In this document: positions 1-57,720 of the stretch, one piece after another
Layout: every line of letters begins with the position of its first letter
Position numbering within the stretch: the first letter of the stretch is position 1
DNA from: Alphaproteobacteria bacterium
GTDB lineage: Bacteria; Pseudomonadota; Alphaproteobacteria; Micropepsales; Micropepsaceae
Length of the DNA stretch: 57,720 nt
NCBI GenBank assembly: GCA_003139615.1
Contig: PLJH01000010.1
Location: 45,106 to 102,825 of the forward strand
Reading direction: 5' to 3'
Program-made: the position numbers and the translations under genes
Notes under the pieces: generated by a model
Databases searched by the model: none
What the model was told of the DNA's origin: nothing
What the model saw: the letters and a program-made list of their open reading frames with translations, nothing else

Positions 1-441
1 CACAACGGCATCGAATACGGCCTGATGCAGGCTTACGCCGAGGGGTTCGATATCCTGCAGGGCAAAGCGAGCGAGGCCCTGCCCGCCGACGAACGCTTCG
101 ATCTCAATCTCGCCGACATCTCGGAAGTGTGGCGACGCGGCAGCGTGATCTCGTCGTGGCTGCTCGACTTGACGGCGATGTCACTCGCGGAAAACCCGAC
201 GCTCGACAAATTTTCCGGCTTCGTCGACGATTCCGGCGAAGGGCGCTGGACCATCGACGCCGCGCTCGAAGAAGCGGTTCCGGCGAATGTGCTCACTGCC
301 GCGCTTTACACGCGCTTCCGCTCGCGTCAGGAACACACCTTCGGCGAGAAGCTTCTGTCCGCGATGCGCAACAAATTCGGCGGCCATATCGAGGGCCAAC
401 TCGAAGGCGGTTTGAAGAAAACGGACGCACGCAAGACATGA
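1..441 (+). CDS. gnd: 6-phosphogluconate dehydrogenase, C-terminal part (5' end outside window)
   Basis: This is the C-terminal all-helical domain of decarboxylating 6-phosphogluconate dehydrogenase, which oxidises 6-phosphogluconate to ribulose 5-phosphate with release of CO2. The reading frame is open from base 1 and begins inside the conserved HNGIEYG segment, which contributes substrate-binding residues in this family. The rest ([14 protein letters not shown], and a later TRFRSRQ) is typical of the C-terminal dimer-forming domain. About 146 residues are present, so roughly the N-terminal half, including the NADP-binding fold, lies upstream of the window. The stop codon overlaps the start of zwf, so the two oxidative pentose-phosphate genes are almost certainly co-transcribed and translationally coupled. 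Confidence 0.93.
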
Positions 442-1946
442 GCATGTCCCCGGGTTCTCCGAAGCCGCCTCCGTCCTGCGCCATGGTGATTTTCGGCGCC
501 AATGGCGACCTGACCAAACGCCTGGTCGTGCCGGCGCTCTACAATCTGTCGAAATCCGATCTTCTGCCGCCGCAATTCGCGCTGGTGGGCGTCGACCATA
601 ACAATAAGACCGATCAGACCTGGCGCAGCGATCTGCACGACTTTCTGGAACAGCTCTCAGGCAGCGGCGGCGCGAAAATCGAGCAGGCGCCGTGGGACAA
701 ACTCGGCTCCGCAATGTCCTACCTTCCGGGCGACTTCACCGACCCGGCGACGTTTCAGAAACTGCGCCGGCATCTGGATGAGCTGGACGCCAAACAGCAG
801 CTTGGCGGCAATGTGCTGTTCTATTTTGCGACCGCCGACCGCTTCTTCGGGCCCCTGGTCGATGCGCTGGCGCAGGCCGATCTGCTGAAATCCGACAAAG
901 GCTGGCGCCGGGTCGTGATCGAGAAACCGTTCGGCCACGATCTCGAATCGGCGAAGGCGCTGAACACGCGCATCCTCAAAAGCCTTCGCGAAGACCAAGT
1001 CTATCGCATCGATCATTTCCTGGGCAAGGAAACGGTCCAGAACATCATGGCGCTGCGGTTCGCCAATGGCATGTTCGAGCCGATCTGGAACAGGGACCGC
1101 ATCGATCATGTGCAGATCACGGTCGCAGAGACGCTCGGTATCGAAAGCCGCGGCAAATTCTACGAGTCGACCGGTGCGTTGCGCGACATGGTGCCCAATC
1201 ATCTGTTCCAGCTTGTCGCGATGATGGCGATGGAACCACCCACGTCGTTCGATCCCGATGCCGTACGGGCGAAAAAGGCCGAAGTGTTCAAAGCCGTGCA
1301 CCCGCTCGCGCTGACGAATGCGGTTCGCGGCCAATATGGCGCCGGCACGATGGAGGGCAAGCCGGTGCGCGGCTACCGCGAAGAAGACAATGTCGCAAAG
1401 GACTCCTTCGTGGAAACCTTCGTGGCCTTGCGGCTTTCGATCGACAATTGGCGCTGGGCCGGTGTGCCGTTCTATCTGCGCACGGGCAAGCGCCTCGCCA
1501 AGCGCACCACAGAAATCGCCATTCGCTTCCGTGAGGCACCCTACATGCTGTTTCGCGACACGCCGGTGGACGAACTGGGCGCGAACTGGCTGATCCTGCA
1601 AATCCAGCCGGACGAAGGCATCCGGCTGCGGTTCAATGCGAAGCGTCCCGGACCCGAACTCGCGCTTGAAAACGTCGCAATGGACTTCCGCTATTCGGAC
1701 TGGTTCAAGCAGTCGCCTGCCGTAGGTTACGAAACGCTTCTCTACGATTGCTTCACGGGCGATGCGACCTTGTTCCAGCGGGCCGATCAGGTCGAGGCGG
1801 CATGGGCCGCGGTGGAGCCTGTCCTCGACGCGTGGAAGCAAAAGCCCGTCGAAGCGTTCCCCAATTATGCACCGGGCAGCGCCGGGCCGGCATGCGCAGA
1901 TGAACTCCTGAAGCGCGACGGCCGCGCCTGGCGCGCAATCCGTTAA
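438..1946 (+). CDS. zwf: Glucose-6-phosphate 1-dehydrogenase
   Basis: Catalyses the first step of the oxidative pentose-phosphate (and Entner-Doudoroff) route, glucose 6-phosphate to 6-phosphogluconolactone with reduction of NAD(P). The N-terminal nucleotide-binding loop reads [12 protein letters not shown] at about residues 18-29. The family's active-site signature, [10 protein letters not shown], is present near residues 190-200 with its His and Lys. Length is 502 residues, normal for the family. I chose the ATG at 438 because it overlaps the gnd stop as ATGA; the frame stays open upstream to 129, but that stretch lies inside gnd. The order gnd-zwf is followed by carbohydrate genes. No pgl gene for 6-phosphogluconolactonase is visible in the window. 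Confidence 0.96.
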
Positions 1947-1959
1947 TGGGATTCCGGCC

Positions 1960-2013
1960 GTGGCGGGATTGATCGAAGATTACGGCATGATCGGCGATAT
2001 GCGCGCGGCCGCA
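1960..2013 (+). pseudogene. Head fragment of a GH15 glucoamylase-like gene (deletion remnant)
   Basis: Reading from a GTG at 1960 gives VAGLIEDYGMIGDMRAAA, which resembles the usual N-terminus of bacterial GH15 proteins (IEDY-x-x-IGD-x-x-TAAL). The resemblance stops after about 18 codons. The frame then runs through unrelated residues to a stop near 2047, while the OtsB-like frame begins in another phase. I read this as the first codons of a second GH15 gene whose body was lost in a deletion that fused it to the tail of otsB. The match is short, so the call rests on the motif and on the neighbouring intact GH15 gene. Confidence 0.5.
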
Positions 2014-2021
2014 GCGCGGAA

Positions 2022-2354
2022 TTGGCGCGGCTTGCGGGCAAAAAGCTGAAACCCTTCGAGCCGGAATTCGTCCTGCTGTGCGAAAAGGATATCGTAGAGG
2101 TGAAGTCGGCAGCCTTCAACAAAGAGACGACGTTGCGCAGGCTTCTCGCAGCCCCGCCGTTCGAAGGACGGCGCCCCATTTACTGCGGTGACGACACGAC
2201 CGAGGAAGACGCGTTCAAAACATTGCCCGAATTCGGCGGCTTGGGTGTTTCCGTGGGGCACAGGATGGCGGGAGCAGCTTTTGCCGTTGCTGCCCCGGTC
2301 GATATCCGCAATTGGCTTGCGCGCATCGCAGCTCAAAACGGAGGTACAGCGTGA
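2022..2354 (+). pseudogene. otsB: C-terminal remnant of trehalose-6-phosphate phosphatase (OtsB)
   Basis: About 110 codons match the last part of OtsB, the HAD-family enzyme that removes phosphate from trehalose 6-phosphate. Visible features are the VEVK segment, the conserved Lys region around NKETTLRRLL, and the HAD motif IV region YCGDDTTEEDAF whose acidic residues bind magnesium. The N-terminal part with the nucleophile motif DxDGTL is absent and the only starts are weak (TTG at 2022), against a usual length of about 250 residues. The fragment is probably non-functional. Its stop overlaps the GTG of the next GH15 gene (GTGA), which suggests the ancestral operon order GH15-otsB-GH15. No otsA is present here. 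Confidence 0.75.
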
Positions 2355-4150
2355 AGGACCCGCAGGGACTCGATCTCGCCGTCATCGGCAATGGCCGCAC
2401 TGCGGCGTTGGTGGATTCCGCCGCGCGGCTCGTGTGGTGGTGCGTGCCGCGCTTCGATGGCGACCCTGTCTTCTGCCGCCTCCTGGCGCATGACGAGGAA
2501 AAAGGCTTTTCCGACGTCGTACTCGACGGTCTTGTCGATGCTCAATCGGAATATCTGCGCAACACCGCGATCGTGACGACGGTTCTGACCGCAGAAGACG
2601 GCTCGGCCATCCGGATCACCGACTTCGCGCCGCGCTTTCGCAACGCCGGGCGCATGCTGCGCGCACCGCAACTTATCCGTATCATTGAGCCGGTGGCGGG
2701 TATGCCGCGCATCACGATTCGCTTTCGCCCCGCCTGCAATTACGGCGCTCCCATGCCCAACCGTTCGCTGGGCAGCAATCACATTCGCTATTGGGGCAGC
2801 GAGACGGCCGTCCGGCTCACGACTGACGCATCGCCATCGAACATCGAACGCGAGACGCCTTTTATTCTGACACAAGCGATACATCTCGTGTTCGGCCCGG
2901 ACGAACCGTTTGCCGACGATCTGGAATCTACCTGCCGCGAATTTGCCGAACTCACGCGCGATTATTGGCTCGAATGGGTGCGCAGGCTTGCCGTAGGCTA
3001 CGAGTGGCAAGACGCCGTCATCCGCGCCGCAATCACGCTGAAACTCTGCAGTTTCGAAGAAACCGGAGCCATCGTCGCCGCTTTAACGACATCGATCCCC
3101 GAGGCGCCCGGCTCCGGGCGAAACTGGGACTATCGCTATTGCTGGCTGCGCGACGCCTACTTCGTCGTCAAGGCACTGAACTGCGTCGGCGCGACACGTA
3201 CGATGGAACATTTCGTCGATTACGCGCTCGGCATCGCAGCCACCGGCGCGGAGGATCTGCACCCCGTCTATGGCATCGTTCCATCCGACGCTCTCACCGA
3301 GCGCATCGCTCCCGATCTCAAGGGTTACCAGGGCCATGGTCCTGTGCGCGTCGGCAACGCAGCCGTCGAGCAAGTGCAGCACGATGTCTACGGCAGCGTG
3401 ATCCTCGCGGCGACGCCGATGTTCTTCGACAAGAGATTGCCGCGTCCGGCGGGCGAGGCACAATTCCGGCTCCTTGAAGCATTGGCGGAGAAAGCCGCGA
3501 AGCTCGCGTTCGAGCCCGATGCCGGAATTTGGGAATATCGGGGCCGTAAGCGCGTGCACACGCATTCTGCGGCGATATGCTGGGCGGGATGCAACAGGGT
3601 GGCCGCTGTCGCTGCGCATCTGGGGCTGAGCGATCGCGCCACGCACTGGAATCGTATCGCCGACACGATTCAGGGTGCATTGCTCGAACGCGCGTGGAAT
3701 CACAGGCGCGGCGCGTTCACGGCCGCACCCGGGGTCGACGACCTCGACGCGAGCGTTCTGCTTCTGCCGGAACTGGGTCTGATCGACGCCGGAGACCCTC
3801 GCTTCGTGTCGACCGTGAACGCGATCAACAAGGAACTCCTGCGGGACAAGCATGTCATGCGCTACGCGAGTCGGGATGATTTCGGTTTGCCGGAAACCGC
3901 GTTTCTGGTCTGCCGCTTTTGGCTGATAGATGCGTGGGCACGACTTGGCCGCTTCTCGGAAGCACGAGGCCTGTTTCAGGACGCGTTACGTTACAGAAAT
4001 CGCTACGGACTTCTTTCCGAAGACATTCATCCGCGAACCGGCGCGCTGTGGGGTAATTTTCCGCAGACTTATTCTATGGCCGGACTGATCGCCAGCGCCA
4101 TGCGATTGTCGCGAGGCTGGGAGGAGCGCAATGGGCGCGCCCCGCCATAG
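2351..4150 (+). CDS. GH15-family glycoside hydrolase (glucoamylase/trehalase-like)
   Basis: A cytoplasmic GH15 protein of 599 residues that should hydrolyse alpha-glucosidic bonds with inversion; members next to otsBA genes are often glucoamylase- or trehalase-like. The N-terminal beta-domain signature (GNGRTAALVDS, then WWCVPRFDGDPVFC) is at residues ~10-40. The (alpha/alpha)6 barrel begins around RNWDYRYCWLRDA (~257-269). The region GIWEYRG with HSAAICWAG (~393-415) carries one likely catalytic Glu, and GLLSEDIHP followed by GNFPQTYSMAGL (~550-580) carries the second. The GTG at 2351 overlaps the stop of the otsB remnant and is the natural start, although the frame is open further upstream. 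The actual substrate (trehalose, maltooligosaccharide or glucan) cannot be read from sequence alone. Confidence 0.88.
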   Translation: MKDPQGLDLAVIGNGRTAALVDSAARLVWWCVPRFDGDPVFCRLLAHDEEKGFSDVVLDGLVDAQSEYLRNTAIVTTVLTAEDGSAIRITDFAPRFRNAGRMLRAPQLIRIIEPVAGMPRITIRFRPACNYGAPMPNRSLGSNHIRYWGSETAVRLTTDASPSNIERETPFILTQAIHLVFGPDEPFADDLESTCREFAELTRDYWLEWVRRLAVGYEWQDAVIRAAITLKLCSFEETGAIVAALTTSIPEAPGSGRNWDYRYCWLRDAYFVVKALNCVGATRTMEHFVDYALGIAATGAEDLHPVYGIVPSDALTERIAPDLKGYQGHGPVRVGNAAVEQVQHDVYGSVILAATPMFFDKRLPRPAGEAQFRLLEALAEKAAKLAFEPDAGIWEYRGRKRVHTHSAAICWAGCNRVAAVAAHLGLSDRATHWNRIADTIQGALLERAWNHRRGAFTAAPGVDDLDASVLLLPELGLIDAGDPRFVSTVNAINKELLRDKHVMRYASRDDFGLPETAFLVCRFWLIDAWARLGRFSEARGLFQDALRYRNRYGLLSEDIHPRTGALWGNFPQTYSMAGLIASAMRLSRGWEERNGRAPP

Positions 4151-4183
4151 TATCGGAGTGTGCTGCACCGACCACGGAACGAT

Positions 4184-4912
4184 TCAGCTGTGCAGCGACG
4201 CCACCATGACGGGCCTGTCGTTGTACAATGCGGGATAGATCCGCTTCAGATTCCCAATCTTCGGCTGATCGTTGATGACGATGTAAAGACTGTCGGGATT
4301 GTGGATCAGATAATCCTGATGATAGCCCTCGGCGGGATAGAACGCGGTCAGCCGATCCACGCGGGTCACGATCGGACTGGCGAAGGCATGGGCCTTCTCA
4401 AGCTGGGTGATATAGGCGTCTGCAATGCGCTTCTGCGCGTCGTTCGCCGCAAAGATGTCCGAACGGTATTGCGTACCCGAGTCGGGGCCCTGCCGATTCA
4501 ACTCCGTCGGATCGCTCGCCACGGAAAAATAGACCTTCAGGATCTGTCCATAGGTGACCTGCTTCGGGTCGAAGGTGATCTGCACCGATTCCGCGTGGCC
4601 CGTGTCGCCCGTGCTCACCTGTTCATATTGGGCCGTGTTCTTCTGGCCGCCCGAATAACCGGCCAGCACCTGGCGCACGCCTTTGACGTGTTCGAACACG
4701 CCTTGCATGCCCCAGAAGCAGCCGCCCGACAGGACGGCCGTTTCCGTCGCACCCATGCGCGAATTGTCCAGCACAGGTGCGGGCAATGCGCGTGGCGATT
4801 CATCGGCGCGCGCGCAAGCGGCAGACAGAAGCGGCAGTACCGCACACGCCGCAAGTGCAACAGTCTTCAGGGAATTCGATTTCCGAACGCCCCAATTCCG
4901 AAAGATTGGCAT
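4184..4912 (-). CDS. msrA: Exported peptide-methionine (S)-S-oxide reductase MsrA
   Basis: Reduces the S-epimer of methionine sulfoxide in oxidised proteins. The signature GGCFWG is at residues 63-68 with the catalytic Cys65, followed by GYSGG and GHAESV, both typical of MsrA. Residues 1-35 form an export signal: basic start, hydrophobic core LAACAVLPLLSAAC, then ARA. It could be a Sec signal or a lipoprotein signal at Cys33, but the lipobox is not ideal. After Cys65 there is no further cysteine, so this is a one-Cys form with no C-terminal resolving cysteines. It lies 42 bp downstream of msrB on the same strand, so the two form a periplasmic repair operon. It converges with the GH15 gene, leaving a 33 bp gap. 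Confidence 0.94.
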   Translation of the reverse strand: MPIFRNWGVRKSNSLKTVALAACAVLPLLSAACARADESPRALPAPVLDNSRMGATETAVLSGGCFWGMQGVFEHVKGVRQVLAGYSGGQKNTAQYEQVSTGDTGHAESVQITFDPKQVTYGQILKVYFSVASDPTELNRQGPDSGTQYRSDIFAANDAQKRIADAYITQLEKAHAFASPIVTRVDRLTAFYPAEGYHQDYLIHNPDSLYIVINDQPKIGNLKRIYPALYNDRPVMVASLHS

Positions 4913-4954
4913 CGCTCACTCCTTTTAAGTTGATTTCGTGCCGGCCCGAACGCT

Positions 4955-5509
4955 TTAGGCGCGCTTCGCGAATTTCAATGCCGCGGAATTCATGCAGTAG
5001 CGCAAGCCGGTCGGCTTCGGGCCGTCGTCGAAGACGTGACCGAGATGCGCATCGCAGCGCTTGCACGAAATGGCCGTGCGATCCATGCCGAATGTGCTGT
5101 CGCTCAATTGCGCAACGTTGACCGGCGAAATCGGCTGCCAGAAGCTCGGCCAACCCGTGCCGGAATCGAACTTGGTGTGCGAATCGAAGAGCGCCGTGTC
5201 GCAGCAGATGCAGCGGAACAGGCCGTCGGCCTCCAGGTTCCAATAGGCGCCGGTGAAAGGCTGTTCCGTATCGGCATGCCGTGTCACCTCGAAAGATTCG
5301 GGCGACAGCATCTTCTTCCAGTCGGCTTCGCTTTTGACGATTTTGGGAGCCGTCGCACGACCCAGGCTTTTGCCCGACGGCGCGAAATTCTCGATCGTGA
5401 CCGTCTGCGGTCCGGTTGCCGCTCTCGCCATGCGCGGCAGCGCACCCATTGCCGCCAAAGCAACCAGAGAACCAGCCGAAAGCAGCAATTGCCGCCGCGC
5501 GGTGTTCAT
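4955..5509 (-). CDS. msrB: Exported peptide-methionine (R)-S-oxide reductase MsrB
   Basis: Reduces the R-epimer of methionine sulfoxide. Two CxxC zinc-binding pairs (CICC and CKRC) bracket the FDSGTGWPSFW segment, and the catalytic cysteine sits in RYCMNSAALKF near the C-terminus. The N-terminus MNTARRQLLLSAGSLVALAAMG has a twin-arginine followed by a hydrophobic stretch and AxA, suggesting Tat export of a folded zinc protein. I chose the ATG at 5509 because AGGA lies upstream at a suitable distance and it starts right at the signal peptide; in-frame ATGs at 5527 and 5542 are alternatives. The mature domain is full length. It is paired with msrA downstream. Confidence 0.93.
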   Translation of the reverse strand: MNTARRQLLLSAGSLVALAAMGALPRMARAATGPQTVTIENFAPSGKSLGRATAPKIVKSEADWKKMLSPESFEVTRHADTEQPFTGAYWNLEADGLFRCICCDTALFDSHTKFDSGTGWPSFWQPISPVNVAQLSDSTFGMDRTAISCKRCDAHLGHVFDDGPKPTGLRYCMNSAALKFAKRA

Positions 5510-5704
5510 TCCGCTATCCTTGGCCATAATATTCCGTCCCATCGTGTCGCTCCTGAAGCCGGAACCGAGCCCGGTTCGACTGTAATACGCGCTTGACCTG
5601 CCGGATGTTACGTCAAACGGGCGACAGAAGATCAGTTGGGAGGCGCACTGCCGCAGGGACCGGCAGGATGTTCAAGAGTTTGTGACAATAGAACGCGGCG
5701 CGGC

Positions 5705-7819
5705 TCAGCTCGTCAGCACGACGCCGGTGGCTCGATTCTGGCGCTTCAGGAATCCAAGGGCCGCATCCAGGCCCGGACGGGGCGAGCCGTTCCAACGCGC
5801 CACCAGCAAAACGGTGTCCGCAAAGCCCAGAATTGCGGGGGCCGCATTTGACGACAGCGGACCCGAATCCACGATCACGAGATCGCTGTTCTGGCGAAGA
5901 TGCGCGAGCAGTCGCGCCATTTCAGGCGACGCCCAGACGCGACCCGGATCTGGAAAGCGCTGGGCCGGCGAAAGGACGAAAGCACCGGAGCACGGATCCC
6001 GTGCAAGAGCGCTATTGAGCGGGACACTGCCGCGCAGCGTTTCGAGCAATCCCGCCTGCGGTACACCGATCCCCGCCATAAGCGCGGTCGCAGGGGCTTG
6101 CAGATTGCCGTCGATGATCACGACGCGTTGGCCAAGCTGTGCAGCCGCGCGCGCCAGGGCCAGCGCGACGGTTGTCTTGCCCTCCCGCGGATCGGTGGAG
6201 GTGACGGCAATCACTTTGGGCGGATAGCCATATCCGGAAGATGCAATGCGTTGGACGAGCGCGCGCATCTCGAGCCCGAATTGTCCCATCGGCTGATCGA
6301 CGACGCGATCGGCCGCCCGCAGAGCAAGCGCATTCGGCAATTCCGCCACAACGGGTACGCCGCGCAAGGGCACAGCGACAGGTTTCCGCTGCACGCGCTC
6401 AACCGGCATGTCGAAACGCTCGGCGAGCAAGCCCGCCAGCAATCCCAGCATCAGGCTCATCGGGATTGCGGCGAGCGCGATGAGAAGCTTCGGCGGCGAA
6501 CTTGGCAGAGACGACACCGGTGCGTGCGAAATCACATGCACATCCGGTACCTGGACCGCATCCTGGTCCTGCGCCTCGCGCAAGCGCGTCACGAACGCCT
6601 CATACATGCTGCGCGTGGAGACGGCATTGGCCTCGAGCGACTTGAGTTTCACGCGGGCGAGATTCTGATCGGTCGATTCCGACTCCGTCTGGCGCAAACT
6701 TCCCTCGAGCGACGCCACCTGCGCACGCGCCACCGCCATGTCGTTGGCGGCAGATCCGGCAAGCCGGTCCACTTCCTGCGCGATCTTGGCGTCGAGATCG
6801 CGCTTCTGGGATTGGGCCGCGATCAGTTTCGGATTGCGCGCGCCATATCGCGTCTCGAGCTCGGCCTCGTTCTGAATCACCGTGGCTTGCTGCTCGCGCA
6901 ACGACACGATCAGGGGCGACGACACGATCTGCGAGACATCCGCTACATGGCCCGACTGCATGAGAGACTTGATGCGGTCGTAACTTGCCGTCTTGGCCGC
7001 CAGATCGGCACGCGCCTGGACGAGTTGCGTGTCGATGCCACCCATCTGCTGGTCGATAAGCGGCGCGCCGTCTGCCGTATCATTGAGATGGTTCTCGGCT
7101 TTATAGCGTTGTACGGCAGCCTCGTCGGCCTGTACCTGTTGCGCCAGCAGCCGGATGCGTTGCAGAAGCCATTCGGTCGTCTTGTGCGTCGCGTCGAACT
7201 TGGCGCTCAATTGCTGCTCGACATAGGAATCCACGAGCGCGTTCGTGATCCGCGCCGATTTTACCGGATCGCGTGAGGAAAACGTCACTTCGATCGTGGT
7301 AGAAAGGCCCACGGCGTTGACGGACAGCTTCTTCAGGAAATTGTCGACCGTGTTGTTGAATTGCCGGACCTCGGCATCCGTTTCCGTTTCATTGTCGGGA
7401 AACAGCCAATGAATGGGATTGAGTGCGATCAAGGGCGGCAGCGCGTTGAATTCCGGGTCCTGCATCAGGTCCAGCTTGTCGACGACCTGCGCCGCCAGAT
7501 CGCGGGAGGTCAGCACCTGAACCTGGTTCTGCACGGAGGCCGGATCGGTCGGCATGTCGGACAGGACCGCCGAAAGATCGGTGACGTTGTTCTTGCGAGG
7601 ATCGAGCATCACCATCGCCGACGAAGCGTAGTGCGACGGCCAGAGAACCAGCACCAGCAATGTCAGCGCGAACGCGCCGAGCGCGACATTGCGAATAAGC
7701 CGTCCGCGCGTGCGGGTGACCCGCATCAGGTCGTCGAGCTGAAAACTGTCCCGTCCACGCGCGGCGCCGTCGCCGGAATTGGCGACAGATCTGGTTGCTC
7801 CGCGATAGTCTGTGGACAC
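5705..7819 (-). CDS. Exopolysaccharide chain-length regulator with BY-kinase-like ATPase domain (Wzz/GumC-CpsD type)
   Basis: An inner-membrane co-polymerase fusion of 704 residues that would control polymer length and export. The first membrane helix is at ~41-60, followed by a Wzz domain (PRKNNVTDLSAVLS), a long periplasmic coiled-coil region (~160-400), a GNVR-like stretch and a second helix at ~443-465. The C-terminal P-loop domain has Walker A in STDPREGKTT (~540), a Walker A' strand reading VVIIDGN instead of the usual IDxD, and Walker B in LVIVDSG (~643). The protein stops at GVVLTS with none of the tyrosine-rich tail that BY-kinases autophosphorylate. The GTG at 7819 is preceded by GGAGGG at good spacing; the frame extends upstream to 7933 without clear protein character. 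Confidence 0.88.
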   Translation of the reverse strand: MSTDYRGATRSVANSGDGAARGRDSFQLDDLMRVTRTRGRLIRNVALGAFALTLLVLVLWPSHYASSAMVMLDPRKNNVTDLSAVLSDMPTDPASVQNQVQVLTSRDLAAQVVDKLDLMQDPEFNALPPLIALNPIHWLFPDNETETDAEVRQFNNTVDNFLKKLSVNAVGLSTTIEVTFSSRDPVKSARITNALVDSYVEQQLSAKFDATHKTTEWLLQRIRLLAQQVQADEAAVQRYKAENHLNDTADGAPLIDQQMGGIDTQLVQARADLAAKTASYDRIKSLMQSGHVADVSQIVSSPLIVSLREQQATVIQNEAELETRYGARNPKLIAAQSQKRDLDAKIAQEVDRLAGSAANDMAVARAQVASLEGSLRQTESESTDQNLARVKLKSLEANAVSTRSMYEAFVTRLREAQDQDAVQVPDVHVISHAPVSSLPSSPPKLLIALAAIPMSLMLGLLAGLLAERFDMPVERVQRKPVAVPLRGVPVVAELPNALALRAADRVVDQPMGQFGLEMRALVQRIASSGYGYPPKVIAVTSTDPREGKTTVALALARAAAQLGQRVVIIDGNLQAPATALMAGIGVPQAGLLETLRGSVPLNSALARDPCSGAFVLSPAQRFPDPGRVWASPEMARLLAHLRQNSDLVIVDSGPLSSNAAPAILGFADTVLLVARWNGSPRPGLDAALGFLKRQNRATGVVLTS

Positions 7820-7945
7820 GCAATTCCCTCCGCCTCGGGCGGCTTCCCGCCTTCGAGCGCAATTGAACAGGTTTACCTTGGCGCCGGCTGAGGAAAGGTT
7901 AACGTGATCCTTCCAAAGGGCGCTCAATGCCAAGCAATGGCCGCT

Positions 7946-9088
7946 TTACGCCGCACCGAGTGCTGCATCCATGACGGCAGGATCGTCCCATGGCACATCG
8001 TGATGGCCGGTCTTCAGGTAGGGGCTCGCCGGATTGTGTTTCCACTCGCGCGGAAAGAACACGACGATCTCCTTGTCGATGGCGCGGCGCATGCCGACAG
8101 GTCCGGTCGTCAACGTGGACGCGAGCGCCGAAGGGAGATCGCGGCCGGTGCCGAACGGCAATGTGCCGCCCTGGGTCGTGCGCGGGTTGATCTCAATAAG
8201 GTGCACCGCGCCCGAAGCGTCGCGGATGAAATCGAGCCCATGGATGCCGGATAGCCCGAAGCATTCCGCGGCAGCGCGCGTGGCAGCTGCCATCTCCGGG
8301 CAATCCACTCTGCGAATGACACTGGGCGGTCCGATTGCGCCATGCGTCACGAGCACATCGTAGTAGAGCGCACCCACAACGCCGCCCTCATTCGCGGCAA
8401 AGGCGCTTGCAGCAGGCTGGCCTTCGACGAAACGTTGCACACAGACAGAAGTGGCCGCGGGCTTCAGCGCCGCCAGAAGGAAATGCAGGTCCCGCCGCTT
8501 CGCTGTGCGCGCGACGCTGCGAAGGCGGGACGGCGGACTTGAGAGCTTGCGATAGGCGGCGTGCGCCTCTTCGGGGGTATTGGCGATGACGACACCTTCC
8601 CCGCCCCAGCTTTCGTCCGCTTTCAATACGGCAGGCAGACCGGTCACCGCGAGGCAATCGTCAAGCTGCGCTTCGCTCGTGACGGGCAAAGTATCGGGCA
8701 CGCGAACACCCATCTTGCGCAACGCCGCGAGCGACTCGCTGCGCGAAAGCACGCGCTCGTAATTTTCCGGTTGTCCGATCGAACGCGCGACGAGGGCCGC
8801 AACGGCGGAACCCTGCTCGGCATGGTAAAGGCGGAGTAAATGCCGCACCGCACGGTCATCGCAGGGTACGATCAAATCCGGCGCCGCCCGTGCGATCGCC
8901 TTGCGCAACGAACGCAGCGGAGCCAGAGGGCTATAGATGTGGCTGCCCGAGACATAGCGGCTCGACTGAACGGGGGCACCGTCCGGCGACAGCGCGTAAA
9001 CAGTGCAGCCGGCCGCCGCGAACCCGCCCGCGTAACGCGCGGCCGAGGGCCATTTGAGTGTGGCGTAAAGCAGAATATTGCGCGCCAT
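7946..9088 (-). CDS. ATP-grasp domain ligase of unknown substrate
   Basis: An ATP-grasp enzyme, likely forming an amide, ester or similar bond through an acyl-phosphate. Residues 1-90 look like a Rossmann-type pre-ATP-grasp domain (MARNILLYATLKWPSAARYA, then IVPCDDRAVRHLL). The central lobe has the flexible glycine-rich loop ADESWGGEGVV, and the C-terminal lobe has the metal-binding HLIEINPRTTQGG. I set the start at the ATG at 9088 because the Rossmann fold begins there. The frame is open to ATG 9214, which would add 42 residues of unclear character, so that longer start cannot be excluded. It is divergent from the flavin monooxygenase gene. The substrate is not recognisable; related proteins act on amino acids, peptides and sugar-linked amines. 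Confidence 0.82.
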   Translation of the reverse strand: MARNILLYATLKWPSAARYAGGFAAAGCTVYALSPDGAPVQSSRYVSGSHIYSPLAPLRSLRKAIARAAPDLIVPCDDRAVRHLLRLYHAEQGSAVAALVARSIGQPENYERVLSRSESLAALRKMGVRVPDTLPVTSEAQLDDCLAVTGLPAVLKADESWGGEGVVIANTPEEAHAAYRKLSSPPSRLRSVARTAKRRDLHFLLAALKPAATSVCVQRFVEGQPAASAFAANEGGVVGALYYDVLVTHGAIGPPSVIRRVDCPEMAAATRAAAECFGLSGIHGLDFIRDASGAVHLIEINPRTTQGGTLPFGTGRDLPSALASTLTTGPVGMRRAIDKEIVVFFPREWKHNPASPYLKTGHHDVPWDDPAVMDAALGAA

Positions 9089-9237
9089 GAAAAGGCTCTG
9101 ATCGATCTCGCTGCGGCGCGCTGCACGAACCATACCGGCACAAATATTGAAGATTTCCGCGTCAGATACCGTCTCGAAGGCGAATGACGCTCCGGTTCGG
9201 GACATTTGGTTCAAATTGGAACTTTCAGGAGTCGAAT

Positions 9238-10461
9238 ATGAAACAGACTTGCGATGTGGCCATCATCGGTGCGGGTCCCTACGGTTTGTCGGTCGCGGCC
9301 CATCTGGGCATGCGCGGCGTGAATTGTCGCATCTTCGGCAAGCCGCTCGGCACCTGGGCGGGGCATATGCCCAAGAACATGACCTTGAAGTCCGAGGGCT
9401 TCGCGTCGAACCTGTCCGCACCCAGCCCCGATTTCACCATGAAGGCGTGGTCGGGCCGCAAGGGCATTGCTTATGAGGACCAGGGCCAGCCGATCGGCCT
9501 CGACACCTTCCTGGAATATGGCGAAGCGTTCCGCCGCCGTTTCGTGCCCCGGCTCGAAGACGTCCAGGTCACATCGCTCGCGCGCAAGGACGACGGATTT
9601 GTCCTGACATTGGACACGGGCGAAACATTCGAAGCCCGCAATGTCGTGATGGCGGTCGGCGTAACCTGGTTCGCGCACACGCCGCAAAATTTGGCAGCCC
9701 TTCCCAAGGACATGATCTCGCACAGCTATGACCATCGCGACACAAGCGGATTTAAAGGCCGCGAAGTGGCCGTGATCGGGACCGGCTCTTCAGCCATCGA
9801 CCTCGCGCATCAGCTTCAGGAAAGCGGAGCCTCGCCGCACATCATCGGCCGCGCGGACCACATCCAGTATAATTGCACGCCGGATCCCGAACGCGAAAAG
9901 CTGCTCTACAAGCTGCAGAATCCACCTTCGACCATCGGCCGTGGCTGGCGCTCCTATTTCTGCGCGGAAGCGCCCCTCCTGTTCTACCGCATGCCGAAGC
10001 AACTGAAGGAACGTGCGATCCGCAGCCACATGCATCCGGCTGCCGGCTGGTTCATGCGCGAGCAGGTCGAGGGCCGCATTCCGACGACGCTGGGCCACAC
10101 GCCCGTGGCGGCACAGGCAAAGGATGGGCGCGCCGTTCTCACGCTGGCGGACGGCGCCGGCGCGCAGACCACGCAATCCTTCGATCATGTCATTGCGGCA
10201 ACAGGCTATCGCGTGAATCTGAAACGCGTTCCGTTCCTGTCCGAATCCTTGCGCTCTCAGATCGCGCTGACCAACACGTCGCCTCTCGTTTCGGACAATT
10301 TCGAAACCTCGATTCCGGGTCTCTACGCAATCGGTTTGTCGGCGATGGAGATGTTCGGACCTCTCATGCGCTTCATGGTGGGCGCGGAGTTCGCAGCCCC
10401 GCGTGTTGCGGCGCATCTCGAACGCAAGATCGCGATGCCGAAGAGGCAACGGGCAGCATAG
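9238..10461 (+). CDS. FAD/NADPH-dependent monooxygenase-like oxidoreductase
   Basis: A 407-residue two-dinucleotide-binding-domain flavoprotein of the class B monooxygenase type. The FAD-binding motif is VAIIGAGPYGLS at ~7-18 and the NADPH-binding motif is VAVIGTGSSAIDLA near ~178-191. Just before the second motif the stretch ISHSYDHRDTSGFKGR occupies the place of the FMO fingerprint. A VIAATGY strand (~317-323) is typical of the family. Such enzymes hydroxylate amines or oxidise thioethers or ketones. ATG 9238 has AGGAG about 6 bp upstream, deciding this start over the upstream GTG/ATG codons. It sits inside the candidate biosynthetic block, divergent from the ATP-grasp gene and convergent with the adenylating-enzyme operon. 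Confidence 0.86.
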   Translation: MKQTCDVAIIGAGPYGLSVAAHLGMRGVNCRIFGKPLGTWAGHMPKNMTLKSEGFASNLSAPSPDFTMKAWSGRKGIAYEDQGQPIGLDTFLEYGEAFRRRFVPRLEDVQVTSLARKDDGFVLTLDTGETFEARNVVMAVGVTWFAHTPQNLAALPKDMISHSYDHRDTSGFKGREVAVIGTGSSAIDLAHQLQESGASPHIIGRADHIQYNCTPDPEREKLLYKLQNPPSTIGRGWRSYFCAEAPLLFYRMPKQLKERAIRSHMHPAAGWFMREQVEGRIPTTLGHTPVAAQAKDGRAVLTLADGAGAQTTQSFDHVIAATGYRVNLKRVPFLSESLRSQIALTNTSPLVSDNFETSIPGLYAIGLSAMEMFGPLMRFMVGAEFAAPRVAAHLERKIAMPKRQRAA

Positions 10462-10467
10462 CGGCGG

Positions 10468-10616
10468 ACCCCTTTCCGTCCGCCTCGCGAAGTGCGAGGC
10501 GTCCACCTTCACCCGCAAGGGGGGGAAGGTTAGAAAAAGGGCGAAGCGCATCTATTTTTAACCTTCCCCTTCGCGGGGGAAGGTGCCGAGCGCAGCGAGG
10601 CGGAAGGGGGCTTGCG
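10468..10616. repeat. Palindromic REP-type doublet between convergent genes
   Basis: The gap between the monooxygenase and the adenylating-enzyme operon consists of two inverted copies of a ~55 bp element. The left copy runs from about 10470 to 10530 (contains ccaccttcacccgcaag then gggaaggtta). The right copy, about 10557-10616 (taaccttccccttcgcg then gaggcggaaggggg), is its reverse complement with a few differences. Each copy has its own small hairpin and the pair can fold into one long stem. The arrangement is typical of dispersed bacterial intergenic palindromes. Lying between converging genes, it may also stop transcription from both sides. Confidence 0.75.
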
Positions 10617-10620
10617 CCGC

Positions 10621-12150
10621 TTACACCATCGCAGCCAATTCACTCTTGAGGATTTTGCCCGTCGGACTGACGGGCATCGCAGGCACCACGACGATGCGCG
10701 ATGGACGTTTATAGGGCGCAAGTTTCGATGTCGCATAATCCGAAAGTTCGTCGGTCGTTGTTTGCGCGCCGTCCGCGAGATGGACGAAGGCCAGCACGTC
10801 TTCGGTTCCGTCGACCTGCTTGCCGATGACGGCCGAGCGCGCGACATCGGGATGGGCGTTCAGGACGCCTTCGATCTCGGCGGGATAAACATTGAAGCCG
10901 AAGCGAATGATCAGCTCCTTGCAGCGCCCGACGATGAAGACATTTCCGTCTTCCATGCGCGCGAGATCGCCCGACTTGAACCAGCCGTCTGCCGTCACGG
11001 CAACTGCAGTCTCGTCCGGTGCGCGATAATACCCCTTCATGATTCCTGGACCGCGCACCCACAATTCGCCGACTTCGTTTGGAGCCGCGGTCAGGCCATC
11101 GGGACCGACAAGCTTTGCTTCGACGCCGGGAATAAGACGTCCCACCGAGCAATCCGTGCGCGGCGCCTGCAGCGACGTCAGCGTGATCGTCGGCGAGCAC
11201 TCGGTGATGCCATAGCCATTGTGCAGGGTGCGGCCGAACGCGGCTTCGACGGTCGATTTCGTGGCCGCATCGAGCGGCGCCCCCGCCGACGACATGATGC
11301 GCAGCGCGGGGCATACAACAGGCACGAACTTCTTGCGGGTCGCATATTCGGCCAGCATCGCGTGCATGGACGGCGTGCCGACCAGCAGCGATACGCGCTC
11401 GCGATCGAGCGCCGCGAATGTCGCGGCAGGATCGAAGCGCGATGTGAGCCGCACCTGTGCGCCGCTGACGAGCGAGCCCAGGAGGATTCCCGTGAGCCCA
11501 AGGATATGGGAGATCGGCATCACGACATAGGTTTTGTCGTCGGGACCGAGTGAACGCACCTCAGCCGATGCGCGCGCGACGAACAGCAGATTGCTTTGCG
11601 AGAGCATGACGCCTTTGGGCTTACCCGTCGTGCCCGATGTGTAGAGAAGTGCGGCGATGCGTTGCGTGGGGTCGGGTTCGACCGGCTCCGGTACAGCCGC
11701 TTCGTTCAAGGGCGAAAGCGCCACCGCGCCGAACGAAGCCGGATCGTACAACGCGGCACACAGCCTCGCGGCATGGGCCTTCGCGCGCGCCGACACACCT
11801 ACGGTCAGGACGATGCGGCGGGCGTCGCTGTGATCGCGGATCTCGTCGATCTCGCGGTCGGACAGACGCGCGTTGACGACGACCGGCCATGCGCCACAGA
11901 CATTCAGCGCCAGATAGATTGCCACCGCCGCGCAACAATTTTCGCAAACCAGCATCACCCGATCGCCCGGCCTGACACCGGATTGCTCCAGCCACGTCAC
12001 GGTGGCGGCAATCGCCTGATTCAGCTCGCGATAGGTCCAGTCCCTCGCGTCATCGGTCAGCACAATGCGATCGGGTGCTAACGCCGCCCAATACGGGATG
12101 ATTTCGCCGACCGTCGCCGGCGGGAGCCCGCTTTGTTCCTTATCCGGCAT
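10621..12150 (-). CDS. Acyl/amino-acid adenylating enzyme (ANL superfamily, class I AMP-ligase)
   Basis: Activates a carboxylic acid as its adenylate and loads it onto a thiol, either CoA or the carrier protein encoded just upstream. All core motifs are visible: A3 LLYTSGTTGKPKGVM, A5 NGYGITECSPT, a GELWVRGPGIMKGYY segment, A7/A8 WFKSGDL with GRCKELIIRFGFNVYPAEIE, and the A10 lysine in SPTGKILKSEL. Length is 509 residues, like free-standing FadD-type or NRPS A enzymes. ATG 12150 has GGAGA about 7 bp upstream; ATG 12156 is too close to that site. The start overlaps the end of the carrier-thioesterase gene by 11 bp, so it is the last gene of a four-gene operon. The substrate is not predictable with confidence. 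Confidence 0.88.
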   Translation of the reverse strand: MPDKEQSGLPPATVGEIIPYWAALAPDRIVLTDDARDWTYRELNQAIAATVTWLEQSGVRPGDRVMLVCENCCAAVAIYLALNVCGAWPVVVNARLSDREIDEIRDHSDARRIVLTVGVSARAKAHAARLCAALYDPASFGAVALSPLNEAAVPEPVEPDPTQRIAALLYTSGTTGKPKGVMLSQSNLLFVARASAEVRSLGPDDKTYVVMPISHILGLTGILLGSLVSGAQVRLTSRFDPAATFAALDRERVSLLVGTPSMHAMLAEYATRKKFVPVVCPALRIMSSAGAPLDAATKSTVEAAFGRTLHNGYGITECSPTITLTSLQAPRTDCSVGRLIPGVEAKLVGPDGLTAAPNEVGELWVRGPGIMKGYYRAPDETAVAVTADGWFKSGDLARMEDGNVFIVGRCKELIIRFGFNVYPAEIEGVLNAHPDVARSAVIGKQVDGTEDVLAFVHLADGAQTTTDELSDYATSKLAPYKRPSRIVVVPAMPVSPTGKILKSELAAMV

Positions 12151-13291
12151 TGGCATTCTCCGGGAGACCTGCGCGCGCAAGGCACGCCGAGACGCAGTCT
12201 GCGACATGGTCCGCGTGCCTATGAATCATCGAAGCGTGGTCGCCGGGGGCCGTGTGAAGCTCGAACGCGCGCCCCACGCGCGACCAGACATTTGCCGGGT
12301 CGGTCGGGAACACGACCTGCGCCGTTTCGGCTTTGATGAAGGTAATTTTTCCGTCATACGGCTTGGGAACATAGGACAGCAACGCAATGCCGCCCGCGTC
12401 CTGAACCTGCCGGAGCGCGAGCGGAAGATTTGCATCGGGTTCGCCCAGCCATTGCCGCGCGGGATTTGGCTGCGTCGCCGTGCCAGGCGCGCTGTTTCTG
12501 TGCGCGAGCCGTGCGAACCGATCGATCAAGCTCTTTGCTGTTTCCCGGGGCGAACGCGTGGCCAGCAATCGCACGCGGTTGAGCCACACGCGCGCGCTTC
12601 TCGTCACGCGCGACTTGAGCGGCCATGTCCGGGGAAGTGCATAGGAGTCGATCATCAGAAGTAGCGCGATATCTTTTTCTCCGAGGCTGCGCGCCATCTC
12701 CAATGCCACGAGCCCGCCAAACGAGTAGCCGGCAAGACGATAAGGACCGATGGGCTGCACTTCCCGGATCGCTTTGAGATAGAACGCCGCCATCTCCGCG
12801 ATGGATTCGAGCGGCGGCTCCGATCCGTCGAGGCCGCGGGCTTGAATCGCATAGACCGGACTGTCCGTTCGGATCTGCTTTCCGAGCGTATCGAGTTCGA
12901 TCACCGTTCCACCAATCCCGTGCACGATAAAAAGCGGCGCGGCGCCCTCACCCGATTTAAGAAGCACAAGCGGCGAGAATTTCGCAGTGAGGCCGCTTTC
13001 GAGCAGATCTGCCTGTTCGGCGATCGTCGGCGCGTCATAGATCGTGGTGATCGGAAATTTCTGACCGAACTTCTGTTCGATCTCCAGCAACAGACCGACG
13101 GCGAGCAAGGAATCGCCGCCAAGATCGAAGAAATTGCTGTCGGGCAGGATCGGCGATGTCTGCAGATTGCGCGACCAGATATCGATGAGGGTTTCGACAA
13201 TCGTCTCGCGCACCGCGCAACTATCATTTGCCGTCGGCGCAACGGCGACATCCACGTCCGGTTTGGCGTTTGTGCGCGGCTCGGCGGTCAC
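12140..13291 (-). CDS. Free-standing carrier protein-thioesterase didomain (NRPS/PKS type)
   Basis: A 383-residue fusion of a phosphopantetheinyl carrier domain and a type I thioesterase, with no condensation or ketosynthase domain. The carrier motif NFFDLGGDSLLAV places the phosphopantetheine attachment at Ser61. The alpha/beta-hydrolase part has an oxyanion HGIGG (~124-128), the nucleophile elbow GYSFGG with Ser190, and a C-terminal GDHASM carrying the likely catalytic His (~352). The GTG at 13291 overlaps the stop of the MetA-like gene (GTGA), which decides the start. It should receive an acyl or aminoacyl group from the adenylating enzyme encoded immediately downstream and release it by hydrolysis, transfer or cyclisation. 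This is the most unusual gene of the operon. Confidence 0.9.
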   Translation of the reverse strand: MTAEPRTNAKPDVDVAVAPTANDSCAVRETIVETLIDIWSRNLQTSPILPDSNFFDLGGDSLLAVGLLLEIEQKFGQKFPITTIYDAPTIAEQADLLESGLTAKFSPLVLLKSGEGAAPLFIVHGIGGTVIELDTLGKQIRTDSPVYAIQARGLDGSEPPLESIAEMAAFYLKAIREVQPIGPYRLAGYSFGGLVALEMARSLGEKDIALLLMIDSYALPRTWPLKSRVTRSARVWLNRVRLLATRSPRETAKSLIDRFARLAHRNSAPGTATQPNPARQWLGEPDANLPLALRQVQDAGGIALLSYVPKPYDGKITFIKAETAQVVFPTDPANVWSRVGRAFELHTAPGDHASMIHRHADHVADCVSACLARAGLPENANAG

Positions 13292-14313
13292 GATCCGCGC
13301 AGGCCCGCAGTGCGCGCCTCTCCCCGCCCTTCCGAATGGAAGCTCCACGCAATTCCGGTTTGCGCGATCTGATGAAGCCAGACGCGGAAGATTCCGATTG
13401 CCGACCCTCTGCGTTCGCTTGCGCCTGACGAACGGCCGATCGGAGACGGAAAGTCACGCATGAACTCAGGATTGCGCTCTTGGTGGACGCGATCACGGAA
13501 CCGCGTCAGTTCGTCCAATTCCACGTCCGAGAAATAACCCACCGGCATCAGCGGATACGCATCCATCTCGCCCGTCAGAAAGCGCCGCACGTCGCGTTTG
13601 TGCTCGCGCCACAGCGACAGCGGGTCGTATTCCGGGTGCCCCTGGAAGAACAGGAGCAGATTGCGTTTGCGCTTGACGAACAGGTCCACGCCGGCTTCGC
13701 GCGAATAGGTGAGAACCTGGTAACCGCGCGCTTCCAGTGCATCGGCCGACACTTCGTTCCAGCGCGAATGGGCGATTCTGACGACGGGAGCCAGCGTCTG
13801 GGTCAGTTCATGCGTGCAGACCACGCCATGCTCGAACACGCCGAAGCGCTTTTCCGGCAAGCGCCGGCGCTCGATGCCGTCGTAGTGCAGCACGGCGGCG
13901 TGCGACGCCAGGCACGAAAAAATCGTGGGCGGACCGTTTTGCGCGATCCAGTCGAACAATTGCGTCATCGCGCCCCAATAGGGTTCCTCGCGCAGATCAG
14001 GCAGCTTCGGTTCGGTGCCGGTGACGATCAAACCATCGAGTTGTGCATGCCGCAGCTCGGAGAAATCGCGATAGCGTTGGTCGAGCAGATGATGCTCTCC
14101 CGCTTCGCCCCGCGGAACGCCGGGCAGCGCATAGAGGCTCAACTCGATCTGCCGGTCGGTCGCGGCAGTGGCGAGCACAGCGCGAAACTGTCGTTCGGTG
14201 CTTTCAAGCGCCGAGTCCGGCATGTTGTTGACGAGCCCGATGCGGAGAGGGCGATCGAATCCGCGGCCCGGCGCATAACGGCCCCACAGTCCACGGTCGC
14301 TCACCACGGGCAT
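13288..14313 (-). CDS. MetA-type homoserine O-acyltransferase-like protein
   Basis: A class I glutamine-amidotransferase-fold acyltransferase of the MetA family, which normally transfers an acetyl or succinyl group from CoA to homoserine. The nucleophile is Cys134 in IFSCLASHAA. The His-Glu pair is in GHPEYD (~220), and an RFGVFEHG segment lies between them. Length is 341 residues, a little longer than standard MetA because of a C-terminal tail of ~40 residues (after about residue 295) without clear family character. It starts 3 bp after the O-acetylhomoserine sulfhydrylase stop and overlaps the carrier-thioesterase start. With the sulfhydrylase it could supply homocysteine. Acetyl versus succinyl specificity cannot be assigned, and a specialised acceptor is possible given the neighbours. 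Confidence 0.85.
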   Translation of the reverse strand: MPVVSDRGLWGRYAPGRGFDRPLRIGLVNNMPDSALESTERQFRAVLATAATDRQIELSLYALPGVPRGEAGEHHLLDQRYRDFSELRHAQLDGLIVTGTEPKLPDLREEPYWGAMTQLFDWIAQNGPPTIFSCLASHAAVLHYDGIERRRLPEKRFGVFEHGVVCTHELTQTLAPVVRIAHSRWNEVSADALEARGYQVLTYSREAGVDLFVKRKRNLLLFFQGHPEYDPLSLWREHKRDVRRFLTGEMDAYPLMPVGYFSDVELDELTRFRDRVHQERNPEFMRDFPSPIGRSSGASERRGSAIGIFRVWLHQIAQTGIAWSFHSEGRGEARTAGLRGS

Positions 14314-14316
14314 GAT

Positions 14317-15642
14317 TCAGAACCCTGCCGCCACAAGGCGCGGCGGTATGACGGACTCGGTCAGGAAAGGGACCGCGGCTTCAAGCGCCTGCGACAAATC
14401 CTCGATGATATCGTCCATATGCTCGATGCCGACGCTGAGACGGATCATTTCGGGCTTCACACCCGCGCGCTCCAACTCTGCAGGCGTCAATTGCCGGTGC
14501 GTGGTCGAAGCGGGATGACAGGCGACGGATTTCGCGTCGCCGATATTGACGAGACGCTTGATGAGCTTCAGCGCGTCATAGAATTTCCGCCCCGCTTCGA
14601 AGCCGCCTTTGAGTCCGAAGGTCAGGAATGAGCCGCCGCGACCACCAAGATATTTCTTGGCCAGCGCATGACAGGGATCGTTCACGTCGGCGAGATATTG
14701 GCACCACTCGACGCTGGGATGCGTGCCCAGATAGCCGGCGACACGCGTCGCGTTTTTCACATGGCGCTCCATGCGCAGCGGCAAGGTCTCGATACCCTGC
14801 AACAGCAGGAACGCACTGAGCGGCGACAGCACCGAACCGGTGTTGCGCTGGCAGACTGTGCGGCAGCGCGCGATATAGGCACTGTCTCCATATTGCTCGG
14901 TATAGATTACGCCGTGATAGGCGGGCTCCGGCGCTGTCAGCATGGCGAACCGCTTGCGATGCTCCGTCCAGGGAAATTTGCCGCTATCCACGATCGCGCC
15001 GCCCATGGTCGTGCCGTGGCCGCCGATGAACTTCGTCAGTGAGTGGACGACGATATCGGCGCCATAGCGGATGGGCTTCAGGAGGATCGGCGTGGCGATC
15101 GTGTTGTCGACGATCAGCGGCACGCCGTTGCGATGGGCGACTTCCGCAAGCGCTTCGAGGTCCGCGATGTTGCCGGCCGGATTCCCGATGCTTTCGCAAT
15201 AGACCGCGCGGGTGTTCTCGTCGATCAGCCTCTCGACATCGGCGGCGTTGTCGCTCGCGGCGAAGCGCACATCGACGCCCTGCTTTCGGAACACATGCTC
15301 GAACAGGGTGACCGTCGCGCCATAGAGCTGCGGCAGGGTGACGATATTGGTGCCTGCTTCGACGAGATTGGCGATGGCATAGTGGACCGCCGCCATGCCC
15401 GAACCCACGCACAGCGCGCCGCAGCCGAGTTCCAGCGCGGCGAGACGCTCCTCCAGCACGGCGGTCGTGGGGTTGCTCAGGCGGCTGTAGATGTTGCCGG
15501 GGGTTTCGAGGTTGAAGAGCGCCGCGCCATGGTCCGCGCTATCGAATTCGTAAGCAACGGTCTGGTAGATCGGAACCGCGACGGATTTCGTCGTCGGGTC
15601 CGAATCATAACCGGCATGGATCGAAATGGTCTCGTCGCGCAT
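14317..15642 (-). CDS. O-acetylhomoserine aminocarboxypropyltransferase (sulfhydrylase, MetY type)
   Basis: A PLP enzyme of the Cys/Met metabolism family that replaces the O-acyl group of acylhomoserine with sulfide (giving homocysteine) or another thiol. The N-terminus DETISIHAGYDSDPTTKSVA is characteristic, as are YSRLSNPTTAVLEERLAALE, the GSGMAAVHYA stretch, and the PLP lysine in HSLTKFIGGHG. At 441 residues it has the length of MetY rather than of the shorter MetB/MetZ. It is the first gene of the four-gene operon and is followed after 3 bp by the MetA-like acyltransferase. The divergent gene is the ThDP enzyme. Either this pair makes methionine for the cell or it feeds the carrier-thioesterase system. 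Confidence 0.92.
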   Translation of the reverse strand: MRDETISIHAGYDSDPTTKSVAVPIYQTVAYEFDSADHGAALFNLETPGNIYSRLSNPTTAVLEERLAALELGCGALCVGSGMAAVHYAIANLVEAGTNIVTLPQLYGATVTLFEHVFRKQGVDVRFAASDNAADVERLIDENTRAVYCESIGNPAGNIADLEALAEVAHRNGVPLIVDNTIATPILLKPIRYGADIVVHSLTKFIGGHGTTMGGAIVDSGKFPWTEHRKRFAMLTAPEPAYHGVIYTEQYGDSAYIARCRTVCQRNTGSVLSPLSAFLLLQGIETLPLRMERHVKNATRVAGYLGTHPSVEWCQYLADVNDPCHALAKKYLGGRGGSFLTFGLKGGFEAGRKFYDALKLIKRLVNIGDAKSVACHPASTTHRQLTPAELERAGVKPEMIRLSVGIEHMDDIIEDLSQALEAAVPFLTESVIPPRLVAAGF

Positions 15643-15791
15643 GATTGTGAGCCGCAGACCGGTCAGAACCCGAGAGCGGACTGCTCCTTTCGAAGATCAC
15701 CCCGTACCGAGTGTCGTGGGAATTGATTACTACTTGTTTGTGAAAACGAATCGCGGAGCCCGGAGGCTGTGCCAAAAGTGGAACGGTTATC
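15643..15791. promoter_or_regulatory. Divergent promoter region, metY-like operon / ThDP enzyme
   Basis: This 149 bp gap separates two divergent units and must contain both promoters and leaders. A short AT-richer core lies at about 15721-15750 (ttgattactacttgtttgtg). I looked on the metY side for SAM-riboswitch features common upstream of alphaproteobacterial met genes and could not line up a convincing pseudoknot. The functional elements remain unassigned. Confidence 0.4.
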
Positions 15792-17333
15792 GTGAACGGC
15801 GCTGAAAGCCTGATCCGCACCTTGATGCAAGGTGGCGTCGATACCTGCTTCATGAATCCGGGAACGTCCGAAATGCATTTCGTCGCGGCGCTCGACCAGG
15901 TGCCCCAGATGCGCGGCGTTCCGTGCCTGTTCGAAGGCGTCGTATCCGGCGCCGCCGATGGCTACGCCCGGATGGCGGGACGGCCTGCGAGCACATTGTT
16001 CCATCTTGGGCCAGGGCTCTCGAACGCTCTGGCGAACATGCACAATGCGGGCCGGGCGCACGTACCGATGGTTAACATTGTCGGAGAGCACGCGACGTTC
16101 CATCGCCAATATGATGCCCCGCTGACCTCCGACATCGAGGCCATCGCGAGACCTTATTCGCGCTGGCTGCGCACAACGGCCGCGGCGAGCGATGTCGGGC
16201 AAGATTGCGCCGAAGCGATCGCCGCGGCGCGCACGGCGCCGGGCCGGATCGCGACGCTTATTCTGCCGGCCGACGCCGCATGGGGCGAAGGCGGGCGTGT
16301 CGCGGCCGTTCCTGCGAGCCCGCCGGCGCCCGCCGTCGAGCAATCGCGGATCGATGATGCGGCGATTGCACTGCGCAACGGCAAGCGAACAGCCATCATC
16401 CTCGGCGCGCATTTGACGGAAGGCGCCACGCTGCTCACGGCGGCGAAAATTTCCGCAGTTACGAACGCGAAACTGCTTGCGCCTTTTGCCTTCACGCGCA
16501 TCTCGCGCGGCGCGGGCCTGCCGGGCGTGACGCGAATTCCGTATGTGACCGGCGATGCGATCGAAATGTTGCGCGAATTCGAGCAATTGATTTTGCTGGG
16601 CGCGACGCCTCCGGCAGCATTCTTTGGACACCCGACCCGCCCGAGCCTTCTTGCCCGCGAAGATTGCGAGATTCAAACGCTCGCAGGCATCGACGAGGAT
16701 TGCACAGGCGCGCTCGCCGCTCTCGCCGACGCGTTGCATGCAAACAAGGCAGAGCCCCACCTGCAGGTCTCCGAGCGCCCTGCCCTGCCGAACGGCGAAA
16801 TTACCCTGGCCGGGCTTGCTGCGACGGTCGCGGCACTCCTGCCCGAAAACGCCATCGTGGTCGACGAGTCCGTCACCTCGGGCCGCAACATGATGGCCGC
16901 GACGAAAGGTACGCCGCCGCACGACTGGCTTGTGAACACGGGTGGCTCCATCGGGATCGGGCTGCCCATGGCGGTCGGCGCGGCCGTCGCGTGTCCGGAT
17001 CGGCCTGTGCTGTGCCTCGAAGCGGACGGCAGCGGCATGTACACGTTGCAGGCGCTGTGGACCGCCGCCCGCGAGAACCTGAACATCACGACTGTCGTCT
17101 TCGCCAATCGCGCCTATGCGATCTTGAAAGGCGAGCTTGCCGGTATGGGCGGCAATCCCGGTCCGCGCGCACTCGACATGCTCGATATCGGCCGGCCGGA
17201 TATCGATTGGGTCTCTCTCGCGAAGAGCCTTGGAATCCCCGCACGTCGCGCCACGTCGCTTGACGAATTTGCAATGGCGTTACGGCACGGATTCATGAGC
17301 AACGGCCCCAATCTGATCGAAATACCTTTATAG
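15792..17333 (+). CDS. Acetolactate synthase-like thiamin diphosphate enzyme
   Basis: A 513-residue ThDP-dependent enzyme of the acetolactate synthase/benzoylformate decarboxylase family. These act on 2-oxo acids by decarboxylation, carboligation or both. The N-terminal Pyr domain has the catalytic Glu in CLFEGVVSGAADGYARM (~43-59). The middle domain follows, and the C-terminal PP domain has the ThDP/magnesium motif EADGSGMYTLQALW with the later Asn in VVFANRAYAIL; the usual GDG is ADG here. The GTG at 15792 has GGAACGG upstream. No small regulatory subunit gene (ilvH) is adjacent, so ordinary branched-chain amino-acid synthesis is not the obvious role. It is followed by a class IV aminotransferase that could act on its oxo-acid product. 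Confidence 0.87.
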   Translation: MNGAESLIRTLMQGGVDTCFMNPGTSEMHFVAALDQVPQMRGVPCLFEGVVSGAADGYARMAGRPASTLFHLGPGLSNALANMHNAGRAHVPMVNIVGEHATFHRQYDAPLTSDIEAIARPYSRWLRTTAAASDVGQDCAEAIAAARTAPGRIATLILPADAAWGEGGRVAAVPASPPAPAVEQSRIDDAAIALRNGKRTAIILGAHLTEGATLLTAAKISAVTNAKLLAPFAFTRISRGAGLPGVTRIPYVTGDAIEMLREFEQLILLGATPPAAFFGHPTRPSLLAREDCEIQTLAGIDEDCTGALAALADALHANKAEPHLQVSERPALPNGEITLAGLAATVAALLPENAIVVDESVTSGRNMMAATKGTPPHDWLVNTGGSIGIGLPMAVGAAVACPDRPVLCLEADGSGMYTLQALWTAARENLNITTVVFANRAYAILKGELAGMGGNPGPRALDMLDIGRPDIDWVSLAKSLGIPARRATSLDEFAMALRHGFMSNGPNLIEIPL

Positions 17334-17359
17334 TCGCAGCTCAAACGCGGAGAGATCGC

Positions 17360-18235
17360 ATGGTTGTCGGCTGGGACGGTTGGTCCAAAACCTGGACATT
17401 TTTCGAAGGCGCCTGGCACGAAGGCAATGTCGCAATCCTCGGCCCGCGCAGTCATGCGACATGGCTTGCGTCGACCGTGTTCGACGGCGCCCGCGCCTTC
17501 GAGGGAACGACACCCGATCTCGACCGCCATCTCGAGCGCGTCAACCGGTCGGCGACGGCCATGTTTCTCAATCCCGTCGTGTCGGAAGAGATGTGGACCG
17601 ATCTCGTCAAACAGGGCCTCGCGCGCTTCGACCGCAAGGCCGAGCTTTACATCAAGCCGATGTACTGGGCCGAGCGAAATGGAAGTTCGGCCATCGCGCC
17701 GGATCCCGATTCGACCTGCTGGTGCCTCTCGCTATACGAGCTGCCGATGCCGGCCGAGACGGGCGGCTTGTCGATCACGCTGTCGCCCTTTCGCCGCCCC
17801 ACTATGGAATGCATGCCGACCAACGCGAAAGCGGCCTGCCTCTATCCCAACAACGCGCGCGCGGCCCTCGAAGCGAAATCGCGCGGATTCGACAATGCGC
17901 TGCTGCGCGACATGCTCGGCAATATTGCGGAAACCGCGAGCTCGAATGTCTTTCTTGCCAAGGACGGCGTCGTGTTCACGCCGGCGCCCAACGACACCTT
18001 CCTGAACGGCATCACACGCCAGCGCGTGATCACGCTGTTGCGCGACGACGGCGTGACGGTTCTGGAGACGACCTTGACCTATCGCGATTTCGAGCAGGCG
18101 GACGAAATCTTCACCAGCGGGAACTACGGCAAGGTGCAGTCCGTGACCCGCATCGACGACCGTGCATTGCAGCCGGGACGGTTCTACCGCAAAGCGCGCG
18201 ACCTTTACTGGTCGTTTGCCCATTCCGGCGGCTGA
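17360..18235 (+). CDS. Class IV (branched-chain-type) aminotransferase
   Basis: A PLP fold-type IV transaminase of 291 residues, similar to branched-chain amino-acid and D-amino-acid aminotransferases. Visible family marks are VFDGARAFEG near the N-terminus, the PLP lysine region TNAKAACLYPNNARA (~153-167), GFDNALLRD, and GNIAETASSNVFLAKDG, followed by NGITRQRVITLL. The ATG at 17360 is preceded by GGAGAG. It lies 26 bp after the ThDP gene and is clearly in the same transcription unit. The pair would make an oxo acid and aminate it, or the reverse. It converges with the GH10 gene with a 9 bp gap. The exact amino donor and acceptor cannot be assigned. Confidence 0.88.
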   Translation: MVVGWDGWSKTWTFFEGAWHEGNVAILGPRSHATWLASTVFDGARAFEGTTPDLDRHLERVNRSATAMFLNPVVSEEMWTDLVKQGLARFDRKAELYIKPMYWAERNGSSAIAPDPDSTCWCLSLYELPMPAETGGLSITLSPFRRPTMECMPTNAKAACLYPNNARAALEAKSRGFDNALLRDMLGNIAETASSNVFLAKDGVVFTPAPNDTFLNGITRQRVITLLRDDGVTVLETTLTYRDFEQADEIFTSGNYGKVQSVTRIDDRALQPGRFYRKARDLYWSFAHSGG

Positions 18236-18244
18236 AGGATAGAC

Positions 18245-19354
18245 TCACCCGGTTGCGAGGACTCGCGCCATCGCGTGCCACATCGGCGTGCGCTGCATAT
18301 CCGCGTCGAGCGGCAAGGCACGCGGGCTGTATCCGGTCAGCGTTTCGCGCCAGCCGGACGGCTTGAGGAAACGGTCAGACAATCCCCAGGTCAACACCGC
18401 CTCCGTCGCGCTGTTGTCCAGCACGACTTCGAGAAAACGCCGGCTTGCATTCGCCACAGCCTGATCGCGCGTAGCGATATCCGACGGTCCGCCGGAATCG
18501 TCCACGTCGTGCTCTGTGATAAGAATCTTCAGACCCATCTGCTGCACTTTGCTCAGGAAATCGCGCAGCTTCTTCTGATCGATCGGCGGACCGAACGCCT
18601 GCAAATGGCCTTGCAGTCCGAGCCCGTCGATCGGCACGCCGCGGGCAAGAGCCCGTTCCAGAAAATCGAGTGTCGCCGCGCGGAACCGGTCGTGTTTGTC
18701 GCCGCTGTTTTCGCAGCCCCAGTCGTTATAGACGAGTTGCGCCGTGGGATCGGCCGCGCGCGCTGCATGAAACGCCGCGTCGATGTAGCCGGGACCGAAC
18801 GCCTGCAGCCAAAGTGTATTTCTGAGATTGTCGCTCCGGCCGTCTTCCGGCGATATCGCCTCGTTGACGACGTCCCAGGATTTGATCCGGCCTTTGCAGT
18901 GCCGCATCACGGCGTCGATGTATCCCGTTTGCAAAGCGGGATCCCGCTCGGCCAGCACGGCCGCGTCGAGCCAGCCGGGATTGCGATGGTGCCATACGAG
19001 CGTGTGCGCACGGAACGCCATGCCATGCGCCTGCGCAAATGCCATCAGCGTATCGATACCGGAAAAATCGTAGCGGCCGCGCACCTCTTCGATCACGCCA
19101 CGCTTCATTTCATATTCGGCGACAAGAATGCCCGCTTCCCGTGCGAGACTTGCGGCGAATTCCGGATCGCGCAATTCGTAGGAGCCCACGGCCGAGCCGT
19201 AAACGATGCCGCGCTGGGCCGCGATCGCGCGAAGCGGCGCCGACTGATCGTCCACGAAACTCGCGCGCAGCAATCCGGCGAAGGACGGCGTGGCGAATGC
19301 TCCCGCCGTACCCGAGAGAGCGAACAGTCCGAGAAGGGATCGACGCGTGGGCAT
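18245..19354 (-). CDS. Exported GH10 family endo-beta-xylanase-like glycanase
   Basis: A 369-residue glycoside hydrolase of family 10, normally endo-1,4-beta-xylanases. The N-terminus MPTRRSLLGLFALSGTAGAF is a twin-arginine signal with an AxA-like end (FATPSFA), so the enzyme is exported. The barrel shows HTLVWHHRNPGWL (~120), the acid/base Glu in SWDVVNEAIS (~161), and the nucleophile Glu in ILITEHDVDDSG (~280); LTWGLSDR matches the conserved Trp loop. I used ATG 19354; the frame extends far upstream, but only as a shadow of the glycosyltransferase gene. It lies 5 bp downstream of that gene at the end of the polysaccharide operon, so it may trim or release the locus's own polymer rather than plant xylan. 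Confidence 0.9.
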   Translation of the reverse strand: MPTRRSLLGLFALSGTAGAFATPSFAGLLRASFVDDQSAPLRAIAAQRGIVYGSAVGSYELRDPEFAASLAREAGILVAEYEMKRGVIEEVRGRYDFSGIDTLMAFAQAHGMAFRAHTLVWHHRNPGWLDAAVLAERDPALQTGYIDAVMRHCKGRIKSWDVVNEAISPEDGRSDNLRNTLWLQAFGPGYIDAAFHAARAADPTAQLVYNDWGCENSGDKHDRFRAATLDFLERALARGVPIDGLGLQGHLQAFGPPIDQKKLRDFLSKVQQMGLKILITEHDVDDSGGPSDIATRDQAVANASRRFLEVVLDNSATEAVLTWGLSDRFLKPSGWRETLTGYSPRALPLDADMQRTPMWHAMARVLATG

Positions 19355-19359
19355 TCCGC

Positions 19360-20328
19360 TTACCGCACGGCGCTGTGCGGCTGCGCTGCAATTTCGTCGG
19401 TGCGCGTCCAGACTGCTCCCCGGTGTCTGGCTACAAACGTATCGGCGATCCAGCGATAGAGCCGATCCGAAAGGAATATCTGCAAAAATACGATGGCTGC
19501 CAGTTTCGGCCGATAGCATCCGCGGATGACGGCCCCCAGATAGAGAATCAGCGCCCGGAAGAAATTGGTCGTCACCACGCCTTTGGCGACGGTCCATCCA
19601 CGCCCGCCGCGATACGCCTCGTCGGGAATTTGCGGCCGTAAAATCTCGAGCCACCCTATCAGATACGCACCCTTGCGGCCTGCCGACGAGCGATTGGGAT
19701 TGAAGGCATCGCGCCACACGGCAGCCGGCTCTTCGGACATGACAAATTTGCAGCCCGCGAGAAACAGCCGGATTGCGAAATCCGTATCCTGTGCATAAGG
19801 CAGCGCCTCGCTGTAGCGCACCTGCCTCGCCATGGCCGCGCCGACGACGAGCGTGGTGGTCGGCACAAAGCCGCGGTCGCACAGAAGATATGTCGCCATG
19901 TGTTCGCCGGGTCTGATCGCGCGTGGCGGCTTGATGAATGTGCGACCCTTGCCGCGGTCCACGATCGCTTTCGCGTATCCCGCGACACCCGCGGTACCTT
20001 CCAGCAATTGCCGCATCGTCGCCAGATGGCGCGGCAGGAACCAGTCGTCCGAATCGAGGAATGCGATAAAGCGGCCGCGTGCGAGATCGATGCCCGTGTT
20101 GCGCGCGGCGCCGCCGCCTTTGTTGTCCTGACGAATGAAACGGATACGCGCATCCGAATAGCGGTCGATCGCAGCTTTGGGATCGTCGCGCGAGCCATCG
20201 TCCACGACGATGACTTCGAAATCCTGCTCAGTCTGATCGAGTACCGATTGCAGCGCCATCGAAAAAACATCGGCTCGGTTGTAAACCGGAATCACGACCG
20301 AGAAAAAGGGTGTTTGCGGTTCCGTCAC
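19360..20328 (-). CDS. GT2 family glycosyltransferase
   Basis: A GT-A-fold inverting glycosyltransferase of 322 residues, probably adding a sugar to the lipid-linked repeat unit at the cytoplasmic face. The start VTEPQTPFFSVVIPVYNRAD leads straight into the fold; VVDDGSRDD and FLDSDDWF (the DxD region binding the nucleotide sugar) follow at ~40 and ~95. C-terminal hydrophobic segments (FFRALILYLGAVIRG and the next stretch) suggest membrane association. GTG 20328 overlaps the Wzy stop as GTGA, deciding the start. It lies between the polymerase and the GH10 genes in the operon. Sugar specificity is unknown. Confidence 0.88.
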   Translation of the reverse strand: MTEPQTPFFSVVIPVYNRADVFSMALQSVLDQTEQDFEVIVVDDGSRDDPKAAIDRYSDARIRFIRQDNKGGGAARNTGIDLARGRFIAFLDSDDWFLPRHLATMRQLLEGTAGVAGYAKAIVDRGKGRTFIKPPRAIRPGEHMATYLLCDRGFVPTTTLVVGAAMARQVRYSEALPYAQDTDFAIRLFLAGCKFVMSEEPAAVWRDAFNPNRSSAGRKGAYLIGWLEILRPQIPDEAYRGGRGWTVAKGVVTTNFFRALILYLGAVIRGCYRPKLAAIVFLQIFLSDRLYRWIADTFVARHRGAVWTRTDEIAAQPHSAVR

Positions 20329-21635
20329 GGCGCTTCCACCGTGACGTCTGTATGGATGGAGCGCGATAGCCGCAGCATCGCGAGCACCAGGACAAACGCG
20401 ACCCAGGCGGCGCCGTCTCCCTCTAGAAAGTCGGATTCGAGACCATTGTGCAGCAGTATGAATACGAAAATCGTGAACAGCATCGACATCGAGTCTATCT
20501 GCGCGGCATTTCCCCGCCAAAATGCAAAGGCGGGCGTTATAACGAGGCTCCACATCGCAAGCGCGAAGCCAATGCCGCCGATTGTGACGAACAATTGCAG
20601 ATATGCGTTGTGGCCATGCGAGACGTTTTGCACCCACGCCGCACCGACATAATGGTAGAGCGGCGAAAGGGACCCCGTATCGGCAAAAGAGCCGAAGCCG
20701 GAGCCCAGAAGCGGATGGTCGCGGATATAGGCGATTTCGGCCTGCCAGATCGCGCTACGACCTGTGAATCGGGCCGGGTCGCCCAGAACGCGCGCAATGT
20801 GGTGGTAGTCGCCGATGACAATCGCGACAGCCAGAACGCCCGCAAGCGCGACAATGAGGGTGGTGATCAGCTTGTCGATGCCGCGTTGCCATGCCACGCG
20901 ATAGACAAGACCGATGGCGACGGCAACGGGCAACAATCCGATCGACGCTTTCGAATGCGTCATGATCAGGAACCCGACGGCGGCGACCAACAGGACTGCA
21001 TCGATGACACGGCGGTTCCGGAAGAACGTAAACAGAAACACAATCGCACTGATGGCCGCGACGGCGCCCGCGATGTTTTTGTGAAAATAAAGCCCACGCC
21101 AATCTCCGATCAGCGACGGGTCGATCTCACCTTGCAGATGCACGGCTTGCGGAATGAGCGGAATGGAGAGCCAATTGACGATCAACACGCCGGCCAGAAC
21201 ATAACGCCAGAGTTTGAGTGCCCGCTCGGTTCCGACCGTAGCGACACCGAGCATGGCGGACAATACGACGACAATTGCCAACACCGCGCGACGCGTCGTA
21301 ACGCCGGCCTCCGGCGACCACAACGCGCTCAGCAGGCACCATGCGAGAAGGACGGCCAGGACAGGCGGAACGATGGCGACGGCCGACATTCCGCGCCTTT
21401 GCAACGCCGCGAAGCTGATCAGGCCGAATACCGCGACATAGCAGATCTCGCGCAGCATATCGCCCGCACCGGAGAATCCGCTTTCCTGTGCTGCGAGCAC
21501 GACGGGGTCGCGAATCGCGAAGGGTGTAAGCCCGACAAAGATCAGCAGCAGGAATGCGCCGAAAGCCGCCTCCGCGAACCAGGGGACGGATTGCGTATCG
21601 GGGCGCACGACGCCGATTGTGCCGTCAATCGCCAT
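20325..21635 (-). CDS. O-antigen ligase/polymerase family membrane protein (Wzy/ExoQ-like)
   Basis: A polytopic membrane protein of 436 residues with about ten to twelve hydrophobic segments. The Wzy_C-type periplasmic loop is visible as GSGFGSFADTGSLSPLYHY followed by VSHGHNAYLQLFVTIG (~310-350), whose His-x-His-Asn motif is typical. It should polymerise repeat units in the periplasm, or ligate the polymer to an acceptor. I used ATG 21635, which overlaps the preceding glycosyltransferase stop by 11 bp; the frame is open further upstream within that gene. With the chain-length regulator and flippase encoded nearby, this supports a Wzx/Wzy-dependent exopolysaccharide. Confidence 0.85.
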   Translation of the reverse strand: MAIDGTIGVVRPDTQSVPWFAEAAFGAFLLLIFVGLTPFAIRDPVVLAAQESGFSGAGDMLREICYVAVFGLISFAALQRRGMSAVAIVPPVLAVLLAWCLLSALWSPEAGVTTRRAVLAIVVVLSAMLGVATVGTERALKLWRYVLAGVLIVNWLSIPLIPQAVHLQGEIDPSLIGDWRGLYFHKNIAGAVAAISAIVFLFTFFRNRRVIDAVLLVAAVGFLIMTHSKASIGLLPVAVAIGLVYRVAWQRGIDKLITTLIVALAGVLAVAIVIGDYHHIARVLGDPARFTGRSAIWQAEIAYIRDHPLLGSGFGSFADTGSLSPLYHYVGAAWVQNVSHGHNAYLQLFVTIGGIGFALAMWSLVITPAFAFWRGNAAQIDSMSMLFTIFVFILLHNGLESDFLEGDGAAWVAFVLVLAMLRLSRSIHTDVTVEAP

Positions 21636-22554
21636 GGACGACCGCATATTCGTTGAAATGACGTCCGAATATCGCAGCGATTTTGCCCCCGGCACGATAG
21701 AGCTTGCACAGAGGCTCCGCACGGCGCGTGGCGAAAGGCAGCGAAAGCAGAAAAAGAAACGGAAACAGCAGGACTGCGCCCGCAATCTTCACCGCCTCAC
21801 GCGACATCGCAGCGATGACCGATTCATGTTTGAGCGCGACCCGCATATCGGAGTTGCCGATGCGATAGGCACGCTGCAAAGCCCAGCGCAAATTGGCGCG
21901 CGAGGCCGGAACAAGCTCAGTGCAGATGGCGTCATCGACGCCCGCAAATCGACAACCCTGCTTCCTGAGCCGCGTGAAGAGATCCTTGTCCTCGCCACCC
22001 GTCAGCGCAAAAGCGGGATCAAAGCAAGGCTTGGGCAGTCCTTCGAGGCAAGAGCGGCGCAGCAGCACATTTCCGGCGCCGGGCATCGTATCGTTCGATT
22101 TCGATGTAACCCGCGTGGACGCAACACCCGGGCAATGGGCCGCCCAGAGTCCCGGCCGACGCTCATATTCGCGAACAACGGCGCCGTAAAGTACATCCGC
22201 CCCCGTCTCCTTTTGTGCGCAGAGGAACGTATCGAGCCATTGCCGGTGCGGCCACTCGTCATCGTCGACCATCGCGATAAATTCGGCGTGGGACTTTGCG
22301 AGCACATGTTCGATCAGGGCGTTGCGCGTCTGCGCGATGCCGCGCTGGCGGACGATGATCCACTCCAGAGGCCAGCGATAGTCGCCTGTGCGCAGGCGCT
22401 CGCACACGGCTGCGCCGTCGCCCCGTTCGGCATCGTTGTCGGCGACCAGTACCGACACGTTCGCGGTCGTCTCCAACTTCTCGATTGCGGCCAGAAGGCG
22501 CTCGAGTCCACGTGGCCTGCGGAAGGTCGGGATGGCGATAGTCACATCAACCAT
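21625..22554 (-). CDS. GT2 family glycosyltransferase
   Basis: A 309-residue GT2 enzyme. The N-terminus MVDVTIAIPTFRRPRGLERLL is the usual first strand, VLVADND the second acidic motif, and MVDDDEWP the DxD nucleotide-sugar site (~96). GAGNVLLRR and GGEDKDLFTRLRK (~170-200) supply the acceptor/base region common to this group. A hydrophobic segment near the C-terminus (AGAVLLFPFLFLLSLPF, ~265-282) anchors it to the membrane. It overlaps the flippase gene by 8 bp and the Wzy-like gene by 11 bp, so it belongs to the polysaccharide operon. The donor sugar is not identifiable. Confidence 0.88.
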   Translation of the reverse strand: MVDVTIAIPTFRRPRGLERLLAAIEKLETTANVSVLVADNDAERGDGAAVCERLRTGDYRWPLEWIIVRQRGIAQTRNALIEHVLAKSHAEFIAMVDDDEWPHRQWLDTFLCAQKETGADVLYGAVVREYERRPGLWAAHCPGVASTRVTSKSNDTMPGAGNVLLRRSCLEGLPKPCFDPAFALTGGEDKDLFTRLRKQGCRFAGVDDAICTELVPASRANLRWALQRAYRIGNSDMRVALKHESVIAAMSREAVKIAGAVLLFPFLFLLSLPFATRRAEPLCKLYRAGGKIAAIFGRHFNEYAVVHGD

Positions 22555-23845
22555 GGGCCAGCTTCCATTTGCGCGACAGCGAGAAAATGCGCGTCGTCAT
22601 CAGCAATTCGCCGATGAGAACGCCGCCCAGCGACGCGACAGGTCCGGCAAGAAGAAGCAACACGAGCGTGGCCGCCAGCGAAGCGATGCTCGACCACATG
22701 CCGACCTTGGCAAGCGGGCGGTATTCGCGCGCGGCCTGCAGCAGGACAGCTTCCGGCGTGCGCAAGGTGCGCACGGCCTGGATCGCGCCCCAGATCGCGA
22801 CCACGATGATCGCCTGGGTCTCGTCATAACCCTGCTTGAGGATGAGATGCGGAAACCACAGCAACAGCGCGCCCGCCAGCAAAAGCGTCAGCAGCCAGAC
22901 TGCACCGGCCGCCGTTCTAAATTCCTTAACGGATCGGAAAGCACGTGCCATATCTCCGGCCACGATCGCCCGCGCCATGACGGGGCGCTCCATGTCGGGC
23001 AACGCCGTCAAAACCAGCGAAACCGGGCGCATCAGGAGCGCGCCGAGAGCCAAGAGCGCGAACGCGGCAGGACCGGCCACGAGCGTCACAAGATAGGCAT
23101 GCGCGTTGGCCGTCATTTCCGTCAGCATGACGCCCAGCAATGTCCAGCGCGTGATGTCCTGCCAGATACGGCCATAGGCGGTCAGCGATCCCGCTTTGCC
23201 GGGCCAGAACAGCCGCCCGAGAAAGTCGGGGCCGAACACCAGAAGCGACAATACGGACGCCGCCAGGAGCGCTTCGGCGGAATGAATTGCATTCAACGCG
23301 TGACCCGCGACGAGCGCCGCTAGCCCGATCATGAGCAGCGTGCTGTAGGCGATATCGGACGCAACCGCGCGCATCGGCTTGTTCGTCAGGTAGGAATAGC
23401 TTCGGCCGAACCAGCGCAAAGTCATCGCGCCGCCATAGAGACCAAGGAGTGCGGCCAGCATAAGCGGCGCGCGGATGGTGCACATCATCCCAAAGACCGC
23501 CATGGCTGCGAATGCGGAGAACAGGAGATTGAGCTTCAGATGCGTGCCGATCTGGTCTTCGCAAAGCGCCCTGGAACCCGTGATCGCCGTCGCCATCGAA
23601 GTGCTCAGCAGTGCGCCGGAGACGCTCATGCACAGCGGAACGATCACCAGAAGAAATGCGAACAGCCCGAACTCTGCGCGCGTCAGCACATGGAGGAAGA
23701 TCATCGATGCGATGAAATGGGCGCCGGACACGCTGATGGGGCCGCTGGCCGAGATGCCGTAGCGCATCGCCATGCGGCCGAGTTTCCGCGTTGACGCTTC
23801 CCGTTCCGGGATCGTGACGCTTCCGATGTCGGCGATGGCGGGCAT
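22547..23845 (-). CDS. Polysaccharide flippase-like membrane protein (Wzx/MOP superfamily)
   Basis: A 432-residue polytopic membrane protein resembling MOP-superfamily lipopolysaccharide flippases. About twelve hydrophobic segments alternate with short loops. The first, around GPISVSGAHFIASMIFLHVLTRAEFGLFAF, has the usual 'helix - R-AEFG - helix' opening. It would move the undecaprenyl-linked repeat unit across the inner membrane. It starts within 1 bp of the WecG-type gene stop and overlaps the next glycosyltransferase gene by 8 bp, showing tight operon structure. The overall hydropathy and context support the role; sequence motifs in this family are weak. Confidence 0.8.
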   Translation of the reverse strand: MPAIADIGSVTIPEREASTRKLGRMAMRYGISASGPISVSGAHFIASMIFLHVLTRAEFGLFAFLLVIVPLCMSVSGALLSTSMATAITGSRALCEDQIGTHLKLNLLFSAFAAMAVFGMMCTIRAPLMLAALLGLYGGAMTLRWFGRSYSYLTNKPMRAVASDIAYSTLLMIGLAALVAGHALNAIHSAEALLAASVLSLLVFGPDFLGRLFWPGKAGSLTAYGRIWQDITRWTLLGVMLTEMTANAHAYLVTLVAGPAAFALLALGALLMRPVSLVLTALPDMERPVMARAIVAGDMARAFRSVKEFRTAAGAVWLLTLLLAGALLLWFPHLILKQGYDETQAIIVVAIWGAIQAVRTLRTPEAVLLQAAREYRPLAKVGMWSSIASLAATLVLLLLAGPVASLGGVLIGELLMTTRIFSLSRKWKLAHG

Positions 23846-24730
23846 TTAACCGGCTTTGGGTTGCAACAGGCTTCCTTGTGAGCCGATATCAGCAACGATC
23901 GGGCCAGCTTTTGCGGCGGCCGTCCGGGTTAACAGCAGGAACAAAGCGTGCGGATTGGTGATCGCATAGCGCCGGAAAAGCCGGCGCGGCTCACGGCACA
24001 GCCGGTGCAGCCATTCGAGACCCAGGCGCTGCATCCAGTCCGGCGCGCGCGTGTAGTCGCCGGTGACGTAATTGAAGCAGCCGCCGGCCGTCACGATCCA
24101 GCCGGCCTTCAGCCGGTGTTTGTTGCGAACGCAGAAGGAATGCTCCAGCGGCACGCCCAACCCCACCCACACGACATCGGCGCCCGAGGCGTTGATCTCG
24201 GCGCAGATCGCCGCTTCCTCGTCGCGGGAGAAATAGCCATTGCGGCGCCCGATGATCGTGAGTCCGGGGTACATCTCCCGCATCGTCGCTGCGCAATTCG
24301 CATTCACGTCCTCGGTCGCGCCCAGTATGAAAAATGTGAGGCCGTTTTCGCGCGCGGCGATCACCGCATCATGGAAAAAATCCGTCGTGGCGCTGCGCTC
24401 CGGGATCGGCGCGCGCGTGAGCTTCGAGGCCAGCACGACCGGCTGCCCGTCGGCATGGATCATGTCGGCGAATTCGTTGAGACGGCGGAACTCGGCATCG
24501 GATGCCGCCAGCGAAACGACATGCCCGTTGGAGGCGAAAACGAGCTTCGGGCGCCTGCGCGAATCTTCGCGCGCGGCAAGGCAATCCTTGACCATCAGCG
24601 CCATCATCTGCGCCCGCGACAGGCACGCCGTCTTCAGGCCGCCAACCACAACCTCGCGATAAGGCTTGAGCCGAACGCGCGGAGCCCGCGGCGCGAAAGT
24701 GGTCGTAGCCGGTGTCGAGGTCGCGCCCAT
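23846..24730 (-). CDS. WecG/TagA/CpsF family glycosyltransferase
   Basis: A GT26-type enzyme of 294 residues that adds the second sugar to an undecaprenyl-linked first sugar. Family marks are FASNGHVVSLAASD (~70), ADGQPVVLASKL (~95), the ILGATEDVN strand (~140), GRRNGYFSRDEE, and VWVGLGVPLEHSF with GGCFNYVTGDYTRAPDWMQ (~190-245). ATG 24730 overlaps the last base of the sugar-transferase stop (TGATG), so I prefer it to the TTG one codon earlier. The first ~25 residues are Thr/Pro/Ala-rich and probably disordered. Its position directly after the initiating transferase fits a second-step role. Confidence 0.88.
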   Translation of the reverse strand: MGATSTPATTTFAPRAPRVRLKPYREVVVGGLKTACLSRAQMMALMVKDCLAAREDSRRRPKLVFASNGHVVSLAASDAEFRRLNEFADMIHADGQPVVLASKLTRAPIPERSATTDFFHDAVIAARENGLTFFILGATEDVNANCAATMREMYPGLTIIGRRNGYFSRDEEAAICAEINASGADVVWVGLGVPLEHSFCVRNKHRLKAGWIVTAGGCFNYVTGDYTRAPDWMQRLGLEWLHRLCREPRRLFRRYAITNPHALFLLLTRTAAAKAGPIVADIGSQGSLLQPKAG

Positions 24731-25530
24731 CAATAGGCGTTCCTCTGGCGGAAAACTTCGAACGGCGTGCGCAGCAGGATTTTGAGATCGAGCGCGAAGC
24801 TCGCGCGGCGCGCATACCAGATGTCGAGCGTCACACGGTCGCGCATGTCTTCGACGGCAGGCGTCTCGCCGCGACGACCGTTGACTTGCGCCCAGCCCGT
24901 GATGCCGGGCTTCACAAGCTGGCGAAGCTCGTAGTTTTCGATCAAGGTCGCGTAGAGGCGATCATGCGCGATCGCATGTGGGCGCGGTCCCACGAGCGAC
25001 ATGTCGCCCGCGATCACATTGAAAAATTGCGGCAGCTCGTCGAGGCTCGAGCGGCGCAGCCAGCGTCCCACCCGCGTGACGCGCGCGTCGCCCTTGCGCA
25101 CCTGCGTGACGTTGTCCCCGTCTTCCAGGACGGTCATGGTGCGGAACTTGACGATCTCGAATGGTTTGCCGCCCTGGCCGAGACGTTTTTGGCGGAACAG
25201 TGCGGGGCCGGCACTGTCGAGCCGGATCAGGACCGCGATCGCGAGCATCAGCGGCGCAAGAAGAACGAACAGCGGCAGCGCGATCGCGAGATCGAATCCG
25301 CGCTTGAGAAATTGCTCGACTGGATTGTGCGAGAGCCCGAACGCCTCGTCAGGGCGTGTAATGGTGGGCCGCACTTCGGCGAAAACAAGCAGATTGTCCG
25401 CACCGTGCTCGTTCGACGCACCTTGCGGCTCAGTCCAGACGGGCCTTTCGGCCAGCTTCGGATGGGCGCTCAAGTCCAACCCTCGATAAATCCGTATCGC
25501 GAGTTGGAAACTGCATCGGACGCGCCACAT
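24730..25530 (-). CDS. Undecaprenyl-phosphate sugar-1-phosphate transferase (polyisoprenyl-phosphate hexose-1-P transferase family)
   Basis: Initiates repeat-unit assembly by moving a sugar-1-phosphate from a nucleotide sugar to undecaprenyl phosphate. The KRGFDLAIALPLFVLLAPLM membrane segment (~76-95) is followed by the cytoplasmic catalytic core FRQKRLGQGGKPFEIVKFRTM, SSLDELPQFFNVIAGDMSLVGPRP and KPGITGWAQVNG. At 266 residues it is the short, single-segment form lacking the N-terminal four-helix domain. The ATG at 25530 has no clear ribosome site; a TTG near 25476 preceded by GAGGG is an alternative start. It is the first gene of the polysaccharide operon that runs down to the GH10 gene. 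Confidence 0.9.
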   Translation of the reverse strand: MWRVRCSFQLAIRIYRGLDLSAHPKLAERPVWTEPQGASNEHGADNLLVFAEVRPTITRPDEAFGLSHNPVEQFLKRGFDLAIALPLFVLLAPLMLAIAVLIRLDSAGPALFRQKRLGQGGKPFEIVKFRTMTVLEDGDNVTQVRKGDARVTRVGRWLRRSSLDELPQFFNVIAGDMSLVGPRPHAIAHDRLYATLIENYELRQLVKPGITGWAQVNGRRGETPAVEDMRDRVTLDIWYARRASFALDLKILLRTPFEVFRQRNAY

Positions 25531-25732
25531 GCGCTGCGGTTGGGTGTCTCAGAATTGAACGGCGAAGTGTCGTTTCGCGCCGTCCTGCTACGAATTTTTC
25601 GGCATCACGAATGGTGAAGGAAATTTACCAATTCAGGCCGTACCGTTGCGAGACAGGGGTGAGGTTCACATTGGGACAGACGAAGTGTTAACGCGTGGCA
25701 CCGGAAATCGCCCGCTGCCGCTTCGGCGATGG
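25531..25732. promoter_or_regulatory. Promoter/leader region of the polysaccharide operon
   Basis: A 202 bp non-coding gap separates the deacetylase gene, which ends here, from the start of the sugar-transferase operon. All genes around it read on the minus strand, so it should contain the operon promoter and possibly the deacetylase terminator. It is AT-richer than its surroundings (for example aaatttaccaattcagg near 25620), but I could not assign promoter boxes confidently. Confidence 0.4.
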
Positions 25733-26761
25733 TTAAGCCGCCATCCGCTTCTGCCAGCGCGTCAAACGTGAATTGCCGGCGCGCAACAAAGGCAACAGCG
25801 CCCCCAGATGCGCGTCACGCGCGCCCAGACCATATCGAGGCAGAAGCCAGCGATTGACACTGGCATCCAGCGAGCCCGAAAGCGTGGTGAAGGCGCTGTC
25901 GTAACCCGCGTCTCGCACCGCTTGCCAGGCTTGCGGCGAGATATCGCCCACATTTCCGAACGGATACGCGAAGGCTCGGCAGGACCCGATTGCGGCGATG
26001 ATTTTTTCGCGCGGCACGCGCGCCTGCTCGATCAGATACTCCTCCGATTGCGCAGAATGCATGGGCCAGTGAACATGCGCATGCGCGCCGATCTCGACGC
26101 CGCGTTTGGCGAGCGTTCTCACATCCTGCCAGGTCAGGAATTTCTCGGATGCAAATCGTGCGAGCAATGCCGTTCGTTCGGAGTCCGGGAAAGCCGCCAT
26201 CATTGCGGCGACCGATTGATTCGCCCGCGCCGCATCCATCGCCTTGAGCCTTGCGAGCGACGGTCCCGCAAGGATCAGGCGTTGCAGTTCATCTGCGAGT
26301 TCGATCGGCGCAGCGAAATTGGGAATCTCGTAGCGGCCAGACGGCGCATAGAAAAAGAAGATGCGCGCCAGGGTCATGGGATTATATGCGCCGGTATCGA
26401 TGTGATGGGTGCTCGCGAACAGGGTCCAGGGCAGTTCCAACTCTTCGAGGATATCGGCCGCCACGGTCAACGTGTTCGCATAGCCGTCATCGGACATCAG
26501 AAAGACCGAGCGCTCGTGTTGCTCGGGATGGCTGAGCGCCTCGTTCAGCGCGACCAGCGGCAAAACCTGAAAATTCTCTTTCAGGGCTTTTGCGATGCCG
26601 CGGAAGGCGCGTGCATCATGCTGGTTGATCTGGATTCGCGGGTCGTCGATCTCCGGCGCAACGCCGTGGAAGAACAGCGCGACCGGCCGGCCGAACGGAC
26701 GCAATGCGCCCGGCGGCAGCCACCGCGCCAATTCCCGCAACCAATCCGTGCCGCCGGCCAT
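25733..26761 (-). CDS. Polysaccharide deacetylase (NodB/CE4-like)
   Basis: A CE4-like metal-dependent deacetylase of 342 residues. The N-terminal VALFFHGVAP strand opens the barrel. The metal Asp pair lies in FLMSDDGYANT (~88-98), where CE4 enzymes have FDDG, and the two metal histidines lie in GAHAHVHWPM (~222-231; CE4 usually H-S/T-x-x-H). FAYPFGNVG (~262) matches motif 3. No signal peptide is visible, so it may act on cytoplasmic or membrane-facing intermediates. Being beside the sugar-transferase operon, on the same strand but about 200 bp upstream of it, suggests it deacetylates the repeat unit. Confidence 0.84.
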   Translation of the reverse strand: MAGGTDWLRELARWLPPGALRPFGRPVALFFHGVAPEIDDPRIQINQHDARAFRGIAKALKENFQVLPLVALNEALSHPEQHERSVFLMSDDGYANTLTVAADILEELELPWTLFASTHHIDTGAYNPMTLARIFFFYAPSGRYEIPNFAAPIELADELQRLILAGPSLARLKAMDAARANQSVAAMMAAFPDSERTALLARFASEKFLTWQDVRTLAKRGVEIGAHAHVHWPMHSAQSEEYLIEQARVPREKIIAAIGSCRAFAYPFGNVGDISPQAWQAVRDAGYDSAFTTLSGSLDASVNRWLLPRYGLGARDAHLGALLPLLRAGNSRLTRWQKRMAA

Positions 26762-26876
26762 GATGTTCCTTTCCCGGCCAATTTTAAGGCCCGAGATGTC
26801 GCCGGATCGTTACCGCAGAGGCGTAATCGGGCCCAATAAGCTGCTATTCTGTGTCGCCCGCACCCGGATAACCCGC

Positions 26877-28658
26877 ATGACCTTCACCCCGCCCTTGCGC
26901 GAAATCGCCTTTGCCCTGACCGAGATCGCCGGCGGCAAGCGCCTGCAGCAATCCTATCCCGGCTTCGATGACGAGACCCTGGCAGCGGTTCTCGACGCAG
27001 GCGGAAAGCTTGCGCGCGATGTGCTGGCGCCCCTCAACCGCATCGGCGACGAGACCGGCGCGCGCATCGAAAACGGCCGCGTTCGGGCCGTGCCCGGTTT
27101 TACCGAAGCCTATCGCACTTTCGCCGAAGGCGGCTGGAATGCGCTCGCCGCCGATCCCGATCATGGCGGCCAGGGATTGCCCAAGGCGCTGGAAATCGCG
27201 GTCTATGAAATGATGCACAGCGCCAATATGGCGTTCGGGTTGTGCCCGATGCTGACCCAGGGCGCGATCGAAGCGCTCTCGGCCCACGGCACGGAGAGGC
27301 AGAAAAACCTTTATTTGCCGAAGCTGATCTCCGGCGAATGGACCGGCACGATGAACCTGACCGAGCCGCAGGCAGGTTCCGATCTCGCCGCATTGCGGAC
27401 GCGCGCGGAGCCCGACGGCAATGGCGGCTATCGGCTGACCGGGCAGAAGATTTTCATCACCTGGGGCGATCACGATATGGCGGACAACATCGTCCATCTC
27501 GTGCTCGCGCGCATCCCCGGCGCGCCGGACGGCACCAAAGGCGTGTCGCTGTTCCTGTCTTCGAAGCGGCTGGTCAACGACGACGGTTCGCTGGGTGCTG
27601 CGAACGATGTCGGTCCCACAGGCATCGAGCACAAGCTCGGCATTCACGGCTCACCCACCTGCACAATGGCTTACACCGGCGCGCGCGCGGAGCTTGTCGG
27701 CGTCGAGAACCAGGGCCTCGCGCATATGTTCACGATGATGAACGCCGCGCGGCTGCAGGTGGGGACACAAGGTGTCGCCATTGCGGAACGCGCCTACCAG
27801 CAGGCGCTCGGTTTTGCGCTGGAGCGCAAACAGGGGCGCTCGGCCTGGACCGGAGAATATCCCGCGCCGATCTTCGACCATCCCGATGTGCGCCGCATGT
27901 TGATGCTGATGAAAGCGCGCATCGAAGCCGCGCGTGCGATTTGTTTGTCGACTGCCGTCGCTGCCGATCTTGCCAGGGCGCTCCCAGCGGGCGCCGAACG
28001 CGACTCCGCGAAGTTACGCGAAGAACTGTTCACGCCGGTTGCGAAGGCATGGTCGACGGATGCCGGCGTCGAAGTGGCGTCCGTCGCGCTGCAAGTGCAT
28101 GGCGGCATGGGCTTCATCGAAGAGACAGGCGCCGCACAGCACTATCGCGATGCGCGCATTGCGCCGATCTATGAAGGCACAAACGGTATCCAGGCGATCG
28201 ACCTCATGGGCCGCAAGCTCGCATTGGGCAACGGTCAGGCGGTGCGCGAACTCACGGACGATATTTTGCAGACCTGCGCCGAGATCGAACGCTCGGCCAA
28301 CGAGTGGCTCGCGCCTGTCGCCGCGCGATTGCGTGACGCAGTCGCTGCCGTGCGCGATTCGACGGGCTGGCTGATCGAACGACGCGGACATGCGCAGCCG
28401 GATGCGCTTGCGGGCGCAACCGCCTATCTCAAACTGCTGGGCGACGTCACAGGTGGTTGGATGCTCGCGAAAGGCGCGCTGATCGCAGTTTCCCATTTGG
28501 CCGACGACACCGACAAATGGTGGCGCACCCGCATCGGCCTGGCGCGGCTATTTGCCGAAAACGTTCTCGCGAGTGCACCCGGTCTCGCCGCTGCCGTGAT
28601 GATGGGCGCGAACGATCTGACTGCGACCACTCCGCAGGCTCTGGGCCGTTCGAACTGA
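26877..28658 (+). CDS. Acyl-CoA dehydrogenase, long ~600-residue form (DmdC/FadE-like subgroup)
   Basis: An FAD-dependent enzyme of 593 residues that introduces a trans-2 double bond into acyl-CoA. The middle domain shows MNLTEPQAGSDLAALRTRA (FAD/substrate loop, ~160) and GQKIFITWGDHD. The C-terminal helical domain shows AERAYQQALGFALERKQGR, then VHGGMGFIEETGAAQHYRDARIAPIYEGTNG (~415-440), which carries the FAD-contacting and C-terminal signature. The extra C-terminal ~150 residues mark the long subgroup that includes 3-methylmercaptopropionyl-CoA dehydrogenase; I cannot say which substrate is used here. The frame is open further upstream, but homology begins at MTFTPPLREIAFAL, so ATG 26877 is the start. 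Confidence 0.92.
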   Translation: MTFTPPLREIAFALTEIAGGKRLQQSYPGFDDETLAAVLDAGGKLARDVLAPLNRIGDETGARIENGRVRAVPGFTEAYRTFAEGGWNALAADPDHGGQGLPKALEIAVYEMMHSANMAFGLCPMLTQGAIEALSAHGTERQKNLYLPKLISGEWTGTMNLTEPQAGSDLAALRTRAEPDGNGGYRLTGQKIFITWGDHDMADNIVHLVLARIPGAPDGTKGVSLFLSSKRLVNDDGSLGAANDVGPTGIEHKLGIHGSPTCTMAYTGARAELVGVENQGLAHMFTMMNAARLQVGTQGVAIAERAYQQALGFALERKQGRSAWTGEYPAPIFDHPDVRRMLMLMKARIEAARAICLSTAVAADLARALPAGAERDSAKLREELFTPVAKAWSTDAGVEVASVALQVHGGMGFIEETGAAQHYRDARIAPIYEGTNGIQAIDLMGRKLALGNGQAVRELTDDILQTCAEIERSANEWLAPVAARLRDAVAAVRDSTGWLIERRGHAQPDALAGATAYLKLLGDVTGGWMLAKGALIAVSHLADDTDKWWRTRIGLARLFAENVLASAPGLAAAVMMGANDLTATTPQALGRSN

Positions 28659-28685
28659 ATCACACATCGGATCCCCGAAAACCGG

Positions 28686-28709
28686 CTGCTCCATCTTGCA
28701 TCGGAGCAG
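28686..28709. terminator. Small hairpin downstream of the acyl-CoA dehydrogenase gene
   Basis: A 7 bp inverted repeat (ctgctcc ... ggagcag) with a 10-base loop lies 28 bp after the acyl-CoA dehydrogenase stop. A second small palindrome, ctggacttatccag, follows at about 28714. There is no T-tract, so this is at best a weak terminator or an mRNA-stabilising element ahead of the DUF47-Pit genes. Confidence 0.35.
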
Positions 28710-28760
28710 GCATTCTGGACTTATCCAGACCGAATTCCTTCGTCGTGTTTCGGGGTTTCC

Positions 28761-29405
28761 ATGCTCAGATGGTTTCAGGCGCTCATGCCCAAGGAGGAGC
28801 GCTTTTTCGGGCTTTTCAACCGGCATGCCGCCGTTCTGGTCAAGGGAGCGGAGGCCTTGCGCGTGCTGCTCAATGGCGGACCGGGCGTGGCCGAGGCCGC
28901 CCGACAGGTCGTGACCTTCGAAAACGAAGCCGACGCCATCGCCCGCGAAGTTTTGCTCCTGACGCGCCGGTCGTTCATCACACCCTTCGACCGCAGCGAC
29001 ATCAAGGATCTCATCAACACGCTCGACGACGCGATCGACCAGATGCAGAAAACGGCGAAGGCCATCACCCTGTTCGAAGTGTCGAGCTTCGAGCCGGAAA
29101 TGGCGCAGATGGGCGACAGCATCGTGCTTGCCTCGAAGCTGGTCGTCGACGCCGTGAGCTTGCTCGGTTCGGTGCGGGAAGATTCGGCGCGCCTGCATTC
29201 GATCACCGAAGAGATCATCCGCCTGGAAGACAGCGCCGACAGCCTCAACGATTCCGGCATCAAGGCACTGTTCAAGCGCTATCGCGACGGCAATGCGATG
29301 GACTATATCGTCGGCGTCGAAATCTACGATCACCTTGAAAAAGTGATGGACCGCCTGGAAGACGTGGCCAACCGCATTGGCGGTATCGTCATCGAGCAGG
29401 TCTAG
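28761..29405 (+). CDS. DUF47 family PhoU-like regulator of phosphate transport
   Basis: A 214-residue, mostly helical PhoU-like protein (DUF47/YkaA family), usually encoded next to Pit phosphate permeases and thought to regulate them. The N-terminal MLRWFQALMPKEERFFGLF is characteristic. Later segments with acidic/basic helices include ITPFDRSDIKDLINTLDDAIDQM (~75) and IYDHLEKVMDRLEDVANRIG (~190). There is no signal peptide or membrane segment, so it is cytoplasmic. The Pit gene begins 6 bp after its stop, confirming the functional pairing. Confidence 0.92.
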   Translation: MLRWFQALMPKEERFFGLFNRHAAVLVKGAEALRVLLNGGPGVAEAARQVVTFENEADAIAREVLLLTRRSFITPFDRSDIKDLINTLDDAIDQMQKTAKAITLFEVSSFEPEMAQMGDSIVLASKLVVDAVSLLGSVREDSARLHSITEEIIRLEDSADSLNDSGIKALFKRYRDGNAMDYIVGVEIYDHLEKVMDRLEDVANRIGGIVIEQV

Positions 29406-29411
29406 ACCTGC

Positions 29412-30398
29412 ATGCTGCTGCTCATCTGCCTGATCGCTGTCGCGCTCACGTTCGATTTCCTGAACGGGCGCAACGACGCGGCCAATTCCGTCGCAACCAT
29501 CGTGTCGACGCGCGTGCTTGCGCCGCGCTACGCGGTGGCCTGGGCCGCGTTCTTCAACTTTATCGCTTTCCTCTTCTTCGGCCTGCACGTCGCCGGAACC
29601 ATCGGCACGGGGATCGTCGCCGCCGGCTCCATAACGGATCAGGTGGTCTTCGGCGCGCTGATGGGCGCCATCGTCTGGAATGTCGGCAGCGGCTATGTGG
29701 GCATCCCCTCCAGCTCATCGCATGCACTGATCGGTGGGTTGGTGGGTGCGGGCGTGGCGCATGCCGGACTCCACGTCATTGTGTGGACAGGTCTTGGCAA
29801 GACGATCGGCGCAATTTTTCTGGCGCCCACCATGGGCCTCGTCATTGCGTTGCTGCTGGTGCTGATTGTGTCCTGGGCGTTCCTGCGTGTGACCCCGGCA
29901 CGCGCCGACGGCATTTTCCGCAAGGTACAGTTCGTTTCGGCTTCGCTCTACTCGCTGGGCCATGGGGGCAACGATGCCCAGAAAACGATGGGCATCATCG
30001 CGGCACTGCTCGCGGCGCACCACCAGCTCTCCGGCGGCTTTCATGTTCCCCTCTGGGTGGTGATCAGCTGCAACGGCGCGATGGCCCTCGGTACGCTGTT
30101 GGGCGGCTGGCGCATCGTGCATACGATGGGGTCGCGAATCACCCGGCTGACGCCCGTTCAAGGCGTTTGCGCCGAGACGGCAGGATCGATCACCTTGTTC
30201 GTTGCAACCCATTTCGGAATTCCGGTTTCGACCACGCAAACCATCACCGGCGCGATCGTCGGTGTGGGCGCCGCACGACGTGCCTCCGCGGTGCGCTGGA
30301 ACGTGGCGCAAGACATTCTTATCGCTTGGGTGCTTACTATGCCGGCCGCCGCTTTGTGCGGCGCCTTGTTCTACTTTGCGTTCGGAGTGTTCGTGTGA
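29412..30398 (+). CDS. pit: Inorganic phosphate transporter, Pit family
   Basis: A proton- or cation-coupled low-affinity phosphate permease of 328 residues with about ten membrane helices. Both internal repeats of the family are visible. The N-terminal one has FDFLNGRNDAANSVATIV and GYVGIPSSSSHALIGGLVGAG. The C-terminal one has LGHGGNDAQKTMGII and FGIPVSTTQTITGAIVGVG. The paired GxNDA and PxS-S/T-T-H/Q motifs form the transport site. It is coupled to the DUF47 gene upstream, and the Nudix gene begins one base after its stop, so three genes form an operon. No Pho-box-like repeat was recognised upstream. Confidence 0.94.
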   Translation: MLLLICLIAVALTFDFLNGRNDAANSVATIVSTRVLAPRYAVAWAAFFNFIAFLFFGLHVAGTIGTGIVAAGSITDQVVFGALMGAIVWNVGSGYVGIPSSSSHALIGGLVGAGVAHAGLHVIVWTGLGKTIGAIFLAPTMGLVIALLLVLIVSWAFLRVTPARADGIFRKVQFVSASLYSLGHGGNDAQKTMGIIAALLAAHHQLSGGFHVPLWVVISCNGAMALGTLLGGWRIVHTMGSRITRLTPVQGVCAETAGSITLFVATHFGIPVSTTQTITGAIVGVGAARRASAVRWNVAQDILIAWVLTMPAAALCGALFYFAFGVFV

Positions 30399-30399
30399 A

Positions 30400-30861
30400 A
30401 TGCGGATTGACCCGGCGAACAGCGTAACGTCCCGGAAGACGAACAACGTGCAATACGCGGCTCTGCCCTATCGCGTGCGCAATGGCGTTCTTGAAATCCT
30501 GCTCATCACTACGCGCCGCACCCACCGCTGGATCGTGCCGAAAGGCTGGCCGATCGACGGACATCCTCCCCATGACAGCGCTGCCTCTGAAGCGCTGGAG
30601 GAAGCGGGCATTTCCGGCGAGATCTCGAACCGCCCTTTGGGCTTCTATCGCTATGAAAAGCTGCGCAAGAGCGGCGAGACGTTGCCGTGCAAAGTGAGCG
30701 TGTTCGCAATGCGCGTCACCCGCCAGCGGCGGAGCTGGGCGGAGAAAGACACGCGACAAACCCGTTGGTGTTCGGCACAACAGGCCGCAGAGCTTGTCGG
30801 CGAGCGGGGCTTGCGGCCGCTGATCCTCAAATTCGCTGCCGCGATATCGCCGGCAAGCTAG
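30400..30861 (+). CDS. Nudix hydrolase
   Basis: A 153-residue Nudix protein similar to diphosphoinositol-polyphosphate or dinucleotide pyrophosphohydrolases of this class. The fold starts at VQYAALPYRVRNG, and the Nudix box lies at ~49-71 (KGWPIDGHPPHDSAASEALEEAGI). The metal-binding E64, E67 and E68 are present, but the canonical Arg before the first of them is Ser63, and the early Glu of the box is missing, as in some subfamilies. ATG 30400 follows the Pit stop after one base, so translation is probably coupled; a later GTG near 30448 is possible. Hydrolysis of a phosphorylated nucleotide next to phosphate uptake is plausible but unproven. Confidence 0.86.
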   Translation: MRIDPANSVTSRKTNNVQYAALPYRVRNGVLEILLITTRRTHRWIVPKGWPIDGHPPHDSAASEALEEAGISGEISNRPLGFYRYEKLRKSGETLPCKVSVFAMRVTRQRRSWAEKDTRQTRWCSAQQAAELVGERGLRPLILKFAAAISPAS

Positions 30862-31187
30862 ACGAGGTCGTGGTTTCGCCGGGCGGGGCGCGGCCCCTCC
30901 GCCCATGTGCCGCAATGCTGCAACGCCGCCACTTCCGCCGGCTTTGCGCTCGGACCGAAACATTCCCCAGACTTAATTCGGCCTAAAAGCCCCTTCAGGA
31001 ACACTCAAATCGTGACGGGCACCATGATCATCGGAAGCACGATCATTCCGCCTTACGTGGATCTCGCAGGGAGTGAAACCGATACATGCGACGAGCCCGC
31101 AGGCTCTGGGTCATTTGGCTTGAATCAATTGCCGGCCATCAGGAAAGCCGCGCAGCACCAACCTGCGTGCGCGTCGAGGCAATTTCG
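30862..31187. other. Non-coding gap carrying direct-repeat copy 1
   Basis: 326 bp between the Nudix gene and the end of the adhesin gene. It contains one copy of a ~36 bp repeat (30964-30999) that recurs at 37903. I find no convincing gene. Immediately after the adhesin stop no adhesin-like coding continues in the other frames. Confidence 0.5.
30964..30999 (+). repeat. Direct repeat DR1, copy 1
   Basis: A 36 bp stretch with core acttaattcggcc followed by taaaagccccttcagg. It matches 37903-37937 in the same orientation with one single-base gap and two or three substitutions. The two copies bracket the adhesin/methyltransferase/ligase block. It could be a dispersed intergenic repeat or a boundary of an inserted block. 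Confidence 0.65.
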
Positions 31188-34100
31188 TTACTGGTTGATC
31201 GTGTCCGGTCCCGTCCCGGGAGAGTTGGTTCCAATCCTGTAAATCTCATTCGGACCGGTGAGGGCGATGCCGCTGTCGGCGGTGACGTTCAGAACATGGG
31301 TCGTGATGTCGCCCGTGCCATACACCTCGCCCTGCGAGGAACCGAGCGTCATGGTACCGGCGTCCAACGCGCCGTCGACGACAAGGTCGCCGCGTGTGGT
31401 TTGCAGCGTCAGAACATTTGTGCCGGCATTGACGGTTCCCGACACCGTAAGGGCCTGATGGTTGGTCAGCAGGAAGTTGCCGTTCGTATTGGTGAAGTCG
31501 CCCAGGCTCCCGATCAGATTGGCCCCCTCCAGTCTGGTTCCGCCACTTGCGCTTCCGGTCAGCTCCGTTGCGGTGATGACGCCGTTGGCCATGTCCTCCC
31601 AGATCGAGCCCGCCGAGGTGAGCGTCACCGTTCCACCGGCTGTGATATCTCCATTGATTGCGATGTCGCTGCCGGTACCGGGCATGGTCATGGTCAGGAC
31701 GAGATCGCCCGTTCCGGCATTTACCGCGCCCGTGACCACCAACTTCTCGTTGTCGGTCAGCACCAGGCCGCCCGCGCCGTCGTTTGTGAACCCGCGGAGC
31801 ACTCCAATAAGATTGACGCCGTTCAAATTGGCGCCACCTACCGAGCGGCCTGTCAGAATTGCGGCGTCGATCCCGTCGCCGGAGGCCTCGCCGATCGTAC
31901 CGGCGGAGTTGATCGCAACATCGTCGCCCGTGAAGTTGAGCGTTGTGTCGATCGTGAACGACGCCGCGGTATCGTCTATGGCGACATCGAACCCGGACAA
32001 GAATCCGCCTGCCTGGGTGTAGATGAATTGCGAGCCGGTCTCGGAGCCGATCGCCGTGTCGAGGCCTGCGATCGTGCCGCTCGCATTCGCAGAGTCGCCG
32101 GCGATCTCGATCTCGCCGTCCCGGATGTCGAGATTTGTCAGGGAACCCGACGCGTCCTGATAATAGGTGTTTCCCGGGCGCGCCGCTCCGCTCGCGATAT
32201 AGCCGAGAACCTGACCGTCCGAACTGGGAATCGTTCCGGGCGCGAGCAGCAGATAGTAATAGCCGTTAGCGCCCGAGGACATCGACAACAGTGGCGTCGC
32301 GGCCGCGTCCCCGTCGATCAGCAAGCCGACGCCGGCGCCCGAAATCGGCGTTGCGCCGTTGGAGAGAATGCCGGTCACGACCTGCGGGGTGCCCGCGGGC
32401 AGCTGCCATTGGAGATAGGGATAACTCAGGCCGGGAACGATGGCCCAGATCGTGTCGTCGAAGCCGTTCGGCAGCGCCTGCTGCAGCTTCGCCGTCTCCT
32501 CGCCCGTAATGCCGGAATCGTTGGCGACATTGCCCGCGCCGCGGCTGAGAGGGGTGATACCGCTCGTTTCAATGTTCCAATAGGAATTGGTGATGCTGCC
32601 TGGCGTGGACTCATCCACGCCAACCAGGCCGCCGGTGTGGGGGCGAGTTGCTCCCGAAACGAGACCAACCGCATAGGTCTGATCTATCGTGCCGAAATTG
32701 TAGCCGACAAGCCCTCCCGCGAACGCGCCTGAGCCCGAGTCCGAAACCGCTCCCGTCGCATAGGCCGCAACAATCGCCCCCTGGTTCACTCCCGCGAGGC
32801 CGCCGACGCTACTGCTTGCTCCCCCGCTGGCCGCTCCCGTCGCAAACGAATATTGAAGCGATGATTGGTTGACGCCGACAAGCCCACCGACACTCGAGCC
32901 TTCGCCGCCCGTCGCGGCGCCGCTCGCATAGGAGTTCTCGATGGTTGTCTCGTTGAGGCCGACAAGGCCGCCGACATACGAGTTATCGCCGCCCGTCGCG
33001 GCGCCGCTCGCATAAGAGTTCTCGATGGTTGTTTGGTTGAGGCCGACAAGCCCGCCGACATACGAGAAACCGGTGCCTGCTGCTGCGCCGCTGGCGTAGG
33101 AGTTCTCGATGGTTCCCGCATTGTAGGCCACGAGGCCGCCGACAAATGAGGAAACGCCGTTGACGCTGGCCGTGGCGTAAGCGTTCTGGACCGTGCCGGA
33201 GTTTGGGCCGATCAAGCCGCCTACGGCGCTGCCCTCTGCCCCGTCGATCACCGAGCCCGAAACGCCGGCGTCGACGACCATCGCGCCGGTTTCGCTGATT
33301 CCGATCAATCCGCCGATACTGGCATATTGGCTGTCGCCGACTGCGACCGAGCCGACCACATTGAGCACCGCGCCGTAGTTGTCGCCGACCAGGCCGCCGA
33401 CATCTATGCCGCCCGTGCCGCTGCCGGTCACCGATTCTCCGGCCAGGCCCAGATCGCGGATTGTTCCGGACGATTGGCCGAACAGCCCGACATCGGGCAA
33501 GGATATGCCGTCGATTGTCAGGTTCGAGATCGTGTTGCCAAGGCCCTCGAAGGTGCCGGCGAATTCGTTGCCGAAGGTGCCCAGCGGAACCCAGCCGCTC
33601 GTACCGGTGGCATCGAGCGAATTGGCCAGCGCATAATTGCCGTTGAGATTGCTGTTGACGGCCTGCAAGTCGCTCATCGAATAGACGAGCATGTAGTTCG
33701 TGCCGTTGATCGCGAGCGAGCCGCCGTTGTTCGTCGTACCATAGGACACATTGCCCACAAAGCCCGTGGCGCCGAGATCGAAGGACAGGCCGCCGTCGGT
33801 CGCTTCGTCGTTGTATTGCAGCACGAGCCCGCCCGCGCCGGAAATCGAAATCGGCGCGTCGATATTGAGCGAATGATACGCATCGAGCGTAAGCGTTGCG
33901 CTCGTGTTCCAGGAAAGCGGCGCTGCGACCGTAATGTCGCCGGCGCCCGTGGTTTGCACGCCAGAGCCCGACGCCGGGCCCGATGTCGTCTGCTCGAGAA
34001 CGCTGGTGCCCGCTCTGAGCGCGCCGTCGATGGTCGTGGCCGCGTTGGAATCGATGGTGAGGTCTTCCGGATCGACCTTCCAGTGCCCGCCTTGGCCGGC

Positions 34101-35060
34101 GGTGATGTGTCCGGAAATATTCGCGGTCTGGCCCGAGGTCTCGATGCTGCCGCCGCCCACGGCACCGGCTGCGTTCAGCGTGCCCGTCGTCGTGAGCGTG
34201 CCGTTGCCGGCATCAAGATAAATCGTGCCGCCGACATTGCGGACGCCCTGCGCTGTGATGATGCCGCTCATATCCACGACGCCGGTGGCAATGCCGTTGG
34301 CGGCGTGCGCCGTCATCGAGACGTTTGCGCCGGAGAGCGTGCCCGAATTTATTGCGGATGCCAGCGCGTTCACGTCGCCTTGCGCGGCAAACGACACAAG
34401 ACCGTCGCCGGAAAAATCAACTGTGAATTCGTTGGCCGCGCCGAGCGCGACGGTGCCGAGCTTGGCGTTGACCGTGCCGGCGTTCGTCACATTAGGCGCA
34501 ACCAGCGCCACCACTCCACCGCTTGCCGCAGTGATCGCCCCATTGTTGATCACGGACGCGTTTTTCTCGCCGGCTTGCGTGAACTTGCCGGACAGCAGAT
34601 CGGAATCCGAGCCATCGGTCGATGTCGCAATCAGCGAGCCGACATTGACCTGCGCACCTTTGCCGATGATCAGGCCATTGCCGTTGATGAGGACGACGCG
34701 GCCATTGGCATCGAGTGTCCCCAGGATCTGCGAGGCGCTTGCGCCGCCGATGCGATTGACGGCGATCGCGCTCGCATTGGGTTGCACGAACTGCGTCGTT
34801 TGTCCTGCGCCGACATTGAAGCTCGACCAATCGACGACGACGCCTTCGCTGGTCTGCGTGACGGTGGTCTCGCTCGAAGAAGGATGGTTGACGGTGGCGC
34901 TGCCGCTCGTCACGACACCGCCGACGGGATTGGCAAACGCCACCGGCGAGGCGAGCAACGCGATCGTCGCTGTCCCCAACAGCAAAATTGCGTCGAAACG
35001 TTTCCTGACGGGTGGACGGGCTGTAGGAATGCAGGCCAATACGGAGATATCGTCGTGCAT
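31188..35060 (-). CDS. Two-partner-secretion-type exoprotein (filamentous haemagglutinin-like) with GLUG repeats
   Basis: A 1290-residue secreted adhesin-like protein. The long signal peptide (basic RPPVRKRF, hydrophobic ILLLGTATIALLAS, ending VAFA) leads into a TPS domain with SFNVGAGQTTQFVQPN, VNRIGGASASQILG and LINGNGLIIGKGAQVNVGSL (~70-145). A beta-helical region follows, then GLUG repeats at ~530-830 ending in SYWNIETSG, an Ig-like or linker part, and haemagglutinin-type repeats (NLNGVNLIGVL, LVVDGALDAGTMTLGS). I prefer ATG 35060, four codons inside a GTG, with GGGGGA upstream. No C-terminal beta-barrel is present and no TpsB-type transporter is encoded in the window. The end (GPNEIYRIGTNSPG) looks abrupt in mid-repeat, so truncation is possible. 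Confidence 0.87.
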   Translation of the reverse strand: MHDDISVLACIPTARPPVRKRFDAILLLGTATIALLASPVAFANPVGGVVTSGSATVNHPSSSETTVTQTSEGVVVDWSSFNVGAGQTTQFVQPNASAIAVNRIGGASASQILGTLDANGRVVLINGNGLIIGKGAQVNVGSLIATSTDGSDSDLLSGKFTQAGEKNASVINNGAITAASGGVVALVAPNVTNAGTVNAKLGTVALGAANEFTVDFSGDGLVSFAAQGDVNALASAINSGTLSGANVSMTAHAANGIATGVVDMSGIITAQGVRNVGGTIYLDAGNGTLTTTGTLNAAGAVGGGSIETSGQTANISGHITAGQGGHWKVDPEDLTIDSNAATTIDGALRAGTSVLEQTTSGPASGSGVQTTGAGDITVAAPLSWNTSATLTLDAYHSLNIDAPISISGAGGLVLQYNDEATDGGLSFDLGATGFVGNVSYGTTNNGGSLAINGTNYMLVYSMSDLQAVNSNLNGNYALANSLDATGTSGWVPLGTFGNEFAGTFEGLGNTISNLTIDGISLPDVGLFGQSSGTIRDLGLAGESVTGSGTGGIDVGGLVGDNYGAVLNVVGSVAVGDSQYASIGGLIGISETGAMVVDAGVSGSVIDGAEGSAVGGLIGPNSGTVQNAYATASVNGVSSFVGGLVAYNAGTIENSYASGAAAGTGFSYVGGLVGLNQTTIENSYASGAATGGDNSYVGGLVGLNETTIENSYASGAATGGEGSSVGGLVGVNQSSLQYSFATGAASGGASSSVGGLAGVNQGAIVAAYATGAVSDSGSGAFAGGLVGYNFGTIDQTYAVGLVSGATRPHTGGLVGVDESTPGSITNSYWNIETSGITPLSRGAGNVANDSGITGEETAKLQQALPNGFDDTIWAIVPGLSYPYLQWQLPAGTPQVVTGILSNGATPISGAGVGLLIDGDAAATPLLSMSSGANGYYYLLLAPGTIPSSDGQVLGYIASGAARPGNTYYQDASGSLTNLDIRDGEIEIAGDSANASGTIAGLDTAIGSETGSQFIYTQAGGFLSGFDVAIDDTAASFTIDTTLNFTGDDVAINSAGTIGEASGDGIDAAILTGRSVGGANLNGVNLIGVLRGFTNDGAGGLVLTDNEKLVVTGAVNAGTGDLVLTMTMPGTGSDIAINGDITAGGTVTLTSAGSIWEDMANGVITATELTGSASGGTRLEGANLIGSLGDFTNTNGNFLLTNHQALTVSGTVNAGTNVLTLQTTRGDLVVDGALDAGTMTLGSSQGEVYGTGDITTHVLNVTADSGIALTGPNEIYRIGTNSPGTGPDTINQ
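32560..33480 (-). repeat. GLUG-motif coding repeats, including near-identical 84 bp units
   Basis: Within the adhesin gene the protein has about eight GLUG-type units of the form VGGLVGxN-xx-TIENSYASGAA. In the middle (about 32850-33110) they become nearly identical 28-residue, 84 bp units: gttctcgatggttgt recurs at 32934 and 33018. Near-identity at the DNA level implies recent duplication or gene conversion and likely copy-number variation between strains. Confidence 0.8.
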
Positions 35061-35374
35061 GGTGTCCCCCACCGAGCCGCAGCGCGCCGGATTACGATTA
35101 TAGGCTCTCTATCGCGCGGGAAGATAGGGCGGAAATAGGGATGTGTCCGGCCGGCGACATCTGCCAAATCCGGCTGCACGCCGCGCGTTTGCCGGACCCT
35201 CTGCGCAGGCAGCTTTTTGCAGTTAAATCGAAAATTGCGACCAGAGACCCAACAATGTTAGCCTGCGTGGTTATTTGCGGACTCACGCCGAGTTTCGGGG
35301 GAACATGCATCGACGTATAACACTTGCATTGCTCCCCGCTTCCGCAGCGGTTGGTCTCGAGAATCGTTCGTAGA
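35061..35374. promoter_or_regulatory. Divergent promoter region, adhesin / methyltransferase-ligase pair
   Basis: 314 bp between two divergent units. It holds the adhesin ribosome site (GGGGGA on the minus strand just upstream of 35060). An AT-richer tract around 35215-35275 (ttttgcagttaaatcgaaaattg) is the likeliest place for the promoters. No clear operator repeats were seen, and no gene is supported. Confidence 0.45.
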
Positions 35375-36166
35375 ATGGCGGAAAACAGCTGGAGCGACTT
35401 TCATCGTCGCTGGTCGCGTCTGAAACCGCCGCTGCGCGCAAACTGCGAGGTGACCGCTGCCATTGCCGGTGCGATCGAAGATCGACGCGACTGTCCGCTC
35501 CTGCTCGGCGTTACGCCCGAGCTTTCAGACATCGGGACCTTGACCGTCGCGCTGGATTGGAGCGAAGCCATGATCGCTCACATCTGGCCTGGCGACACCG
35601 CTGCGCGAAGCGCGGTTCTCGGCAATTGGCTCGCCATGCCGTTTCATCGGCGCCGGTTTTCTGCAGCGATCGGCGACGGCAGTTTAAATGCGATCGATTA
35701 TTCGGATTATTCCGCGTTATTTGCGCAGCTCGAGAGCGTGCTTCTGCCCGGCGCCCGGGTCGCCGTGCGTATTTATGCGACGCCGGAACCATGCGAGCCG
35801 ATCGCGCGTGTCCGGCAGGAAGCTCTGGCGGGCAATATCGCCGGGTTTCATGCGCTCAAATGGCGGCTTGCAACGGCCATCGCCGCCGAGATGGGTAACG
35901 CAAATGTGCCGGTCGCACTGATTCATCGTATCTTCGATCGCGAATTTTCGGATCGTGGTGCCCTAAGCCGTGCGACGGGCTGGAGTTTTGATGACATCGA
36001 TGAAATCGATGCCTATGCCGACGCGAAGACAGTGTACAGCTTTCCGACACGAGGAGAAATTGTGATGGCTCTCCCGCGCAGTTTTTCCAATCCGCGATTT
36101 CTCAATTCGGGCAGCTACGAGCTTGCGGAAAGGTGTCCTGTTTTCGTTGCGGATTTCGCGCCGTGA
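35375..36166 (+). CDS. Class I SAM-dependent methyltransferase-like protein
   Basis: A 263-residue protein with the outline of a Rossmann-type methyltransferase. Motif I is LLLGVTPELSDIG (~45-58), the acidic end of strand 2 is VALDWSEAMIAHIWPG (~62-77), then GNWLAMPF, the strand-4 motif AAIGDGSLNAIDY (~95-107), and the LLPGARVAVRIYA strand. The 'LLG-TPE' form of motif I occurs in a small group of uncharacterised methyltransferases. ATG 35375 is the start, though the frame is open a little upstream. It overlaps the ligase gene as GTGA, so the two are translated together. The substrate may be the acid activated by that partner; this is inference. Confidence 0.78.
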   Translation: MAENSWSDFHRRWSRLKPPLRANCEVTAAIAGAIEDRRDCPLLLGVTPELSDIGTLTVALDWSEAMIAHIWPGDTAARSAVLGNWLAMPFHRRRFSAAIGDGSLNAIDYSDYSALFAQLESVLLPGARVAVRIYATPEPCEPIARVRQEALAGNIAGFHALKWRLATAIAAEMGNANVPVALIHRIFDREFSDRGALSRATGWSFDDIDEIDAYADAKTVYSFPTRGEIVMALPRSFSNPRFLNSGSYELAERCPVFVADFAP

Positions 36167-37533
36167 GAAGCTCCGATCCGGCATTTTCCGCAATTCGCTC
36201 GAATGTTCCGGGCATCGGCTGGCCGCCAGTCTCGACCGGAGATTCTGCTTTATTGGCTTCCATGCTGCGTCAACTCGACGACACGCAATGGATGACGCCG
36301 GAATCCCTGACGGCACTGCAATTTCATCAACTCGACCGCGTGCTCGCGCATTGCGAGAAATATTCGCCGCAATTCCAAAGAAGACTCGAGCGCGCGAAAC
36401 TCAAGCGGGACGACTTGCTTTCACCCGAGGGATTGCGCCGACTGCCGGTTCTGCGCCGGCGGGAATTGCAGAGCGCGACAGACCTGTTCTGCAGCGAACT
36501 GCCCGCCGGTCACCTGCCGTTTTTCGTGACGCAAACGTCAGGCTCGACAGGCGAGCCGGTCGTCGTGCGCCGCACAGTAATCAGTCAATTGGACTGGTCG
36601 TCCATGATGCTGCGGGAGCATTTGTGGCACCGTCGCGATTTTCTGAAACCTCTGTGCGCCATACGCGCCAATATCGCCGCTCCGACGCGACGGGAAAATT
36701 GGGGACAGCCAGTCAGCCTTCTCTTCGAGACCGGACCATCGCTCGGCATACCGATCACGACCGACATCGAAGATCAAATCGCATTGATCCGCGGATTCGA
36801 ACCGGACAATCTTCTTGTCTACCCCAGCAATCTCAGGGCGATCGCGCGCACATGCGCCGAGCGCGGGATTTCGCTGCCGGGTCTGCGCCACATACGCACA
36901 ATTGGTGAAACGCTTTCGCTTCAATTGCGCGAAGAGGTCAAAGAGATATTCGATGCAAGGATCGAGGACTGCTATTCGTCGCAGGAAATCGGCTGCATTG
37001 CTTGCGAATGTCCCGACGCGTCGCTCTATCACGTCATGGCCGAAACGCTGATCGTCGAAATTCTCGACGCCGATGACGCTCCATGTCGTGAAGGCCAGGT
37101 TGGTCGGGTTGTCGTCTCCGATCTCCACAATTTCGCCACACCGCTCATACGCTACGACATCGGCGACTATGCGGCGCCTGGACCGATTTGTTCTTGCGGT
37201 AGGGGGTTGCCGACACTTAAGCGCATTTACGGACGCGAGCGAAACCTCATCCTCATGCCGGACGGTACACGACACTGGCCATTGGTAGGTTTCGACAGGT
37301 TCCGTGAAATCGCGCCTGTCATCCAATACCAGTTGATTCAAGACGGCCGCGAAGCCATCGAATTGCGCTTGGTCACGAGGCGGGCCCTCAGCGCAGTCGA
37401 AGAAAGGGATCTGACGGCGCATATCCAGGCGTCGCTGGGATTCGCGTTCGCCTTGCGCTTCACCTATTTCGACCGCGAAATCCCGGCAGGCCCGACAGGC
37501 AAATTCGATGAATTCGTCTGCGCCGTGAATTGA
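36163..37533 (+). CDS. Adenylate-forming enzyme of the phenylacetate-CoA ligase (PaaK/CapK-like) family
   Basis: A 456-residue ANL-superfamily protein that should activate a carboxylate by adenylation. Residues visible in order are FFVTQTSGSTGEPVVVRRT (P-loop, ~125-143), a YPSNLRAIARTC strand, the A5-like CYSSQEIGCIACECP (~272-286) with cysteines, ETLIVEILDADD, TPLIRYDIGDYAAPGPICSCGRGLP (~336-360) carrying the ribose-binding Asp, and the C-terminal lysine in AGPTGKFDEFV. The paired cysteines (C-x-C, C-x-C-G) suggest a metal site, as in PaaK relatives. GTG 36163 overlaps the methyltransferase stop. The gene is read divergently from the adhesin and lies inside the repeat-bounded block. The acceptor (CoA or other) is unknown. 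Confidence 0.84.
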   Translation: MRSSDPAFSAIRSNVPGIGWPPVSTGDSALLASMLRQLDDTQWMTPESLTALQFHQLDRVLAHCEKYSPQFQRRLERAKLKRDDLLSPEGLRRLPVLRRRELQSATDLFCSELPAGHLPFFVTQTSGSTGEPVVVRRTVISQLDWSSMMLREHLWHRRDFLKPLCAIRANIAAPTRRENWGQPVSLLFETGPSLGIPITTDIEDQIALIRGFEPDNLLVYPSNLRAIARTCAERGISLPGLRHIRTIGETLSLQLREEVKEIFDARIEDCYSSQEIGCIACECPDASLYHVMAETLIVEILDADDAPCREGQVGRVVVSDLHNFATPLIRYDIGDYAAPGPICSCGRGLPTLKRIYGRERNLILMPDGTRHWPLVGFDRFREIAPVIQYQLIQDGREAIELRLVTRRALSAVEERDLTAHIQASLGFAFALRFTYFDREIPAGPTGKFDEFVCAVN

Positions 37534-38033
37534 GCGCGACCCATCACTCCATTGACCGCGTATTTGGAGGGCCGTTCGCCCGCGCGCAGAGCCGGTACTT
37601 ATCGCAATTGCCGCGATTGAACCGGACCCCCGGTTCGGCACAACGTCGCGCCGGCATCTGTAAGGGCGGCATCGTTATGTGCGGGCTCAGTATCCGGTGC
37701 CGGCTCATCATCCTGTCGGTCGTAGCACTGTTCTTCGGGTGTGGGCGCATATCGGGACTTATGAGCGATTTCGGCCGCGCCTTGGGGGCATTCCAGCTGA
37801 AAATGAACCAAAAATCACCGCCACCGGCAAAGGCCGCCTTCCGGACGACGGTGTCATGTCGGCAGGTCTATCGCCGGGCGTCACTGCTGTTTGAAGGCAA
37901 CGTCCCCGACTTAATTCGGCCCAAAATCCCCTTCAGGCGTTTACCTTTGAGAGAAACAGGGATACCCGCATCCCTTGGGCGCGGCCATTATGCCTCGTCC
38001 AGGGGCGTGCGGGATCTGACTTAAGGACATCTC
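37534..38033. other. Non-coding gap with direct-repeat copy 2 and a doubtful small reading frame
   Basis: 500 bp between the ligase gene and hpnM. A frame from ATG 37677 to 38024 would encode 115 residues starting MCGLSIRCRLIILSVVALFF, a lipoprotein- or signal-like start. The rest has no recognisable character and runs through the repeat at 37903-37937, so I do not call it a gene. The hpnM ribosome site (AAGGACA) is at the right end. Confidence 0.4.
37903..37937 (+). repeat. Direct repeat DR1, copy 2
   Basis: Second copy of the ~35 bp repeat, core acttaattcggcc then caaaatccccttcagg, in the same orientation as the copy at 30964. The two copies are about 6.9 kb apart and enclose the adhesin, methyltransferase and ligase genes. 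Confidence 0.65.
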
Positions 38034-38678
38034 ATGTTGGGAAGACTGCTCGCCGGGTTTCTGGCGCTGGCCATTGCCTTTGCTGCTTTCATGCCGGGCA
38101 TCGCGACCGCGGACCCCGTGATCGCCGATCCCGCTGCGAAGCAGGTCGAAGCCTTCCACGGCGCCCTGCTCGACATCATGAAGCGCGGGCAGCAATTGGG
38201 AATGATGGGTCGCTACCGCGCCCTCGAACCCGCCATCGATACCGCATTCGACTTTCAAGTCATGCTGCCGTTCATCGTGGGGCCCGGCTGGGCTTCGATG
38301 TCGGACTCCGACCACAAAGACCTGATCGCTGCGTTCCGCCGCCTGACGCTCGCGAACTATGCAAGCAATTTCGACAATTTCGACGGCCAGCGCTTCACGT
38401 TGGATCCCAATGTGATCCAGCGCGGCAGCGATCGCGTCGTACAGACGACCCTGATTCCAAAAGGGCAAAAGCCCGTGACGCTCCTCTATCGCATGCGCCA
38501 GGACGGCGATCCGTGGAAGATCATCGACATTTTCCTAGAGGGCTATGTGAGCGAACTCGCAACGCGACGCTCGGATTTCTCCGCGACGATTGCGTCTGGC
38601 GGCGCGCCGGCTCTGGTCAAGAAGATGAATGATCTGGCGGACGCCCTGCTCGCGGGCGGGCCGAAGCCTTCGCGCTGA
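38034..38678 (+). CDS. HpnM/MlaC-type periplasmic lipid-binding protein
   Basis: A 214-residue exported protein of the MlaC/Ttg2D (toluene tolerance) family; in hopanoid producers the homologue is HpnM. The signal peptide is MLGRLLAGFLALAIAFAAFMPGIATA. The mature part has the family landmarks DFQVMLPFIVGPGWASM, AFRRLTLANYASNFDNFDG (~95-115) and WKIIDIFLEGYVSELATRRSDF (~158-180). ATG 38034 has AAGGACA upstream. These proteins bind a lipid in a deep pocket and ferry it between the membranes. It converges with hpnN (4 bp gap), so the hopanoid-type transport set is split across both strands. Whether the cell makes hopanoids cannot be judged from this window. Confidence 0.86.
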   Translation: MLGRLLAGFLALAIAFAAFMPGIATADPVIADPAAKQVEAFHGALLDIMKRGQQLGMMGRYRALEPAIDTAFDFQVMLPFIVGPGWASMSDSDHKDLIAAFRRLTLANYASNFDNFDGQRFTLDPNVIQRGSDRVVQTTLIPKGQKPVTLLYRMRQDGDPWKIIDIFLEGYVSELATRRSDFSATIASGGAPALVKKMNDLADALLAGGPKPSR

Positions 38679-38682
38679 CCCT

Positions 38683-41307
38683 TCAGCGAATATAGCGCCC
38701 TTCGCGCGGCGAAAAATGCGCCAGCATCGACGGCAGCAGCAGAAGCACCGACGCCAGAATCCATCCCAATGCGATCGCGAGCAGCTTGCCTGTGCTTGCC
38801 GTGCCGGGATGGCTCGACAGCCACAGCGATCCAAAGGCCGAAGCGGTCGTTCCCGCGCTCAGAATGACGGCGCGCGTGAGAGGAGACTGCAGAAGACCGC
38901 GCGCGCCGGCGCGCCAGGCCATCACGAAATAGATGTCGAACGCGACGCCGATTCCCAAAAGAAGCGGCAGCACGATGATATTGGCATAGTTGAGCTGTTC
39001 GCCGATCACCACGCAGGTCGCGAGCGTGAGGATGCCCGCGAGGAGCAACGGCGCCAGCGCCATCGCGAGGTCGAACACGCTGCGCAATGCGATCGCAAGG
39101 ATGAACACGATGGCGATGAAGGACAGCACGCCCGCTTCGACGAACGCGTGGACGATCGTATCTCCCGCTTCCTGGATCGAAATGGGTGTGCCTGTCGCAT
39201 TGGGCGCGACCTTGCGCACAGCTGCCGTGAACTTCTTCAGCACCTCATTGTCGTTCGCATTGCCTTTCGGCGAAACCTGGATGCGATAGACGCCGGCGGA
39301 CGTCACCCAGTCCTGTTTCATATCCGCAGGCAGCGATTGAAACGTGACCGGTTGCGGTTCCAGGGCGTCGTGCGCCTGCGCCAGCATCGTTTGCAGGCCG
39401 GGAACGAGTGCATCTTCCGCACGGCGGCGCAAGTCCAGCGTACCATGCGCAAGCTGATCGAGAACGTCCGCAAGATGCCTTGCGTCGTCTGCGGCCTTGG
39501 ATTTTTCGGATCCTGCGACGGATCGCAACTGCGCGGCCGTCGCCTGCATGCTCGCAACCGTTTCGGCATCCGTCGGCGGCGGCTTGGTCAGGAACGGTTC
39601 GAGCGTCGTGTCGAGCAGCGACGAAGCATCCGCAATCGCCGCAAGCTTGGGCGGCTGGTCCTGTGGAACGAAGCTGTCGATCGTCAGCACCTGGGAAACC
39701 TCGGGCAGCTTCGAGAGCTTCGCTGCGAGTTCGACCGCCGCCGCATGATCGGGCGCCAGGACATCGACCGTGTTGGGCGTCGTTTCGGGATGTTTCATCA
39801 GGTCGAGCGCGGTCGACACGGATTCGACCTTGGGGCTGCGCAAATCCAGCGGATTGAAATCGAACTTCAGGGCCGGAAGGGTGGCAAGCCCGCAGAGACT
39901 GACGCCCAGCGCGATCGACATTACGAAACGCCGATGCTCGGTGAGATAGCGATCAAGCGGCTTAAGCGAACTATAGCCGATTTCGGCCGGTTCGCCCGGC
40001 GGCGCAAGAATCTTCAGAAGCGCGGGCAGAAACGTGATCGTGAGGCCGAAGGTCACGAGCATGCCAACGCCGGCAATAAAACCCAGTTCGGCGACGCCCA
40101 CATAACTTGTGGGAAGAAACGAGAAGAATCCGACCGCCGTGGCTGCCGCGGCGAGTGTGAGCGCCCCGCCGACACCCGCGCCCGCCCGGCGCAGAGCGAT
40201 ATCCAGATTGTTCTGCTCGTGGCGCTCGGCACGATAGCGCACGCAATATTGGATGCCGAAATCGACACCCAGGCCGACGAACAATGCGACGAATGCAACC
40301 GAGATCACATTGAACGCGCCGACGATAAATAAGCCGATAGCCGTCGTAACGAAGAGGCCCGTCAAGACCGTAAGCATGATCGAAAATATCAACCTGAACG
40401 AACGCACCGCGACCCACAGCATGACTACGATGAGAAGTATCATCAGGGTCGCCATAGGACCGGCATTTTCCGTGAGCGTTGCGAACTCTTCGTCTTCTAT
40501 CGGCACTTGGCCTGTCAGGCGGACGCGCACGCCATGATCCGGGGTCAGCTGGAGCCGGCTTGCATCGGCACGAATCTCATCCGTCGCCTCCTTGCCGGGC
40601 ATCAGAGCGGCGTAATTCAACCGGGGTTGCACGATGATGAAGTGCCGCGTTTCTCGCAAAGAGGGCTTCGCGCCGCCCATCACGAGTTGCCGCCATGAGA
40701 GATAGGCCGGCTGGCCAGCCGCCACCTGACCCAGTGTGGCTCCGAAAGCCGACAGCGGCGCGCTCAACATTTCGAGCTTGGCCTGTCCGTGCTGGACTCC
40801 GAGCAACGCGGTCGACAGGCTATCCATGATTCCGCGCAACGAGGGGTCGGACGCGAGCGCTCCCAAAAAGGCTTGAGCCGCGATCATCTGACGTGTCGTC
40901 GCTTCGACCTGGTCCTGCGGCAGAAACAGAAGCCCGTTATGCGCGAAGAACGGTCCCGCATCCGGGCGCCGAACAAAAGGAAACAGCTTCGGGTTCGTGG
41001 CGAGCGCGGCGGTAAGAGACGACGACGCCTCCTCGGCGCGCTCGGGCGTCACCCCGTCGACCACGATAGCGATCAGATTGGTCTGTTGCGGAAAAGCCTT
41101 GTTGTGGGCGATTTCGCGCTTGCGCCACGCCGTATCCGACGAAATCAGCGATTCCGTGTCGGTATTCATCTTGAAATGCGTGACGGTGTAGTAGCCGGCG
41201 GCTGCGCCCAACACGAGCACGCCCAACAGGACGTAACCCGCGTAGCGAGCGCAGACTCCGACGACGCGCTCGACGAAAAATAAATTCATGCGATTGCCGA
41301 ACGTCAC
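38683..41307 (-). CDS. hpnN: HpnN-type MMPL/RND lipid transporter
   Basis: An inner-membrane RND-superfamily transporter of 874 residues resembling HpnN, which moves hopanoids to the outer membrane in hopanoid producers. There is an N-terminal membrane helix (residues ~18-38), a periplasmic domain starting HFKMNTDTESLISSDTAWRK, and a helical bundle with GLFIVGAFNVISVAFVALFVGLGVDFGIQY (~315-345), the MMPL signature. A second periplasmic domain and bundle follow, the latter with LPLLLGIGVAFDIYFVMAW. GTG 41307 overlaps the MlaA stop (GTGA). The pairing with MlaA and the nearby HpnM makes a lipid-transport role likely. Confidence 0.88.
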   Translation of the reverse strand: MTFGNRMNLFFVERVVGVCARYAGYVLLGVLVLGAAAGYYTVTHFKMNTDTESLISSDTAWRKREIAHNKAFPQQTNLIAIVVDGVTPERAEEASSSLTAALATNPKLFPFVRRPDAGPFFAHNGLLFLPQDQVEATTRQMIAAQAFLGALASDPSLRGIMDSLSTALLGVQHGQAKLEMLSAPLSAFGATLGQVAAGQPAYLSWRQLVMGGAKPSLRETRHFIIVQPRLNYAALMPGKEATDEIRADASRLQLTPDHGVRVRLTGQVPIEDEEFATLTENAGPMATLMILLIVVMLWVAVRSFRLIFSIMLTVLTGLFVTTAIGLFIVGAFNVISVAFVALFVGLGVDFGIQYCVRYRAERHEQNNLDIALRRAGAGVGGALTLAAAATAVGFFSFLPTSYVGVAELGFIAGVGMLVTFGLTITFLPALLKILAPPGEPAEIGYSSLKPLDRYLTEHRRFVMSIALGVSLCGLATLPALKFDFNPLDLRSPKVESVSTALDLMKHPETTPNTVDVLAPDHAAAVELAAKLSKLPEVSQVLTIDSFVPQDQPPKLAAIADASSLLDTTLEPFLTKPPPTDAETVASMQATAAQLRSVAGSEKSKAADDARHLADVLDQLAHGTLDLRRRAEDALVPGLQTMLAQAHDALEPQPVTFQSLPADMKQDWVTSAGVYRIQVSPKGNANDNEVLKKFTAAVRKVAPNATGTPISIQEAGDTIVHAFVEAGVLSFIAIVFILAIALRSVFDLAMALAPLLLAGILTLATCVVIGEQLNYANIIVLPLLLGIGVAFDIYFVMAWRAGARGLLQSPLTRAVILSAGTTASAFGSLWLSSHPGTASTGKLLAIALGWILASVLLLLPSMLAHFSPREGRYIR

Positions 41308-42038
41308 ATGTTCGGCAGGTTTTGCAGGTCCGCCTTGCCGCCGTGGATCTCCGCATTCCTGTGCTGCCGATAGAGGCTGCGTTCCGTCGCATAAAGGTCG
41401 ACGGAACTGCGCTCAAGTTCTTCGATCGTGTCGATGTTGCGCGCTCTCACGTCGACGACGTGGAGCACCCCGCGCCCGAGCATCCAGTAAACGCTGCTGC
41501 GGAAGGTGATGTAAGTCGTAGGATCCAGCCCGATATCCACCACATAGCCTGCGGCGTCTCGAGGATTACTGGGCCCCAGTACGGGCAATACGAGGTAGGG
41601 ACCTTCGTCGGCGCCGTAAACCGCCAGCGTCTCGCCGAAATCCGTGGTGTGCCCGTCGATCCCGAACTTGGTGGCGGCATCGACCAGACCGCCCACGCCG
41701 ATCGTGGTGTTGATCGTGAAGCGGCCCAGCGTCGTGGCGGCGCGCGTCACCTCGCCCTGTAGAACATCGTTTGCGAAGGTCTGCGGCTCGCCCAGATTGG
41801 ACAGGAAATTATGCACGCCGTCACGGGCCGGTTCCGGCACCGCACGCACATAGAATTTCGCAACAGGAAGCGCGACATTGTTGTCGAGCGTCATGTTCAT
41901 CGAGAAAACCTGCCGATTGAAGGATTCGTACGGATCGTTCTGATCGACGGAATCCGGCATCGGCGTGCTGGCGCATCCGCTGGCCGCGAGCGCAATCGCG
42001 AGAGCACCAAAAATACGAGCGCGGTGGAGCATATTCAT
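41304..42038 (-). CDS. mlaA: MlaA (VacJ) family outer-membrane lipoprotein
   Basis: A 244-residue lipoprotein of the MlaA/VacJ family that forms a ring in the outer membrane and moves phospholipids or related lipids. The signal MNMLHRARIFGALAIALAASGC ends in a good lipobox (ASGC). The domain begins at DPYESFNRQVFSMN; VPEPARDGVHNFLSNLGEP, TTLGRFTINTTIGVGGLVD and GPYLVLPVLGPSNPRDAAGYVVD are classical family segments. ATG 42038 is chosen to place the signal peptide correctly, with a G-rich ribosome site upstream; the frame extends seven codons further. It is coupled to hpnN, so this resembles the HpnN-MlaA partnership proposed for hopanoid traffic. Confidence 0.92.
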   Translation of the reverse strand: MNMLHRARIFGALAIALAASGCASTPMPDSVDQNDPYESFNRQVFSMNMTLDNNVALPVAKFYVRAVPEPARDGVHNFLSNLGEPQTFANDVLQGEVTRAATTLGRFTINTTIGVGGLVDAATKFGIDGHTTDFGETLAVYGADEGPYLVLPVLGPSNPRDAAGYVVDIGLDPTTYITFRSSVYWMLGRGVLHVVDVRARNIDTIEELERSSVDLYATERSLYRQHRNAEIHGGKADLQNLPNM

Positions 42039-42372
42039 TCCCAACAATCCCCGTTCCACAACGAATCAAACACGATTATGGCACCCAACGTAAACATATG
42101 ATCGCCAGTCTCCCAGCCAAGTGTGGCGCGCCAACAACACTCGGTCAAGAATTTGCCGCCGGTAACGGCAGATTCGTCCAAAATGCGCCCGTCTTCCGTG
42201 AGATAGCACGGCTCAAACAGGGGCAACAATGGCTGTCGATCAAACCCTGGCGAGTGTAAACATGAATGGTTCGGTCATAATCCGGTCTGCCGGTTTTCTG
42301 AGCAGTCCGTCGAAATATTGATTCGAAGACCGTCGAGTTCGGTTCCGATCGCGTTGCAGCGCCAGGTCGTTC
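42039..42372. other. Non-coding gap upstream of mlaA
   Basis: 334 bp between the dioxygenase gene end and mlaA. It should contain the mlaA-hpnN promoter. A 64-codon minus-strand frame from 42229 overlaps the mlaA start; it is cysteine- and tryptophan-rich with no family likeness, and I do not consider it real. Confidence 0.4.
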
Positions 42373-43203
42373 CTAGTGCGGCCGCGCTTCGCCGATGCGG
42401 ATTGCGCGCTCGGGCCTGGCGCCCTTGACGCTCGTGCGCACCATCTCGCGGCGATATCCGTGATAGTCGTTCATCGCAAAGTGCTGTGTCGAGCGGTTGT
42501 CCCAAATTGCGAGCGTGCCTTTCGCCCAGCGCAACCGCCAGGTGAAGTTCTCGTTCACCGCGTGCCGATAGATATGCTGCAGCAGCCCTTGCGATTCCTG
42601 GTGCGTCCACCCCGCAATCCGCGCGGTGTACACGGAATTGAGGTAAAGCGCCGAGCGCCCGGTCTCGGGATGCGCGATCACCGCGGGATGAATTTGCTCG
42701 CGATAGGCATCCTTCGAAGGTTCGATCGGTGTCGACATCAAATGTTTGACCCCGTCGAGATAGCCGCCGGTGCCATAGGCCGAGCCAGCCGAATGCACCG
42801 CGCGCAATCCCAGCAGATTTTCCTGCAATCCGGCAGACAGCGTTTCGAACGCCATGTACTGGTTGGCCCAGATCGTATCGCCGCCGACGGGCGGCGCTTC
42901 CAGGCAATAGAGCAACGTGAAGCTTGGCGGCTCCGGCAGGTATGAAAGATCGGTGTGCCACGCATTGGCGAAATTGAGCTTGTCAGCCGGCTCTTTGAGG
43001 ATGCGGATGACATGGGGCCGATCAGGCAGCGGTTTCACGAAAGGCGTCACATCGCGACCGCCCAGCGCGTCGGTCAGCCGCTCGAGATCGTCGAGCGACA
43101 TGTTCTGATCGGGCAGCGCTACAACAAGATGATCGAGCAAGGCGCGGCGCAGCTTCGCGACATCCTCGGCCTGCAGCGGCTTGGACAAGTCGACCCCGGT
43201 CAC
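42373..43203 (-). CDS. TauD/TfdA-family Fe(II)/2-oxoglutarate dioxygenase, start uncertain
   Basis: A non-haem iron, 2-oxoglutarate-dependent oxygenase. The iron ligands are in AWHTDLSY (His83, Asp85, numbered from GTG 43203) and WDNRSTQHFAMND (distal His ~240), with the 2-oxoglutarate arginine in GYRREMVR (~251). VGGDTIWANQYMAFE and YLNSVYTARIAGW are typical. GTG 43203 is the first normal start in frame, but the family usually has about ten residues more. The codons upstream encode just such residues (KVAQAGGSAGAFVTGVDLSK), back to an ATA at 43242. An ATG at 43256 is one base out of frame across a run of four A. The true start is therefore unclear. Substrate unknown; taurine, sulfonate or chlorophenoxy acids are family examples. 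Confidence 0.82.
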   Translation of the reverse strand: MTGVDLSKPLQAEDVAKLRRALLDHLVVALPDQNMSLDDLERLTDALGGRDVTPFVKPLPDRPHVIRILKEPADKLNFANAWHTDLSYLPEPPSFTLLYCLEAPPVGGDTIWANQYMAFETLSAGLQENLLGLRAVHSAGSAYGTGGYLDGVKHLMSTPIEPSKDAYREQIHPAVIAHPETGRSALYLNSVYTARIAGWTHQESQGLLQHIYRHAVNENFTWRLRWAKGTLAIWDNRSTQHFAMNDYHGYRREMVRTSVKGARPERAIRIGEARPH

Positions 43204-43440
43204 GAAGGCGCCTGCCGATCCACCGGCCTGCGCGACCTTTATTTTCTCCCTGGCATGAACGGCGGCAGATATGACAGCCTCCCGGCGTTGGTATTGGGAA
43301 GCTTATTCGCAAGATTCGGCCTGGTCGAGCGGGTCGCGCGCTGCTCGCGTCCGCTTTTCAGCGTACCCTTCATTGAGTACCGTCCTCGATGAGGGGCACG
43401 ATTCCTTGCTCTGATTTCGAAGAATTCGATGGGGGAATTC

Positions 43441-44229
43441 ATGGCGGTCGAATCGGCCTCGGCAAGGTCCTTCAGTATTGGCAACGTGCTCTCGAACACC
43501 TTCGCGGTCATCGGCCATAATTTCGTAAATTTCGCGGTGATCGCGGCACTCGCCGCAATACCCGGATTGGCTTTTTCGTGGCTTACGACCGGTATGAATC
43601 CGTTCGGTCGGGCGCAATTTACGGCTCCAGCCGGGATTCCTCCCCTGACCTATGCGGTCATTCTGATGGCAGGAGGTCTGCTGGGATTCGTGTTCAGCTG
43701 CATCCTTCAGGCTGCACTTATCCATGGAACGGTTGCGGATTTGAACGGCCGACGCGCCTCTTTTGCCGACTGCCTCACAACAGGGTTGGGATCGTTTCTG
43801 CCGCTGACTGTGATTGCTATTCTGGTCGCTCTGGGAATAGGTGTCGGCTTAGTTCTTCTTGTCGTGCCCGGGCTCATCCTGGCCGTTGCCTGGTCGGTTG
43901 CGATTCCCGTCCGCGTTATCGAGCACAAGCCGATTTTCGAAGTCTTCGGCCGCAGTTGGCAGCTGACGAGCGGATATCGTTGGCCGATTTTCGCGCTATT
44001 CCTCATCGTCGGGATCGCTTCGCTCGCAATTCAGTTCGCGCTGATACCGTTGCGGGGAACCATGCCGTCGCCGGCCGCAGGGGGATCCATAATTTTTGTC
44101 GCGGCCGCGACGATCGTCAACATCCTTGTCTCGATGTTCAGCGCGACGATGGCCGGCGTCATGTATTATGAACTGCGCGCATCGAAAGAAGGTATCGGAC
44201 CGGAGGCTCTCGCGGCCGTGTTCGACTAA
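43441..44229 (+). CDS. Polytopic membrane protein, GPDPase-membrane-domain-like
   Basis: A 262-residue integral membrane protein with about six hydrophobic helices. Its organisation resembles the membrane domain attached to some glycerophosphodiester phosphodiesterases and to YciC-like proteins: an N-terminal SIGNVLSNTFAVIGHNFVNF, and a central GLVLLVVPGLILAVAWSVAIPVRVIEHKPIFEVFGRSWQLTSGY segment typical of that group. No catalytic domain is present. ATG 43441 is preceded by GGGGGA at about 5 bp. It converges with the RDD gene with an 11 bp gap. Such proteins often accompany RDD/SpoIIM/MoxR genes, but the function is unknown. Confidence 0.75.
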   Translation: MAVESASARSFSIGNVLSNTFAVIGHNFVNFAVIAALAAIPGLAFSWLTTGMNPFGRAQFTAPAGIPPLTYAVILMAGGLLGFVFSCILQAALIHGTVADLNGRRASFADCLTTGLGSFLPLTVIAILVALGIGVGLVLLVVPGLILAVAWSVAIPVRVIEHKPIFEVFGRSWQLTSGYRWPIFALFLIVGIASLAIQFALIPLRGTMPSPAAGGSIIFVAAATIVNILVSMFSATMAGVMYYELRASKEGIGPEALAAVFD

Positions 44230-44240
44230 ATTCCGCGCCC

Positions 44241-45143
44241 TTACGCCTTGTCGTATTTGTCTTTTCGGCGACGTCCGAACAGGAGCCTGGACTCGAGGCG
44301 TCCGCGCAGGCCCGCATAATACACGCTCAGAAACTCTTCATCGGTCGCGACGATGGCGGCAGCTCCGATCTTGGCGCGGATGCGCTGCGCCACCGTGGCC
44401 ATCGTGGAAGGCTCTTTCCTGCGCAAGACCTCTTCGAGAACGGACAATTCCTTGATCCCATAGGCGTCGAGTTGCTGCAGCGTGAACGCAAAGCCCGCGG
44501 ATTGCTCGCGCGCCACGAGGTCCGCGTCGAGGATGCGCTTCGGTGCACGCACCACCCAGGTACCGGCGACCAGATCGCCCACGCGCAACCTGTCGCGATT
44601 GAACAACGGGAAGAAGACGAACACCCCGCACCACACAATTCCCATGATCGCAATCCAGGAATCGATGCCTCCCCCTTGAACCGCTATGAAGCTCAACGGC
44701 AGGAACACCTCGAGTTCGCGCATGGCGTTGCGCGCGAAGATCGCGTCGGCCGTCAGCGGGCGCCCGCTGCGTGTCGCGACCCTCAATCCCAGAATGCGCT
44801 TTCCCGGCGTCGCCGCACGCGGTGTGAGTTCGAACGCCATGAAATAGAAATTGCGCAACGCAAATGCGCCCAGGAGCCAGATGATTCCGACAAATTCTCC
44901 AGTCCGCAGTCCGGCCAGAAGTGCCGCGCCCACGCTCAGGAGCGAGAACACGATCAACAGGACCGCGATAATCGCCACATCCAAAAGGAACGCCGCGGCC
45001 CTTTCCCCGGCGTCGGCCAGGGTCAATTGGAGGTCGATCCCCTCCGGAGTTACAAATTCGCGCACGCGCAGAGACGGATCGCGAGTGTCCGGCGGCCGCG
45101 CGGCCGTCGTGGGCGATGGCACGCGTCCGGCCGGAACGCTCAT
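44241..45143 (-). CDS. RDD family membrane protein
   Basis: A 300-residue protein with an RDD domain: RVREFVTPEGIDLQLTLADAGERAAAFLLD (the conserved Arg-Asp equivalents at ~27-57), membrane helices at ~55-110, FELTPRAATPGKRILGLRVATRSGRPL (~116-142), and FPLFNRDRLRVGDLVAGTWVV. A C-terminal cytoplasmic tail of ~90 residues is charged and ends RRRKDKYDKA. ATG 45143 overlaps the SpoIIM-like gene stop (ATGA). It is the last gene of the DUF4129-DUF4350-MoxR-DUF58-SpoIIM-RDD operon. RDD proteins are proposed ion or small-molecule transporters; no specific role can be given here. Confidence 0.88.
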   Translation of the reverse strand: MSVPAGRVPSPTTAARPPDTRDPSLRVREFVTPEGIDLQLTLADAGERAAAFLLDVAIIAVLLIVFSLLSVGAALLAGLRTGEFVGIIWLLGAFALRNFYFMAFELTPRAATPGKRILGLRVATRSGRPLTADAIFARNAMRELEVFLPLSFIAVQGGGIDSWIAIMGIVWCGVFVFFPLFNRDRLRVGDLVAGTWVVRAPKRILDADLVAREQSAGFAFTLQQLDAYGIKELSVLEEVLRRKEPSTMATVAQRIRAKIGAAAIVATDEEFLSVYYAGLRGRLESRLLFGRRRKDKYDKA

Positions 45144-46135
45144 GGCGAATCCCGCCGCGGCAGATAGAAATAACTGAGCCAGACAAACGCCGACGCCGCG
45201 GCGATGCCGTAGCGCACGAAAGTGTCCGTGATCAGCTGCCGCGCGACCCCCTCCAGCAATCCCGCGCAGCCAAGCATCACGACGACTCCCGCCATGACGA
45301 TCGCGGCCTTGCGCCCGGCTTCCGCGAGTGCGTCCAGCCGGGATCGCTCTCCCGGAAATGCCAACGTCCAGCCGATGCGGAAGCCGGCCGCACCCGCCAA
45401 GGTGATCGCGAACAATTCCGTCACACCGTGGATCAGCACCCAGCCGCCGAATTCGAAACCCAGTCCGCGCTGGGCGAAAAGGGACAGGAAAGCTCCCAGC
45501 ATCAGGCCGTTGTACGTCATCAGGAAGGCGGTCGGCAGACAGCAGGCAAACCCAAGCGCAAAAGCGAGAAGCGATATCTGCGCATTGTGCGTGAACAAAA
45601 ACGTCGAGAAGAACGCGAGGCCGTCGCCGCCATGCGATCCGAACAACGTGTCGCGCAATTCCTGGGTGGATGCGGCAGGTCCCCGGCCGCCGGCCAGATC
45701 CATCGGAACGAAGGAATAAAACCAGTCGGGTGATTCGCGCGTCAGGATAAACGCCACAATCGTGCCGACGATCATGAAAGCTGCCGAGACAAGCGTCTCG
45801 CGCCACAACTCCCGCACCGCAGCCGGCCATGCGCCTGCAAAAAATGCCGCGATGCGCCCGGCCAGCGTCGTGCGCGTGCCGTAGACGCAGAAATAGCCGC
45901 GCGTGCACAGGCTCTCGAGATACGCGATCAGGCTTTGGTCCAGCGAAATTGCCCGAGCCACGGACAGCGACGACAGCGCGCTGCGATAGAGCACGGGGAT
46001 CGCGGTCACTTCGTCGTCGGACATCCGTCCTGCGCCGCCGCGCTCCATGCGCGCAAGCAACGCGTCCAAGCGCCGCCAATCGGCTTCGCGTTCGGCCCGA
46101 AAGCGATGACTCTTGAGGGTCAGCGGCACCGTCAT
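45140..46135 (-). CDS. SpoIIM-like (stage II sporulation protein M family) membrane protein
   Basis: A 331-residue membrane protein of the SpoIIM family. A soluble helical N-terminal part (residues 1-100, RAEREADWRRLDALLARME) is followed by about six membrane helices, with the family signature FALGFACCLPTAFLMTYNGLMLGAFLSLF and FGGWVLIHGVTELFAITLAGAAGFRIG (~195-260). In non-sporulating Gram-negatives this protein is a regular part of MoxR operons rather than a sporulation factor. It overlaps the RDD gene and lies 4 bp after the DUF58 gene, showing co-transcription. Confidence 0.88.
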   Translation of the reverse strand: MTVPLTLKSHRFRAEREADWRRLDALLARMERGGAGRMSDDEVTAIPVLYRSALSSLSVARAISLDQSLIAYLESLCTRGYFCVYGTRTTLAGRIAAFFAGAWPAAVRELWRETLVSAAFMIVGTIVAFILTRESPDWFYSFVPMDLAGGRGPAASTQELRDTLFGSHGGDGLAFFSTFLFTHNAQISLLAFALGFACCLPTAFLMTYNGLMLGAFLSLFAQRGLGFEFGGWVLIHGVTELFAITLAGAAGFRIGWTLAFPGERSRLDALAEAGRKAAIVMAGVVVMLGCAGLLEGVARQLITDTFVRYGIAAASAFVWLSYFYLPRRDSP

Positions 46136-46139
46136 ATCA

Positions 46140-47450
46140 TCAGACCCGATGGCGGTTCTTGACCGCGAGATAGGCGCCCACGAGACCGGACCCGATCTGT
46201 TCGACGGTCACGTCGACGATATCGACGCCCAGCCTCTGCAACCGATTCACGACCACATCTTTTTCCCGCAGGAGCGAGTCTGCAATCACGGCGCGGGTCA
46301 CGTCCTCCGGCGATCCCGGCTCTTTGGAAATCATCGATTCGAGCTCTTCGTCGCGGAACACGACGAACAGCACAAGATGCCGGCGCAGCAGGCGCGCGAC
46401 GTTTTCCAGCATCAATTCGGCGCTCGTGGTGTCGGAGAAGTCCGTGAAAATAACGACGATGGAGCGATGCTCGAGCTCGCCCGCGAGCTGCGTAAGCCCC
46501 AGCGTGAAATTCGTTTCGGCGGTGGAGTAGTCGAGGCTCGCGGCCAGCCGCTGCAGCTGCCCGAACGATGCCGAGCCCGCCAGCGTTCCGCTCGAGAGCT
46601 TCGGCTTCTCGTCGAATGCGAATAGCCCGACCCGGTCGCCCAGCTTGAGCCCGACAAATGCAAGCAGAAGAGCTGCTTGCAGCGCACGATCGAGCCGCGG
46701 TTGTCCAAGCAGCGGCTCGCTCATCAGCCTGCCCGTATCGAGCGCGATCAGGATATGCTGGTTCTGTTCGGCCTGGTATTCCTTGGCAAGCAGCGCGCCG
46801 TGCCGCGCAGACTGTTTCCAATCGATCGACCGGCGATCCATTCCCGGCTGGAATTCCGTCAACGCGTGGAATTCCGCGCCGGCTCCGGCGTTCAGCTGCA
46901 CATGAAGGCCGAGCGAACCGCGTTCGAACAGGCGCAGCGCCTCCTCCTTGACCGCGTTCACATTGGTCACGACCGGCACGGCCATCGACAGCGCTTCGCT
47001 GCGCTGCTTCCAGATCAAACCCAGCGGGCCCTGCCAGCGCAGCCACAGCGTATCCAGCATCGCCTGGCCACGACGGATCGGAGCGAGATCGAACTGCGCG
47101 ACCGTTGTCCGGTCCGTCACTTTCAGCATCTGCCGCGCGGGCGAAGGCTGCAGCCGCGCGTTGGTATCGAGGATGACTTCCACATCCCGCGGCGCAACGC
47201 GACCCGCGAATTGCACGGCAAAGGACACATGAGACATGCGCCCCATCATGGCCATCTCGGGAACCGAGGACTCGATCCGCAATGCGTGACGGCTGCTTGC
47301 CAGCAGCGAATCCGCAAGTCCCAGGCCAACGGCCAGGAATATCCACGCGACACCCCAGAGCCACCATCCCGGCGCCATAACGCCCAATGCCAGCGCAAGC
47401 GGGATTCCCAGCGCGGTAAAGACAATGGCGGTTCGAGTGGGATAGATCAT
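46140..47450 (-). CDS. DUF58 domain protein (MoxR-associated, vWA-like)
   Basis: A 436-residue protein with two N-terminal membrane helices (VFTALGIPLALALGVMAPGW and the next, residues ~8-50) and a C-terminal vWA-like DUF58 domain. The core motif FQPGMDRRSIDWKQSARHGALLAKEYQ (~205-232) is diagnostic. IALDTGRLM carries the MIDAS-type Asp, and VIFTDFSDTTSAE (~345) matches the later vWA strand. ATG 47450 starts at the first membrane helix; the open frame extends into the moxR shadow. DUF58 proteins are thought to be the partners of MoxR ATPases, encoded 16 bp upstream. Confidence 0.9.
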   Translation of the reverse strand: MIYPTRTAIVFTALGIPLALALGVMAPGWWLWGVAWIFLAVGLGLADSLLASSRHALRIESSVPEMAMMGRMSHVSFAVQFAGRVAPRDVEVILDTNARLQPSPARQMLKVTDRTTVAQFDLAPIRRGQAMLDTLWLRWQGPLGLIWKQRSEALSMAVPVVTNVNAVKEEALRLFERGSLGLHVQLNAGAGAEFHALTEFQPGMDRRSIDWKQSARHGALLAKEYQAEQNQHILIALDTGRLMSEPLLGQPRLDRALQAALLLAFVGLKLGDRVGLFAFDEKPKLSSGTLAGSASFGQLQRLAASLDYSTAETNFTLGLTQLAGELEHRSIVVIFTDFSDTTSAELMLENVARLLRRHLVLFVVFRDEELESMISKEPGSPEDVTRAVIADSLLREKDVVVNRLQRLGVDIVDVTVEQIGSGLVGAYLAVKNRHRV

Positions 47451-47466
47451 GAGCTCGCGACCGTCC

Positions 47467-48423
47467 CTAACGCGGAACCGGTGTCGCCTCGACGAGCGCC
47501 GACAACACTTCGTCGACACGACGGCCATCGATTTCCGCCGCCGGAGAAAGCAGCACGCGATGGCGCAGCGCCGGCAAGGCCAGCGCCTTGACGTCGTCCG
47601 GAATGACATAGTCGCGTCCGTCCAGCGCCGCGCGCGCCCGCGACGCAATCGCCAACATTGCGGCGCTGCGTGGCGATGCACCGTTCGAAATATCGGGCGT
47701 GGTTCGGGTGGCCCGCACAAGCGCCACGACATAGGCGGCAATAGGTTCGGCGAGGCGCGCCTGCGACACGGCTTCGATGGCGGCAGTGACCGTCTCGCGC
47801 TCCACGACCGCAGACACGCCCAGCATGGCGGGCGTGGCCATGCCCGTGCGTGTGCCGTGATTGGTCACGATCGCCAGTTCCTCCGCCTCCGTCGGGTATT
47901 GCAGCACATGCTTGAAGAGGAACCGGTCGAGCTGCGCCTCGGGCAGCGGATACGTGCCCTGCTGCTCGATCGGATTCTGGGTTGCGATGACGGTGAAACG
48001 GTCGCTCATGCGATGGCTCTTCCCATCGAGCGTGACGGTGCGTTCCTGCATCGCCTCCAGGAGGGCGGCCTGCGTCTTCGGCGGCGTCCGGTTGATCTCG
48101 TCGGCGAGCAGCACCTCGCAGAAGATCGGGCCTTTGCTCACCGTGAACGTGCTGGTCTGGAAGTTGAACAGATTGGTTCCGATGATGTCGCCGGGCATCA
48201 GGTCCGGCGTGAACTGGATGCGGCCGAATTCGAGACCAAGGCTCGACGCGAAACATTGCGCCAGCAGGGTCTTGGCCGTCCCCGGCGGCCCTTCCAGGAG
48301 GATGTGGCCTCCGGAAAAGAGCGCGATGAGCAACAGGTCGAGCGTATCGCCCTGCCCCACGATCGCCTTGGCGACCTCGGCGCGTATGCGATCCGCAAGC
48401 GGCTTCACGTCACTAACGTCCAT
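47467..48423 (-). CDS. MoxR family AAA+ ATPase
   Basis: A 318-residue AAA+ chaperone-like ATPase of the MoxR group, believed to remodel or activate vWA-domain partners, here the DUF58 protein. Walker A is GPPGTAKT at residues 45-52, Walker [22 protein letters not shown] (~107-127), sensor 1 [27 protein letters not shown] (~143-170), and the C-terminal lid carries [18 protein letters not shown]. Its start overlaps the end of the DUF4350 gene by 11 bp. The upstream and downstream genes form the standard MoxR operon, often linked to envelope stress or maturation of membrane or metalloenzyme complexes. Confidence 0.95.
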
Positions 48424-49642
48424 GTATCAACCCTCGTCTCCAGCGATAAAGTTTCGCCGCAATCCCCATCATGTCCGTGCGGGTTTCGGCGCGCGCGGCT
48501 TCGTCACACAATTCCTGCAGAACCGGCGCACTGCCGCCGGCCCTGGTCAATCTGTCGAGAAGCGCATTCAATTCGTCGCCGCTCAGATCCTTGGGTGCGC
48601 CCACGGCGCGAGCGACCATGTTGCGGGTGGTATAGGCATATCTGAGCGTCATGCGCGGCTCGCGGCCCAGCATTTTGATCAATTGGGCCGCGTTGTCGAC
48701 AAGCGCCTGCTTGCCGGCCGCGAAAGCGGGCGCTGCGCGCAGCGGCGCTCCAAAGCGCGCGATGGCGTGGAACGCCATCAGCACCGCCGCCACGACCGCG
48801 CACAGGGTTGCCCCGAGGAATGGCGGCGCGAAGGCCTGGCGCAGAAGGCTCGGCGAGCGTCCAAATCCATTGAGCGTAACGTCGAAGCGGACCGCAGAAT
48901 CGCCGGCGCGCAAACCCTGCAGTATCCCAATAGCGGCGCGCGCCGTCGCAAGATCGAATAGTCCGTGCGTGTTCATCAGATCCGGATCGGCGAGCACATA
49001 AGTGCGTGTTCCGCGAAGCCGGGCGAGCACGGCGTTGCCGTGCGCGTCGACGACGAGCGGCAGCCAATCCTTGCCGGAGATGGTCTGGAGCGAATCGACG
49101 GCGGCGATGCGCGGGGGAATGTCGAAATTCGATGCTGCTTGCGTCTTGTGCAGTGCGACCGGCGCCGTGCCTTCGCCTTGAGACAATTTTGTCGCCGAGG
49201 AAAGACTCTTCAATGTCGAATTGACGATCAGTCCGGTGTTGAGGGGCTCGATCTTGCGAACCCATGCGCGCGCGAACGGATCGCGCTCCACCACCCATTT
49301 GGGAAGGACGATCAGCCTTGGACCTGCGGGCGCGATTGCCGCGACATCGTCGGGATCTGCGAATGCAACCGGGGTCAGCACCATCAGGCTGCCGCCATTC
49401 CGGTCCCGAGACAGAAAGCCGCGATCGACAACGACGGGGACACCATCGCTCCCCAGCAGGCGAACGATACCCGCGAATCCGATCGCCGAAGTCGACAACG
49501 CATGGGCGCCGCCGTCCGATGACGAGCGCAACTCGGGCGCATAGGCCGAGAGAACGAGGAATGACAACAGCGAAAATGCGCTGACGAGGACGAGTGAAAT
49601 CGCGACCGCAGGACTGAGCCAAACAGGTGCGCGGGGCGTCAT
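48413..49642 (-). CDS. DUF4350 domain membrane protein
   Basis: A 409-residue protein found in MoxR operons. An N-terminal membrane helix ([25 protein letters not shown], ~12-36) precedes a DUF4350-type domain ([26 protein letters not shown], then [12 protein letters not shown]). A second helix near ~280-300 ([19 protein letters not shown]) follows, and then a soluble C-terminal region of ~110 residues with [18 protein letters not shown]. The domain is usually read as a glutamine-amidotransferase-like non-enzymatic fold. ATG 49642 overlaps the DUF4129 stop (ATGA). Confidence 0.82.
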
Positions 49643-50298
49643 GGTTTCATACCCAAAGCCCACGCATCGGGAAATGCAAACCGCTCATATTCCGAGCGGC
49701 ACGCGGCAAAATCCTTGGCATCGACGGGACGGCCGCCGAACAATCCACTCTCGCAGACACGCACGATATTGGCGAACGCGCTGCGCGTGGAACCCGGCAA
49801 TGCGCCGAGAAGCGAAATCTCGCGGCTGGTGAGCGACGGCGTGACGACAGCAGGTCGGTGCTTGTCGATATCCTGGATGCTTCGCAACAGGAGCAGATGC
49901 ACCGCTTTTTCGAAGGCGCCGGATGCCGCCAAGGAATCGGCGTCGGAGAGAAGCAGCAGCGCCTGCTCCGCCGTCGGTCGCCATTGGCCGGGCCGTTCGG
50001 GCGGGCGCTTTCGCACTTCGGAGCGCGGCCAGCGCCGGTACCACAATTCGCGACCGATAAAATAAACGAGCATCGCGACGAGCCCGGCGATGACCACCCA
50101 GAAGAGAACCTTCAGCACCGGCTCGCCGGCCGCGAGAAATTTCAGCAGCGCCACCAGCCAGGCCGGCGGCTTTTCCGGCTGAAACGTCCCGAAATCGAAT
50201 TGCAGGTCGGTAGCCTTGATCAATTGCGCATGCGCCTGCGCCAGGGCATCCGGCGCAGAATTCGATAAGGAGCTTTTGGCAGCAGAAATGGCGGGCAC
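49639..50298 (-). CDS. DUF4129 domain protein, first gene of the MoxR operon
   Basis: A 219-residue protein with one membrane helix (VLKVLFWVVIAGLVAMLVYFIG, ~62-83). A short domain follows with ALLLLSDADSLAASGAFEKAVHLLLLRSI (~115-143), then PSLTSREISLLGALPGS, matching the DUF4129 pattern seen beside DUF4350 and MoxR genes. No signal peptide is visible; the N-terminal ~60 residues are probably periplasmic or disordered. ATG 50298 is the first in frame and there is no close ribosome site, so the exact start is uncertain. The ~210 bp gap upstream should hold the operon promoter, divergent from the hydrolase gene. Confidence 0.8.
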   Translation of the reverse strand: MPAISAAKSSLSNSAPDALAQAHAQLIKATDLQFDFGTFQPEKPPAWLVALLKFLAAGEPVLKVLFWVVIAGLVAMLVYFIGRELWYRRWPRSEVRKRPPERPGQWRPTAEQALLLLSDADSLAASGAFEKAVHLLLLRSIQDIDKHRPAVVTPSLTSREISLLGALPGSTRSAFANIVRVCESGLFGGRPVDAKDFAACRSEYERFAFPDAWALGMKP

Positions 50299-50507
50299 TG
50301 GGTTCGCGAGTTGGACTCTATCGACACGCTAAAGCCGACTCTAGACCGAAACCGCCCAAATGAAAGCGACAACAATCGCGAATATTTCCGGCACGAGCAT
50401 TGCCCGTTGATCAGGGAGGATATTCGGCGGCGAAGTTCCCGCGACAGTGATGGGCTTGCGGCCCGCTCCCTCATCGCGGATCATGCCCGTATCTAACGGG
50501 ACTACGG

Positions 50508-51296
50508 ATGGGTCCGAGCCTGCACTATGTCAGCTTTCCGTCGCTGCATGACGCGCCGTTGGCGATCGCGGCGCGGCTGCGCCTGCCGCGCACAGCGTCG
50601 CACAAGCATCCCGCCATCCTCATCCTGCACGGTTCGGCCGGGCCTTCATTGCGCGAAGGCGGCTATGCGGACGTGCTGAACGAGGCCGGGTTCGTCACGC
50701 TGGAGCCCGATCAATGGGCCGCGCGCGGCTTGCGCGGCGGCGCGGAAGGCAGGCCAAAGACGGTTGTCGAAACTCTGCCCGATCTGTATGGCGCGCACGC
50801 CTTCCTTGCGGCGCACCCTGCTGTCGATGCGAGGCGCATCGGCGTGATCGGATTTTCGTTCGGCGGCGTCGCCGCGATGCTGGCCGCAACGCGTGCGCAG
50901 AACGAGAAATTCCTGACCGAAGGCAGCTTTGCTGCACTGATGCCCGTCTATCCCGTCTGCTGGACTTACAATCGCGTGCCGGGTTTCGAATTCCGCGACT
51001 TGGTCGACGCGCCGATCCATCTCGTGACGGGTGCGCTCGACCAATATGACAACGATCCGGAAGCCGGGCCGAAACTTGTGGCCGGCCTTCCGGCACAGGA
51101 TCGTGGGCGGGTTCGCACGACCGTCATCCCCCAGGCGCATCACGGCTTCGACATGCCCGGCGCCGACATGGAAGTGCAGGATCCGTTCGGCAATCAGGGC
51201 AAAGGCGGCCCACTGACGATGCGTTACAACGCGGACGCCACCGCACAATCCCACCGCCTCGCCGTCGAGTTTTTCACCCGGGCGCTCGCGCGCTGA
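50508..51296 (+). CDS. Dienelactone-hydrolase-like alpha/beta hydrolase
   Basis: A 262-residue alpha/beta hydrolase. The HGSAGPSLREGGYADVLNEAGF segment (~44-66) forms the oxyanion region and first helix. The nucleophile elbow is VIGFSFGGVAAML (~117-129), with Ser where classical dienelactone hydrolases have Cys. VTGALDQYDND (~177) gives the Asp, and IPQAHHGFDMPG (~206) the His. No signal peptide, so it is cytoplasmic. ATG 50508 has little of a ribosome site upstream. It is preceded by the MoxR operon on the other strand and followed by a GNAT gene. The substrate is not known. Confidence 0.85.
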   Translation: MGPSLHYVSFPSLHDAPLAIAARLRLPRTASHKHPAILILHGSAGPSLREGGYADVLNEAGFVTLEPDQWAARGLRGGAEGRPKTVVETLPDLYGAHAFLAAHPAVDARRIGVIGFSFGGVAAMLAATRAQNEKFLTEGSFAALMPVYPVCWTYNRVPGFEFRDLVDAPIHLVTGALDQYDNDPEAGPKLVAGLPAQDRGRVRTTVIPQAHHGFDMPGADMEVQDPFGNQGKGGPLTMRYNADATAQSHRLAVEFFTRALAR

Positions 51297-51420
51297 CCTC
51301 GTTTACCGCTCATTCACTTCGATTTGCCAAGGTATGCCGCCGCTTTTCGGGGAGCCGACCGGCATTCTAAGCCGGCGCATCGGAAGGTCGGAGGTCTGCA
51401 GTCATTGGAGTCCGTTTTTC

Positions 51421-52038
51421 ATGAACGCCCCTCTGTCTCCGCTCTCCGCCGTTTCGTTGCACGACTCCCAGATCGCGATCGGCCCGTTCATGCCGGAAGA
51501 CGCCGCATCGCTGTTTCTGTGGATGAACGATATCGACGCGGCCAATCTCGATCTCGCGTTCCGGCCGATCGACTGGACCGCGTTTCAGGCATGGCTGGCC
51601 GATGTGGGGCGCAATCATACGCGTGTGATGTTCGCGATCCGCAAGGTCTCGCATCCCCAGATCCTCGGCTATCTCGCGCTCACCAACATCCACGCCGTGC
51701 ATCGCTCGGCCGAATTGGGCATCCGGATCGGGGCTACCGTGGATCGCGGCAAAGGTTATGGGCAGGCAGCGGTTGCACTTGCGCTCAAATATGCGTGGCA
51801 GAATCTGAACCTGCACCGTGTGCAGCTGACGGTGTTTGCGCACAATGTGCGCGCCATCGGCTCATACCGCGCGGCGGGCTTCGAGGAAGAAGGCCGCCTC
51901 ACCCATGCAGCCTTCATCGACGGACAATGGGTCGACGTCATTATCATGGGCGCGCTGCGTCCCGGCGCGCTTGAGGCGGTCGCACACACGCCTGTCGTGG
52001 CCGAACATCCGCGCGTGGCGTTCGCCGGACGCGCTTAA
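51421..52038 (+). CDS. GNAT family N-acetyltransferase
   Basis: A RimJ/RimL-type acetyltransferase of 205 residues. The fold is visible as IAIGPFMPEDAASLFLWMND at the start, GYLALTNIHAVHRSAELGIRIG (~78-100, strands 4-5), and the acetyl-CoA pyrophosphate loop RGKGYGQAAVALALKYA (~105-121, R/Q-x-x-G-x-G/A). RVQLTVFAHNVRAIGSYRAAGFEEEGRLTHAAFIDGQWVDVIIMG closes the domain. ATG 51421 is preceded by GGAG about 10 bp upstream; the frame is open further upstream but not family-like. Its 3' end overlaps the converging permease gene by 4 bp. The amine acceptor is unknown. Confidence 0.9.
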   Translation: MNAPLSPLSAVSLHDSQIAIGPFMPEDAASLFLWMNDIDAANLDLAFRPIDWTAFQAWLADVGRNHTRVMFAIRKVSHPQILGYLALTNIHAVHRSAELGIRIGATVDRGKGYGQAAVALALKYAWQNLNLHRVQLTVFAHNVRAIGSYRAAGFEEEGRLTHAAFIDGQWVDVIIMGALRPGALEAVAHTPVVAEHPRVAFAGRA

Positions 52039-53459
52039 GCGATTTCGCCTTTTCCGACGCGACTCCACCAGACTCCGAACATGAAATAAACCACGAGCCC
52101 CACTGCGTTCCATTCGAGGAACCAGAGCTGCGTGAATAGCGGCAGCCCGTTGAAGAACAGATAGAGGCAACCGACGATGCAGACAGGTCCCAGAAGCCAG
52201 ACGAGCGGCGTGCGAAACACGCGGGGCCGATTCGGTTCGCGCAATCTTAGTACCAATGTGCACAGCGCGACGGCAATGAACGCGCACAAAGTACCCGCAT
52301 TGGCGAGCAACACGATCTGATCGAGCTTCAAGGTCGCGGCAAGCACGGCTACGACAATGCCAGTCAACACCGTCATCAACACCGGCGTTCCGCGCGCTTT
52401 GCTGACCCGCGAAAGCCGCTCCGGCAGAAGCCCGTCGCGCGCCATCACGAAGAAAATGCGACTCTGGCCGTACATCAGCACGAGGATCACGGTCGGCAAT
52501 GCTACAATCGCGGCACCCGCCACGACCTGCGCGGACATCGGATGTTTGAGGCCCTGCAGGATGTAAACGAGCGGTGCGCCCGTCTTGGAGAAATCCGCGA
52601 ATGACGAGGCCCCCAGCGCCGTCGCCGCCACGGCCATATAGATCAGCGTGCACAGCACCATCGAGCCGATGATACCGATGGTGAGATTGCGACCCGGGTT
52701 TTTCGTTTCCTCCGCAGCCGTCGAGACTGTGTCGAAGCCATAAAACGCAAAGAAGATGATCGCGGCGGCCGCCATCACGCCGCGCTTGGTGCCGTCTGCA
52801 TCGACATGGGCCCAGAAACCGTAAGGCAGGAACGGATGGAAGCGCGCCGGATCGAAGGCGCGCGCGGCCAGCACCACGAACAATACAAGTGCTGCCAGCT
52901 TGATGCCGACGAGGAACAGATTCACGGTGGCGCTCTCGCGTGTGCCGATCACGAGCAACCCGGTAATCACGGCAGCGATGATGACGGCCGGCAGATCGAT
53001 AATTCCGCCCGAGGTGACGCCGTGCAGCAGCGCGTCGGGGACGGGCCATCCCGCCCAGTTGATGAACTCCGCGACATGCGCCGACCAGCCGACCGCCACG
53101 GCACTCGCGGCAATCGTGTATTCGAGGATGAGGCTCCAGCCCACGATCCAGGCGAGCAACTCCCCCAGCACAGCATAGGTATAGGTGTAGGCGCTGCCGG
53201 CCGCCGGCATCATGGTCGACATTTCCGCATAGCAGAACGCCGCACAGGCACAGATAATTCCGCAGAGCAAGAACGACAGCATTTCGCCGGGCCCAGCGAG
53301 CCCCGCACCGATGCCGGTCAAAGTATAAATACCCGTCCCGACGATGGCGCCCACGCCCATCGCCACCAGATGCGGCCAGCTCAGGGTCGGTGTCAGCCGG
53401 TCCTGGCCTTCGCGGCCTGCGATCGCATCGATGGATTTCCGGCGTGTGATAAAACTCAT
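52035..53459 (-). CDS. APC superfamily amino-acid permease
   Basis: A 474-residue transporter with about twelve membrane helices, similar to cationic/neutral amino-acid permeases of the CAT type. The first helix motif is VAMGVGAIVGTGIYTLTGIGAGLAGPGEM (~32-60), followed by CYAEMSTMMPAAGSAYTYTYAVLGEL (~78-103) and AIIFFAFYGFDTVSTAAEETKNPGRNLTIGI (~228-258), all diagnostic. ATG 53459 begins with the cytoplasmic tail MSFITRRKSIDAI; the longer frame would add 25 unlikely residues. It converges with the GNAT gene and diverges from the DUF885 gene. The transported substrate cannot be read from sequence. Confidence 0.92.
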   Translation of the reverse strand: MSFITRRKSIDAIAGREGQDRLTPTLSWPHLVAMGVGAIVGTGIYTLTGIGAGLAGPGEMLSFLLCGIICACAAFCYAEMSTMMPAAGSAYTYTYAVLGELLAWIVGWSLILEYTIAASAVAVGWSAHVAEFINWAGWPVPDALLHGVTSGGIIDLPAVIIAAVITGLLVIGTRESATVNLFLVGIKLAALVLFVVLAARAFDPARFHPFLPYGFWAHVDADGTKRGVMAAAAIIFFAFYGFDTVSTAAEETKNPGRNLTIGIIGSMVLCTLIYMAVAATALGASSFADFSKTGAPLVYILQGLKHPMSAQVVAGAAIVALPTVILVLMYGQSRIFFVMARDGLLPERLSRVSKARGTPVLMTVLTGIVVAVLAATLKLDQIVLLANAGTLCAFIAVALCTLVLRLREPNRPRVFRTPLVWLLGPVCIVGCLYLFFNGLPLFTQLWFLEWNAVGLVVYFMFGVWWSRVGKGEIA

Positions 53460-53594
53460 GCGGCCCCCCAAGACTGCGTGCAGCACCGGCTGCAACCTAT
53501 ACCAACTTGCCCTTCGCGCCAGCCCTGACATCATGGGGCGGCTAGGCTAATTGGGCCGCGCGGGGGCGCTCCAAACACCAAGGGGTTTGACGAC

Positions 53595-55355
53595 ATGCAT
53601 ATGATGCTGGCGGGTTTCGGCGTTGCCACGGTGATTTTGTCGGCCATCGTTCCGGTCCAGGCGGCCGAGAAGAGCGCCGATGCGCGCTTCAAGGCGCTCT
53701 ACACGCGCGAATGGACCTGGCGCGAGGAACAGTTCGCGGGCGAGGACGACGAGGACAGCAGGAAGCCTCTCGTCGATCACATGCCCAAGATCGATGCCGC
53801 GACGCAAACTGCACGTCTCGAATATTGGACGGCGGTGATGAAGGAGCTGGACGCGATTCCGGAAACGCAGCTCTCCGCCGAAAACCAGATCAACTACGAA
53901 GTCTACAAGCCGCAGATCCAGACCCTGATCAACGACCAGCATTTCCGCGAATATGAGAAGCCGGTCAATTCGGATTCCTCGTTCTGGTCCGATCTCAGCT
54001 CGAGCCACGACAAGCCGCTGAAGAACGAACAAGACTACAAAAACTACATCGCATGGATGGGCGATTTTCCCCGCTATTTCGGCGAACAGATCGACAATAT
54101 GCGCGCCGGCCTCAAGCGCGGCTTCACGCCGCCGCAGGTGACGCTCAAGGGCCGCGATCTTTCGATCTCGGCGGTGGCCGACGCGCAAGGCGAGACAAAC
54201 CCGTTCTATGCGCCGTTCAAGGAGATGCCGACCACGATTCTCGCTGCCGATCAGGCGAGCCTGCGGGCTGCGGCTGTGAAGGTGATCCACGATGCGGTCG
54301 ATCCGTCTTACGCAAAGTTGCTCAAATTCTTTCGCGAGGAATATGTTCCCGGCGCAGTGACGACCCTGGGTGCGGAATCCTTCCCCGACGGCAAGGCTTA
54401 CTACCGCGCACAAATCCTGGAGTACACGACGCTCGACATGGACCCCGATGCGATCCACCAGCTCGGGCTCGACGAAGTGGCGCGCATCCATGCCGAAATG
54501 CTCGACACGATGAAGCAGACGGATTTCAAGGGCGACTTTCCCGCCTTCCTCGCCTATCTGCGCAGCGATCCGAAATTTTATGCCAAGACACCCGACGAGC
54601 TTCTGATGCGGGCGGCATGGATCGCCAAGAAATTCGACGGCAAGGCCTCGCAATATTTCGGCTACCTGCCGCGCATGCGTTTCGGGATCATTCCGGTGCC
54701 GGCCGAGATCGCGCCGTTTTACACCTCCGGCCGCGGCGGACCGGGCGTTTATCTCGTCAACACCTATGACCTGCCGTCGCGCCCGCTCTATCAGCTGACT
54801 GCGCTGACCTTGCACGAATCCGCGCCGGGCCATGCGTTCCAGATGCCCATCGCGATGGAGCACAAGGATCTGCCGGATTTCCGCCAGAAAGTTTACATCT
54901 CCGCCTACGGCGAAGGCTGGGCGCTTTATACCGAGCGGCTCGGCGTCGAGATGGGCATGTACGAAACGCCTTATGACAAATTCGGCATGCTCAGCTATCA
55001 AATGTGGCGCGCGTGCCGGCTGGTGGTGGACACCGGCATCCATCATCTGGGCTGGACGCGCGAACAGGCGGTCGCCTATCTCCACGACAACACTGCGCTC
55101 GCCGATCACGAGATCGACACGGAAGTCGACCGCTACATCACCTGGCCTGGACAGGCACTCTCCTATTACCTCGGCGAAATGGCGATCTGGAAAGCGCGCC
55201 ACAAGGCTGAGCAGGCGCTGGGTCCAAAATTCAACCTCAAAGCCTTCCACGACACGGTGCTGGCGATGGGCTCGGTGCCGCTGCCGTTGCTGGAAAAACA
55301 GATCGACAAATTCATCGCGGGCGGCGGCAAGGGACCTTATCCGGATATGGAATAG
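53595..55355 (+). CDS. DUF885 family exported protein (putative metallopeptidase)
   Basis: A 586-residue protein of the DUF885 family, which has the pattern of a zinc peptidase. The signal MHMMLAGFGVATVILSAIVPVQA ends at the AxA-like site VQA. The metal-binding candidate motif TLHESAPGHAFQ (~405-416) has the HExxPGH form, and EGWALYTERLGVEMGMY (~440-456) supplies the next Glu. ITWPGQALSYYLGEMAIWKAR (~515-535) is another conserved block. These proteins are periplasmic in Gram-negatives and often annotated hypothetical. ATG 53595 and 53601 are both possible. It is a single gene between the permease and a repeat region. Confidence 0.88.
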   Translation: MHMMLAGFGVATVILSAIVPVQAAEKSADARFKALYTREWTWREEQFAGEDDEDSRKPLVDHMPKIDAATQTARLEYWTAVMKELDAIPETQLSAENQINYEVYKPQIQTLINDQHFREYEKPVNSDSSFWSDLSSSHDKPLKNEQDYKNYIAWMGDFPRYFGEQIDNMRAGLKRGFTPPQVTLKGRDLSISAVADAQGETNPFYAPFKEMPTTILAADQASLRAAAVKVIHDAVDPSYAKLLKFFREEYVPGAVTTLGAESFPDGKAYYRAQILEYTTLDMDPDAIHQLGLDEVARIHAEMLDTMKQTDFKGDFPAFLAYLRSDPKFYAKTPDELLMRAAWIAKKFDGKASQYFGYLPRMRFGIIPVPAEIAPFYTSGRGGPGVYLVNTYDLPSRPLYQLTALTLHESAPGHAFQMPIAMEHKDLPDFRQKVYISAYGEGWALYTERLGVEMGMYETPYDKFGMLSYQMWRACRLVVDTGIHHLGWTREQAVAYLHDNTALADHEIDTEVDRYITWPGQALSYYLGEMAIWKARHKAEQALGPKFNLKAFHDTVLAMGSVPLPLLEKQIDKFIAGGGKGPYPDME

Positions 55356-55364
55356 GTTTTTCTT

Positions 55365-55515
55365 TAGCCTCTCTCCATCGGGAGAGGGGCAGCGAGCGCA
55401 CTTCGCGCGACGCGGTGAGTGGGTGCGTGTGAAGGGTCAAATCTTTCGAGAACAGCGCGCTGCACAAGCACCCACTCACCCTGCCCTCTCTCCCTAAGGA
55501 GAGAGGGAAAATGCG
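55365..55515. repeat. Palindromic intergenic repeat doublet
   Basis: Downstream of the DUF885 gene lie two inverted copies of a palindromic element. The left one has cctctctccatcgggagaggg and ggtgagtgggtgcgtgtg; the right one has cacaagcacccactcaccc and ccctctctccctaaggagagaggg. The arms pair over about 50 bp with an intervening ~40 bp spacer, and each end also forms its own hairpin. The sequence differs from the doublet at 10468, so the genome has at least two such families. It may also terminate DUF885 transcription. Confidence 0.72.
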
Positions 55516-55625
55516 CGCCGACCAAATCGCAAAATTCCCTCACAGCAGGGAATATCAGGGAATTGCTCGGTATGTTGGCGCAAGCGCCACAAGCCCGGAA
55601 TCCCCGGTTTTGTGTCCCCGCGCCC

Positions 55626-55644
55626 CATACCGGGGACCGGTATG
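55626..55644. repeat. Short perfect inverted repeat
   Basis: cataccgg and ccggtatg form a perfect 8 bp stem with a three-base loop, 35 bp from the end of the unknown membrane-protein gene. No T-tract follows on either strand. It could be a terminator-like or protein-binding site at the edge of the accessory region. Confidence 0.45.
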
Positions 55645-55678
55645 AGTGAGATGGGCTAAATGGGCGGCGGTGGCCGCG

Positions 55679-56635
55679 TCAGGGCTCGGATTCCTCCTCA
55701 ATGTCATACCAATAGGAAGCGGGTCCGCATGGAATGAAGGTTGCGGGTATTCCTGCCACGTCCCCGAGCGTCCACCATTGAAAGGCAAAACCACTGCGGC
55801 GCACAATGCCATGGATATCCGCGTATCGCAGCCATCCCCAAACAAACAAGGCTGTATCTCCCCTTTCAGCTTCGGCAGTGAGCGGGATTGGATAGAGTGG
55901 CATAGGCGGGAAATAGACTTCGTCGGCTTTAAGTTCGTAAAACGCGAAGACTGTTGTGCTTTTACCTTCAGGCTCAAGCTTTGCGCCTATTGCTCCGACG
56001 CACGAAGCGAGTTGAATTTCTCGCGCGAAGGCGGTCCCGTTACCTTTATTTTTAATCATGCCGTGAACGGACTTGAGATAATAACCAGCGGGCAATTCAA
56101 TGTCGGGGACTGCGCCGCTAAATGTTTCCAGCGTAATATCTACCAGCACACAAAGTGGCCGAACGCTGCGCAACAGATTTTTGGCACTAAGCAACGACGC
56201 TTCAGCTTGCCGCTTAGAAATTTTGAGGGCTTCCTGAGTCCCAGATTCGGCACGCAAAATCAGGAGTCCCTGCCACGCACTTATGATAACCAAAGCTCCA
56301 GTGAACAAGGCGACTGGATCGCCAAGATCAGCGACAAAACGGCCAAGCGCAGCCCAGATTCCGCATATGACGCAATCGCTATTGTTTTGCTTCTTGGTCT
56401 GACTTTGGGTTTTGGCGTCTGTGGCATTGGCCTGTACGATAATGACATGCGGCCCGGGGCGCTTCTCTGTGGCGTTTTGAGTTTCCTGTGCATATGGCTT
56501 GCGATTGCCGGAATCACGCAAGGCGGCTGCCGGGATGCACGGCAGCGCGAATACTGCCGCGAGATAAACAGTCGCTAGAACTATCCCGACCCAAGGCCAG
56601 CCAGAAGGTATATCGACGGGAGGATTCTCAGACAT
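55679..56635 (-). CDS. Hypothetical membrane protein
   Basis: A 318-residue protein I do not recognise. It has an N-terminal hydrophobic helix (GWPWVGIVLATVYLAAVFALPC, ~12-33), a polar linker rich in Asn, Gln and Thr, and a second hydrophobic helix (PVALFTGALVIISAWQGLLIL, ~106-126). A helical stretch RAESGTQEALKISKRQAEASLLSA and a C-terminal beta-like region (~165-318) follow. The two-helix plus soluble-domain layout is common among uncharacterised accessory proteins. Base composition is less GC-rich than in the rest of the window. It overlaps the DUF6471 gene by 8 bp, so they are co-transcribed. Confidence 0.65.
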   Translation of the reverse strand: MSENPPVDIPSGWPWVGIVLATVYLAAVFALPCIPAAALRDSGNRKPYAQETQNATEKRPGPHVIIVQANATDAKTQSQTKKQNNSDCVICGIWAALGRFVADLGDPVALFTGALVIISAWQGLLILRAESGTQEALKISKRQAEASLLSAKNLLRSVRPLCVLVDITLETFSGAVPDIELPAGYYLKSVHGMIKNKGNGTAFAREIQLASCVGAIGAKLEPEGKSTTVFAFYELKADEVYFPPMPLYPIPLTAEAERGDTALFVWGWLRYADIHGIVRRSGFAFQWWTLGDVAGIPATFIPCGPASYWYDIEEESEP

Positions 56636-56870
56636 CCTCCAAGTCTATACCGCTCAATTCCAAAGCCGCCAGACAGGCCAATAGGAAAATGGCGGTAAAG
56701 GTCCCCCGGGCCAGCTTATTGGTTATGGAGGCCCGGGTTTCGCTCTTAAAGCCGTGTTTTTTCAACCTTCGGGCCAACTCATCATAATCAACTTCGGCTT
56801 TCTTGATTGCGGCCTTTAGATAGACCCTGGCGCGCTCCGCCCACTCCTCCTCCGATTTGGCAAAAGCCAT
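56628..56870 (-). CDS. DUF6471 domain small protein
   Basis: An 80-residue protein matching the DUF6471 pattern: EEEWAERARVYLKAAIKKAEVDYDELARRLKKHGF (a helix-turn-helix-like start), then ASITNKLARGTFTAIFLLACLAALELSG. The order 'YLKAx(n)LARRLxxxG ... KLxRGTFxAxF' is the family's hallmark and suggests a small DNA-binding or regulatory protein. Function is unknown. Translation starts at ATG 56870. It is first in a two-gene unit with the unknown membrane protein, and is divergent from the transposase gene across an operator-like AT-rich gap. Confidence 0.72.
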   Translation of the reverse strand: MAFAKSEEEWAERARVYLKAAIKKAEVDYDELARRLKKHGFKSETRASITNKLARGTFTAIFLLACLAALELSGIDLEDV

Positions 56871-56978
56871 CGGCTGTCTCCTGTATCATTTTCGATATGT
56901 ATCATATTCGATATTTCATGCTTGACAAGCCCCGGCGTGTATCATATCTGATATATATCAGATGTGAGAGAAAGTGCC
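56871..56978. promoter_or_regulatory. AT-rich divergent regulatory region with palindrome and repeated half-sites
   Basis: The gap has three versions of gtatcatatycgatat (about 56882, 56898 and 56937). The last is part of a perfect 18 bp palindrome, atctgatatatatcagat, at 56946-56963. On the plus strand ttgaca at about 56923 is followed 17 bp later by tatctg, a fair sigma-70-type promoter for the transposase that the palindrome overlaps. This is the layout of an operator controlling divergent genes; the DUF6471 protein is a natural candidate binder. Confidence 0.5.
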
Positions 56979-57720
56979 ATGACCATTCACTTCCTGCAAT
57001 CGAAAGCCGCCCGGACCCTTTCACTGGCGCAGGTGTTTCGGATGACGGAAACAGAAGCGGAAACAGCCTTCCGTGCGATCCGCTGGCAGGACACGCAAGG
57101 CGCTCCGGTATGCCCGAAGTGTGGCGGATTGGATGCTTACGAGTGCCGCCGTCCGAAAGGCCTCCTGCGCTTCCGCTGCAAAGCCTGTAAGGCCGATTTC
57201 TCGATCACATCCGGCACACTGTTCGCCGCTCACAAAGCCCCGCTCCGGGCGTATCTGGCCGCTATCGCGGTTTTCATGAACGAAGTGAAGGGCAAGAATG
57301 CTCTGGCGCTGTCCCGCGATCTCGGCATGTCGCACAAGGCTTGCTGGGTTCTCTTGCACAAGGTCCGCGAAGCGATGGCCGAAGAGTTCAGGGGCCGCAA
57401 GGTTGGCGGGGAAGGCAAGACCGCCGAAGTGGATGGCGCGTATTTCGGCGGCTATGTGAAGCCTGCCAATCTCAAGGAACACCGGATCGACCGTCGCCTT
57501 GCGGAAAACCAAAGCGGCAAGCGCAAATCGGTTATCATCGTTCGGGAACGTAATGGTCGCTCGGTTCCCGCCGTGTTCGCTTCGGAAGGCGCGGCGCAGG
57601 CTTGGATTAAATCCCGCATCGAAATCGGCACGGTCGTTAATGCCGACGAAGCGAATAGCTGGAACGATTTGCAAGCTCGCTACGAAATGAAGCGGATTAA
57701 CCATCAGGAAGCGTACAGCC
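56979..57720 (+). mobile_element. IS1595-family transposase gene, 5' part (runs off the window)
   Basis: The frame from ATG 56979 is open to the window end (247 codons) and encodes an IS1595/ISXO2-type transposase. An N-terminal zinc ribbon has CPKCGGLDAYEC and CKACKADFSITSGT (~45-75). A helix-turn-helix-like SRDLGMSHKACWVLLHKVREAM (~105-127) follows, then the ISXO2-like DDE nuclease start: the first Asp in EVDGAYFGGYVKP (~150) and the second in VVNADEANSWNDL (~220). The last catalytic residue lies beyond the window. No terminal inverted repeat could be assigned on the left side. The transposase marks the end of an accessory region. Confidence 0.88.

What the first reader, a model, noticed from the sequence alone, without database searches (positions are those of the whole stretch)
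7946..18235. Candidate biosynthetic system: split carrier-thioesterase module with homocysteine and oxo-acid enzymes inside a polysaccharide locus
Eight adjacent small-molecule genes lie between the Wzz/BY-kinase-like gene and the other polysaccharide genes: ATP-grasp ligase, flavin monooxygenase, adenylating enzyme, carrier-thioesterase, MetA-type acyltransferase, MetY-type sulfhydrylase, ThDP enzyme and class IV aminotransferase. Four share one operon with 3 bp gaps or overlaps. The set contains every step for a small product: precursor supply (homocysteine; oxo acid plus transamination), activation, carrier loading, oxidation and ligation. I know of no named system with this composition. 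The product could be a free metabolite or an amino-acid decoration of the polysaccharide.
Basis: partly seen in the sequence, partly recalled or inferred. Interest (0 to 1): 0.8.

Follow-up and report, generated by a model that had tools for sequence, protein, structure and literature searches.

The report
Eight-gene small-molecule unit in slime locus
Eight neighbouring genes in a soil bacterium, found side by side again in a bacterium of another phylum, are predicted to build an unusual homoserine-derived compound that is likely used with the slime polysaccharide encoded around them; no described pathway with this gene set turned up in the papers searched.

Summary
In detail: eight intact genes fill 7946-18235 between Wzz/BY-kinase and GH10. 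Comparison supports one system. (1) A core (AMP-ligase, carrier-TE, MetA, MetY, ThDP enzyme; aminotransferase in 7 of 10 genomes) recurs in 6 other genomes of the genus and 3 Acidobacteriota; one Acidobacteriota genome has all eight genes contiguous in another order, beside Wzz genes. (2) The flavoprotein/ATP-grasp pair has two lineages. The window's pair sits in the polysaccharide locus but belongs to the standalone lineage (100/99 in both trees), present in 6 of 7 core genomes and 7 of 53 others. (3) Seven relatives have the same locus with the slot empty, so the block looks like one insertion. (4) A MetX-family gene and other PLP sulfhydrylase-family genes lie elsewhere, so this is probably not the housekeeping methionine route. 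The product is unknown. Best guess: an aldehyde (aminotransferase, ThDP) coupled to O-acylhomoserine (MetA) by MetY, then oxidised, activated and ligated, as in fungal flavunoidine and fusaric acid routes. Homocysteine is not excluded. The ligase has His where amino-acid adenylation domains have Asp, so it probably does not activate a free alpha-amino acid.

The parts
7946..9088 (-). ATP-grasp ligase (ORF open to 9214)
   Evidence: PF02655; AlphaFold model pLDDT 91.4, ATP-grasp fold; E341, N343, R345 invariant in 26 rows
9238..10461 (+). FAD/NADPH oxidoreductase, N-hydroxylase-like fold (ORF open from 9184)
   Evidence: PF13738, PF13434; full-length fold matches to ornithine/cadaverine/putrescine N-hydroxylases, model pLDDT only 74.9
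9089..9237 (.). divergent intergenic region of the flavoprotein/ATP-grasp pair
   Evidence: divergent pair conserved in relatives
10621..12156 (-). AMP-forming acyl/aryl acid ligase (start uncertain, 12150-12207)
   Evidence: PF00501 277 bits; His at the A4-like motif and A10 Lys in 10 of 10
12140..13291 (-). carrier (PP-binding) - thioesterase didomain
   Evidence: PF00550+PF00975; carrier Ser in 9 of 10, thioesterase Ser, Asp and His in 10 of 10
13288..14313 (-). MetA-type homoserine O-acyltransferase
   Evidence: NF003776 374 bits over cut-off 358; SCLA Cys and GHPEY in 10 of 10, acyl-specificity position K/L/Q/R/H
14317..15642 (-). MetY-type PLP enzyme
   Evidence: TIGR01326 603 bits over cut-off 495; the nine other core loci are 67-84% identical to it
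15643..15791 (.). divergent intergenic region of the core
   Evidence: same divergence of MetY and ThDP enzyme in 6 of 6 genus relatives
15792..17333 (+). ThDP enzyme, benzoylformate-decarboxylase-like
   Evidence: NF005760 735 bits over cut-off 363; nearest solved structures benzoylformate decarboxylase
17360..18235 (+). class IV (branched-chain type) aminotransferase
   Evidence: NF009896 470 bits over cut-off 262
5705..7933 (-). flank: Wzz/BY-kinase, left edge of the slot
18245..19882 (-). flank: GH10, right edge of the slot (ORF; true start probably further in)

Best explanation
The eight genes are a conserved unit sitting in one slot of an exopolysaccharide locus, and they are predicted to make a homoserine-derived acid that would be activated on a carrier and likely joined to a partner by the thioesterase and the ATP-grasp ligase. 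Proposed order (all inferred from families): the aminotransferase and the ThDP enzyme turn a branched-chain or similar amino acid into a 2-oxo acid and then an aldehyde; MetA makes O-acylhomoserine; MetY replaces the acyloxy group with the aldehyde's enolate, giving a cyclic imino acid of the pipecolate/picolinate kind; the N-hydroxylase-like flavoprotein oxidises it; the AMP-ligase loads the carboxylate on the carrier and the thioesterase hands it to a nucleophile; the ATP-grasp enzyme makes an amide bond. The likely destination is the exopolysaccharide, because the block fills the very slot that holds another lineage of the ATP-grasp gene, with or without the flavoprotein, in 25 relatives.
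For: Core together in 6 of 6 other genus genomes with a carrier-TE hit at E <= 1e-70 and in 3 Acidobacteriota; all eight genes contiguous in G100 (L261). Core-type ThDP (63% identity or more) occurs in exactly the 7 core genomes of 60. Standalone-lineage ATP-grasp in 6 of 7 core genomes and 7 of 53 others, Fisher p = 2e-4. The window's pair falls in that lineage, 100/99, in the ATP-grasp (40 rows) and flavoprotein (28 rows) trees. Slot empty in 7 relatives. MetX-family gene elsewhere. Polysaccharide-type neighbours again in Acidobacteriota: Wzz, GT2, exosortase, XrtA-like ligase and amidotransferase. Precedents: flavunoidine joins O-acetylhomoserine with 2-oxoisovalerate and loads a single-module NRPS (PMC8902786 section 15); the fusaric acid cluster has homoserine acetyltransferase, FUB7, NRPS-like and flavin enzymes (PMC10967133 passages); FUB7 is among the seven best sequence matches of MetY with solved structures.
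Against: In the 6 genus relatives the core lies outside the polysaccharide locus, and the ATP-grasp/flavoprotein pair, found in 5 of them, is unlinked. No aminotransferase beside the core in 3 of 10. G010 has no ATP-grasp hit at E <= 1e-30 (genome 75% complete); G101 has only a different ATP-grasp near the core. G100's carrier lacks the GGDS Ser (reads GGNPW). Carrier-TE relatives of 40-49% (L056, L057, L061) show no other core gene in the stretch fetched. MetY scores better with plain sulfhydrylases than with FUB7. By alignment the ThDP enzyme lacks the second catalytic His of benzoylformate decarboxylase. No product, expression or activity data. Genomes in the Fisher test are related, not independent.
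Confidence: 0.45

Rival explanations
1. Sulfur version: MetA and MetY make homocysteine (or an S-alkyl homologue), the aminotransferase and ThDP enzyme supply an acyl or acyloin part, and the ligase/carrier-TE links that acid to it, giving an N-acyl homocysteine or thiolactone-like free metabolite or signal.
For: MetY passes the O-acetylhomoserine sulfhydrylase cut-off and matches plain MetY best. The ligase is of acyl/aryl-acid type.
Against: A MetX-family gene and other PF01053 genes exist elsewhere; the constant ThDP partner is not needed for homocysteine.
Confidence: 0.3
2. Free secreted metabolite unrelated to the polysaccharide; the window's position in the locus is accidental.
For: In 6 of 7 core genomes of the genus the core is away from the polysaccharide locus.
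Against: The window's block fills exactly the slot used by the other lineage of the pair, and the Acidobacteriota cores also lie beside polysaccharide-type genes.
Confidence: 0.35
3. Spare methionine/branched-chain amino acid genes: MetA/MetY are a second methionine route and the ThDP enzyme/aminotransferase a catabolic pair, with the carrier-TE a bystander.
For: NCBIfam names are housekeeping-like; a ThDP paralogue (56% identity or less) is found in 30 further genomes of 60.
Against: Core-type ThDP occurs only with the carrier-TE core in the 60 genomes, and the same gene set recurs across two phyla in different orders.
Confidence: 0.08

Closest known systems
Flavunoidine pathway FlvA/FlvB/FlvI (fungal; PMC8902786 section 15 read)
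   Same: O-acylhomoserine joined by a PLP lyase to a branched-chain 2-oxo acid unit; the amino acid is then loaded on a single-module NRPS that transfers it
   Different: FlvA is fused to an alpha-KG dioxygenase, here a ThDP enzyme; no SDR such as FlvB in the block; ligase and carrier-TE are separate proteins; bacterial and beside polysaccharide genes
Fusaric acid FUB cluster (fungal; PMC10967133 passages)
   Same: homoserine acetyltransferase + FUB7 + NRPS-like + flavin enzyme
   Different: polyketide synthase supplies the chain; no ThDP enzyme, aminotransferase or ATP-grasp among the 12 genes listed there
Rhizobitoxine rtxA operon (Bradyrhizobium; PMC3222319 passages)
   Same: aminotransferase plus O-acetylhomoserine sulfhydrylase-like enzyme making a homoserine-derived amino acid
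   Different: both in one protein, and serinol is the partner; no carrier-TE, ligase or ThDP enzyme in the passages seen
Exosortase/XrtA exopolysaccharide loci (TIGR03098 ligase, TIGR03108 amidotransferase)
   Same: AMP-forming ligase and amidotransferase inside a polysaccharide locus; such or related genes lie beside the three Acidobacteriota cores
   Different: own genome has no exosortase match; TIGR03098 is not among the 25 best NCBIfam matches of the window's ligase; MetA/MetY/ThDP are not part of that set as recalled
Methionine direct sulfhydrylation (MetA/MetX + MetY)
   Same: two enzyme families shared
   Different: six extra enzymes, and a MetX-family gene present elsewhere

Membership tests
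NRPS single module (A, T, TE) | adenylation enzyme with A3 and A10 motifs | tested here: met
   YT[ST]G[ST]TG and A10 GK in 10 of 10
NRPS single module (A, T, TE) | Asp anchoring the alpha-amino group (recalled motif) | tested here: not met
   P-x-S-H at that motif in 10 of 10; so an acid ligase rather than an amino-acid A domain
NRPS single module (A, T, TE) | carrier GGxS serine | tested here: met
   9 of 10 including the window; lost in G100
NRPS single module (A, T, TE) | thioesterase Ser-Asp-His | tested here: met
   10 of 10
MetA homoserine acyltransferase | catalytic Cys and His/Glu | tested here: met
   SCLA and GHPEY in 10 of 10
MetA homoserine acyltransferase | Glu (acetyl) or Gly (succinyl) at the acyl-specificity position (recalled) | tested here: not met
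   K/L/Q/R/H instead, by alignment; acyl donor unknown
MetY O-acylhomoserine sulfhydrylase | TIGR01326 cut-off and PLP Lys | tested here: met
   603 bits vs 495; TKF with the PLP-Lys in 10 of 10; the stricter PRK06084 cut-off (790) is not reached (654.6)
FUB7/FlvA-type C-C coupling enzyme | accepts an aldehyde enolate | not testable with these tools
   sequence does not separate FUB7 from MetY
Benzoylformate decarboxylase | Ser26, Glu47, His70, His281 (recalled) | tested here: inconclusive
   Glu and His70 kept in 10 of 10, Ser26 is Thr, His281 not conserved by alignment
ATP-grasp ligase | fold and E-x-N-x-R residues | tested here: met
   model pLDDT 91.4; residues invariant in 26 rows; the 50 best fold hits are ATP-grasp enzymes, biotin carboxylase first, L-amino-acid ligases among them, TM 0.43-0.60
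N-hydroxylating monooxygenase | full-length fold match | tested here: inconclusive
   TM 0.65-0.73 to SidA/PvdA/KtzI/DesB, but pLDDT 74.9, and a ferredoxin reductase and disulfide reductases also score
Exosortase/XrtA exopolysaccharide system | exosortase in the genome | tested here: not met
   no PF09721 match in G000; one beside the core in L054

The most novel reading that the evidence does not exclude
A bacterial pathway that makes a pipecolate- or picolinate-type acid by MetY-catalysed C-C coupling of a decarboxylase-made aldehyde to O-acylhomoserine, and a split ligase/carrier-thioesterase that acylates an exopolysaccharide with it: nonribosomal tailoring of a slime polysaccharide, moved as an eight-gene cassette between docking slots and phyla.
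Probability: 0.13. Interest if true: 0.85.

Novelty: new variant of a known kind. Interest (0 to 1): 0.6.

Why it matters
It would be an undescribed small biosynthetic cassette shared by Alphaproteobacteria and Acidobacteriota, without a large NRPS or PKS. If the product is attached to the exopolysaccharide, it would link nonribosomal-type chemistry to polysaccharide decoration. Relatives with the same locus and an empty slot give natural controls.

Tried and rejected
Carrier-TE alone against genome contigs found nothing. Acidobacteriota phylum: 20 of 396 genomes have a ThDP relative at E <= 1e-100, and besides G100 none exceeds 50% identity; their loci hold only 1.5 kb flanks, and at most 3 candidates per genome were scored. 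Plasmids: MetA relatives 38% or less, ThDP relatives under 60%; no core was sought around them. A sigma-54-like motif before standalone-lineage ATP-grasp genes: 4 of 33 upstream sequences reached shuffle p of 0.02 or below, three of them near -50 in that lineage and one of the EPS type, and the pattern scan was at chance; not claimed. Ten paper searches listed no paper that appears to describe this gene set; listings were seen as titles and abstract starts, and three papers as passages or one section.

Considered and rejected: 'only methionine genes'. Composition does not mark the block as foreign (GC 0.628 against 0.627 and 0.621), which neither supports nor excludes an insertion.

Rows dropped: G043 is left out of the slot count (contig ends); locus L292 of G007 is not its polysaccharide locus; six of the 22 other flavoprotein rows first listed (L146, L147, L152, L163, L188, L139) were left out, two because of a stop.
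Full report
WHAT IS THERE. The window lies on contig 75 of a 4.6 Mb, 142-contig draft genome. Of the carrier-TE relatives listed with an organism name, six are called Rhizomicrobium sp. and one Methylocella sp., so the genome is taken as an alphaproteobacterium of the Rhizomicrobium group. Eight open genes fill 7946-18235: ATP-grasp, flavoprotein, AMP-ligase, carrier-thioesterase, MetA, MetY, ThDP enzyme, class IV aminotransferase. MetY-MetA-carrierTE-ligase form a tightly packed minus-strand run (3 bp gap, GTGA overlap); ThDP enzyme and aminotransferase are divergent from it; ATP-grasp and flavoprotein are divergent from each other.

ONE SYSTEM. A carrier-TE search of the genus found 7 of 69 genomes at E <= 1e-70 (first seen among 100 relatives). 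In all six besides the window's, carrier-TE, AMP-ligase, MetA, MetY and ThDP enzyme lie together with the same divergence of MetY and ThDP enzyme; the aminotransferase is beside them in three of six. Core-type ThDP (63% identity or more) is present in exactly these 7 of 60 genomes; a paralogue of 56% or less is found in 30 other genomes and also in the window's own. Among 80 named loci, the core appears in one alphaproteobacterial contig (L053, which has the length and gene order of the G040 contig) and in three Acidobacteriota: L058 (Ca. Sulfotelmatobacter), L054, and L055 with L139 (two contigs of one genome). In L058/L261 all eight genes are contiguous in a different order. L054 has seven of them plus a second flavoprotein, a different ATP-grasp (PRK12767-like), a second carrier-TE, a P450 and an exosortase. 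Over ten genomes: MetY, MetA, ligase, carrier-TE and ThDP enzyme 10 of 10; aminotransferase 7 of 10. Some carrier-TE relatives of 40-49% identity in Acidobacteria (L056, L057, L061) show no other core gene in the stretch held.

THE SLOT. In relatives the polysaccharide locus mostly runs deacetylase, sugar transferase, WecG, a 432-aa protein without a Pfam match, GT2, Wzy, GT2, (GH10), then a slot, then Wzz. The slot holds ATP-grasp, with the flavoprotein in about half, in the 25 genomes that give the 'EPS' rows of the ATP-grasp tree; it is empty in 7 (G010, G012, G034, G040, G045, G054, G022), six of which carry the core elsewhere. A second lineage of the flavoprotein/ATP-grasp pair lies in other places in 12 genomes (in G043 only the ATP-grasp is seen, at a contig end). 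In trees of 40 ATP-grasp and 28 flavoprotein rows this lineage is one strongly supported group (100/99), and it contains the window's pair, although that pair sits in the slot. So in the window the slot holds the standalone-lineage pair plus the whole core, most simply one insertion. Standalone-lineage ATP-grasp is present in 6 of 7 core genomes and 7 of 53 others (Fisher p = 2e-4; the genomes are related, so this overstates independence; the seventh core genome is 75% complete).

NOT HOUSEKEEPING. The genome has one HTS/MetA gene, here, but a MetX-family gene elsewhere (477.5 bits, just under the strict 500-bit cut-off) and, elsewhere, four full-length and two contig-end PF01053 matches above 165 bits. 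The MetA pocket position that is Glu or Gly in acetyl/succinyl enzymes (recalled) is K/L/Q/R/H here.

CHEMISTRY (inferred). The ligase keeps A3 and A10 motifs but has His where amino-acid adenylation domains have Asp (recalled motif), 10 of 10; its nearest solved relatives are feruloyl-CoA, fatty-acyl-CoA and 4-coumarate ligases, a gramicidin A-domain and salicylate-AMP ligase. Carrier Ser is kept in 9 of 10 (lost in G100), thioesterase Ser/Asp/His in 10 of 10. The flavoprotein model (pLDDT 74.9) fits ornithine, cadaverine and putrescine N-hydroxylases over its full length, though the two best E-values are a ferredoxin-NADP reductase. The ATP-grasp model is confident. MetY scores best with plain sulfhydrylases, FUB7 fourth and fifth. 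The fungal flavunoidine pathway joins O-acetylhomoserine with 2-oxoisovalerate using a PLP lyase and loads the product on a single-module NRPS (PMC8902786 section 15); the fusaric acid cluster pairs a homoserine acetyltransferase with FUB7 (PMC10967133 passages). An aminotransferase and a decarboxylase-like ThDP enzyme could supply a matching aldehyde. This maps onto all core genes, but no step is shown, and a homocysteine route is not excluded.

POLYSACCHARIDE LINK. For: slot sharing, and Acidobacteriota cores beside Wzz, GT2, an XrtA-like ligase (TIGR03098, 505.6 bits, cut-off 592), XrtA-like amidotransferases (TIGR03108, below cut-off; they pass the asparagine synthase model) or an exosortase. 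Against: in six of seven core genomes of the genus the core is elsewhere, and the window's genome has no exosortase match.

LITERATURE. Ten searches listed no paper that appears to describe this set; only open-licence papers are held.

Noticed in passing
L039-L043, L045 (G021, G029, G046, G028, G027, G065): Relatives carry a long open frame (about 890-1080 aa) with ligase and carrier-thioesterase matches, i.e. the split module fused, without MetA/MetY in the stretch held; in G027 and G028 it lies next to a homologue of the 432-aa polysaccharide-locus protein.
   Followed up: partly
L058 10001-10999: Carrier motif reads ELGGNPW: the phosphopantetheine serine is missing in the one relative with all eight genes contiguous.
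   Followed up: partly
P0112: A carrier-TE homologue begins with a MetA-like N-terminus (LRIGLIHNMPDS), as if metA had been deleted leaving its start fused to the next gene.
   Followed up: no
L265, L252, L169, L254: Homologous genes next to the standalone ATP-grasp/flavoprotein pair in four loci; the one scanned (L265) is a PF13578-type methyltransferase.
   Followed up: partly
window about 9120-9145 and upstream of standalone-lineage ATP-grasp genes: A GG-N10-GC (sigma-54-like) site is the best-scoring one near -50 in 5 of 12 sequences of that lineage; statistically weak.
   Followed up: partly
L163, L016, L147: In-frame stop in one relative's flavoprotein match (L163) and one TGA in the G054 carrier-TE match (L016), decay or assembly error; the stop in the L147 match is at its very start, probably before the gene.
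   Followed up: no
window 31188-35072: 1294-aa frame with a two-partner-secretion (TPS) domain and GLUG motifs near the polysaccharide locus.
   Followed up: no
window 22547-23845: 432-aa conserved polysaccharide-locus protein without Pfam or NCBIfam match; found in 16 of 16 genomes searched.
   Followed up: partly
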